Positions 1 to 64,000 of a stretch of 64,000 bases of DNA are shown here, piece after piece (the stretch's first letter is position 1; every line of letters starts with the position of its first letter). The DNA lies in the NCBI RefSeq assembly GCF_037975245.1, contig NC_092569.1, positions 157,001 to 221,000 on the forward strand, in the 5' to 3' direction. Source of the DNA: Apostichopus japonicus (lineage: Eukaryota; Echinodermata; Holothuroidea; Aspidochirotida; Stichopodidae). Below the pieces are notes generated by a model, which was given only the letters and a program-made list of their open reading frames with translations, was not told the origin of the DNA and made no database searches. A program made the position numbers and the translations under genes.

Positions 1-2284
1 AGTATTTTAAGAGGGTAGGCCATAGCATGAGTGTCTGTTTTGAGATCGGTCTGTAATTATATCTTCACTGTGTTGCTAGTCATGCACCCATGTTCAAGTA
101 GTTCAATCTTCTACTCTCCTATACAATAGCAGTGTTTGAGAACTTATACTACATGTTGTGACACTAAGGCCTATACGTACACTTCATATATAGCTGTACA
201 AAGCACCATAACCTACAATGCTATTACCTTGTGGTTAGTTATCATTAGAATACAATGTTGGATGAGCTTTACATGCAGTTGTGAGCAAGTAATAACTTCA
301 CAGATGACTTAACAATTACTTAAGGCCTACAGTAGTTAGGCTACAGGTACATCTTTAGCCTAACTTCAGGCAAGTTGTATATTATTATTAAACACTTTCA
401 TTACCACAGTTCCAATAGAACTTAGTAATTGGCCTAGTACTACTAGTAGTACTAGTAGTAGTATCGAGTGGCCTATCACAAAAGCTTACCTTTCCAATGC
501 TACTCTCTTGATATGTCGATTAAGGTTCTTCCGAATCGCAGATATTTTCTGCCACCCAGAGTTTGTTCGCACCCACAGGCCTCCTGGGCTTCGCCAATCT
601 TTACCAATGAATGGCATTATAGGTTTGGTAGACTAAAGTTAGAGTAACTTCCAAAATTGGCAGAAATCAAGTTAATTAGGCTAGATGCACATAAGCTATG
701 GGAGTTATACTTAAGTTAGGTGACACTTACAGACAAGTAATAAGGATGTAAATGACACTTGAATCCCTATGTTCTGGTAAATAGGTCTGACATAATTGCA
801 GAGCTTCAGCCTAGGTCTGAAGCAAACTTTGTTGCACAGAGAATGATGCTTGGCCCTATTTTGGTTGTCATTAGCACAATGGCCTAGGGCCTCAGGCCAG
901 CCAAATAACAGGCGGACACTCGTACTTCGTAGCCTATTACGAAGACAGTTGCGATTTTGCTCGGTTGAATGTCGTTTCAATGTACTAAACTTACAGCATA
1001 CCTAGTGTTAGTTGTTACTAGTGTTAGGCTAACTGAGCCTACAAAAGTTAAGCTGATAGTAGTAATATTTATAATGGTTCACTCGGTTGTATTGTTGTAA
1101 GGTAGACCTTAACTGTATTTTCCAGATGTAAGGCTAGCTCTTCACGAAAGCAGCTGATTTTTTGAAGAATGATGGTGAGAAGGCTTCCAAAGAAATCAAC
1201 ATAATCTTTGCGAACGTGATAATCAGTCCTTTTAAATAAAATATATTTATCAAGCGCGACTACTAAAGAAGTCAAATGGATCGTTACTGTCGTTTGTTGC
1301 ACGGAAATTTCAGCATTCGTACGACGTACTTTATTGCGCAGACATTGTTTTGATTTTGCATACATCCAAAACAATGATCAGCTGGCACAGAGACAACCTG
1401 GGCTATTTCATTTTACATTAGGTTGACTTGATGTATATATTATGAACCAATATCTAAGTAAACTAATTTTATTATCAACAATTTTAAAAATATTAATATA
1501 TTAAAGAAAATCAATAATACTTAATGATAAACAAAACACCATTTTGTATTTTCTAATTAATATTTACGATAATTAAATAGCAGAGTCCCCTAATATATTT
1601 ATGGACTGCACTTGATACCGACGTACAGAACAAAGTCATAAGACTCTCCGCCTGCCAAGAAAAGTCATTGCGACATCTTTGTTTTGATTTCGTTGATATG
1701 AGAGTAACTTCATCCACATAAATAGCATGAAGGAGTTTCCACGAAAGACGCGTAACGTGAACGATGAAGATAAGACATGTGATCTCTCTCGGTTTATTTA
1801 TCCGTGTCTCTTGTCTCAAAAACATAGTTAAGAATATCTGAGAGCTATATTTCCACACACTTGTACCATGCAGCGGCTCTGAAATACAACAACAAAATCA
1901 TTACGACACACGTGGCCGCATTCAATTGAGAATAAGGTCAATCTGGAGAGTCCAGATTGTCTTGGTAGCTCAGCTTCTTAACATGTAATATTGGCTGGGT
2001 ATAGAATGTCCTAGTGATGATGTGCCTACTAAAAATTTACCTATACGATTACTGGAAAGCAAGATTGTTTCAAAAGTTCTATGTGCTGGATGAATTAAGT
2101 TCGGTGTAAGTCTTTCTCCATTTAGTTCCCTACATAAACTAAATGCTTGATGATTATTGAACACAACATCCCAACTACACTTCCCATTCCATTCTCCCAA
2201 CCCAGTCTCCTCGCCCAGTCCTTGCCACCAACCCCACCACTCATTCATCCCGGCGCCAGATTCCTCCTCGCCTGAATCCCAACA
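1..2284. other. No gene seen
   Basis: No reading frame in this stretch resembles a known protein, and the frames present are short and lack splice-flanked conserved segments. There is a small ACTAGT/AGT-rich simple repeat near 437-462. The rest is AT-rich unique-looking sequence. Confidence 0.5.
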
Positions 2285-2292
2285 CAGTCCTG

Positions 2293-2656
2293 CAGTGGCG
2301 TAGGAAGGTACTTTTGACTGGGGGGCTGAAGACTGATGGCCGGCCTGGGGGAGGGGTCTAAGGGGAGGAGTCGTCTCCCTCCCCTTTGGAATTTTTTTGC
2401 ATTTCCAGGTGGCCTCAGATGCAATTTGGTGCAATATAGCACACTTCAACCCACCCACTCCATTTTGTATATAATTTTGCATTTTCACCTGGCCTTAGAT
2501 GCAATTTGGTGCTCCAAATGAGATTTTTTCTTATTTGGAAATGAAAAAGGGGTTTTCTGACTTGCGAAGTGGGGGCGGAATGATACTTCCGCCCCTCCAT
2601 ATTTTTCACTGGGGGGGGGGCTGGCGCCACCCAGCCCCCCGGTTCCTACGCCCTTG
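2293..2656 (+). mobile_element. hAT-like MITE, copy 1 (364 bp)
   Basis: This is a short non-autonomous DNA element with imperfect terminal inverted repeats: the left end starts CAGTGGCGTAGGAA and the right end closes TTCCTACGCCCTTG. It is flanked by a perfect 8 bp direct repeat, CAGTCCTG, at 2285-2292 and 2657-2664. An 8 bp target duplication and a terminus starting CAGTGG fit the hAT superfamily; that assignment is inference. The interior has no coding capacity. It is G/C-run rich near both ends and T-rich in the middle. Close copies lie at 48708-49069 and at the right edge of the window (63957 onward). Confidence 0.85.
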
Positions 2657-3319
2657 CAGTCCTGCATCATCGTCATCCCCCCTCCCCCATAAACGTACTC
2701 ATGGCCACTGGTCCATGTACAGCAGAAGATTATACACAGAGCTGCATATACATTCAGTTGAATAATTTGAAGTAAAACAGAAAACAAATAATTACAAAAC
2801 AATGGATTATATATGGGCTTTATACTTTGCCTTCTAATCATACGTGCTTTATAAGCTAGCTCTTTCATATTTGTCAGTGTGAGAACGACAGCATTATATA
2901 ATGTATCTGGAACTCTAGCTTCGTAAGGCCATCTGTACGATCAAGCCCACCTCGGGAATCCAATTTGAATGTCATCTGACATTACATACATGATCAATGT
3001 GTTTCTTTGTTTACAACACAGTCAAATTTATAAAAAAAAATAATTATAATAATCATAATCATAATACGCACTTGTCCATACATTTGAAAGCTGAGCTAGT
3101 CAATAAAAGCAAGTATATCCTGCAGGGATTAGTTTGAACCTGTGATCCTGCCCACGAGCAAACTAACAGCCATTGTAAACACCAAGTTCCTGGATATATC
3201 GATCATGTAGAGCAGATTGCATGTGTGAAATAGTAAAATAGTCGTTGACTTCATGAACCGGAACACTACGATATATGTCCGGACCAAGATCTAGCTCTAT
3301 TCTTTCTGAGTCTTAAAAG

Positions 3320-3478
3320 AAACGTTATACGGCCGAAAGTGTTACGGTCACAAACTCCTCCTAGACCGTAAGACCGATTAAGTTTAAACTTGGTGGGAAG
3401 GTGTCTGACCATGAAAACTTGTCCCTGTGTGATTGGTGATGTCATAGGTCAAAGGTCAAAGTCAAGTACCCCAAAATT
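3320..3478 (+). repeat. Dispersed repeat (CCTAGACCGTAAG family), copy 1
   Basis: This stretch shares order and wording with 8200-8400: a CCTAGACCGTAAG block, a CAAACTTGGTG-like block, a segment ending in a dinucleotide-poor GTGATGTCAT/GATGACGTAAT-like stretch, and a GTCAAAGGTCAAA block. Both copies have the same orientation and flank the LINE on either side, but each contains the same part of the repeat, so they are separate copies rather than two halves split by insertion. Class unknown. Confidence 0.5.
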
Positions 3479-3853
3479 TTGAATTGAATTGAATTGAATT
3501 TATTTCTACATTCCATTATTTTTACATTTTCATTTACATTTGAACATTTTTACATTTACATTTTACAATTACATTTACATTTTGAACAATTTATGATGAA
3601 TATAGATGGTATCAAATACCTTACACAGTAAATATAGAGTATTGAAATAATATATATGTGAGATGGAAGTAGAGGAACCAGAAATAAGTGGTTACTTTTC
3701 TGGTCTGGTCCCTTTATAACAAAGAAAGTGCAAAATACAACACCCACCCCACCAACCCCCGTCCCACCTCCCCCCCCCAAATAAATCCCAACAAAGTCAG
3801 AATCTTATAAAAAGAAAAAGAAGCATAAGAGAAAAAAAAAACAGGAAGTACAA

Positions 3854-6790
3854 CTAAGATGGATTGCTATGCAGTAGGTATTGTTTTAGTTTTTGCTTAA
3901 AAGTATTGAGTGTTGGAGAAATTTTAATGGCATGATTAAGAGAATTCCAGAAGGGTACACCTGTGCTACGAATTTGAGAATGGTTAAGACTAGTTCTAGA
4001 GTAAGGATGGTGTAGCATATTCATCGAACGAGTGTTATAAGTGTGATAGCTAGAATTGCAAGTATAAAAGTTATTAAAAGCTGGTGGGAGAAGACCATGA
4101 TGAAATTTGTACATAAATATCCCTAGTTGCAATGGTACTTGTACAAATCATATAAAGTTAATGTATTGGAGTCTATAAAGAGAGGAGCAGTATGCGAGAT
4201 GTAATGAGTCTGGTTTATATTGCGGATAACACGTTTCTGTAACTTAAATAAACTGTTAAGTAGGGTTGACTGTGTGTTGCCCCAGACAAGAAGACTATAG
4301 TTGAGATGGGGAAGCACAAGAGCATTATACAGGGTCAAAAGTGACTTCTTAGGTAAAAAAATCTTTAGTCTATTGATCACACCATTGGATTTAGAAAGCT
4401 TCTTGCTGACCTCGGAGATGTGTTGTTTCCAAGTCAACTTATCATCAATGGTTATCCCTTAACTTGATGCCCATCCAGTATAACATTAATGTTACTAGAG
4501 TCTTGGACCTTGTTATCAAAATCAGTAACTTTGTTTTTAGAATATTAAGAGAAAGTTTATTTGTTCTGAGCCAGTCAGAAATGTTTGAGAAACCACTAGC
4601 AGCTTCAGCAAGAGTGTCACGTAAGTTCTTATTTTGTAGGAATACTGTGGTATCGTCAGCAAACAAGATAAAAGTTGAGTTCACAGATGAATTATAAATA
4701 TCATTGATATAGAGAATAAACAATAGGGGTCCTAGTATAGAACCCTGCGGTACACCAATATTACATAGGATACGATCTGAGTGGGAACTATTAAACTGAA
4801 CATAATTACAACGATTATGGAGATAACTTTTAAACCAGTTATGGGCGGTACCACGAACACCATAGGCAAACAATTTATTTAATAAGATACGATGATCAAT
4901 GGTATCAAAAGCCTTAGAAAGATCAATGAATATGGCAGCAGTAGTGAGCCTATTGTCCAAACCTCTTGAAATTTTATCTATGAGACTTAAAGCAGCCATA
5001 TAAGTAGAATGTTTGTTGCGAAAACCATACTGGTTTGTAAATAGGATTTTTTGTTTTGTAATAAACTTATAAAGTCTATCGTATGCAAGACGTTCAATGA
5101 TTTTAGAAATGACAGGTAACACAGATATTGGTCTGTAATTTGAGAAATGCTTCGGGTCCCCAGACTTAAAAATTGGAATTACCTTCGCAATTTTCAGCTC
5201 TGACGGAAAAACTCCATTTGAAAAAGACAAATTGATAATATGGGTTAGTGGTATTGAAATAATATCAGCTACATGCTTTAGAATTTCATTCGTAATATTA
5301 TCATAACCAGGACTCTTGCCATTTTTTTAATTTAGACATAGCTAATTTTACCTCCTCAACATTAGTTGGGAAAAACGCAAAAGAATTTGGAATATTACTA
5401 TTAACATAACTTAATGGAGTATGCTGGCCAGCATGAAGCTTTTTAGCTAAATCACTAGCAACTGAAGAAAAATAACTATTGAATTCATTAGCAATATCAT
5501 CATCATTTGAGGACAATCCATGAGCACATGCAAATGTCTTATTGGTAACATCAACTCTCTTCTTGTGCAGGATTTTGTTGATCACTTTCCAGAGTTGTGT
5601 GGAGTCGCCCTTATGGTTCTCAATTAAAGTACTAAAATGCATCTTTTTGGCCAAGTTAATGGTAGTTATGAGTCGATTTTTGTACTTTGTATATGCTAAC
5701 TTACGCACTGAAGTGGGGTTTTGTATGTATTTAGAATATAGTTTGTGTTTTTGTCTGATTGATTTTAGGATACCACCAGTAATCCATGGGGATTTTCCAT
5801 AATTAACTTTCTTATGTACCCTGCTGTATGGACAACACTTGTTAAAGGTCCGTGAGAAAATATTGGAAAAATTGCTATAGGCAGATTCAGCATTTTGGTC
5901 ATTAGTAATGAAAGACCAGTCGAGGATACTGAGCTCATTCTTCAGGTGATTAACATTTTTGCGGCATGTGTTATTCTTAAAAATAGCATGTTTTCTTTTA
6001 GTTTGAATCTTACTTCCTGAAACACAAAAGATTGGATAGTGGTCAGAAATATCAGTCAATAAAATACAACTCTTAGAAACATTTGTAGAATTTGTAAAAA
6101 TATTATCAATCAAAGAAGACGTAGCAGAAGTAACCCGTGTAGGTTTATCAATTAGCGGATAACAAGAGTATAAGGACATTATGTTACGAAGCTCTTGTAC
6201 TCTTTGTACTTCGTTCTTCTTTACAAGATCAATGTTAAAGTCCCCTGCAAGAAAGACACCCTTGTTTTCAGTATTCAGAGCTTCTAAGCAGTTACCCATG
6301 CACAACGAAGTGATTAATTTGTTGATCGGGTGGTCGGTATATGACTCCTATACTATTGTATTTCTGACTGTAACATTATTTAGCTCAATAAAAAGTGACT
6401 CAGCGCTATCACTCATTAATTGAGTAAGATCGGTTCTTATCTTTACATCTAGAGTCTCTTTTGTGAAAATGGCAACACCACCTCCTCTTTTATTATTTCT
6501 ATTTCTATGAAAGAGTTTGTAGCCGTCTATTTGGAGGGTGTCAATAGGAGAAAAATCATGCAGCCAGGTTTCTGTAATGCATATAAAAGTGAATTTAAAA
6601 TTGTTAATAGAATGCATAAAATTTACAAAAGGGTCAAAGTTCTTCGTAAGACTTCTGATATTAATATGAAGAATTGTGGTATGTATGTCACGGCACTGAA
6701 TATTGCTATTAAAACTAGAATCATTATAGTAATTACACGGAAAATTACTTAATTCGTCTCCCTGGTCGTTAGTTACTGTTTCAGTGAAGA
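3854..6790 (-). pseudogene. LINE ORF2: endonuclease plus reverse transcriptase, frameshifted
   Basis: Read on the minus strand, the endonuclease starts near 6700 (LHINIRSLTKNF), followed by ITETWL, GDFNID and the SDH signature (DISDHYPIF). The reverse transcriptase follows with NYRPISVLP, FIDLSKAFDTIDH, GVPQGSILGPLL and the catalytic FADDT block (about 4630-4700). The C-terminal region ends in the usual WNSL...F motif (about 3900-3960). The frame breaks near 6345, again near 6305, in a run of seven T (plus strand) near 5325, and around 4440 and 4130. These are single- or two-base changes, so this is a recently dead or mildly mis-sequenced copy. In a live element the protein would nick target DNA and copy the element RNA. 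Confidence 0.85.
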
Positions 6791-7023
6791 TGAAAGATGT
6801 TTAATTCTACAGTGTTCACACCATTTTGGACAATTTAAATACATTATAAGCATAACATTGCCAATGGTTTACTTGGTCTGATCTTAGTTTCTTCTTAAAG
6901 GTATATAGATGATTTAAAGAAAGGAAAAATGGAAAGGTTAGTTTACATAAATTCATTGAAGAAAAAAATCATTGTGAGCATAAATTTTTGTCAGTCTATC
7001 AGAAGACTATTCGAACAGTAAAC

Positions 7024-7782
7024 TTACAGATTTTCGAGGTCTCTTTCATTTTTAATATTAATTTTTGTTTCTTGTCCATTGGATGACGTTATGAGTGCGA
7101 TGATTCGGCCATCAATAGTCCAACAATTGTTTACTTTATTGTGTTCTTTGGTCCTCTTTAGAAGCGTCAGATTTTCTTGCGTTAGGTCGTCTGAGATTAC
7201 GATGCCAGTGGATTTTAGGCGTCTTCTTGCTCGCATTACCTGGGATTTCATTTGGTAGGATGTGAATTTGACAAGAATTGCTCTCTTTGCCCCGGGTCTT
7301 TGACGTCCTGCTCGGTGAGATCTGTCTATGTCTGGATCGGTAATGGTGACAGTTAGCTTTTCTGCTGCCAGTTCCTTTACAATTTGATTTGTGTCTTCAC
7401 CTTTAACTTCGTTGATTCCGGTGATTCGTACGCTGTTTCTTCGGGTGTATTGTTCAAGACTGTTGAGTGAAGCATGTTGTGATAGTTGGGCTTTTTCTAA
7501 GTTGTTGAATTTTTCTTCCAGTATCTTGTAGTCGCTTGTTTTATGGTCTAGTTTATTTTCGACTGCAAATAGTCTTCCTTCATACTGTTCTATTTGCTCT
7601 ACAAGGCTGCTAAATTTGCTTTCAATAGCTTTGGTCACACACAGTTGTATTAGAGCCTTAAACTCATCGCTCTCGAAGAGATCAGCTGTAACCATGGACG
7701 CGACTTCGGCTATTGACTGCTTGCTTTGTCTTGTTGCTGCCGCAGGTCCTTTGCTATTGTTTCCTTTGTTGTCTCCAGCCAT
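7024..7782 (-). CDS. LINE ORF1 protein (coiled coil, RRM-like), intact
   Basis: An intact 252-codon frame starts MAGDNKGNN and lies about 230 bp upstream of ORF2. Residues about 55-110 are heptad-rich and predicted to be coiled coil (the segment around VEQIEQYEGRLF to LEKAQLSQHASLN). The middle part has the pattern LEQYTRRNSVRITGI followed by an RRM-like region with DIDRSHRAGR. The end resembles the C-terminal domain of L1-type ORF1 proteins. Such proteins bind element RNA as trimers and act as chaperones during retrotransposition. This is element-encoded, not a host gene. Its intactness contrasts with the broken ORF2. Confidence 0.8.
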   Translation of the reverse strand: MAGDNKGNNSKGPAAATRQSKQSIAEVASMVTADLFESDEFKALIQLCVTKAIESKFSSLVEQIEQYEGRLFAVENKLDHKTSDYKILEEKFNNLEKAQLSQHASLNSLEQYTRRNSVRITGINEVKGEDTNQIVKELAAEKLTVTITDPDIDRSHRAGRQRPGAKRAILVKFTSYQMKSQVMRARRRLKSTGIVISDDLTQENLTLLKRTKEHNKVNNCWTIDGRIIALITSSNGQETKINIKNERDLENL

Positions 7783-8199
7783 TGTTGGGCAAAAGAATTC
7801 AGTAGATCCAAGTATTTGACAAAATGTTAAATTTTGTCTCTGAGGTAAGCAAAGCTTAGGCTTCTTGCTGAGTGTAGATCACTTCGGAAGGATATTTGTG
7901 TCACAGGAGTGCCTCACTGGTTACAGCAGAAACATCACTTTTTTGTCATATTCGTTAATGATAGGACGATTTATTGGCCTTCAAGTCGGTCTGTAGTAAT
8001 TGCTCACATGGTTTTTAGAAATTACTCCATAAGCGTTATTTTAAACATTGCAAAAAGAAGAGATTTTGCAGACTTTGATGTATGTTCACTCCACAGTCAG
8101 AGTCAGTTAAGATTTTAGCCAGTATTTGCTTGTCGGAAAATGTTATTAAAAACCCCAATATGTAGAGGATAAAGGGACAAATTTTAAATAGTTCGTATG

Positions 8200-8400
8200 T
8201 GGTAACTAAGGACAAAGTCGGAGGTCAATGTAGGTCAAAGGTCAAATTGACCTAAATTGTGTCGCAAATTCCTAGACCGTAAGTCGGATACAGTTCAAAC
8301 TTGGTGAGTAGGTGCCTGATCATGTAAACTACGGTGTCTATGAGACTGATGACGTAATATGTCTGACGTCAAAGGTCAAATGAAGAAAAACCTAAACACT
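8200..8400 (+). repeat. Dispersed repeat (CCTAGACCGTAAG family), copy 2
   Basis: Second copy of the repeat described at 3320-3478, in the same orientation, on the 5' side of the LINE. Shared landmarks are the TAGACCGTAAG block, TTCAAACTTGGTG and CAAAGGTCAAA. No coding capacity seen. Confidence 0.5.
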
Positions 8401-8696
8401 GGTGTTTTTAGCCATTGTCTTCCTGTCATCATGTGGAAAACGCCATCAAACCGCAATTAGATATGTCGAGAATGATGAGTACAATACTAGTATATTCCAT
8501 TTTGAATGTTGAGGGTTAGGTTGAAAGGACAATTTATACTAGTTCAGAGGTGAAATTGACCAAAAATTGATGCCTTGCATGAAACAACAGTGATGGTTCG
8601 GTCATATCGTTTTCAAGTACTAAACTTAAAACTAAACTATACATAAGGAAACTGGATTAACAGCCTATCAACAAAGGTGACAACCAGTTGGGACAA

Positions 8697-9194
8697 ACTA
8701 AAACGAATGACAGCGAATGACCGAATGACAATTGACTTTGTACAGGGTTAATTATCATTCGCGAATGACAGCGAATGACAACGAAGGACGGTGGTGAGTG
8801 GAGATAGAATGATTAATGGAGTGGAGTAAATGCGGTTCTTGGTTTTCTGCGCAAAAATGATTTGAGGAAAATCGCATGTTACGTGGTTGCAGAGTTTTGG
8901 TGTAATTTACAGATAACCTAAACCACAGGGAAAGTTTTTGTGTGAGAATGCGCTTGAGTGCTGTGCTTTTGACATTTACCTATGTAGATTTACATAGAAA
9001 GATAACTGAAGTAATTGTTAGGTGCTGGCTAATTGGTATGTTTGAAACTGATATATATTTTTGGGGAAAATTTCCGCCAGGGGGGCGCCCTGTGCTGTCA
9101 TTCACTGTCATTCGTTTTAGTCAACGCAATTTCTTAGTATGTGTACAACATATTGTCATTCGTTATGTGTAACGCAATTGTCATTCGTTTTAGT
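8697..9194. mobile_element. Candidate inverted-repeat element (CGAATGACA ends)
   Basis: The left end ACTAAAACGAATGACA (8697-8712) is matched by its exact reverse complement at 9179-9194. Further CGAATGAC copies follow just inside the left end (8713-8780), and reverse-oriented GTCATTCG copies cluster at 9095-9165 on the right. The layout, terminal inverted repeats with subterminal repeats around a non-coding core, is MITE-like. I did not find a convincing target-site duplication, so boundaries and class are uncertain. Confidence 0.5.
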
Positions 9195-9895
9195 AACACC
9201 CCAACCAGAGTCCAGATCACTGATCTGTACACTCACTGGATTGGAGCAACAGGCCTCCTCTGTGAAGCTACCGGAAGTTACTGTCAGCCATGTTTGTTCA
9301 CCCAAGAAGAGCGATACGGTTCACTGATTTTGTATGCTAGCGATATTTGAACGTTGTTTTAATGGCTGTTTTCTTGTAGACAGAAAGTATCTAAAGACGA
9401 GTGAAGCGGCGCTGATATTACGTGTGTGTCACTTAGGTGGGAGGGGGGGGGGAGGTGGTCGGGAGACGTGCCCCCGTACTCAATATTAGATTGACTTTTT
9501 ATTGTGGTCAATTGACTAAGTAAAATGAGGGTTGCAAAATCAGATCAATATGGACAACTCAAAAGCCTTTCCGATTATATTTTTGGTTGAAAGCAGCATT
9601 GAGGGGTTGGTGTTCAGGGGGGTGGATGGGGGGTAGGGGGACTCAAAAATTCGAAGTTTTCAAACAGTTTTAGTCTCAGAGCAATCTCTTGAGTCAGAAA
9701 CTGTGGTATTTCATGTTTATGCTTTAATGCTATTGTTTTTACTGGTTGGGTGCTTGCAGTTTCAGCTTACCTTTAAATGATTACAAAATGAGTACTGACA
9801 ATGTAAACTATGAAAGCATATAATGGAAACAAATATTATTTTCTTTAAATCTATTAATTTTATGTAACACAGTTGTTAAGAAAAGTATAATGGCA

Positions 9896-10253
9896 AGAAC
9901 TTCACATTTCATAATCTGAAAACATTACACTAGAGGTCAGAGAAATGTTTCCATTGGTTAAAACATAATGAAACTTATACAAAAGAATTAAAGAAATCAT
10001 GAAACTTACAAAAAGCATGCTGGAAATGTAATATTATTTCCTTACTCTGAACATGGAAGTCAGTGAAATTACTTTTGGTGTGAGAAAATAATATAAAAGT
10101 GGTGAACCAGAATGTCAGGAAGAGCCTCATGTATATAAATTGCAAGTATGACAGACAAGAACTTCACATTTCATAAGCTAAAAACATTACACTAAAGGTC
10201 AGAGAAATGTTTCCATTGGTTAAAAACATAATGAAACTTATACAAAAGAATTA
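9896..10253 (+). repeat. Direct duplication of about 95 bp, 260 bp apart
   Basis: The segment 9896-9990 is repeated at 10158-10253 with a few substitutions. Both copies run from AGAACTTCACATTTCATAA to ACAAAAGAATTA. It lies about 400 bp upstream of the xylose isomerase start codon, so it may be within the promoter-proximal region. No gene is seen in it. Confidence 0.75.
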
Positions 10254-10631
10254 GTGTGCAGATCAGTGGTCCAGATGCATTAAGTAACCCACCAATCACT
10301 TCCGTTGCGGAGGAGATGAGACTTGCAACCACATGGATTGCCCTCTTGTTTATCTTGCATTGCGCCCTCGTTTGGTAGTACCTGGGAATTGTCACATCCC
10401 GAGCTCAAAGTCAAAGATTGAAAATACTGTAGTCTGCTCGATCTGCAACACGGACATTTATACATTTCTGTGCTATACAAAGTGTCGCGAAACTTTAAGC
10501 TTGAGGTTCACATACTCGGTTAATTAAATCATCGCGAGGACATTCATCACGAGTACAATACATTGCGTTTTCAAGCACTTACTTCTCATTGCCTTTTTTG
10601 TCAGAATCATTTTATAGTTTTACAACGCACG

Positions 10632-13600
10632 ATGTCGAAAGCAAAGAAAGCACGTCTGAGTGACAGAAGTAGTGGTGAATTTTTCCCAGGTAGGACTATT
10701 ACTGTAGTAGGACTAACACTATAGTAGGACTAACGTTAGAACTAATAATATGATCATAAGCTAGATAACTTTAGGCCTAAGTTAGGAACTAAGTTAGGAT
10801 AGCCTAGCCTAACTATGTCTGTCCTAGGCTAGTAAATACATAACCACGCCAATGTTGAATGTACTTGTTTTCCTATCAGGGGATTTTCGTCAACCATCGT
10901 GGTATTTCAGCATCACATTCAAAACGTTATCCGCCAAAATCTCAGGACAAAAAGCCTGACAGTCTCCTACATTTGAAAATTTGTCCAGCACTGATTAGGT
11001 CTACATATTGTTTTGTAAAACTTGTTTCTTACTATCAGAAGTTCAGACAAATAATTTGTATGCTCATGGCAAGATTAATTCCAATCAACCGTAGGAATAT
11101 TCACATGGGAATTATAAGTCTCAACTTTTTTTTTATAGGGAATTCTATTTTTATTTTGCTAAATCTATCCATATACTGTTGGTCGTCATACAGTATCTTG
11201 TCAAATACTGTTTATTATGTTTTCGTTTATATACTGCAGGCATTCCTACCATACAGTACAAACCAGATGCGAAACCAACTGATGTAATATGCTTCCGTTA
11301 CTACAACCATGATGAGGTAATATTTGAAAAATTCTGAATCTTGGAACTTGCTTTGCATTATGTACCAACTTAACTGGTTATAGATGTGTTATTGACTGGG
11401 AGCACATTATGGTTAGCATCTATAGCTGAGTAGCTAACAGATTTCTATGTGTACCTATGTGTTTGGTATAGATCCCAATAAAAGGAACTGTACAATTCCC
11501 AGTGGGTGTGGTAATAGGGGTCCTAGAATGGTTCCCCACCTCCCCCCCCATCTCCCAAGAATGAGCAGGTTATGAAGTTTAGTTGATATGTTTGCAATAG
11601 ATGATGGCATAGACAATGCTTCGAAGACAAGATTTACACTGCCATGGGTCACAGGTTCATATCACATTAACTTGCAAAAAGCTGTTCTCATTTATTAGCA
11701 AATGCAACAGTGTACTATGAAATGGAACAACCTAACACAACTTCAAAGAAGTCTTCAAACATGGCTCTTTAATCCAACATTTTACACATTTTGCATGTTT
11801 CAAAGAGAAATTCTTTTGATGGATATCCTTTCAATACATCCCTGATTGGATATGTGAACCAAGAAGCTCTTCAAGTAGTCAAATTTCTTATACATACATG
11901 TACAAAGCTGTGTATTAAAGATGCAGTACTTGTTATGCTCCTGCCTCACGATTGCATTTACTTTAGCACACATCAATTTAACTTGCAGTATGTTATTTAT
12001 GTGGTTTTCCTTATCGGGGAGCGTTGTGGTCAAGTGGTTAAGGCAGTGGACTTGTGATCTAAGGATTGCAGGTTGGAGTCCTGGCCAGATCATTGTGTTG
12101 TGTCCTTGGGCAAGGCACTCTATTGCCTCTCTTCACCCAGGTATATAAATGGGGACCTGTGAGATAAAACTGTCAGCTGGGCACGTTTTAGCTGCTGCCA
12201 TGTGGGAGGGATTGTCTCTATGTTAGACAGGTTATCATTGAACTGGGGTAAATATTGTAAAGTGCTACGAGCCTTTGGGAGCACTATATAAAAATATTGA
12301 ATTATTATTATTATCTACAGGTTGTATTTGGCAAACCAATGAGAGACTGGCTTCGATTCTCTGTCTGTTTCTGGCATTCCTTTAGAGGGGTAGGCCTTGA
12401 CCCCTTTGGATTTGGGACCATTGAAAGACCATGGGATGATGGTAATTTTGTATGATTCATGTTTATTTGAAAGGATTCTGTTACCAGCTTAACATTCCTA
12501 TGAAAGTTTCTAATCATATATTACTCTAAACTGCTCTTACAAGATCATTACTAGTTTGTTAAGGGACTTAATAACTGTATGAACATCAAGTGGATATACA
12601 TCTGCTACTGTTTGAAATATACTGCTGTTGATTGTCTAAATTGGGGTGTCAGATTTGTCTTGAGTAGTTACTGGAAGTAAAACAAACCTTTAAAAGATAC
12701 AAAATATTGGTACAACGTAGCTACCAGTATGATATGTTTACATGTAAGGAGAAGGTAAAACTCAACTTAACATGAGTACAGGCTTCTCTGGGATTATAAT
12801 CTGTATGACTTTCATATATATGTCTATTTACAAAGTTCGATACCATCTCTCTTTCGACTAAAAGGTTCGGAGAGCTTAGAGAATGCAGAACGGAGAATGA
12901 GGGCTGCGTTCGAGTTTTTGACCAAGCTTGGTGTTGACTTCTGGACTTTTCATGACAGGTACCTAATAGCATCATTTGCATGTAGCTGGCAAAAGTAATT
13001 AGACTTGTAAGCAGGGTTGAAATTAGTTTTCTAGGAGTAGGACCTAGAAGTAGGACCACTAGGAGTAGGACCACTCATTGTGTGAGGAGGGGAATGTGAG
13101 GAGGGATGTGGGAGGAGGGGAGTGTGAGGAGGGGAGTAGGACCACTTATTGTGTCAAAATGGCCCATGGTTTACAGGTTTATTGGTGGAACCAAAGACCA
13201 CTTGAATGTAACCATTCAAATCTATCATATGTACACCTTGTGATGTATAGAACTATGATGTTACACATATTCATATTTGTTGTTTTAGTTTCCCCTTAAC
13301 ATGTAATGACAATAGTAGGTTCTGCTCCATCTTGTATATGCAAAGAAGGCTAGTTCATAATAGTCTGTGGTACCGGAATATTATACTTTCATCCTGTTCT
13401 TGTATTCATTTCTGGATCGTCAGTTGTCTCAGGATTAAAAGCACTTATCACATATAACTTATGCTTTACTAATTATTCATCCTTCTCTTTCCTTGATCCA
13501 ACTTACAGGGATATTTCACCTGAAGGAAAGACACTGGAGGAAACCAATGCCAACCTAGATGTTATGACAGATCTAGCAAAGCAACTCATGGAAGAGACAG

Positions 13601-16600
13601 GAATAAAACTCCTCTGGAACACGTGTAACTTGTTCACCAATCCTCGGTAAATCAACACCATTCTGCAAAATATTAATTTCAAAATAAGCTGCCTTTAAAA
13701 AGAAACCCAATAGAAATGTACCAAAAGATTTGTAAACTGTATTTGAAATTTTACTGTTTTGGATAATATGCTGCCATAAGCTGACCATTTAATTGGTTTA
13801 AATTTTAATGTTTTGGATAATATACTCCCATAAGCTGAGCAGTTAATTGGTTTAAATTTTAATGTTTTGGATAATATACTCCCATAAGCTGAGCAGTTAA
13901 TTGGTTTAAATTGTAATGTTTTGGATAGTATACTCCCATAAGCTGAGCAGTTAATTGGTTTAAATTGTAATGTTTTGGATAGTATGCTGCCATAAGTTGA
14001 GCAGATAATTGGTTTAAATTGTTATGTTTTGGATAATATACTACCACAAGCTGGGCAGTTAATTGGTTTAAATTGTAATGTTTTGGATAGTATACTTCCA
14101 TAAGCTGAGCAGTTAATTGGTTTAAATTGTAATGTTTTGAATAGTATGCTGCCATAAGTTGAGCAGATAATTGGTTTAAATTGTTATGTTTTGGATAATA
14201 TACTACCACAAGCTGGGCAGTTAATTGGTTTAAATTGTTATGTTTTGGATAGTATACTCCCATAAGCTGAGCAGTTAATTGGTTTAAATTGTAATGTTTT
14301 GGATAGTATGCTGCCATAAGTTGAGCAGTTAATTGGTTTAAATTGTAATGTTTTGGATAATATACTACCACAAGCTGAGCAGCTAATTATTACTTTGTAA
14401 AGTTTTGATTTAACTTCAGTGCCTTCACTTTGTGCCTTCACTAGAATCTTTGGTGCAACTTTGTCTTGTGAAGATTTTATCAGATTTAATAAAGAGTTTG
14501 TGAATGTGCATGAATATTATTTCTCTATTGGATCTACAGATACATGAATGGAGCTTTAACCAATCCAGATGCCCATGTAGTGGCCTATGCTGCAGCTCAA
14601 GTCAAGAAAGGACTGGAAGTTGGCAAGAAGCTGGGAGCAGGAAATTTTGGTAAAGCTGATGAGATGAAGGTTTAGTGCCCTTACCTGATTGAAACCCGTT
14701 CCAAATCCCTTGAAAATGTGCACTTTGTATTGAATTTGCCAACATTGTTATGGTACCATAACATCTCAGGGTTATATTTTAATACTTCATAAGGTAAACT
14801 GTGGAAGTACTTTTATTAAAAAAGTTTAAACTTTAAAATTGAAACATTTAACTGTTCTTGCTGAGAAAGTAACCATTTTACCCTGGTTGAGGTTATACTG
14901 TGTGATATATTGATAATGGTTCCATCACTTTTGATTCATTATCCAATGACATAGCAGTTTGATTTGTAACTGTAGCATGCTTATCTGGTTATTGTTATGG
15001 GAGGATAACTCAAAGTTTCTACTTTATCATTGTAATAAAACATTGTGGGTTATTTTTTCCAACATATCTTGCTTTTCAGAATTATGTTGAATTGCATCTG
15101 ATGTCTTTTTGCTTTCAGTTTTCTGGGGTGGCAGGGAAGGCTATCAGAGTCTTCTTAATACAAATGTCCTCACTGAGCTTTCAAACATGGCCAGCGTTTT
15201 CAAGATGGCAGTTGGTAAGTTTTCTGAGTTTTCAATAGTTAAGAGCTATTTTTCAACATTTTTGAGTGAATGAGAAATTTTCACATATTATTGCAATAGT
15301 GAGATCGAATGTGAAATTTTTATTCTTGATTTTGACATTCTAGCTAGCTACATCAAAATAACTTTATTATGTAGTTAGTTTGAAACAGAACTACAGTATT
15401 AGGATAAATCATTTATAGTCAAACTCTTTGAAAATACTTCCATATACAAAGCAGCTACATTTACCATGCACTTGCTGCATCAACCTGCCATTAGGGAGAC
15501 CGTTTCTGCACAGTGGTTGTGGAATGGATTGCCTCAACATATAAGGCACTGTGAATCTCTTCCCATGTTCAAGAGACTCTCCTATTCAATATTGCCTTAT
15601 TCTTAGCGAATGTTCTGCTTCTAGTGTTCAGTTTCCTATTGCTGTTGTAGTTTATATAGTTTTCGGTATTTTTATGTTCTTATCCTACTTATTTGATCCT
15701 TTCATATATTTTTTTTTTAAATTTCCTTCAGTGTTTTCTACTCTTTGTACCTATTCTTTCATGTTTGTAGCTTGGATTGTTGTGTAAAGCGCCTAAAGGC
15801 CTTTTTTGGTATTTCTGCGCTACATCAAGTAACACATTAAAATTGTGCATAGTATTTTGTCATTATTCATTTTCTTGTCTCATATTGCTATTTGTAGTTA
15901 AATATTATAAATTGAAATGATCGTAACTTGTATGAATCTCTTAGTATGGGTATGCTTTAATCAGTGAAATAATGATCTGATGCATCCATCACTCACAGAC
16001 TTTAAATGTGTGTGAAATTTATCAACGGTTCCTTCTGTATGATGATATTTTACAATTTATGTCTCGAGCTCCTTGCATCATCAATTCCAGCAGTAATCAT
16101 ATCATGCTCTGGGAAATGTTACGAGGCATGCATACAATAGTTTCAAAATGGTAGCAATAATTTGAAAACTTATCAATAACATCATTACTGCAGAAGAAAA
16201 GGATTGAAACAATGCACTATATACTGAAGCATCAGTACAATACATATGTGAACATTTAACATGTACTCTCTCACCTTGTGATTGCTATTGATTTGGTTAA
16301 ACATTAAACACAAAAGTAGCCAGTGCAGTCACTACACCTGACAGGGACACTTATGCAAGCATCTACAAGCAACAATATACAACAGAGCCAGCTTTTATCT
16401 TTTATAGTAGTTTGTCTGTAGATGTTCTCTAGCTACTATTTACATTGCATTTGGTTGTTCAATCAAAGGTGATAAAGTTTCAAACAAAAGTCAAAGATTA
16501 AACAAGATTTACAGTACCTCATCAGTACAATCCTCTCGAGTATCATATGAATACCAAACATGTGTGATCCAGAGCACTATAACTAGGCTACCATTACAAT

Positions 16601-19600
16601 TAACAGCAGATTGATTCTTCTTGATGTTTTCTGTTTGTAACCATATTTTATTTCTTGAATTTATCTGCTGTATGTCCCTGTAATTCAGCTTTTTTTAAAT
16701 TATATTTAGACCCTAGGGAGAGATAATTCTATGTTTTCATAGGTACTAAACTTTGTATGCTTTTGTGGTGACGTAAGATTTATCAAAGCCTAAGAGGATG
16801 ATAAATAGCCATGTTATATAAGTAGTCACAGTTAACGTTATACATGTGTAGTAGTAGGCATGAGCTACCACTCAGGGTTAGGGTTAACTGATGAGCACCA
16901 TACCCTGAAAGACTTATTTCCTTATGATGCATTGTTATACATGTGTAGTAGTAGGCATGAGCTGCCACTCAGGGTTAGGGTTAACTGATGAGCACCATAC
17001 CCTGAAAGACTTATTTCCTTATGATGCATTGTTATACATGTGTAGTAGTAGGCATGAGCTGCCACTCAGGGTTAGGGTTAACTGATGAGCACCATACCCT
17101 GAAAGACTTATTTCCTTATGATGCATTGTTATACATGTGTAGTAGTAGTCATGAGCTGCCACTCAGGGTTAGGGTTAACTGATGAGCACCATACCCTGAA
17201 AGACTTATTTCCTTATGATGCATTGTTATACATGTGTAGTAGGCATGAGCTGCCACTCAGGGTTAGGGTTAACTGATGAGCACCATACCCTGAAAGACTT
17301 ATTTCCTTATGATGCATTGTTATACATGTGTAGTAGGCATGAGCTGCCACTCAGGGTTAGGGTTAACGTATGAGCACCATACCCTGAAAGACTTATTTCC
17401 TTGTGAAGCATTGGTTATACATGTGTAGTAGGCATGAGCTACCACACAGGGTTAGGGTTAACTGATGAGCACCATACCCTGAGAGACTTATTTCCTTATG
17501 ATGCATTGTTATACATGTGTAGTAGTAGGCATGAGCTACCACTCAGAGTTAGGGTTAACTGATGAGCACCATACCCTGAAAGACTTATTTCCCTAGGCCT
17601 ATGATGCATTGTTATACATGTGTAGTAGGCATGAGCTGCCACTCAGAGTTAGGGTTAACTGATGAGCACCATACCCTGCAAGACTTATTTCCTTATGATG
17701 CATTGTTATACATGTGTAGTAGTAGGCATGAGCTGCCACACAGGGTTAGGGTTAACTGATGAGCACCATACCCTGAAAGACTTATTTCCTTATGATGCAT
17801 TGTTATACATGTGTAGTAGTAGGCATGAGCTGCCACTCAGGGTTAGGGTTAACGTATGAGCACCATACCCTGAAAGACTTATTTCCTTATGATGCATTGT
17901 TATACATGTGTAGTAGGCATGAGCTGCCACTCAGGGTTAGGGTTAACGTATGAGCACCATACCCTGCTAGACTTATTTCCTTATGATGCATTGTTATACA
18001 TGTGTAGTAGTAGGCATGAGCTACCACTCAGGGTTAGGGTTAACGTATGAACACCATACCCTGAAAGACTTATTTCCCTAGGCCTATGATGCATTGTTAT
18101 ACATGTGTAGTAGGCATGAGCTGCCACTCAGAGTTAGGGTTAACGTATGAGCACCATACCCTGACAGACTTATTTCCTTGTGAAGCATTGTTATACATGT
18201 GTAGTAGTAGGCATGAGCTACCACTCAGGGTTAGGGTTAACTGATGAGCACCATACCCTGCAAGACTTATTTCCTTATGATGCATTGTTATACATGTGTA
18301 GTAGGCATGAGCTGCCACACAGGGTTAGGGTTAACTGATGAGCACCATACCCTACAAGACTTATTTCCTTATGATGCATTGTTATACATGTGTAGTAGGC
18401 ATGAGCTACCACTCAGGGTTAGGGTTAACTGATGAGCACCATACCCTGAGAGACTTATTTCCTTATGATGCATTGTTATACATGTGTAGTAGTAGGCATG
18501 AGCTACCACTCAGGGTTAGGGTTAACTGATGAGCACCATACCCTGAAAGACTTATTTCCTTATGATGCATTGTTATACATGTGTAGTAGTAGGCATGAGC
18601 TACCACTCAGGGTTAGGGTTAACTGATGAGCACCATACCCTGCAAGACTTATTTCCTTATGATGCATTGTTATACATGTGTAGTAGGCATGAGCTGCCAC
18701 TCAGGGTTAGGGTTAACTGATGAGCACCATACCCTGAAAGACTTATTTCCTTATGATGCATTGTTATACATGTGTAGTAGTAGGCATGAGCTACCACTCA
18801 GGGTTAGGGTTAACTGATGAGCACCATACCCTGAAGACTTATTTCCTTATGATGCATTGTTATACATGTGTAGTAGTAGGCATGAGCTACCACTCAGGGT
18901 TAGGGTTAACTGATGAGCACCATACCCTGAAGACTTATTTCCTTATGATGCATTGTTATACATGTGTAGTAGGCATGAGCTGCCACACAGGGTTAGGGTT
19001 AACTGATGAGCACCATACCCTGAAGACTTATTTCCTTGTGAAGCATTGGTTATACATGTGTAGTAGTAGGCATGAGCTACCACTCAGGGTTAGGGTTAAC
19101 TGATGAGCACCATACCCTGCAAGACTTATTTCCTTATGATGCATTGTTATACATGTGTAGTAGGCATGAGCTGCCACTCAGGGTTAGGGTTAACTGATGA
19201 GCACCATACCCTACAAGACTTATTTCCTTGTGAAGCATTGGTTATACATGTGTAGTAGGTATGAGCTACCACTCACCAGAGGACAGTCACCAACAGTCAG
19301 TCAGGGAAATCCCTTCATGTTGAATTTATCCTTACTTATAAAACTGGCTACATCTTGATCAGTGCAGGTACATATACATGTATACACACACTGCCGGATT
19401 ACCCTTCATTACTGAGTGGGTTTATGTTCACTTTGGTAGAGTGAGGCTGATAAAGACATTTGGACAAGACATTTCATGGTGTCATCCAGTTCCTACAGTG
19501 TTGTAATGATCAAAGTTAAAAGCCTCATTATGATGAACTAGTTCATGGTATTACTCTCAACACTATCAGTGCTCCAAGTTGACTCAAAGCTTTAATGCGG

Positions 19601-22600
19601 TTTTTAATGTGTTTTGTTTCCTTGAAGCTCACAAGAAGAAAATAGGGTTCAAAGGTCAACTGCTTATTGAACCCAAGCCAAAGGAACCAACAAGACATCA
19701 GTATGATTATGGTAAGTTCTGTGGAATGCCAAATCAGCATTTATTACATCCTTCCAGTTTTCATCAATGTCCATGTGATAGATATAAATGAACAGCTTCC
19801 CAAACAGCTAAGCCAAATTTGGGAAATATCAATGTTTAATGTTCCTTCACCCAGAAGACCTTAGCAAGTGTTTGTATGACATGAAACCATATGCTTGAAC
19901 TTTTTTCTTTTTCCTTTATTTTCTGTAATCCATGGAGTTTTCATTTGCAAGAGACAAGTCTAAAAAAATTGAATTTCTCAACATGACAGAATGATGGCAT
20001 TTTTATTCTCAAAAAGTACTTACAAGTACGTACAAGTATTTTCTAATGATATAACAATTAAACTTAACTTTGATACAGATGCGATGACAGTAATTGGTTT
20101 CCTTAAGCACTTTGGACTTGCCAATGACTTCAAGCTAAATATTGAGCCTAACCACACTACCCTAGCTGGCCACCAGTACCATCATGATGTGATGATGGCA
20201 TCCATGTAAGTACCATAAAACCATAGCAGGTCACCGAACCATCATGGTTACCTGATTGCATCCATGTAAGTCATAAGAGTAAACCAGTGATACCCTAGCT
20301 GGCCACCAGTACCATCACGATGTGATGTTGTTATAAATAAAGTTAATAGAGAAAACCAGTGATACCCTAGCTGGTAACCAGTACCATCACGATGTGATGT
20401 TGTTATAAATAAAGTTAATAGAGTAAACCAGTGATACTCTACCTGGTCCCAAGACCATCACAATGTGATGTTGTTATAAATAAAGTTAATAGAGAAAACC
20501 AGTGATACCCTACCTGGTCACCAGTACCATCACGATGTGATGTTGTAAATAAAGTTAATAGAGTAAACCAGTGATACCCTACCTGGTCACCAGTACCATC
20601 ACGATGTGATGTTGTTATAAATAAAGTCAATAGAGTAAACCAGTGATACCCTACCTGGTCACCAGTACCATCACGATGTGATGTTGTTACAAATAAAGTC
20701 AATAGAGTAAACCATTGATACCCTACCTGGTCACCAGTACCATCACGATGTGATGTTGTTACAAATAAAGTCAATAGAGTAAACCAGTGATACCCTACCT
20801 GGTCACCAGTACCATCACGATGTGATGTTGTTATAAATAAAGTCAATAGGGTAAACCAGTGATACCCTACCTGGTCACCAGTACCATCACGATGTGATGT
20901 TGTTATATATAAAGTCAATAGGGTAAACCAGTGATACCCTACCTGGTCACCAGTACCATCACGATGTGATGTTGTTATAAATAAAGTCAATAGGGTAAAC
21001 CAGTGATACCCTACCTGGTCACCAGTACCATCACGATGTGATGTTGTTATATATAAAGTCAATAGGGTAAACCAGTGATACCCTACCTGGTCACCAGTAC
21101 CATCACGATGTGATGTTGTTATAAATAAAGTCAATAGGGTAAACCAGTGATACCCTACCTGGTCACCAGTACCATCACGATGTGATGTTGTTACAAATAA
21201 AGTCAATAGAGTAAACCAGTGATACCCTACCTGGTCACCAGTACCATCACGATGTGATGTTGTTACAAATAAAGTCAATAGAGTAAACCAGTGATACCCT
21301 ACCTGGTCACCAGTACCATCACGATGTGATGTTGTTACAAATAAAGTCAATAGAGTAAACCAGTGATACCCTACCTGGTCACCAGTACCATCACGATGTG
21401 ATGTTGTTATAAATAAAGTCAATAGAGTAAACCAGTGATACCCTACCTGGTCACCAGTACCATCACGATGTGATGTTGTTATAAATAAAGTCAATAGAGT
21501 AAACCAGTGATACCCTACCTGGTCACCAGTACCATCACAATGTGATGTTGTTATAAATAAAGTCAATAGAGTAAACCAGTGATACCCTACCTGGTCACCA
21601 GTACCATCAAGATGTGATGTTGTTATAAATAAAGTCAATAGAGTAAACCAGTGATACCCTACCTGGTCACCAGTACCATCACGATGTGATGTTGTTATAA
21701 ATAAAGTTAATAGAATAAACCAGTGATACCCTACCTGGTCACCAGTACCATCATGATGTGATGTTGTTATAAATAAAGTTAATAGATTAAACCAGTGATA
21801 CCCTAGCTGGTCACCAGTACCATCACGATGTGATGTTGTTATAAATAAAGTTAATAGAGTAAACCAGTGATACCCTACCTGGTCACCAGTACCATCACGA
21901 TGTGATGTTGTTATAAATAAAGTTAATAGAGTAAACCAGTGATACCCTAGCTGGTCACCAATAGCATCAGAATGTGATGTTGGTATTAATTGAGGTATAT
22001 ACCTACATAGCATTACATAGCTATTTAATACAGTAGGCAATTAATATTTGACTTTTTAAGTTAATCATGCAAATTAAATATTAGAGGGGCAATAGAGAGA
22101 TTTACATGATTACAATGTTATGTCTCATTCACAGCTTTGGTATGCTTGGATCTGTCGATTCAAACACTGGCTCTCCTGACCTGGGTTGGGACACTGACCA
22201 GTTCCCCATGGACATCTCACATGCAACACAGACTATGAAAGTAAGCCATCAACCTTTTTTGGCTTTATATGTAATAACCCCCTCCCCTCCCCTCCCCCTC
22301 CCCCATGGGACATATCATATTCAGCATAGACTATGAAAGTAAGCCATCAACCTTTGTTTTGGCTTGATATGTAATACTCCCTGCCCTCCCCTCCCCCCCC
22401 CACGGGACATATCATATTCAGCATAGACTATGAAAGTAAGCCATCAACCTTTGTTTTGGCTTGATATGTAATACTCCCTCCCCTCCCCACCAACCCCCCC
22501 CCCCCCATGGACATATATGCAACACAGACTGTGAAAGTAAGCCATCAAACTTTGAGGATAACTTTGGGCAGGATGTTTAGCATGTTATGTAATAAACCCC

Positions 22601-25600
22601 CTCCCATCCCCACCCCCCCCCCAAAAAAAACTATTGTTTGGTAGTAAGTTAGTAATATCTCTAGAGTTAAATTAGAAATCCAGCATTAAAATATGTTAAT
22701 CTCTGGAATACGTTTTTAAGGCTAAATTGAGATGATGTTGGCACCTCAGTGCAATCCTTCTGTCATTGTTAGTGCTAAATGCATTGTTTTGTTAACATAT
22801 GGCTGACGTCCAACACTGTTTGCCTTTGACGCTGTTACAATGCATTGAAAACAAGTCATCTGAGACCATAACAATGAAACTTTTTCTTTTTCATGTCATA
22901 TCTGATGGAATGTGTGTTAGATTAAGAAGTGCAGCCACTGTAATTGCCTAATGAAGAGCCTTGAATTATCCTAAGTCCTCATAAAATGGCCTTGAATAAT
23001 TCATGGTCCCTCATAAAAGAGCCTTGAAAGAATTCAAGGTCCTCAAGAAATGGTTTTGAATAACCATAAAGGCACATGCACATTGTACCGACCCGACTGC
23101 GGCCCGACGCCACTGTGACAAAAATCTGCCCGTTCGGTGCAATTTGAGCGAAATTTTGTTCCCGATCCGACAGTCAGTCCTAGTCTTGATCAAATCAGGC
23201 ATATCACACTGTTTGATATTTGTCGTGGTGTTGGAGGCTGTGATGTCACAGGTTAGTTGGGTCGTGGCAGATTGAGGCTGTCCACAACCCGACTTTATAT
23301 TGAAAAGCCAATGAGGAAGGGTAAAACCAGGTGATGGCTGCAGAAAGTAAAAATGGCGGCCGCATGGACTGATGAGCAGGATATTTAACTGATGCAGCCC
23401 GTCAGGCTGGGCTAGTGTGGGCTCAACTAAGATCCAACACCCACACGACTTGGTGGCCACGACTGTCTACAACTCATTCCCGAGGATTAGTCGGGGAGAG
23501 TCGCGTCTGGTCGGTGCAATTTGCCCCTGCTTTATATCCTCTTAAAATGTTTTTGAATTCAAGGTTTCATGTAAAAATTGGATTAGTTAATATTCCATTC
23601 TCCGCCCACCCTTCCTTTTACCTTATGAGGGTTACAACTTTCACAATTTGCACAATGTCACTTTTGTCAAGTTACTGATTTTCCTTGTGATGAGCAAAGT
23701 GTCCAATTTCTTAATACATCATTTGATGACAACTTTGATTACTGATTTAATCCATATTAATCCGCAGGTGATTTTAGAGCAAGGTGGTCTCCAGCCTGGT
23801 GGTTTGAATTTTGATGCCAAAGTACGGAGAGAGTCTACTGACCTGCAGGATATATTCATAGCTCACATTGGTGCCATGGATACTTTTGCCCGTGGTCTCA
23901 GGAATGCTGCCAAAATCATGGAAGATGGATATCTGGGGAAAATGCTCAGTGTAAGTTCCATGAAGAATGTTTCTTGTGCAGTTGCTACATGTTAATGACA
24001 TCATAGTGTACAGCATGATTTCATTAACATTGGTTTATACTGAATGACTTTTGTCATGACTGCATTCTACTGCTGCACTTGTCGATGTGTTGTTGAGTGT
24101 CGATGTGTTGTTGATTGTCGATGTGTTGTTGAGTGACGATGTGTTGTTGATTAAAATATTTAGAATTGCTTGGGTTTCACTAGACTGGACTGGAATGGAC
24201 AGAACGCTTTCTAGTCACTTCGCCCAACAACCATTTCGCCCAACTGCCATTTTGCCCAACCAGCCTGGTCACTTCGCCCAACCAGCATGGTCATTTCGCC
24301 CAACCATCATAGTCATTTCGCCCAACCGTGTTGGTCATTTCGCCCAACCTTATTATTACTAATATTCAGTCAGAATATTACTTTTTCTATTCCACTAGTT
24401 CAATTTGATTTATTTTGGGTTAGGTTACTTCGTAATAGGTAAATAAAAAAGTGAGGTCCGCTCGATATCGATCGAAGTCTGAGCAGTTATTTCGGGTATA
24501 ATGGGAGGATTACACTACTTTAGGCGTTAACGCATACAATGGGAGTTATATTATTATACAAACACAGGGGAATAGGTCTTCATAAAAACCTATCAAACCT
24601 AACCCCTAAAACACTGATCCATCCTACTGACTAACAATTCCCGAACGTTTCCTTATTAAATCGAAAAAAAATATATATATATATATAAAACCAAGGTTGG
24701 GCGAAATGACCAGGCTGGTTGGGCGAAATGACCAGGCTGGTTGGGCGAAATGACCAGGCTGGTTGGGCGAAATGACCAGGCTGGTTGGGCGAAATGACCA
24801 GGCTGGTTGGGCGAAATGACCAGGCTGGTTTGGGCGAAATGGTAAGGTTGGACGAAATGGTTGTTGGGCGAAGTGTCCTGCTTCCGACAGAACTGTACTG
24901 AACTGTAATGGACTGACTGTATTGCAATGCAATGGATGGCACTGGATTGTACGTTGTTTCACTGCTTTGTAAAAAAAAATATTTTATAGTTTTATCCATA
25001 ATATAGCATTTAATAGTATTGTATTGTACTACATAAACTGTCATTGCATTGTATCACATTTATGATTAACTCACCAAATATGGTTTGGAAAAAAATTTAA
25101 AAATTCTTGGGAGGCACAATACTGACAGTTAGAACAGATTTGAAAATTATTGTTTTGATTTGATGTGAAGACAACTTAAAACTATCAGTATTTGTGAGAT
25201 TATTATTTTTCAAATTGCTTAACAGGCATTGTTTTGCCATAAATTTGTGTGGACAATCTTCTGGCAAGATTAGTAGAGTTTCTTTTTATGTCCTGTTTCT
25301 AGGATCGCTATTCATCTTTTAATGGAGGTCTCGGTTTGAAGATTGCAAAAGGCAGTGCAACTCTAGAAGACTGTGAGGTAATGGTCATTCTTCAACAAAT
25401 AACTGTCAACTAGAACAACTGTATTTGTATACAAACACTTGTCATTGTAGTGCGTGGTGAAGGTCAAAGTTAGTCAGTTGTTCATATTCAATGGAGGGTT
25501 CTTTGTTACTGCAACTCTTTTGAAGTTATTTTGGTCACGAAGAAGCAAGTTCGGCGTTTGGTCCCTCAACGTAGACCAAAGCTAGGCTATATTGTGTAAT

Positions 25601-28245
25601 GTTTATAAACATTACTCTAGCTAGCATATGCCTGCAATATAAACGAAGAAATGATTACTGAAACCAAGCTCAAAATCATGAATCATGCCTGTTTCGGACG
25701 TGACAGAGAATACACAGAGTCCTGGACACTGATTGGTCAAATTGAACATGTAAATGTTACTGTATCCTCACCTAGTTAGCGAAATTTTAAGAACATGCGG
25801 TGGTTTGCACTGACAGCAAAATGGACAATTAATATAATGAATACATGTAGGCCTATAGTCTATCATTGCAAATGTAACACCCTTCGGTCTATTGAAAACT
25901 GCTTGGTCGTTTCCTAGCCCTGGTTTATCATCATCCAAAACACATAATATATGCCATACACAGCCATAGTATATACTCCCATGCCACAATAATAACGTTA
26001 CAAGTGCCTATGTTGCAAGAGCTGAAGAAGTACAGATAATACCAGGTCGTTGCGGATAAATACGATCGATAAACATCTGTTGATTGCAACTTAAAGATTT
26101 TTTAAGTTGATAGAATAATCTGATGTACTTTGGTTGTAGCTTTGATTTAAGCTTGATGTCATGCAGCAGGTCTCTAGCACTAAAAGTTGTAGATTGATTT
26201 AAGCTTGATGTCATGCAGCAGGTCTCTAGCACGTATAGTTGTAGATTGATTTAAGCTTGATGTCATACAGCAGGTCTCTAGCATGTATAGTTGTAGATTG
26301 ATTTAAGCTTGATGTCATGCAGCAGGTCTCTAGCACGTATAGTTGTAGCTTTGATTTAAGCTTGATATCATGCAGCAGGTCTCTAGCACGTATAGTTGTA
26401 GATTGATTTAAGCTTGATGTCATGCAGCAGGTCTCTAACATGTATAGTTGTAGATTGATTTAAGCTTGATGTCATGCAGCAGGTCTCTAGCACGTATAGT
26501 TGTAGATTGATTTAAGCTTGATGTCATGCAGCAGGTCTCTAGCACGTATAGTTGTAGATTGATTTAAGCTTGATGTCATGCAGCAGGTCTCTAGCACTAA
26601 AAGTTGTAGATTGATTTAAGCTTGATGTCATGCAGCAGGTCTCTAGCATGTATAGTTGTAGATTGATTTAAGCTTGATATCATGCAGCAGGTCTCTAGCA
26701 CGTATAGTTGTAGATTGATTTAAGCTTGATGTCATGCAGCAGGTCTCTAGCACGTATAGTTGTAGCTTTGATTTAAGCTTGATGTCATGCAGCAGGTCTC
26801 TAGCACGTATAGTTGTAGATTGATTTAAGCTTGATGTCATGCAGCAGGTCTCTAGCACTAAAAGTTGTAGATTGATTTAAGCTTGATGTCATGCAGCAGG
26901 TCTCTAGCATGTATAGTTGTAGCTTTGATTTAAGCTTGATGTCATGCAGCAGGTCTCTAGCATGTATAGTTGTAGATTGATTTAAGCTTGATGTCATGCA
27001 GCAGGTCTCTAGCACGTATAGTTGTAGATTGATTTAAGCTTGATGTCATGCAGCAGGTCTCTAGCACGTATAGTTGTAGATTGATTTAAGCTTGATGTCA
27101 TGCAGCAGGTCTCTAGCACTAAAAGTTGTAGATTGATTTAAGCTTGATGTCATGCAGCAGGTCTCTAGCATGTATAGTTGTAGCTTTGATTTAAGCTTGA
27201 TGTCATGCAGCAGGTCTCTAGCACGTATAGTTGTAGATTGATTTAAGCTTGATGTCATGCAGCAGGTCTCTAGCACGTATAGTTGTAGATTGATTTAAGC
27301 TTGATGTCATGCAGCAGGTCTCTAGCACGTATAGTTGTAGATTGATTTAAGCTTGATGTCATGCAGCAGGTCTCTAGCACGTATAGATATAGATTGATTT
27401 AAGCTTGATGTCATGCAGCAGGTCTCTAGCACGTATAGTTGTAGCTTTGATTTAAGCTTGATATCATGCAGCAGGTCTCTAGCATGTATAGTTGTAGCTT
27501 TGGTTTAAGCTTGATGTCATGCAGCAGGTCTCTAACATGTATAGTTGTAGATTGATTTAAGCTTGATGTCATGCAGCAGGTCTCTAGCATGTATAGTTGT
27601 AGCTTTGATTTAAGCTTGATGTCATGCAGCAGGTCTCTAGCATGTATAGTTGTAGATTGATTTAAACTTGATGTCATGCAGCAGGTCTCTAGCACGTATA
27701 GTTGTAGCTTTGATTTAAGCTTGATGTCATGCAGCAGGTCTTTAGCACGTATAGATATAGATTGATTTAAGCTTGATGTCATGCAGCAGGTCTCTAGCAC
27801 GTATAGTTGTAGCTTTGATTTAAGCTTGATGTCATGCAGCAGGTCTTTAGCATGTATAGTTGTAGCTTTGATTTAAGCTTGATGTCATGCATCAGAGCAT
27901 CATCATACTGAGCAGCCACAGTCATCACATTAAATTTAGCTTGCTTTATGTCACAAAAAGCTATCTTCTGTGATGCAAAAGAATCTTTTGTACATTAAGT
28001 TGCTTAAAGTTGCATTTATTTCTGTCATGTCATGTCTGTGCAACAAAATGGTGCATATTTGTGCTCATGAGTTGGGGAGGTAGCTAGGTGTTGTTTCAAG
28101 CACAGCTGGTTGCTTTAGTAAATGAATTTTAAATTTTTTTTCCCTGTTGTTTCTCCCTTAGGAATTCATCAAACAAGAAGGTAATCCTAAAAAGACTTCA
28201 GGCCAACAGGAGAAATATGAAGCAGTTCTCAACAGATATGTTTAA
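10632..28245 (+). CDS. xylA: Xylose isomerase, 13 exons, complete (450 aa)
   Basis: The enzyme interconverts D-xylose and D-xylulose (EC 5.3.1.5), a metal-dependent TIM-barrel reaction. Coding exons: 10632-10689, 11240-11316, 12321-12441, 12865-12958, 13509-13646, 14540-14649, 15119-15214, 19628-19711, 20079-20205, 22135-22240, 23768-23950, 25303-25377, 28162-28245. All junctions are GT-AG, phases agree, and the sum is 1353 nt. Landmarks in order: FFPGIP near the N-terminus, [27 protein letters not shown] (His115, Asp118), VFWGGREGY (201-208), LLIEPKP (Glu246), NIEPNH (Glu282, His285), GSVDSN (Asp310), GWDTDQFP (Asp321, Asp323) and GGLNFDAK (Asp353). As I recall the E. coli XylA catalytic and metal positions, these all match at a constant offset of 14, so the enzyme looks functional. 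The start is the only ATG in frame ahead of the conserved FFPG block. Length is normal for the longer class II family. No targeting signal is obvious, so it is probably cytosolic. A polyadenylation candidate AATAAA lies at 29068, which would give a long 3' UTR. Confidence 0.95.
12015..12314 (+). mobile_element. tRNA-derived SINE in intron 2
   Basis: The head has a pol III A box within TGGTCAAGTGGTTAAGGCAG (about 12027-12046) and a B box GGTTGGAGTCC (12071-12081). The body contains TGTGTCCTTGGGCAAGGCAC, a core seen in many invertebrate SINEs. The 3' part ends in a LINE-like tail with GCACTATATAAAAATATTG and an ATT-repeat. The tail stops about 6 bp before the acceptor AG of xylose isomerase exon 3. 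No clear long target duplication was found. Confidence 0.85.
13753..14400 (+). repeat. 54 bp minisatellite, about 12 copies (intron 5)
   Basis: Twelve head-to-tail copies of a 54 bp unit start 107 bp after exon 5 of xylose isomerase. The unit begins ATGTTTTGGATAATATACTC and contains AGCTGAGCAGTTAATTGG. Because 54 is a multiple of three, the minus strand reads as an open 18-residue peptide repeat, which is an artefact of repeat length. The unit does not resemble the neighbouring exons. Confidence 0.9.
15486..15845 (+). mobile_element. CR1/L2-type LINE 3' fragment (intron 7)
   Basis: The plus strand translates to a C-terminal motif typical of CR1/L2-type reverse transcriptase proteins ([20 protein letters not shown]), which then stops. 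It is followed by a 3' UTR-like stretch with GTAAAGCGCCTAAAGGCC and a tail. Only the last part of an element is present. It is comparable in kind, though not in detail, to the C-terminus of the LINE at 3.5-7.8 kb. Confidence 0.6.
16837..19276 (+). repeat. 97 bp minisatellite, about 25 copies (intron 7)
   Basis: About 25 head-to-tail units of 97 bp, with 94 bp variants that lack one TAG triplet. Each unit runs from GTTATACATGTGTAGTAG through AGGGTTAGGGTTAAC to CTTATGATGCATT. Every unit carries about two TTAGGG-phase repeats, the common animal telomere motif. Copies are nearly identical, with a few carrying the insertion CTAGGCC or the variant CTTGTGAAGCATTGG, which shows higher-order shuffling. 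It occupies more than half of the 4.4 kb intron 7 of xylose isomerase. Confidence 0.95.
20206..21990 (+). repeat. 72 bp minisatellite seeded by exon 9 (intron 9), about 24 copies
   Basis: The array starts immediately at the exon 9 donor of xylose isomerase. A degenerate first copy (20221-20291) still contains GCATCCATGTAAGT, the exon end plus donor. About 24 regular units of 72 bp follow, each containing ACCAGTACCATCACGATGTG and ATAAATAAAGT. The block from TACCCTAGCTGGCCACCAG onward is nearly identical to exon 9 at about 20156-20195. Since 72 is divisible by three, the minus strand stays open for 533 codons, an artefact. Confidence 0.95.
22203..22560 (+). repeat. Tandem copies of the exon 10 / intron 10 junction
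   Basis: The end of exon 10 and its donor (TATGAAAGTAAGCCATCAAC, around 22234-22253) recurs downstream at about 22330, 22426 and, slightly altered, 22526. The spacing is about 96-100 bp. Between copies lie C-rich stretches (CCCCTCCCCTCCCC). Each copy keeps a consensus-like donor AAAGTAAG. Reading through from exon 10 meets a stop at about 22334, so use of a later donor would truncate the protein. Confidence 0.9.
23070..23535. mobile_element. Possible inverted-repeat element in intron 10
   Basis: The left side (GCACATGCACATTGTACCGA...) and the reverse complement of the right side (end near TCGGTGCAATTTGCCCCTGC) share CACATTGTACCGACC-like and CCCGAC blocks. The inner segment is CG-rich relative to its surroundings and has no protein match I recognise. 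The inverted repeat is imperfect and no target duplication was found. Confidence 0.35.
24216..24875. mobile_element. Inverted-repeat element with TTGGGCGAAATG minisatellite ends (intron 11)
   Basis: The outer 29 bp at 24216-24244 and 24847-24875 are inverted repeats with one mismatch, starting CACTTCGCCCAACAACC. Just inside, on the left, lie irregular CATTTCGCCCAACC copies (24245-24350). On the right are six near-identical 22 bp units (about 24695-24830) containing TTGGGCGAAATGACCAGG. The core is non-coding with a short AT repeat near 24667. This is a MITE-like structure whose subterminal repeats face each other. No target duplication was recognised. Confidence 0.7.
26135..27893 (+). repeat. 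52 bp minisatellite, about 34 copies (intron 12)
   Basis: About 34 units of 52-53 bp with the core TTTAAGCTTGATGTCATGCA and GCAGGTCTCTAGCA fill most of the 2.8 kb intron between exons 12 and 13 of xylose isomerase. Two spacer types alternate (TGTAGATTGATT and TGTAGCTTTGATT), as do three unit ends (GCACGTATAG, GCATGTATAG, GCACTAAAAG), giving a patterned array. No match to nearby exons. Confidence 0.95.
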
Positions 28246-29589
28246 GGATCGGAAATGTTTTCATAACTTTTTTATGCCTACAAGTGATTTTATCATATGA
28301 ATATTTAAAGATGCACAAAGACATTCTGACCTAGGAAAAATTCAGTCAGGAAACATTAATATCATGTTTTATAATGTAGACAAAAATTGCTTCTAATATA
28401 ATCATTGCAATGTCTTCTATTTCCTTGGAAGAATGTTCTGACAAAACTACTGTACATGTTGAAATCAAGTTAGTATTATATTTTTCATATTTCATTCTCT
28501 CCAAATGAGTACTGGTTATTTCCATAATTCTATACTGCAACTGCAAGCTAGAACACACATTATCTCCAAACTTCCACAATAATATATTTTTATTCCATTT
28601 CAATAATTTTTAGGTGTCTTTTTTCCTTCTCCCAACTACTTTGCCTTCATAAGAAAAATTATATGAATCAGAAAATGAAACATAAATTAGGTTATCTAAT
28701 ATGTTTCTGTCATGACAATAACTGTTACAATATTAACAAACAGGATCCATTTTGTTCCATCTTTAATGTGACATATTTTAGCATTGATAGTTCATAATAG
28801 GAAATCTAATTTTAACCAAGCTTGAGTAGGACTTTCCACTGAGTTTTAGTTTGCAAGGTTACAAAGCTGGGTAGACTGCTGAAAGAATATGTTTATTCTT
28901 TGTGAAACACAATCTACTGACCATTTATTACTTACATGCTGTCTACATATGATATGGGACAAGCTAGGTTAAATTTGGAATTCATTAAGACTTAAATATT
29001 TGTCTAAGTTTCCAATTATGTAGCCATATATGAACATTTTAAGATGGTTTATTCTCAGTTTAGCTACAATAAAGTATTATGAAAGTCTTATGAATATTCA
29101 ATAGATCGAAGAACAATCTGTGATGTTTGGTTTCTGTTGATAAGATAGTTGGGAATTACTTTGACAGAAGTATCATAATGCATTGACTGCATTGCATATT
29201 ACAGTAACATTGAGTTAGTTTGGCATTGATATGGAAAATGGTTTGGTACTATTTGGTGCAAAATTCCCATGATGATGCTGTTGATTTATAGCTAGGTTTC
29301 AATTACAGTAAATGACAAAGATTTGAACGTTAAGTTTCCTAGTAAGAAAATTCAGAGGAGTGTTAAGCTACTTTCCATCTGATTAAATATTAATAAGTGC
29401 AAGAGAGCCTGACATATTGATCCTAGCAGGATCTTAAGAAGCTAACTGAATCAAATTCACACTAAGGACACATGCAGAGAGACAGATGGACAGAAAACTA
29501 AATTGGACAATTGATGGAACAAAATTAGACAGAACAGAGGATAGGTGAGATGATATACTTGTAACAGCTCCTTGTCATCATCTGTTTGG

Positions 29590-30930
29590 GTGGTGTTACA
29601 TTGATGGCATCTTCTTTGTCTGGACCAGTCATGATGAGAGTCTCTTAGGTTTCATCAATTCCACTGAGTATTCTCTCCAACAGGCTAACTTTCTTGAGGG
29701 CACCCTCACCTCCAATCTGTACACTAAATCTACAAACACCAGTACCTTGATGTGTTTAGTTGCCATCCACACCACTGTAAGATTGGTATTGCCTTCAGAT
29801 CTACAGACACCAGTACCTTGATGTGTTTAGTTGCCATCCACACCACTGTAAGATTGGTATTGCCTTCAGATCTACAAACACCAGTACATTGATGTGTCTA
29901 GTTGCCATCCACACCACTGTAAGATTGGTATTGCCTTCAGATCTACAGACACCAGTACATTGATGTGTTTAGTTGCCATCCACACCACTGTAAGATTGGT
30001 ATTGCCTTCAGATCTACAAACACCAGTACATTGATGTGTTTAGTTGCCATCCACACCACTGTAAGATTGGTATTGCCTTCAGATCTACAAACATCAGTAC
30101 CTTGATGTGTTTAGTTGCCATCCACACCACTGTAAGATTGGTATTGCCTTCAGATCTACAAACACCAGTACATTGATGTGTTTTGTTGCCATCCACACCA
30201 CTGTAAGATTGGTATTGCCTTCAGATCTACAAACACCAGTACCTTGATGTGGTTAGTTGCCATCCCCACCACTGTAAGATTTGTATTGCCTTCAGTCAAG
30301 CTGTTCACCTTTGCAATATGTGCTCTAATGATTCTAAGTTTCCTTGCCATGCACAGAACCTGAAGCAGCACCTCATTACCAGGGGGGAGGGGGTCACAGT
30401 TCCAGGAGAGTTCACCAAGCCATTCAAAGAGCTGTCTCCCTCCCTAGATCCCCTCTCCTAGAAGAGAAGCCCAAGAGAACTGATAACAACTTCCAGATTC
30501 CTCTTGTTGTCTCTTTCCATGCCAATCTGCCTCCTCTTTGCGAAATTACTAACAACCATCACCACATCCTGCATACTTCAGATTGTCTTAAAAGAGCCTT
30601 CCTTGAGAAGCCAGTCATTGCATACAGATGCCCTGGTAACCTGCAAGATCTGTTGGTTGGTGCTGCTTACCACCTCTAACTACACCTCTGTCCAGCATGG
30701 TATCATCAGATGTGGTGAACAAGGTGCATATGTATATCAGAACCAGATTCTTACACCAGCCATATCACCCAGCACGCAAAAGAAACAAAGGCTTACATCA
30801 TGTACATTTATCTTATTTCATGCAGAGTTTGTAAAACTCAATATTTATGGGAGACCATTACCACTGTCAAAAAAGTCTCTATGGCTACAGGCAAATGGTT
30901 TCAAAATCCAAGAAACACTCCCCTGATCCT
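29590..30930 (+). pseudogene. Penelope-like element relic with internal tandem expansion
   Basis: From about 29591 the plus strand reads WCYIDGIFFVWTSHDESL, then NFLEGTLTSNLYTKSTNT, matching the end of a Penelope-like reverse transcriptase (YIDD motif, FLD...LYTKPTDTH). In another frame comes a block like HQYLDVFSCHPHHCKIGIAF, then QNLKQHLITRG, KPKRTDNNFQIPLV, and a stop at 30679 after NLQDLLVGAAYHL, all in Penelope order. The second catalytic Asp of YIDD is Gly, the segment between YIDG and the FLEG block is short, and the frame shifts several times, so the element is dead. The 71 bp array at 29730-30297 lies inside it. A 45 bp segment near 30893 recurs near 31020. Confidence 0.75.
29730..30297 (+). 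repeat. 71 bp minisatellite, 8 copies, from Penelope coding sequence
   Basis: Eight units of exactly 71 bp start at 29730, 29801, 29872, 29943, 30014, 30085, 30156 and 30227. Each contains CACCAGTACCTTGATGTG or a close variant, and TTGCCATCCACACCACTG. The unit corresponds to the conserved Penelope segment around HQYL-x-SCHP. Because 71 is not divisible by three, each copy shifts the reading frame. Confidence 0.9.
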
Positions 30931-31400
30931 GCTAGCAACCTGAATTTGAGGTAACCTCCAGATACTGTTCACCTCAGCAGAGAACGGTTGTGGATCCAAC
31001 ACCACTGCACCATTCAAAAAAATGGTTTCAAAATCCAAGAAACACTCCCCTGATCCTGCTAGCATCCAAACTTCAGGCCCTTGTAACTGTTATTATGTAC
31101 CTCGACTGGATTTTTGCAGTAGATATTTGTTAACAATTTTTTTCTATAAAAATTAACATTTGATGAAACAGTTTACAAGGATATATAGTCCTCTGATCAC
31201 TTGATGCCTTGTTATAAATCCATTTATAGCATTTAGTACTCTACATCATTTTTATGCAATGTAAAAGAAAATTTGAAAAATTCAATTTTCAGTTTGTGTA
31301 CTATTTTATCTGAATCATTCCAGAATGTGAACTGCTGGTAGTGAGCATGTGACACCTTTCACATGACATGTGACTTGGTAATTATACCAATTTATTTTAT

Positions 31401-31745
31401 GTTGCTTAGTGTGGTTCATAAGTTTCCCCTATTGATTTTAATTGTTCATTGAGCTGTTGCTTAGTGTGGTTCATAAGTTTCCCCTATTGATTTAAATTTT
31501 AATTCTGTTCATTGAGCTGTTGCTTAGTGTGGTTCATAAGTTTCCCCTATTGATATTAAGTTTATTTCTGTTCATTGAGCTGTTGCTTAGTGTGGTTCAT
31601 AAGTTTCCCCTATTGATATTAAGTTTATTTCTGTTCATTGAGCTGTTGTTTAGTGTGGTTCATTAGTTTCACCTTTTGAATTTAATTCTGTTCATTGAGC
31701 TGTTGCTTAGAGTGGTTCATGAGTTTCCCCTTCAACTTTGGCAAA
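31401..31745 (+). repeat. Short minisatellite, about 6 copies of 54-64 bp
   Basis: Units start with GTTGCTTAGTGTGGTTCATA at 31401, 31455, 31519, 31582, 31644 and 31702. They share AAGTTTCCCCTATTGAT and TTCTGTTCATTGAGCTG. Unit length varies because of small indels in an AT-rich spacer. It is intergenic, between the Penelope relic and the TMEM68-like gene. Confidence 0.9.
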
Positions 31746-34328
31746 TGGTACTTAAAGTGAAAGGAACCTATTAAAGAATACAATTATTATAGAAAAAAAA
31801 TACTTGGACACATCCAACTTGAACTTTTATTGATCCATGTGTGTTGACAGTGGAATATACCAGTTAAGATCTGATATGGCAAAATATTTGCTTGTTCCAT
31901 TTCCAAGTTCAACATCAAAAACCACTCGACCTGCTAATGATTTAAATATCCCGGACACTACTATATACTTCAACTGAAGATGTACAGATAATATAAAATG
32001 CCACAACCTCCCTGAAATATGTTAGAAATTCAAGTAATTATATTACCTCATGCTTATCATCACCTGTCAAAACCTTTCTCATTGCTTAGAGAGGTAATTG
32101 TCCAACATAACTGTTAAATGTCTGGCAATGATTGGAGTGAGTTTCCTTATCACCTTTGAGCATTCATGGTGGAGTCCTGAGAAAACAACATGCACAGCTT
32201 TACTACATTGCAGACAACAGTGAAGCAAATAGCAGCACAGTGTTTAAATAAATTGACTTTGACACTAAGACCATCTGTGGTAAACTGTTTCAAGTAAACA
32301 TACTCAAAGCAGTCAAAAAATAATGTACATCAGGAAACAATTTAAAATACTAATAATCATGACTAAATACAAAATGAAATCAGTTCATAAATCTTCAGAT
32401 AATTGTTCGTGAGTTATAACCTCTTAAAGGCAAACAAATGAAAAAGCAGCATTTTATTATTGGTGAACTTAAATGTTGACAATATATTATTAACTTCACA
32501 CACACATGTATATACATATAGTGTCGGCATATAAAGCGGGAGGCCCAAGTTTGAATCCCGGTATATATGTATATATTTTATATAATTTGATATTATTTGT
32601 CATTAATAATAAATAATATTTACAAACAATAGTATTATTTTATTAACATTTTATGAATTGTGATATTAATAATTAATTCAAGTACTTTAATAGAAAACAT
32701 AAAGAGGAGTTGATCTGAAAATCTAGACACACACAGACATAATAACACACCAAACTGTACCAAATGAATATGGTACCAAATGAATATTGCACCAAATATT
32801 TGACTCCTGAACCAAGTAACACAGTAGTAACATGTGACACTGTTATCATTATTTGGCTTCTGAACCAAACAGAGTTGTAACATGTGACACTTATCATTTG
32901 TGAGTTGTAAAGTATGTCTATTTAATGGATCCATGGCATAGGCCATAATTCCATAATTATATGGAAAAACTTACCATATAACAAGTTACAATCTTAACTT
33001 AAAGCTTACTCGCAGTAAATAGTAGGTCAATAGTAGGTATATATAGATGCACACATTGCACACTGAACTTGTAACCAATCTTTGCAAACACTTTGCATAC
33101 TGCTACCAAACTATAACCTATGCAAGCCTCCTAATTTCATTCCTTTATATGAACTTGTCCTCGTAGTAAAACCTCTGATTAATTTACTAACATTGAAAAC
33201 ACTAATTTGTTGCATGTTTCAACATTTTAAGATTAGTTTTCTCGCATGTTACTTTGCAATGTTGCCAGTAGTAGTGCCACAAGCTACAGGAACTAAGTCT
33301 ATATTCTAGTCTATTTCACTGTTTTCATAAATGTGCAATCCACGATAACCATGGACATATTTTCTTAACTCTTTGTTTCATTTGTCACCTAAACCTGTGT
33401 GAGTCCTTTTTCTATTAGTTTAATGCATCACACAGATGTTCTTTAAGTTATAGGATGAGCACTGTATGTGGGTTGATTTAACTAATAAGACAAAGACTGT
33501 AATTCTTTTCTTTGCCTGGTTATGCTAGGCTTTAAGTGAACAATTTGTTTTTCCCTTCGTGCAATCATGGCCGGGTGTCCCAACTGCAATTCATGATTTA
33601 AGTAATTTCCAATATTGCAACATGCTCACATTACAAAAATTCCTATACACATACTAATACAATGTGTGAATCATCCCTTGCTGTGGTAATCTATCTGTTG
33701 TGCTCTAAGGGACAGATTTGTTTCAAGTTTGAAAACCAAACAAGAACAATGGCATGTTGTAGTCCCTATATGATATCACATATGATTCCATGATGTCTTC
33801 TCTGAGTGAAGACTGTAGTTGGGCCAATCAGTTTCTTTTAAACAGTTTGGATCTTGTAACTTCAATTTTCCTCTAGAAGGTGCAGACTATGTGTCAACCT
33901 GACTTTGTGTCGACCTGACTATGTATCAACCTGACTATGTGTCAACATGACTATGTGTCAACCTGGCTATGTGTCAACCTGGCTATTTAAGACAAGCTTA
34001 ATTGCTTAAAAGGATGACTTAGTGCACAAATTTATATTGGATATGTTATAGACAACTCCCATTAGTGAAAGTTAAATGTCTCCTCTGAGAACTTTCCACA
34101 CTTTTTCAGTGTTAGAAATCACGTCATCCTTAGCCGCCAGTTGTTTGAGCTACAAGATTTAAAATCTTGAAAACCAGGAATGACATAGAAAAGTAACCTA
34201 TTTTTCAAGGTTAAAGTTGAATATGAATTTAACAAACCAACACTAACTGTCAGCTGTAAGTCATCCTTCCAACTACAGAGTAAATGAACATCTTAAGAGA
34301 CAACCCCTTGGAAGTCTCACAGTGAATG
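31746..34328. other. Intergenic, no gene seen
   Basis: No conserved frame is visible. It contains a fragment near 32521-32565 (GGAGGCCC then TTTGAATCCCGG) that resembles the T-arm half of a tRNA-derived repeat, and a 16 bp tandem repeat, about six copies of GACTATGTGTCAACCT, at 33884-33986. Part of the right side is presumably the 3' UTR of the minus-strand TMEM68-like gene. Confidence 0.5.
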
Positions 34329-37300
34329 TCATAAAAACCTCTCCAAAAAGGCATTAAGAATATTTCCTGGAATTTTCTGATGTTTCTTGATTAAAAGTTC
34401 TATTCCCTCCTTGGTCTGTGGAAACAAGAATGAGGCAGTATGCATTATATGTAAAGCAAAATATTCCACTTAAAGCAATTTTGTGCCAAACCCTGTTGGG
34501 AAGGATTAAACAAATAAAGACACTGTAGATCAACTGTTCTCATTAAATGTTCTACCAGAGCAAATAGAAAAACAGTAGTTGGTGCTGAGAGCTAGACAGT
34601 TGAAATACTTAGATTATTGTGGAATGTGCAGCTGAGGATCAACAAACAAGGAACAAGTACTTAATACCCTTACATCATATTATAATACAATGACTCCAAA
34701 CTCAAACACCATTCTTGCTTATAAATGACAATGTTCAATTTTAAATGGTTTTGTTTAGTTTTTTTTTTTAATTCTGAAATAAAAGCTCTCTTTTTCCAAT
34801 AGCACATGCAAGGGGTGAGCTTTTGCGATTTAGCTTTACCCCAGCAGAGGAATTATGTGTACAATTGGTGGGTAGAGGGATACATAATTTATCCTAAATT
34901 CAGTCATTTTTAAAAGCAGTAGTCAAATAATGTCAGAAGGCAAGAAATGTGGAATTCCACTTTCACGTAAGTTTTCACTCCTTAGGAAAAAAGTTACCTG
35001 TGATGTTAACTGTTTAGCACTGATTCCCTCTTGGTATGGAATTGGTTTCCCTATATAAGTTCTGAAAGGAGAATAGTGTGAGATGCTTACAGGCATGCAT
35101 CCAGTCAAAAGACTATTCAAGCTACAGATACACCAACTACAACAGATAGGCAAAGTTAGCAGGCCTCCAAGTGTTAATTAATACTGTTTTCTTTATGTTT
35201 TAACATCTGTTCAAACCCTTTACTAAAACAGCTTAATACAAGCCAGTGGAGGCCTTGCAACCAACCTACATCTTTTGAACTGAATATATTTATTAATGGC
35301 TTGCAATAATCTCCCGTTCTTATTTGTCTTCCTCTGAAGAACTGATCTAATGGTCTGTGTAACTATTAGACTACAAGGTCCAGTCACTTTCACTGATGAA
35401 ACTCAACTGTTTATAGGTTAATTGTCAAAAATTAAAAGTGGTATAGAAATAGAACCTGGACTGATAGAAGTGATTTATAATGGTCTACAGCAACTCAAAT
35501 TATCTTTGTTCCTCATCCTTTAATACTAAAGCTACATCAGTACTCTCCTCAAAATTAAACCTGCTAATATTGTTCCAAGACATTGGAAATAGGATACTGT
35601 GACAATTTTACTGCCTGAGAGTCAACCAACTAAGTTTGAAATGTGTGTTAGTTGAGTTTTAGTAGAGACTTAGTAACATCGTACCAGGCTTCAAAGCTCT
35701 GATGTAAATCTTAAACACTGATTTATACCTCCACTTGACTGGAAAGCCTCCGTAGATTGGAACCACTGGTAGTCGTGTCTTCTCGTAGAGCCACGCAAAG
35801 AACGGTTTAAATAATCCCAGAGACCGAAAGCCTTCTCTGCAATTCTGTGTAAACACTGGAATGATAGGCTGTAAATAAACAAAATGGCTTTAACTCTGTC
35901 AATTATTATCCATTAGTGTTGCATTTGTAGAGTAATAATTGAATACATTTAACCACTTTATGCCATGGGTTACATAATTAACTTAACAAAATTAAGACCT
36001 GCTAGACCCTTATCATTATAGCTGCCAGGGGCATGCTCACACTATGCACTCCCTAATTCTCCCCACTCTCCTTTGCCAGGAGCACTGCATGTGTGAATGT
36101 TACTATTACCACAAGCTACAAAGATTTGTTTATATTAACCAACAATGTTTAAACAATTTCTTGAATATTTGATTGGCTGGATGAATTTGAATGATAACTG
36201 AGCACACTCACCACTTTAGCCTCGATTGCACATTTTGCAAAACCAACCCTGTTACCCCAGATTAAGTGATAGTTGGAGTCACTGAAGAAAGCCTCTCTTA
36301 CGCCTCCTGGTGCTACCGCCACCACATTGCCCTCTTGAAGAAACTCTGTGCACTCTTCAATGGTTCCTGATGTTACATTAAAGACTTGAAGGAGAAGTTT
36401 GAAGCCTGTTGAATGAAACAGTTCAATGGTACTTTTATAAACATATAAACTGACAATCTATCAAGCTCCCTTCAATGGTACGTGTAGAAACTGAACATGT
36501 ATCAAGTATTATTTAATGTTACGTGTGATGGTGGCCAAATATTTTTTAAGTTTTCACAACATGTCCATCACTTTGACCCTATATTGAAATGGACAGAGGA
36601 TGGGTTTCAGTGCAGGGCAGAGTGTTATGTGTTGTAGGTAGATGAAAGCTAATGGTTTTCTACATACATGTGCTTTATATAACTGGAATAAAGGATGCAT
36701 CTACAACCATCATCTACAAGTTTTTACATGAATCACTGAGTGGATAGAAACCTAGTCCATTTCAGTCTGAGCAACCAATGTGGATGCTCTTACAGGTACC
36801 AAGAGTATTTATTGACTTTTAATCCTCCATATGGCTGCCATTATGGAAGGCTAAAATAACACCATCAAATGTCTCACAAAAGAAATACATTCAAAATTTT
36901 GCAGTAAAGGAGGTGCCATAATTTACCTGTGAGAGTAACCATCCTTTCTAATATTTCGGGAGATACAGAACAAGCAATCTAAATGGCAAACAGCATTGGT
37001 CCTACTGTACATTTAGAAAGAAACTTATGATGGCAATTTGAAATCATAAAGGAAAGCCAGAATATTGATGTTTGTTGAATTCAATAGAAAGGCATGAAAT
37101 GACTACAAACTTGAAAAGTGCACGCAACTAAAATGGGAATCAGTATTGACACAATATGTTTTGATTACTCCACAATTACCTGGGATGTAATACATAAATC
37201 TATCTCCTATGACTACCATTGCCCGTCCTTTCTTAATGAAGATTGATGCCATCATGTAGTAAAAATCAACAGGTATGGCACCGTGGTAGTAACAAAACAC

Positions 37301-37979
37301 AGCAGGGCCCTCTGACGGAAAGTTTTCCAACCCATGGATCTCGTATCCTGCGAAAGAAAAATATTCATGAAAGTGTTCACGAAGTCAGGAATTTGAAGGT
37401 TTTCCCACACATAATCACTCAATAAATGTTGTAATCTAAATTATATAATTAAAGGATGAAGTAACCTGCCACACTGAAAACAAAGAAATGTTTCCGTTGG
37501 CTTACTGTTCACCATACATGTGCAATATTGCTTCAATTAATTTCTAGTTATTTATTGTTCTTACTGTAATTCTCACCATGCCAGATCTTGCCATGACCCT
37601 CCCAAAACGTTGCCACTGTTAGTCTTGCACCATCCCAAAGACTTCTTGTGTATGCATCTTTCAGAGAATGTCTGGCTTTGTATAAATGCAGGAACAGAAT
37701 GGTTCCGTACAACATTAACAAAATCATGCATGGTAGTATGAACACCACTAACACTGGTAAGAAAAGCCAAAAGCACCATGAAATGACATCTAAATCAATT
37801 TCAGACAAAATCCCTGGCAAGTTAATTCCAATAACCAGGAGAATGGTCACGAGATGATCATAAAGTAAGAGCAGATATGGGGCTGCAATCTCCCAAACAT
37901 CTTGGAGGTAGGGTTGTACATGGCCCTGGACTTCATCTGAGATCCACCCAAGAACCTCTACCAAGGATGTGTAGTTCAT
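34329..37979 (-). CDS. tmem68: TMEM68-like membrane acyltransferase, 6 coding exons (351 aa)
   Basis: Coding exons on the minus strand: 37979-37577, 37347-37180, 36405-36212, 35868-35729, 35061-34998, 34415-34329. Splice sites are GT-AG, phases agree, and the total is 1056 nt including TGA. Two hydrophobic stretches (residues about 32-55 and 64-92) are likely membrane segments. The lysophospholipid acyltransferase-type motif HGAIPVD (His156, Asp162) and the APGGVREA block are present, followed by PIIPVFTQNCREGFRSLG and YGGFPVKWR, all typical of TMEM68. Length is close to the vertebrate protein (about 325-330 aa). The vertebrate family acts in the ER membrane and is reported to make triacylglycerol independently of DGAT1 and DGAT2. 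The chosen ATG lies 5 bp inside the first coding exon, whose acceptor AG is at 37985-37986, implying an upstream non-coding exon that I could not place. The gene is convergent with xylose isomerase. Confidence 0.93.
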
Positions 37980-38095
37980 GAAATCTGTTATTGTTAAAAT
38001 AGTAAAATAAAAAGTTACTTCTTTCATAAACAGCATAACCTTACTTCGATTATCATAGTATTATTATTCAATGAATTGAGCATTCTGATGCTGAG

Positions 38096-38149
38096 CCTAT
38101 TGTTAGGTCTTATCTAGTGTCTAGACTTTAGATAAGACCTAACAATAGG
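38096..38149. repeat. Perfect 21 bp inverted repeat (hairpin)
   Basis: The arms 38096-38116 and 38129-38149 are exact reverse complements, beginning CCTATTGTTAGGTC, separated by 12 nt. It sits about 110 bp upstream of the first coding exon of the TMEM68-like gene, in its 5' intron or leader. It could be the remains of a small foldback element or a cruciform-forming site. No function can be assigned. Confidence 0.85.
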
Positions 38150-38908
38150 TTGGTATGTTGGACTGTACACTAACTACTCAGTACAGCTGAACTGAGTGGT
38201 AAGTGTAGTCTTACATGGTTTGATATATGGATTACACACTTAAGAGCCTATTCCTCTCCAGTCTAAAGTCTACCACCAACTCTACACACCTTACAACCAT
38301 GTTCACTTTTGATATACTACCATACCAACGTACGCACGAACTTTCTATACATAAAAGCTGCACAATTAGCCTACCTAGTTACAAATGTTTCACTCAGTCT
38401 CAGCTCAGTCCAGTCAGTGTACAGTACATTTCATTGACCTATGATCCGACAAAACAAATCGTGACTAGCCTAGATAAGTTAACATGATTTACCATGTCAA
38501 AATATATAAATCCTGCCCATATATACAATATTACCATTATTCTTCCTGGGAAACAAATTTACGCAGCCAGGTCGAACATAGGCCTAACTAAACAATACAC
38601 TATAATACTATAGTAGCTATTGTACAGACTAGGCCTACCTAGCATATATGTTGCAATACTTGTGGATACAGGTAAGCTACTCTAACGTTCTACCCTATAT
38701 ATTTAACAAGAACAATTGGCATTTCTGTCCAAACCAAAGAATTTAACAATTACTTTCTAGTGATAAATAAAATTGCACGTTTCGTCAAAACTACGGTTCG
38801 TCTAGACAAGCGTGATTGAAGAGTAGGTGTTTGGCGACCTTCCATAAGAATTCAGGCATACAAGATAGTCTGCGCGAAAGCTTCTGCAGAAATTTCAAGG
38901 CACTTATA

Positions 38909-38940
38909 ACAGGGAGTTGTTATGGAACAACTCCCTGGTA
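38909..38940. repeat. Small hairpin CAGGGAGTTGT...ACAACTCCCTG
   Basis: An 11 bp perfect stem, CAGGGAGTTGT against ACAACTCCCTG with a short TATGGA loop. A degenerate relative occurs at 52709-52738 (AGGGAGTTGT...CAGCTCCCT). Possibly the termini or solo end of a dispersed element. Confidence 0.55.
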
Positions 38941-39135
38941 TACTGCAGAGTAGATCGGACAACAGGTAGACAAGAAGTGTAGCCTCACATTTATGTCGCT
39001 TTCATACAACTCCCAAAACTTTGTTTATTTCAATTTCTAACAGATGAACATTAAAAAAAACGGTCTCAACTCCCATGACTGATGTAGGTAGGGGTACTGT
39101 AGAACAGCTAGAAGGAAGGGTCAAAGGCGAATGAG

Positions 39136-40215
39136 CAGTGGCGGCGGAACCGGGGGGGCTTGGGGGGGCTCAGCCCCCCCCAATAAAAAAGTTGAGGGGG
39201 CAAATGCATGATAAGCCCCCCCAATATTTACCAAGGCTCCGAAACGTGCATCTGCCCATTTTTCAATGCATACTTGTCGATCTGTCCGATGCACACGTAT
39301 ACTATACAGGTGTAATAATTTTAGTAAATGCTGGGGGACCCTCGGCCCGTCCCCTGGCTATAGACCACATTGTCACCCCAACCGCTTCTTCACGCCCCGT
39401 GAAAAGTGGTAGCAGTGAGTGTGAGTACCGGTAAGCTCAACACAACTTCGTCTTAGGCCAATGACTTGCCTCATTTCAGCCAGTTCTCCAACATCTCCTT
39501 ACTCAGTGGCGAAGCGTCCATACAGTCAGGGGCGGATGCCCCCACCCCCTGACGGACTCAAATAGACTGCTGGTGCCCTTTTCAGCTTTTCACTACTTTT
39601 AACTTATTCGCGATTATTGACTATTTTATTGCGCTCTCATCTATCTATTGACATTTGTCATATTCTGTTGGTGTAATTTTCCGACAAAATGGCCACGACA
39701 CCTATTTATTCTCCGTTTATCTGCAAATTAGCAAGGCCCGGAGAGGGTCATTTCCTGCAATCTAGGGAGTATCTTTACTCAAAAAATTTCTGTACGCTCC
39801 GCGCCAACCTGTGGTGGCGCTCCGCTTAGATAGTGTCGAAAGTGCCCCTACAGACCATTCTTGCCCCCCCCCGACCAATACCCCTAGCTCCGCCACTGCC
39901 CTTACTACACTCAAAAAACGTCTTTGCGAGAACACTACGAGTAATAGCTACTCTCTTAAAACACCATCGGATATACAAATAACAATGTTTTTACAGACTT
40001 TTACGTGTAATCTGAGAAATTGCAGGCTTGAGACCCATATTTTAGGGCTAGGTATTCGAAGCATAAAACACTCGGGAAGTGCCGTTTCCGGCCATCTGGG
40101 GGTTTGAAAAAACCCAAAATTTTCTTCTACGCTCCGCGCCAACCAATGGTGGCGCTCCGCTTAGATAGTCTCCACACATTAGCCCCCCAATAATTTTTCC
40201 GTTCCGCCGCGCCTG
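39136..40215 (-). mobile_element. hAT-like MITE (CAGTGGCGGCGGAAC ends), interrupted by a nested MITE
   Basis: The left end starts CAGTGGCGGCGGAACC and the right end closes GTTCCGCCGCGCCTG. The 8 bp direct repeat CGAATGAG flanks it at 39128-39135 and 40216-40223. After removal of the nested element (39504-39898 plus one target copy) it would be about 677 bp, close to the 654 bp relative at 62434-63087. That relative shares its inner segment in the opposite orientation (CCGGAAAC-G/A-GC, CTTCCCGAGTGTT, GCGGAGCGCCACCA). No open frame of note. Confidence 0.85.
39504..39898. mobile_element. Nested MITE (395 bp) inside 39136-40215
   Basis: Starts CAGTGGCGAAGCGTCC and ends AGCTCCGCCACTG. The flanking octamers TCCTTACT (39496-39503) and CCCTTACT (39899-39906) match at 7 of 8 positions. 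It carries its own copy of the CTCCGCGCCAACC/GGTGGCGCTCCGCTTAG segment also found in the host element, so host and insert belong to related families. Confidence 0.7.
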
Positions 40216-40830
40216 CGAATGAGTGATTTGAGAAGGGCCTGCAGGGACTCTCCAGACGCTAAAAGGTGCATTCTGATGAATGCTATAATTTAAATAAGGT
40301 CTACAGCGTACTGAACTCTCGATTTTGTGTGCGGTTCAAAGCGGGTGCGCAATTAACCTTATCATGCAGTGGCCCCAAATGCTTACAGATCTCTAATATT
40401 AATTTGTGCTTTAAACTTGCTAAGAGTGAACACATGCAAGAAGTATCTAAAAACAGGTTGCAGCTTCCTTGTTATTTGTCCCTGGACCCCCACTTAAGGA
40501 TTATCCATACATTCCAGAGAAATTGAATTCCTCTTTCAGAATCTCTCGCATCGACAGTTGCGCTACGAGAGAGCAAGGAATTAATATTTTAATAAATCAG
40601 CAGGGTCCAGGGCTCCAACAACTAGGTCATTCTCACATCTATTATACACGCAAATTGTACTGCAAATCTGCCAATTATTTCCGCTATAGTAGAGATGAAT
40701 GGCATCGAACTTGATAGGAAGCCTGGATATCAAGTATATTTGACTTGAATAAGACGGGAAAAGTAAGATGGAAGACATTTTGATACTCACATCAAAACGC
40801 ATATACTAGGCTGGCCATGAATAGCCTACT

Positions 40831-41066
40831 CAGCAAACACAAAAACGTTTTTTGTCTTTTGTTTTGATAACGTTATTTGTGGTGTAATAAATAATATCAC
40901 GAAAAGGTTTTCAGGCTATTATTTCAAAACATTTTTTAGTTTAAACATTAATATAACCTTAATATCTCGCAAAAAGGTTAGCCGACGTTTTTATAGCACC
41001 ACGTTTAACGTTATAAAAACATATTTTAGAGGCTCTTTTAAAAATGATAACGTTTTGTGTTTGCTG
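40831..41066. mobile_element. Short MITE with CAGCAAACAC ends
   Basis: The termini CAGCAAACACAAAAACGTTT (40831-40850) and, in reverse, AACGTTTTGTGTTTGCTG (41049-41066) are inverted repeats. The core is AT-rich with several AACGTT motifs. TACT is present beside both ends and may be a short target duplication. Non-coding. Confidence 0.65.
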
Positions 41067-42455
41067 GGTACTAAGAGGTTTTGAAAACCAAATATCATGA
41101 TCGTTGCATATGATCTGTGGTCTACTTTTCATCATAACTGAAAACTCTACAGAAAGCTCTGTTTTGGACCGTCACATGATGACAAAATATTTGTCCTGAG
41201 CAACTTTGGTTCACTGCCATTCAAACGTTATATATCCACAACATTTCAGTACTTTTGGACAAACGCTCTTCCGATGCAAGGATATAGAATTTTTTACATT
41301 TTCAGAAAATGACCTCTAATGACCTTGATCAATGACCTTCATATATATATAACTTAATTCACACAAACCACTCACGAAATTTCAGCTACATCGAATGAAA
41401 AATGACGATAGGCATCCATTCAAACACGGTGGTGAAACGGTTACAGAATTTCAGTAGAATCTCACGATCGCTATAGCTCAGCTGAAAGCTCTCAGCTAAG
41501 CTAACATGAAGTCTTCGCCCCTGGTTACCTTAATCAAGGGTGGCCGCGATATTCGTCCCTCTGCATATCGCGTGTCTAACAGCTGGACACACGATGCCAA
41601 TAGACACATTGAAATACATACAATTTCGTACTGAAGGCCTGTACACTTTGAATGAGTTTTCCCAACCAAAGTCCTTTGTCAACGAAGTAATGAAAACGAT
41701 TAGAAATCAGTTGAAAGAATCTCACGTAAGTTTATACATTCCACTAACTCATTCTATTCCATTCTTCAGGACCGAGTCACTATACTCTCCTTCCATCATC
41801 AATTCCTTCACACACTACATTTAGTTTTGCTTAGTAACTTCTGAGAAGTCAGTTTTAAGTTACTATGGGCAAGTTGGGTGGTTATTTCCGGAGCTGTTCT
41901 GGATGGCGAGATGCGAGAGTCTGGTTTTCGTGAGACATTACGGTAAGTTCTTTTGAGTAACTGTAGATATAATGGGGCTATCGTTTTGTTTGTAGCCTGA
42001 AGGAATGAGTTTTAGGTATTCCTTGGGATATAAAATATTGATATTTCAGGAATTTATTTAAAATACTTGAGTTAACACACATAGGTGATTGGCCCATTCC
42101 ATCGAATAACATCACTTACAAATATACTTATATAACTTACATGTTTAATTACATAACTATCAGCATCACACACACACACCCTTTAAAATATAACGTTCTA
42201 TGACTGTTGAGAACCCCCCTCCCCCCCCCCCTCCCCTTTCAATTTTATTTCAGAGTAGCCTACTTTTGCTGACGGGGTGATCGTTATAAAGTGACGTTGC
42301 GGTGATCCTGCTCACGCAACTTGATCAAACAGTCTTCGAACAGTCTTCATTTTACCTCAACTTGTAATAGTTTCTGCGACGCATATTCATACTACTTTTA
42401 TTCTCATAGATACTTTCAAGAAAAGTCCGCCAACACAGAGAACCAAATCCTATAG

Positions 42456-43530
42456 TCACGCTTTTACGGCATCTAAGAGCCTGGGCACGGAAACCAATAT
42501 ACCAGTCCTTTTACGGCATCTAAGAGCCTGGGCACGGAAACCAATATACCAGTCACGCCTCTACGGCATCTAAGAGCTTGGGCACGGAAACCAATATACC
42601 AGTCCTTTTACGGCATCTAAGAGCCTGGGCACGGAAACCAATATACCAGTCCTTTTACGGCATCTAAGAGCCTGGGCACGGAAACCAGTCCAGTCACGCC
42701 TCTATGGCATCTAAGAGCCTGGGCACGGAAACCAATATACCAGTCCTTTTACGGCATCTAAGAGCCTGGGCACGGAAACCAATATACCAGTCACGCCTTT
42801 ACGGCATCTAAGAGCCTGGACACGGAAACCAATATACCAGTCACGCCTCTATGGCATCTAAGAGCTTGGGCACGGAAACCAATACCAGTCACGCCTTTAC
42901 GGCATCTAAGAGCCTGGGCACGGAAACCAATATACCAGTCCTTTTACGGCATCTAAGAGCCTGGGCACGGAAACCAATCCAGTCACGCCTGTATGGCATC
43001 TAAGAGCCTGGGCACGGAAACCAATCCAGTCACGCCTCTACGGCATCTAAGAGCCTGGGCACGGAAACCAATACCAGTCAAGCCTTTACGGCATCTAAGA
43101 GCTTGGGCACGGAAACCAATATACCAGTCCTTTTACGGCATCTAAGAGCCTGGGCACGGAAACCAATATACCAGTCCTTTTACGGCATCTAAGAGCCTGG
43201 GCACGGAAACCAATACCAGTCACGCCTCTACGGCATCTAAGAGCCTGGGCACAGAAACCAATACCAGTCACGCCTGTACGGCATCTAAGAGCCTGGGCAC
43301 GGAAACCAATACCATTCACGCCTTTACGGCATCTAAGAGCCTGGACACGGAAACCAATACCAGTCACGCCTTTACGGCATCTAAGAGCCTGGGCACGGAA
43401 ACCAATACCAGTCACGCCTGTATGGCATCTAAGAGCCTGGGCACGGAAACCAATACCAGTCACTCCTGTACGGCATCTAAGAGCCTGGGCACGGAAACCA
43501 ATACCAGTCACGCCTTTATGGCATCTAGAC
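42456..43530 (+). repeat. 45-50 bp minisatellite, about 23 copies
   Basis: Units share TACGGCATCTAAGAGCCTGG and GCACGGAAACCAATA, ending in CAGTCACGCC or CAGTCCTTT. Two spacer types (with or without TATAC) account for the length variation. The 3' half is more homogeneous. The minus strand reads as an open repeat of about 16 residues (around GFRAQALRC), which is an artefact of the repeat. Intergenic between the TMEM68-like and PTCHD3-like genes. Confidence 0.95.
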
Positions 43531-46119
43531 TTTACCGATATGATCATGAAGCTTTTACATCTGCAGCCTGGTGAGTAACACGAGTATCTTAGAGTAATGA
43601 TGCTGTTGCTACAATTAAATGCGAGTATTGAAACAGTCTTAAAGGAAAAGTAACGTATCGGTAAAACCACCTTCATTCCCGATAACTTTTAAATTAGCCC
43701 GTGAATAATGTTCGTACCTCGAACTCATACTACCCGTTTACCTTGCAGTCACTGGTGTTGAGAATTTAAGTAATTGATAACATGTCAGTGCTATGATGAT
43801 TTTTGTTTGTGCAGCTTCAACCGTCTACCTTCACGTAAAACCAGTTAATTACATGTATATAACTGCGGGCTTCGGTATGACATGCTTTTTCACACTTTTG
43901 TTGTATATTTCTAACAGTTAAGCCGTTAAAATAAAGCTAATACTGACAAAAGATCCAATAAAGTAGTAAGTGACCCGAAACACGCCTTTCAAATGATGAA
44001 GAGAAGATGGACGGGTACATGGGTAGTCAATGTCCATTGGTGCAGATAGTGTCGCCTCGATGTATAACGCCACCACACTCGTATGAATGTCATTGCTCTA
44101 GGCCCTGGATATAATTACGTTTACACAGAACTCGAATCTTAGTGGATCCGGTTTAAGCAGACTGTGTTTCATGCTCTGTGAATAAAGATCTGTGACATTA
44201 TAAAAACGTATCCATAGTTCTACCATGAGAGAATAAAAGGTATTCAAAGTTTGACTGCTGGTGACCCAGATGAACTTTAACCTCCACCAATTACAGTTGG
44301 TACAGTTGATGTATGTGTATATATTATAATAACGGAAAAAACAACTATGCTTCATTTAGAGAAAGGCTGGATCTCGAATAAGAAACATCAAAATAATAAC
44401 TTAATGAGTGATTGGAAGTAAAAAAACCAATATTTGGATTTTGTTACTTTAATAAGAGAACAGTGTCAACATGTCAAATGCATTGAGTTTGTTTGTAACA
44501 GGTTTCTGCTGGATTAGCAGACGCTATGAGAGAAAATCCGGTTATTTTTTTGTCATCTGTATCGGATTGTTTTAATCCGATTCAGTCGTTCAAAATGGTG
44601 CTGTAGTATTTAAGTTCCTTGTCTAAATTTGTCCGTCCAAAATCATTTTGGCTTGTAGCAATGACTTGTAAATTCTTAATCGAGTAATTGGGGTGAGATG
44701 GGGGTGGGTGGGGGGGGGGGGGTTGATGTGATTCACAACAGATTGGCTTATATTCTTGGTTTTGATAGGCGATCTATGTTGAGTCATTCTCATTCTAAGA
44801 TTGTTTTTCAACGCTCGAACATAATACAACGTTGCATTTGCTAAGGAATCTGCGGACAATTTTAGAGAGGCAGTTTATATCAATGGAATCGACAAGTGAG
44901 CACGTCTTGCAGATATGTGTACAACAGGGCAATGGTCCTGTATTTAATGTTTCGTTTGCCTTTGGTGAGGTGCTAACTAAAATGTCCCGTAGATTGCAAG
45001 GTCCTGTAAATGAAATGACACTAGGTGGTTCTGAGAATACTGACTGCAGTCGTTCGGTGCTTTGAAGTAAGTGAATATAGATAGACAGACAGACATATAG
45101 AGGGACAGCTAGGGACAGACATATAGAAGAAAGCTAGGGACAGACAGACATATAGAAGAAAGCTAGGGACAGACAGACAGATAGATATCATAATTGTAGT
45201 TTAATTAACGTTTATATATAATATAACAAACTAGTTAATAGAGTGATGTGCAAATAATACATAGGGTGTATGTCAGAAAAATGGTAAGTCAAAACGAACT
45301 AATTAAAAAATTAACAACCTGATGGGTGATACCCTGACCTCCCCTACCCCCCCACCCCCCCCCCCCTCCTCCCAAACAACTAAGAAAAATATGACTCCAT
45401 TTCGGATGTATCGAAATTTCAATGTTCTTTCATACACAACACTGAAGACTAGATAAAGTCTACATGATGCATCATCGAGCCACACACCCTCGACTTTTGT
45501 TTATCGTTTTTTTTTCTTTATTTGTTACACTGTCTATTTCCTGTGATAGTGATGGGTGTCGCAAATACTGAATCCAAAATATTGAAGTTCTTAGCATGAC
45601 ATCAAGCAATGAACATGTGGCAGCACCCTGATACGATGTTTGCACAAAGACAATGTGAAGGCAATCACCTGTAGACCCGTAGCCGATGTTTCTGTCTTGA
45701 GATGGGAAAGGGGAACCGCAATTTAAGGAGGGGCACATAATTTGTGTCCTGCACCTGTACCATCGTTAGAGATAAAACATTGGGGGGACGTAACTATATA
45801 GCTTGGTTTTGGCCGGGGGACTTCAGTAGTATGCAAGGGGGAACGCCGTCTTAAATATCCCAGCCTAGTTACGGGCATAATGGCAATACTGTTGAAGTCA
45901 AAGGTATTGAGAATATTAATATCATGATATTATGCGATATGTCATCGAACAAGTGATAACGAGGATATTTAAAATATGTTTTCCCCCAAGTTGTATTTTG
46001 TATCTCTTGATATGGTAAGAGATATTCAAATCTCTGAAACTTTGGCAAATCGCTGTTTTATAGCCTACTCATACACGTTTATCGATTCCTGTTGTGTGGC
46101 TCAGTACTACATGTAGCCT
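43531..46119. other. Intergenic, no gene seen; 3' flank of the PTCHD3-like gene on the right
   Basis: No conserved protein frame is seen. There is a short ATATAGAAGAAAGCTAGGGA tandem repeat at about 45095-45175 and G/C homopolymer runs near 44702-44722 and 45340-45367. A reverse-strand AATAAA (TTTATT at 45517-45522) is a possible polyadenylation signal for the minus-strand gene at 46120. Confidence 0.45.
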
Positions 46120-49100
46120 CTACAGTGATGTTACAAGACTTTCTAACACTTCCTTCTCTTTAACTGGTAATATATTACTGTAACTTTTCGTTGACTTATT
46201 ACTGACGCTAACAGGTCCAGTATTTCTTTTTTCACCAACTGGAATGAATCTTCCAAGTAAAGAGAGTATAACGGGTAAGAATAGAAGTCCATGGAGGGCG
46301 CCAATTGCCATGACAAGGAACAAAGTCTTGAAAAAGGTTCGAAATATGTATACATTTGCTGTTGACAGTGGAGCTATCGCTATCATTGACGATAGTGCGC
46401 TTTGAAAGATTGGTGCACCTAAATGACGTAATGCTTCAACAGCCCTTTTGGTTGGGTCCTTTTGCGTGGAAGATACGTACGCGTAAGTTATATGTGCAGA
46501 AAAGTCAACACTAAACCCGATGCAAAGCAGGATATTAATGACAGATACGATGTCTAACGTTACTCCCCATAAACTCATGTAACCTAAGACAGCGGCATCG
46601 ATTGAAACAGCGCAGAGTGTAACTGAGACTGCGCAGATCGGATGAGGAATCATTACTATGGCAACGATGAACATACTCATCAATGCTATGGATATAGTCT
46701 GCAAAGTGTAAGAAATTAATCCCACATATGAATCATATACAAGAAACATTGGCGCAAACACAATAATACTTATACTGGTTTGTTCAGCTCTACTGCGAAA
46801 ATCCATCATTAAATCTTTTTCACCAATGGCATTTTCGGCGCCATGGGTAGGCATCATTATTCGTGAGGTTTCAATGCCCATTATTTCTCCGTCTGTGGTC
46901 TTATTAAATACTATATCTAATTGAAAATGTCGGAATCTAAAATCTTCCAAAAATTCATCGGATAATATTTGCAAGAAGTCTTCTTTTGGCAATGGACCAT
47001 TACTTAATCTACCAGATTCCGATAGATACCACACATAGGAACGTATCCATGATGTCGTGTACAAGCTTCCGTATGAAAAGTAGGACGCTTCTATATGCCT
47101 TGTTGCATCTTCAATGGTAGCTTGCACCTCGAAGTCCCAGTACTCCAAATCATCGGTGAAGGCGACATTAATCGGTGCACAAAAAGTAGTTAAATACTGA
47201 TCGCGAACATTGTAAAATAACCAAGGGCTTGATTGATCCGGGGCCAAGTTATGGAGTCTCAAGCCTTCATTAACATTCAAACAACCATAGATAGATCCAC
47301 TTAAGCACACGATTAAAAGGAAAATAGCAAACACTTTTGTAGGCCATTTGCCAACGAACGGACCGTAATAGTCAGTAAAAAAGGTAACTAGTGGGTGTTT
47401 AACATATCCACCCTTGTGACGAAGTCTATGTTTATGGTCACGTGGTACACCGCCAGCACAAAATATTCTGTAAAGACTATTCGGGGCTTCATCCTTTGGT
47501 TTGACTTTTTGAAAAGTTAAACAATGTCGGTTTTGTTCCTCTCTTTCTCCAGTTAGAGCTAGACAAGCTCCAAAAAATGTTATCTGATAAAAGTAAGCGA
47601 AAAACATGGCGACACCTGCATATATGCAAAACATTCGAACGGCTGGAATCGGGGTAGACGACCCAACTAAGAAGGCGAGGATATCTGTTAGGTTGGTGAT
47701 GGTAATAGAGACTGCTGCTTCTGAATAGGTCCTACCCATACGGTCCTCGACAGGAATATAAAGACTATTCTTTCGCCAGGCTGCTACCATGATGAACATA
47801 TCATCGACACCAACACCTACAGAGAGGTTGAAAGAAAAGAAATGTTGTAGTAATCATAGAAAGAAACGTATCCACGAGAATAATGATAAATATAAACAGA
47901 AAAGGACTCATCAGAACTGAATCTTTTACTTCCAAAGTAGAAATATAATGAAGAACTAAGCGAAATCAGTTACCTTCAGTGTATAAGTATTTTTACTATT
48001 GGCATAGCGACCATATTTTTACATTATTTTCACATGGAAAATGGGTGGAAAATTGAATCTATATATACTCCGAAAGTTGTTTACACAAAAACTCCCTGGT
48101 GTAATTTAAAGAGCACTCATTTCCGATTGATCGATTAAATCAACTGCTCATTTTGCTACCTGGTCACATAGGCTCGGCCATGTCAAGCCCACATCCCTGT
48201 TATAAAGGACTTGTGACGAATTCCTTTATAAACAAACTATTTTTTTACTTTAGTCTTAGTTACTGACGCATGGAATTCCTCTATGGGGAAAACAATATAA
48301 ACTTGTTCGAGTCACTTAACCCTCGAACTATTTGGAAATTAACGTTAACTTTCGTTCACCGAATAGATTACATAATGCAAAGCTGCATGCCACATAATAC
48401 ATTTTGTTACTAAACCTTTAAAACATAACAGTTCGAAGAACTAAGCCCATCATTTATCATGTTGAATTCCTTTATAAACACACACATACACATCGTTCTG
48501 TTTTTCACGCGGTACTGGAAGATAGAGATTAGACTACATTCACATAATAGCGGATTTCATTTAAGCAAGGATTATGTCTCCATTTTGGTAACTTTCAGAC
48601 AAATCGCGCCGTTTGGTTCGAAGCTACTTACGCGCATGCGCTAATGTACCTGCTTACATGTTTGTTTACAAATGCATTAAGATTTGTCACTTTCTTTCAG
48701 TATGAATCAGTGGCGTAGGAAGGTACTTTTGAGTGGGGGGCTGAAGACTGATGACCGGCCTGGGGGAGGGGTCTAAGGGGAGGGGGTGTCCCCCTCCCCT
48801 TTGGATTTTTTTTGCATTTCCATGTGGCCTCAGATGCAATTTGGTGCAATATAGCACACTTCAACACCCACTCCATTTTGTAAATAATTTTGCATTTTCA
48901 CCTGGCCTTAGATGCAATTTGGTGCTCCAAATGAGATTTTTTTCTGATTTGGAAATGAAAAAGGGGTTTTCTGACTTGCTGAGCGGGGGGGCGGAATGAT
49001 ACTTCCGCCCCCCATATTTTTCACTGGGGGGGCTGGCGCCCCCCAGCCCCCCCGGTTCCTACGCCCTTGGTATGAATATACAGGGTATTTACTCCATGAC

Positions 49101-52100
49101 AACAAACTATATCAGTTAAGACTGCCAGAGAGCGTTTTACTTAGGCTAGGCCGAAATATATGCACATCGAATATTGTCTATAGGCCTATGTGTCTATGTC
49201 AAGGAAGTCGTATACAGAAGTTCAGAGCTAAGTTTTCGAATTCGTTTCGAAACTTTGACAACCTCAATGCAACACATAATTAGTGGGACTCACGAACGAA
49301 TTAAATAATTTCGTCCTTAACTCCAGCCCCCCCCCCCGACCCCACACCATATCATGCGCAACGCCAACAATACAAAAAGACCAAGGTTTAACCCATTTCT
49401 GAACACAGTTACTAAATCAAATAAAGATAAAAACTGTTAGCAAACTGCTGATCTGTTGCAAGAAGCCTGTGTAGGTAAATATATTAATGTGAGAGGGGCA
49501 GGACGTTTCGACCTTGGCGGGATCTTCTTCAGAGGCTAGCTGCCAAGTAAACAGAGTTAAGACAAATTTAAAACAGACAGATAGACATACAGCTGAATTT
49601 CTAAAGATCAATTTTAATTGTAATTTAAAATGTCAGTACAAACACAAAACATCCATTGAGCAGAACATCCACCAGGACAAGTGAATTGATTAAATGTACA
49701 CGCATACGGTACTCGACATGCTTGAATGTAAAGAAAAATAACAACACAAATATATCAATTATATTTTTGGCTTTGTTTGAAGAGATTTTATTGACAGTTG
49801 TACCCGCTTGCGATTACATCACGCTTTTAGAATATTGGAACAAAACTTAATATGGGTTTGATTGGAAGGCTATAATGTATGCTATAGCTCTGAGCCATCG
49901 GGCACTGCCAGATTGTCCGAGCGGTCAGTCCGCCCCATCAAAACACTACTTTATATAACATACACTTCATGAATGTTGCGTCGATATGTTCGGATGAGAA
50001 AAAACTTAGCTTGTAAACACAACCAACTGTTTCAGCCTTAGTCGTTGTGACAGGGCGTTAACTATTAGTTGCAGAGCAATATCCAACATAGGCCTATGCT
50101 ATAATACTGTAAATACACTGTTAGAGTTATACAATATAGATGGGATGTGTAAGACAGATATGCAGTAATATCTTAAACAATTTGAACTGCGAGAACACGA
50201 CTGCAGTGAGATATGGTTTGTAATTACGGTATGTGCAGCATTATGTTCCCCTTCTAGAGGAATCGTGATACACACCTAACGATTGTCACAATCTCCATGC
50301 AAGGGGAATGGGCTTGAGAGCGGATCAGTTGGTTCGTTGTTTGGTTTTTTCGTGGTGACTTTTCCTAAAAAGTACCACGGAATGTTATATCGTATTATGT
50401 ATTACATGGATTGTTGGCTAAACACTGGCGTACGTCACTTGACGGAACTAAGCATAACGAGTATAGTCCAGATGTAAGTTTGATTGACTAATGAAGAAAG
50501 AACAAATATTAAGCATCTTGGTGTAATTTGCATATTAATACAATTCCCATACATAATGTCTTTGGGATATCGATTGTCATAGTTTGTACAATAAGCACAT
50601 GCAGTGAACTTGAAGCAAACATCTGTATACTGTTAGAGCTACACGTGACACTGGCAGCAATTTGTTCATTTTCTCACTTTTCTGTGTGGATCTTGGACTG
50701 GATTTGTTTTTTACCTATAGATATGTGAATTTAGTTAATCAATACCCAATGAATGTATAGTGTGCATAGGTCTATATTACATTCATTATGATAATGCATC
50801 CCAAGTTGAAGAATAAAAATAGATGTACATTTTTAAGAAAACCATAAAACAATTTTGTCAGAGTGCATGCATCTGTGACATCACCCCTGTTTGCTTCAAA
50901 TCCACTTTGTTACAAAACATGTCAACTTGAAATGCATATCTTATCTCAAAAATGATCATATGAAGTGTATACAAACAAATGTTCCTATATACATCAGCCA
51001 TAGAGACATTTTCACCCTTGCTATCCTTTTAAGTTATTCAACGGTATCATTCAAAATGATCTTGAAGTTCGTTGATGATAATTTACGTACAAGCAAAAAG
51101 TTTAATTACAATGTTATCGCACGTTCAAATATTTATGTAGAGATATTTGAGTTTGTTTAGCCGTATTTCTTTCAACTTTTGAATTTGTTTTTGTCTTTCT
51201 TACGAAAACTGACATATGTATATATGAAAGTCATCTTCTAACTTTTATGGTCAAGTCCTTCTCTGAATAAAACAACAGATGAGCAATCTGACAAATATTT
51301 AATTAAAGATGGACATTAGCCTTTGACCTTATCGTAGGTCAAACAGCAAAGTAGCAGCTGTTTTAAACTCATTCAGTAACACTGTGAGGCCGAAATTCGT
51401 TCTTTAATTAAAGCTTGCGAATCATTGCGTTTTGAGGCTAAATCAGTACACAATGCAACTATATAACGTGTGATTATGATTCCGTATCGTGTATAGATGG
51501 TATATAACAAGTGACGTTTCTTTACATGTGGTCTTGAAGCAAACGTTTGGATTTAAATCTGTTAAATCTTGGGGAGGGGTGGGGTGGGGTGGGTGGGGTG
51601 GGGTGGGGTGGGGTGACTTGAATGGCACTGTACGAACGTGACTTAGAATTGAGGAGAAAACAAATTTCACTCTAAAACAACACTATCATTTCAATTATTG
51701 GAATGTTTTCAGCAAAACTACACTTTTCACTACAACAAAATTCTGTAACAGTGTCAACTATCATGCGACCAATGCCGAGATATTTACCTTTCTCTTTATT
51801 TTGATAGAACCTAGATAGAGGTGGACATAGGGTTAGGATACGGTGAGACGGGGGTGTTAGGATTCACTGGTTACTTCTGTTAAGAAGTTAACCAATGTCT
51901 TCATATCTTCTATGACCGGAGTAGAAATAACTTGAAAGCCCCCGAATGGAATATGTTTATAGATAAGTTTGTAGTCAGTCGTATCCAGTCATGTATGGTA
52001 CCAAGGTGATCTTAGTCAAGTTCCGAACAAAATGTTGTAATGAAGTATTTCATTGTGTCCACTGATGTGACTACACTGTGTGGACGTTTATGTATAGTCT

Positions 52101-52595
52101 CCAATAACATGTCAAGTTAGACCTATATATCTTTGCCATGATCACATTGCATGCAAAACCCTTTTCAACTATGATTCCGCCTATTTAACATTCAAACATC
52201 TCGCTATATTTATAGGCTATGTTGATATTTGTGGCGAAGCCATTTGACTTGAGTAGTTCTGGTGTTGCCGTTTGTAAACAATGAATACATTTCACTGTAA
52301 AACTTTGGTAGACGCAAAACTGTTGCGTTCGCGTGAAACAATCCGCAATGCTTAGCTATATTCTTTGCTTGTTTCCCTTCATAAACTATAAACTACATTT
52401 CTCGCCTACAAATGTCAGGTATAGGAGCTATGTAAGTCCCACAGTAACACCAAAAAGTTCACAAGGGTTGAACGCCCATTGTTTATGGAGTGACATATGC
52501 AGATGAGTTCACATGAATAGCAACACGCACTTCAACAGCAAACTCATCACTAATATTCATACGTTATGGCATCTATAATTATATTTATATATATA

Positions 52596-52630
<35 letters not shown>

Positions 52631-55600
52631 AATAGGGCTAAATAGATACACAGCGTATAATGCTATGCATGTATAGACCTACCATATAGTATCTGCTCGC
52701 TTTGTCTAGGTAGGGAGTTGTAGTGGAACAGCTCCCTGGGTCAACAAACTATTCGCTCGCAAACACAATTACAACACACTCATCAGAACAATACTAAACA
52801 GCGTATACCAGACTTGAACAATCCCCGCGTTAACCTTAAAATGAAAAACAAAGAGTTTCAATAAAAGCCGTTAAAAATATTTTCAAAAACATCTGGTGCA
52901 GTAGAATAATACCACGTACGTGTTGAGATTAACTCTAGCTCTTGACAATCAATAGTAGCTTTTTCCAATTATTTTTGTATAGGAATAAAAAGGATAGTAT
53001 AGTTGGAAAATAGAATAAAAGAGAACAGTATCGTGACCAATTGCAACGAACACGGATTAAACTTTGCGCTAGTGTTGTATACACGAAAGTAGGTTTGATA
53101 CCTAGCACATCAGGTAGGCCTACAGGCGGGGTGTGGGGGGGGGGGCATAAAGTACCCCAATAAACCTTCAGCTTCACCTCAAAAAACAGATTCACATATA
53201 TGAGGATGGGAGAAGAGGTGGACGAGGTGGGAGGGGGAGGGGTGGGAATATGGGGAGGGGGACTGGGGTTACACATATGACATTTATAGGAAATGTTCTG
53301 TCGTAATGAACTACAAAGATATGTAATGCGGGTTCTTTTACGATAAGCACAAAACGTAGGTCATATAGAATCTAACGTGTTTACAGGTGTTTATTGCTTG
53401 TTTATTGTTGATATCCTATTTAATATGCAACGTGGACTCATAGTCGTACGGGACTGTCCCAATTTGGGGGTGGGGTCGGGCAGAAAGTTTTGCCCGAATT
53501 TTGAAACCTTCCCGAATTTTCGAAACTTACTACACCAGCCGCATGAAACATTCCTTTGTCACATCGTGAATGGGTTGCAGTCCTGGGGGAGGGGGTCTGA
53601 GGGTATTTCTCATTGTGTGTCGAAATATTCAGGCAAGATACGTTGACGATTCGGGCAAGAATGGGGAACGATTCCGGCAAGAATTGTGAACGATTTGGTG
53701 AAGTATCGGTAATGGTTTGGGCAAGAATCGGGAAAGTTGGGCATAAATCGGGCAATTTTAAATTGAATTTCATGTTTTGTCCAGAGGCTGCCCGAGTTTT
53801 GTAACATCTTTTGCCCGAATTTTGAATGCCTAATTTTTTGGGGGGAGGGGAGTCCCCCCCCGTCCCCCCCCCCCACACCCGCCTCGTGAAATGATGTACA
53901 ATTTTATATTTTAGTATTTTAATTTTCCTCAGACCTCAGTCTCACCATGGATGTGACATCATCTGCATGTCACAATACGATTATGCACAAAACTTACGAT
54001 ATATTTGTATAGTTACCATACCATAATTAAAATAAGTTTTAAATCCACCCGAAAAGTTAACCTTCGTAGAGAAGATTCCCTACTATTTTAAATTGAATTT
54101 CATGTTTTGTCCAGAGGCTGCCCGAGTTTTGTAACATCTTTTGCCCGAATTTTGAATGCCTAATTTTTTGGGGGGAGGGGAGTCCCCCCCCGTCCCCCCC
54201 CCCCACACCCGCCTCGTGAAATGATGTACAATTTTATATTTTAGTATTTTAATTTTCCTCAGACCTCAGTCTCACCATGGATGTGACATCATCTGCATGT
54301 CACAATACGATTATGCACAAAACTTACGATATATTTGTATAGTTACCATACCATAATTAAAATAAGTTTTAAATCCACCCGAAAAGTTAACCTTCGTAGA
54401 GAAGATTCCCTACTAAAGAAACTATTTTGGGGGAATGTTTGCAGTTGTCATCGTTCTTTTTCGACATTCTACTGTCACCCTCGGGACGGACGGATGGACG
54501 GAGGTATAAATTGCTACCGACTCAGTGCAGGCGGCGGCGCAGTTGGTGCCTCGGGCGAAGCTAGAATATTTCGCGACCAAGAGGAAATCGTAGCCTTCGG
54601 CAAATCAGACCATGGAGCTATAAACAGATAGCTCCATGCTCAGAGTAGCCGCGCTTTCGATGTCAGCCTTCTTATTGCCGTTTTTAATAGTATTCCACAA
54701 TGTCCGCGTGGGCCTAAAGTATATAACGTAGATACTACGTACCATAGGCTAACTAAAATACTATTGAATACTATGTTAAACCTTGTTACATATTAACTTA
54801 CCTATGACAAGGAAAGGCATCATGGCGACGATTTCATTAAATTGAATGCTACAAAAAGCAAGTAGACCAACTGCAGACATAATGGCAAACCCAGCCGATA
54901 TAACCCCCATTAGCCCGAGAATAGGTCTGCTCACAACCCAGTCCGTCGTAACCAAGGAAATTACAGCGAACAACGCTAACATGCTAAAGGTAGCCACAAA
55001 TCTCGGTATAACCCTTGTGCTCGCTTCGTTTATTTCTTCAGCTAAGCTATATGAGAAGGCAAAATATATTTCAACATGTTTAGCTTGAGTTTGCATTTCA
55101 CGTAGATGTTTTTCAGCAGTTTGTTCCCACTTCAATGCAATATCTTCCCTTTCAGGTGACCCAGTCGCCACAAAGTAGTACATGTAAGTCCCCTCGGCAC
55201 TTTGGATTGGAATTTTGGGCGGTTTAGGTGCATCTTTGTTCTCCAGGAAATAACTTTGGTTATCCATTTTGATTCCTAATAATTGATGAGCAATGAACAA
55301 TTCTTGACCATTAGGGAGCGAAATTGATGGATATGTTAACGGTGGTACTGGCCCACCGAGATGAATATGTTGATGTAGCATGGTAAAAAGTTCGTTACCA
55401 ACGCACTGATTCAACCACCTCATACACAAATCTTGATACGTCCAGTTGGTAGCAGTACCGTTAAGGTCCACTTCGAATTCAAACGTTAACATTTTCTCGT
55501 GAATTGATAGAACTTCTTTTAACACTTCCGGTTTTAATATACTCGTTCCATTTTTAGGCAAAATAATAGTTTCGCCATGTTTTAGGTAAGAAGAGAGAAT

Positions 55601-55930
55601 CCTATCGGGAATAAATTCAACTCCTTCATCGCCAATCAGAAACCTTTCCTCCAAGGCAGCTTTGTCTTTGATCCCAGGCGTTCCGAGTGGCGTGAATAAA
55701 TATTCCAAATCTTCATTTATATCGAAAAATAATAATCCAGATGTCAATATTACATTTATACAAATAGATAGCACGAGAACTTTCCTTCTGTGTCTGTACA
55801 CAAAAGTGCCAATATCGTGAAAAGTACTACTAAACCAATTGTCCACGCATCTAAGTTGATCCGCTGAGCAGCATTTTCTTGCCTTTTTCTCGCCTTCTTC
55901 TCCTTCTGTTATCTTCTCTTCAGCGTACAT
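46120..55930 (-). CDS. ptchd3: Patched domain-containing protein 3-like, 2 exons (941 aa)
   Basis: Exon 1 is 55930-54802 and exon 2 is 47816-46120. They join in phase 1 within the conserved LVIGVGVDDMF motif, giving 2826 nt including the stop. The protein has the RND/patched layout: a charged N-terminus, TM1 (about 50-70), a first extracellular loop (about 71-305) with NGT and NWT glycosylation sites, then a sterol-sensing-type TM2-TM6 bundle with VIGVGVDDMF (375-384) and a second loop. The last TM bundle carries the second RND signature GFSVDFSAH (810-818) and ends with a short cytosolic tail. This is close to full PTCHD3 family length. Family members are membrane proteins linked to sterol or lipid handling; vertebrate PTCHD3 is noted in sperm. 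The substrate of this one is unknown. ATG 55930 is the only upstream Met before TM1. A foldback MITE lies about 190 bp upstream, and the 7 kb intron holds repeats. Confidence 0.92.
48708..49069 (+). mobile_element. hAT-like MITE, copy 2 (362 bp), in the PTCHD3-like intron
   Basis: Same family as 2293-2656 and nearly identical along its length. Ends are CAGTGGCGTAGGAA and TTCCTACGCCCTTG. A perfect 8 bp target duplication GTATGAAT lies at 48700-48707 and 49070-49077. Close similarity between copies points to fairly recent spread. Confidence 0.9.
49440..49575 (-). mobile_element. Possible Penelope-like element 3' fragment
   Basis: On the minus strand this reads CTCTGAAGAAGATCCCGCCA followed by AGGTCGAAACGTCCTGCC, a phrase commonly found near the 3' end of Penelope-like and related elements. 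No flanking coding part is present. Recognition is by recall of the phrase only. Confidence 0.35.
49576..53430. other. PTCHD3-like intron interior, no gene seen
   Basis: Apart from simple repeats no conserved frame is visible. Contents noted: a GGGGT-rich run at 51570-51616, an AT dinucleotide repeat at about 52585-52630, the hairpin-like AGGGAGTTGT motif at 52709-52738 and G-rich stretches at 53130-53150 and 53225-53265. Confidence 0.5.
53756..54415 (+). repeat. Exact tandem duplication, 2 x 330 bp
   Basis: Copy 1 (about 53756-54085) and copy 2 (54086-54415) appear identical over their 330 bp, including long G and C homopolymers and the end AGAGAAGATTCCCTACTA. The left part overlaps a region of degenerate CGGGCAAGAATCGGG-type repeats (53450-53830). 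It lies in the PTCHD3-like intron. Identity over homopolymers suggests either a very recent event or an assembly artefact. Confidence 0.9.
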
Positions 55931-56118
55931 TTTTGTTTCGAAATTTACTTGTCTCGTAAAAAACTCTCCAAGAATTTCTTATTTTGTGGGTAATATTCCA
56001 ACCGATTACTGCGTGGCATACGGAGGGGATAACCTAGTCTATTTGCGTGGCTATACGAAGTTGGGAATCCCGCACATGACTGCTCACGGTCAATACCAAT
56101 TGTAGTGCGCATGCATAC

Positions 56119-56424
56119 GGAAGCTTTAAAGTGCCATCAACATAAGAAGACTTTGCCTCAATAAGTCAACATTTTTCAGTAAATTGTTTAGATAACAAGA
56201 TCATATCTTATCAAAAATCAGACAAATGTTGAATTGACGAGATACGATAAGTTGTCAATTAAACATTTTGCAGAAAATTATCCAATTGCTCAGTTAAAGC
56301 AACTGAGCAATCCAACATTTTCCTGATTTTTGATAAGATATTGTCTTGTTATCGAAACAATTTACTGAAAAATGTCAACTCATGGGCAAAATTTTTCTTA
56401 TGTTGGTGGCACTTTTAAGCTTCC
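56119..56424. mobile_element. Foldback MITE with arms of about 113 bp, upstream of the PTCHD3-like gene
   Basis: The left arm 56119-56231 and right arm 56313-56424 are inverted repeats with roughly 85-90% agreement by eye. Shared blocks include GGAAGCTT, AACATAAGAA, ACATTTTTCAGTAAATTGTT, GATAACAAGA and ATCTTATCAAAAATCAG. The 80 bp centre contains a smaller perfect palindrome, ATTGCTCAGTT against AACTGAGCAAT, at about 56285-56311. Non-coding. It begins about 190 bp upstream of the PTCHD3-like ATG. Confidence 0.8.
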
Positions 56425-61343
<4,919 letters not shown>

Positions 61344-61919
61344 ATGGATCTAACTTCCATGAAAAGGTCAGTTGCAAAAGGAATGCAGTCGTCACATACT
61401 ACCTCCCAGACAATTTTACAGGAAATTAGTCCCCCTTTAAGTCAAGTTGGTAACACCACTTCCACGATTAGATTCCGGCGTCAGAGTTTCAAGCCATCTC
61501 AACCGAAGCGCCTTGAGGAGCATCACACACAGCGCCAGGTCCGGTTAAACACCAACGCGCGCGAGAGAAAGAGGATGCATGATTTAAACGACGCATTGGA
61601 TGATCTGAGGTCGGTAATTCCTTACGCGCATGGTCCGTCAGTGCGCAAACTCTCCAAAATAGCGACTTTACTTCTGGCAAAGAATTATATCCTAATGCAA
61701 GCAAAAGCGCTTGAAGAAATGAAAAGTGTATTTAATACTTATCATGTCACACGGGCATCTTGTAGGACATGCATGGATGGAGCACTCAGGGAGGGGTTAC
61801 AGGATACCACAATAGGTGTCAGTGGGTGTACTAATGGTACAGAGCATGAAGTAAATGGTAACTTGCTTGTTCCAAGAGTTCCATGCCAGTGTCAATCTTG
61901 CTCAACTAATTCTATTTAA
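61344..61919 (+). CDS. bhlhe22/23: bHLH transcription factor, Beta3/bHLHe22-bHLHe23 type (191 aa)
   Basis: A single-exon frame of 191 codons. The bHLH domain spans residues about 67-126: a basic region [16 protein letters not shown] with the E-box-reading Glu74 and Arg75, helix 1 [17 protein letters not shown], and helix 2 [20 protein letters not shown]. The phrase [20 protein letters not shown] is diagnostic of the Olig/Beta3 group, and RLN-NARER with MHDLNDALD favours bHLHe22/23 over Olig. Vertebrate members are intronless neuronal repressors that bind CANNTG as dimers. The C-terminus is short and ends in a Cys-rich PCQCQSC, reminiscent of the cysteine-rich end of Beta3 proteins. The start AAAATGG is in a fair context and is the first in-frame ATG. 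Whether it is e22 or e23 cannot be settled by eye; invertebrates often have one pro-orthologue. Confidence 0.93.
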
Positions 61920-62103
61920 CGTTGTATTGTTTGCATATAAACTTTATGGTCCTCGAAAATCTGACAGCTAATATTGTATTCAACATATGTAATGCTGTAT
62001 AAACATGTTTTCTTTGTGATGTTATCACGGGGACTTGGATAGAGAAAGGTGGGGGTGGGGGGGGGGTAAGATAACCCTTTCCCGACACTATACACACGCT
62101 CCT

Positions 62104-62139
62104 GTTGCTGCACCTGTATACCTATACAGGTGCAGCAAC
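62104..62139. promoter_or_regulatory. Perfect 17 bp palindrome with two E-boxes, 3' of the bHLH gene
   Basis: The arm GTTGCTGCACCTGTATA (62104-62120) is followed by CC and then its exact reverse complement (62123-62139). Each arm carries a CACCTG/CAGGTG E-box. It lies 185 bp after the bHLH stop codon, so it is either a hairpin in the 3' UTR or a DNA site for bHLH dimers. Autoregulation is only an inference. Confidence 0.55.
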
Positions 62140-62433
62140 TTCGTCATGCACTGAGTTACGTATCTTTGTATGTATATATGCTGCAGTATACAGTACGAGT
62201 ACGTGTGGTCTATAGGTCCACGTCAAGGTGGACTGTACACGGTCAACGTTAATTATTAAGGATTTGGTGATTTACTTTACTAGTTGTAGCATTATTGATA
62301 CTAATTGTTGGTTATTTTTATGGTAAATTATGATAGTCTTATGTTATGTATATGTTTTCATGCTATTGTACGTAATCACATTCACATAGTACGAACCAAA
62401 CAACTTGGTTTAAGGCAAAGAGGGGAATAGGAG

Positions 62434-63087
62434 CAAGGGCGGCGGAAGCACTTTTAATCTGGGGGGGGGGGCACCGACATCAAAGGGCACTTTGCAGAAA
62501 TTCGATTGGACTGATGCAGCCTTATATTTAGTACCCTTTATAACTCTTATTGTATTATCTTATTTGCGTATACACATCACTCCATCAACGCCCCCCCCCC
62601 CCCTCAAGGAAAATATGCATACTAGCACTGCAATATCCAATGTGCAAATAAGGGAAACAAGGAACAAGTTTTCTTTTGAGACCAAATGAGGTGAAATCAT
62701 GCTTATTGCTAATGTTGGAATCTTCCGAATTAGAGTTTATTTCTTGTTAATTTCTTTAAAAAAAATTTCAATTCGAAATAGCTTTGAGTTTGACCCACAG
62801 AAATTTATTAAAAGTCAGGGGCGTAGCCAGGATTTGCAAAGTTGTATGCACGACTATCTGAGCGGAGCGCCACCATCGGTTGCCGCGGAGCGTACAAGAA
62901 AATTTTTGGTTTTACAAACCCCTCAGATGACCGGAAACAGCCCTTCCCGAGTGTTCATTCTGGTTCCCTGGCCTCTTGCTAACTTGAGACACCTCAATTT
63001 TTATGTAGAAAAAGGGCACATTTTTAACCTGAGGAAAAGTGGGGGGGGGCACGTGCCCCCTATGCCCCCCCAGTTCCGCCGCCCTTG
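62434..63087 (+). mobile_element. hAT-like MITE (654 bp), 3' of the bHLH gene
   Basis: Perfect 14 bp terminal inverted repeats CAAGGGCGGCGGAA and TTCCGCCGCCCTTG, with a perfect 8 bp target duplication AATAGGAG at 62426-62433 and 63088-63095. The inner part shares sequence in reverse with the element at 39136-40215. Near 62816 it contains CAGGGGCGTAGCCAGG, which looks like the terminus of yet another related element without a matching partner end. The short frames inside are not genes. Confidence 0.9.
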
Positions 63088-63095
63088 AATAGGAG

Positions 63096-63956
63096 GGGTA
63101 TGGGAGGGGTATGTGAGGGGGTTGTAGGGGTTTAAGGATAATGCTACGTACCAAGCTACGAATTACTGCAGCTGGTTTGGGAGTCATTAAAGGGTAAGGT
63201 AAAGGAATCGATACTGAGGTACACAGTTCTTTCAAATATCGAATCGATTTCACCATTGGTATAATGCTGGTGCGGGTGGGTCTGCTGTTGCACTGTGACT
63301 GTCAACTATTGGAACATTATTGGCCTGCGTCATAACACATCGTTTCATAAACTTTTGATGCGTGTTAATGGTATGAAATGGAATATTCATTTATTGCAAA
63401 GATTGAGTTTTTGTTGTTGTGATTTTGTAAGTTTTGTGTTTATTTTATTTCTAGTTTGGAATGAGAGGGACGGAAGGAGGAGTCCATTTGTATGTCATCG
63501 TGGGGAGGGGAGGGGAGGGGTTGTCTTAAATTGCTTTGTTTTTGTGGTCATATGACGTCGTCGATTTAATCCTAATACAAAGCCCCTACAGTTTTTTTCC
63601 TGTATATTTCCAGCACGTGTAATCCTATGCATCTCGTATATAACATGCAAAAACTCTTGGAATACTTACTATAACGGCCTATCCACTGCTTCTAGAGATA
63701 TTAAATATCTTCCACTGATTAAAGATGAACACAAAACAACACGGCTTGGACGCTGCATGTTAGGAAATGAAAACTAAGATTGAAAAATTTGATCTATAAT
63801 ATTTGATGGGGGGCCTACAATATAATATGAAAAAAATGGATAAATAGTCGCATTTTTCTAGTTAAGAAAAATTAACTATATTCCAATACCACTTGTGGGT
63901 ACCGTATTCGATGGGCGATTAAAGGGTGATTTTGCTGGCAACGTTTCTAGTAAGGT
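63096..63956. other. Intergenic, no gene seen
   Basis: AT-rich sequence with short GGGGA runs (63501-63520) and no conserved frame. The left edge contains GGGGTATGGGAGGGGTATG-like G-rich sequence just after the MITE. Confidence 0.45.
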
Positions 63957-64000
63957 CAGTGGCGTAGGAAGGTACTTTTGAGTGGGGGGGCTGAAGACTG
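63957..64000 (+). mobile_element. hAT-like MITE, copy 3, cut by the window end
   Basis: Starts CAGTGGCGTAGGAAGGTACT and continues with TTTTGAGTGGGGGG and CTGAAGACTG exactly as in the copy at 48708. The octamer before it is AGTAAGGT, which should recur after the element beyond the window. Confidence 0.85.

Follow-up and report, generated by a model that had tools for sequence, protein, structure and literature searches.

Minisatellite copies of two consecutive exon ends in a sea cucumber xylose isomerase gene

Results

The window analyzed here, a 64,000-nucleotide stretch of the sea cucumber Apostichopus japonicus genome (C9:157001-221000), carries a xylose isomerase gene on its plus strand. 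The translation of exons 8-11 matches solved xylose isomerases, 15 distinct sequences in all, with a best E of 8.5e-59; the longer chains of 437-458 residues, which we take to be group II enzymes, match best by far. A search of the species' own assembly (671,581,487 bases in 35 contigs) with the exon 8-11 protein gave four exon matches, all from one gene, and yielded no array-free paralogue that could serve for dating. Beside the gene lie Patched-type and helix-loop-helix frames (46123-47853 and 54779-55978 on the minus strand, 61296-61916 on the plus strand), and the minus strand at 4448-6347 holds frames of a LINE-type element, one a reverse transcriptase (RVT_1) and the other endonuclease-like, the latter just below the Pfam cut-off. 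Rfam gave no matches at gathering scores, and ARAGORN found no genes.

Two consecutive exons concern us here, both on the plus strand. Exon 9 (20079-20205) ends in phase 2 at a live GTAAGT donor at 20206, and exon 10 (22135-22240) ends in phase 0 at a live GTAAGCC donor at 22241. Exon 9 encodes a segment that is conserved in bacterial xylose isomerases, and within it a 40-bp stretch (20158-20197, plus strand), encoding 13 residues, recurs in the intron that follows. The initial annotation had assigned this stretch to the metal-binding region; its residues come directly after the motif NIEPNH and thus presumably lie beside the metal ligands rather than among them.

The claim that exon 9 sequence is repeated some 24 times at a 72-bp period in intron 9 is borne out. 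Tandem Repeats Finder (TRF) reports an array at 20268-21990 with a period of 72, 24.0 copies and 96% matches, and cutting the plus strand at AAACCA[GT]TGATAC delimits 24 units of about 72 bp at 20281-21990, the last of them partial. Of the 23 intervals between units, 21 measure 72 bp and the others 71 and 69 bp. The units retain the exon part, and the first is identical to exon 9 at 38 of 40 positions (20158-20197). Exon 9 and the unit consensus align with a score of 60. The highest score in 2000 dinucleotide shuffles was 28, and the 1902 other 129-bp segments compared, taken from both strands of the window, reached at most 33. By blastn, 22 of the 24 units contain the 40-bp stretch at 87.5-95% identity, and u25, at the end of the array, matches exon 9 over 44 bp at 84%; u04, which carries a 1-bp deletion, is absent from the blastn matches. 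Ungapped identity to the exon is 38/40 in u02, 37/40 in u22 and u23, 36/40 in most others and 35/40 in u19, and it is lowest in u25 (34/40) if u04 is set aside, where the deletion reduces it to 15/40.

The pattern of differences among units is ordered. The exon shares TAGCTGG with u02, u03, u23 and u25, which lie near both ends of the array, and the remaining units read TACCTGG. Several groups of units are identical (6, 17 and 18; 7 and 14-16; 9, 11 and 13; 10 and 12), as expected from multi-unit exchange. The end-to-centre gradient of identity to the exon is slight, amounting to one or two bases of 40. Of the 13 matches that a genome search with two of the units gave among the best candidates, 12 fell in the array and the other in exon 9; the occurrence of the unit only in these two places, together with the conserved segment that exon 9 encodes, argues for the exon as the source. 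Folding of the DNA gave z values of -2.31 and -1.01 for two units and -0.91 for the exon, compared with -0.69 to +1.78 for units of four other arrays, one per array; this is no consistent signal, and an unusually strong hairpin as the cause of the array is not supported. A 533-codon open frame on the minus strand (20442-22040) crosses the array, a consequence of 72 being a multiple of three, and is very probably not a gene.

The motif GT[AG]AG is missing from all 24 amplified units and occurs in intron 9 only at 20206 and 20266, in keeping with the proposal that the later copies kept the exon part and lost the donor. The second of these sites, GTAAGT at 20266, is a decoy donor 60 nt past the live one. 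As the initial annotation held, it lies together with the exon end in a first, degenerate tandem copy (copy 1, plus strand); the bounds that we obtain for this copy, 20212-20276, differ slightly from the 20221-20291 given there. Copy 1 is 76% identical to 20151-20218 over 68 bp by blastn, and its decoy shares 23 of 41 surrounding bases with the live donor. The junction itself, GCATCCATGTAAGT, is exact (14/14) at 20198 in exon 9 and at 20258 in copy 1. Splicing at 20266 would, as predicted from the sequence, add an immediate TAA.

A spacer containing AATAAAGT had been thought to be a gain of the later copies. In a multiple alignment, the units have TTATAAATAAAGT or close variants at the position of the copy 1 donor (with ATAAATAAAGT or close variants at the donor position), and AAGTCATAAGAGTAAACC, which follows the copy 1 donor, corresponds in position to AAGTTAATAGAGTAAACC in the units, although the donor bases themselves align weakly. 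Because of this correspondence, the AATAAAGT spacer most plausibly represents the eroded donor with the adjoining bases, not new sequence. Divergence is distributed unequally among the exon 9 copies: in copy 1 the junction is intact (14/14) and the exon part has drifted further, and the units do the reverse. Simple neutral decay does not predict this, and the intact junction of copy 1 may reflect conversion by exon sequence or a degree of decoy use.

Exon 9 is not the sole case, for the end of exon 10 and its donor are likewise repeated downstream, which had been overlooked. A plus-strand array at 22210-22554 (97 bp x 3.5 copies by TRF) comprises the terminal 31 bases of exon 10, the donor GTAAGCC and intron sequence beyond it. 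Its decoy donors at 22339, 22436 and 22537 each match the context of the live donor at 22241 at 36 of 41 bases, and use of any of them is predicted from the sequence to meet a stop within the added stretch. When 17 coding segments, 11 from the xylose isomerase gene and 6 from others, were compared with the window at E 1e-3, exons 9 and 10 had local copies and the other 15 had none anywhere in the window.

The window lies 157-221 kb from the telomere; the contig begins with 3 kb of telomere repeat, with 498 copies of CCCTAA, which places the window near a chromosome end. Its 64 kb hold 10 arrays of period at least 20 and score at least 200, occupying 15% of the length, compared with 14 arrays and 2.9% in a 200-kb sample (20 segments of 10 kb, taken at 5 Mb of 20 contigs). 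The excess in array count has a Poisson P of 0.017 if the sampled rate is taken as exact. In a small set of nine 4-kb contig samples, with a cut-off of period at least 15 and score at least 150, arrays occurred in three of the four samples taken at up to 225 kb from the end, and none was present in the five from 300 kb on. One of these samples, C9:60001-64000, is nearly all a 339-bp tandem array with 94% matches, probably a subtelomeric satellite.

Other arrays of the gene resemble its exons no more than controls do. We compared 17 arrays with 12 exons, using 60 shuffles per array made against flanks; the 54-bp array of intron 5 (13746-14388, plus strand), the 97-bp array of intron 7 (16837-19258, plus strand) and the array at 26133-27895 all showed exon similarity within the control range. 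The intron 7 unit contains AGGGTTAGGGTTAA, two telomere-like repeats. Elsewhere, a 71-bp array of eight copies (29728-30295) sits within a reading frame at 29549-30458, which we take to resemble a retroelement protein; Pfam gave no match for 29549-29818. This array scored 28 against exon 9, with a largest shuffle of 27, and given so many comparisons we took the similarity as chance. Its position within such a frame suggests that arrays in the window grow from any sequence, coding or otherwise. Two 22-bp arrays at 24248-24349 and 24695-24841, about 350 bp apart, each largely match the reverse complement of the other (score 78) and may mark the two ends of a mobile element, and at 53755-54415 a 330-bp segment stands in two tandem copies with a 100% match (TRF), either a very recent duplication or an effect of assembly.

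Discussion

The repeats at the ends of exons 9 and 10 raise the question of how a gene comes to carry copies of its own splice junctions beside the live ones. Structures of this kind, minisatellite duplications of exon-intron boundaries, have been described as "mirages" in amphioxus in the available parts of PMC3087553 and PMC3902484, and so the initial suggestion that they are rarely noted does not stand as a claim of novelty. We consider it likely that the xylose isomerase gene contains two mirage-type minisatellites, functionless by-products that splicing passes over, one of which grew from a derivative whose donor was dead. Short tandem duplications of about 60 bp at exon 9 and about 97 bp at exon 10 would have fallen across the exon end and donor, after which splicing from the first live donor would remove all extra copies with the intron. 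That the extra copies all lie downstream of the live donor, in the intron and without an acceptor, would explain why the duplications were tolerated; because no acceptor was copied, the units cannot turn into exons unaided. The unit pattern suggests that slippage and unequal exchange then expanded a derivative lacking its donor to 24 units at exon 9; the initial proposal of a junction duplication followed by amplification of one derivative is thus supported. At exon 10 the copies are few and their donors remain intact. Because use of the decoys would bring stops, a working message requires the first donor, and the arrays themselves are most likely functionless products of mutation. The minisatellite-rich stretch near the telomere probably favoured their formation. 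What tells against this reading is the uneven divergence of the exon 9 copies, the slightness of the end-to-centre gradient and the low identity of the last unit, u25.

An alternative is that exon ends are preferred seeds, with an active mechanism such as R-loops or pausing at splice sites boosting duplications that span donors. Two of the five arrays of the gene do span donors, an outcome reached in 1.9% of trials under uniform seeding (P 0.019), which would allow for a donor bias or for selection among surviving duplications, but this count was made post hoc; when the event counted is that at least two of the five arrays overlap an exon, uniform seeding gives it in 18.5% of trials, so that no exon-directed process is needed. 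Amphioxus mirages also lie at exon-intron boundaries, according to the available text of PMC3087553. Purging of duplications within exons would alone favour boundaries among the survivors, however, and the 15 coding segments without a local copy, as well as the array in the retroelement-like frame, also tell against a preference for exon ends. Random seeding with purging of harmful duplications is enough, and we think an active mechanism improbable.

It is also conceivable, and in our judgment somewhat less probable still, that the decoy donors, the arrays or the AATAAA hexamers at former donors regulate the gene by giving a truncated message and less enzyme. Consistent with this are the junction of copy 1, intact despite divergence elsewhere, the predicted immediate TAA on use of 20266 and stops in the extensions from the exon 10 decoys, and the strand bias of intron 9, where AATAAA occurs 22 times on the sense strand and TTTATT never. 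The abundance of AATAAA nevertheless follows from amplification of one unit, GU-rich sequence comes about 55 nt past each hexamer, which is far, and the donor kept in copy 1 could be due to chance or to local conversion from the exon.

Two further explanations have little in their favour. Tandem arrays are prone to misassembly, but an artefact is very improbable here, because the units differ among themselves in ordered ways and the array, at less than 2 kb, is short relative to HiFi reads, whose usual length well exceeds it. The figures of the assembly also nearly equal those given for a PacBio HiFi and Hi-C A. japonicus assembly in the available portion of PMC10344927. An older, dispersed 72-bp repeat, which would resemble the exon by chance or have been the source from which the exon was captured, is barely credible, because the best candidates in the genome lay only in the array and exon 9, the similarity is far above that of shuffles and the exon codes for a conserved segment; the initial annotation had named such a repeat as the finding that would overturn its reading.

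We asked how closely the arrays correspond to mirages. Copies that span an exon-intron boundary are present as copy 1 of exon 9 and as three extra copies at exon 10, and the 72-bp units align across the junction, weakly at the donor. Units within 10-160 bp recur in several copies (72 bp x 24.0 and 97 bp x 3.5), and the copies adjoin the matching live exon for both exons 9 and 10. Copies elsewhere in the genome, which would characterize a dispersed transposable element, were absent among the best candidates scored. Judged by sequence, both arrays thus show the three structural features of mirages.

The phenomenon would thereby extend from amphioxus to an echinoderm; a search of the literature, judged by title and abstract opening, found no report of mirages in echinoderms. 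One gene also offers a side-by-side pair, a large donor-dead array versus a small donor-live one. If this contrast holds genome-wide, both the tolerance of introns for extra donors and the feeding of intron gain by exon-end duplications become testable by counting. More speculatively, and with more doubt than confidence, we suggest that mirages are widespread in minisatellite-rich deuterostome genomes and present in many sea cucumber genes, chiefly near telomeres, and that they grow large only after donor death, with competition between splice sites filtering expansion.

Among known systems, the closest are the amphioxus mirages, described in the available sections of PMC3087553 for Branchiostoma Adh3 (Canestro et al. 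2002, via PMC3087553) and for the globins BflGb6 and BflGb9. Their units range from 10-72 bp in Adh3 to 150-160 bp in BflGb6, splice signals are kept in many but not all copies, the edges of clusters escape homogenisation and length instability is reported; the Adh3 data and globin RT-PCR suggest that splicing is undisturbed, and it is proposed that mirage copies might found new introns (PMC3087553, in the same sections). As in the xylose isomerase gene, these are minisatellite-like copies of an exon-intron boundary beside a live exon, and BflGb9 shows that such copies can include an exon's 3' boundary (PMC3087553). Tandem repeats of 60 and 108 bp that overlap the 5' and 3' splice sites of lancelet PGBD5 are similar, and are described as imperfect (PMC3902484, available text), a trait they share with the exon 9 copies. 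In human segmental-duplication genes, minisatellites at exon-intron boundaries can alter splicing, but those repeats are exonic or tied to new introns, whereas ours are confined to an existing intron (PMC2812944, as far as its available text describes them). Intron gain by tandem duplication, as in potato RdRp, likewise starts from duplicated gene sequence, although no new intron or exon is evident in our case (PMC4974935, available part). Earthworm metallothionein genes show unexplained duplications of the fourth exon together with intronic minisatellites (PMC12783039, available part). The structure itself is thus already known from amphioxus mirages, which the available accounts describe in cephalochordates; what is new here is the sea cucumber host, the involvement of two neighbouring exons in a single gene, and the growth of a large array purely from donor-dead units.
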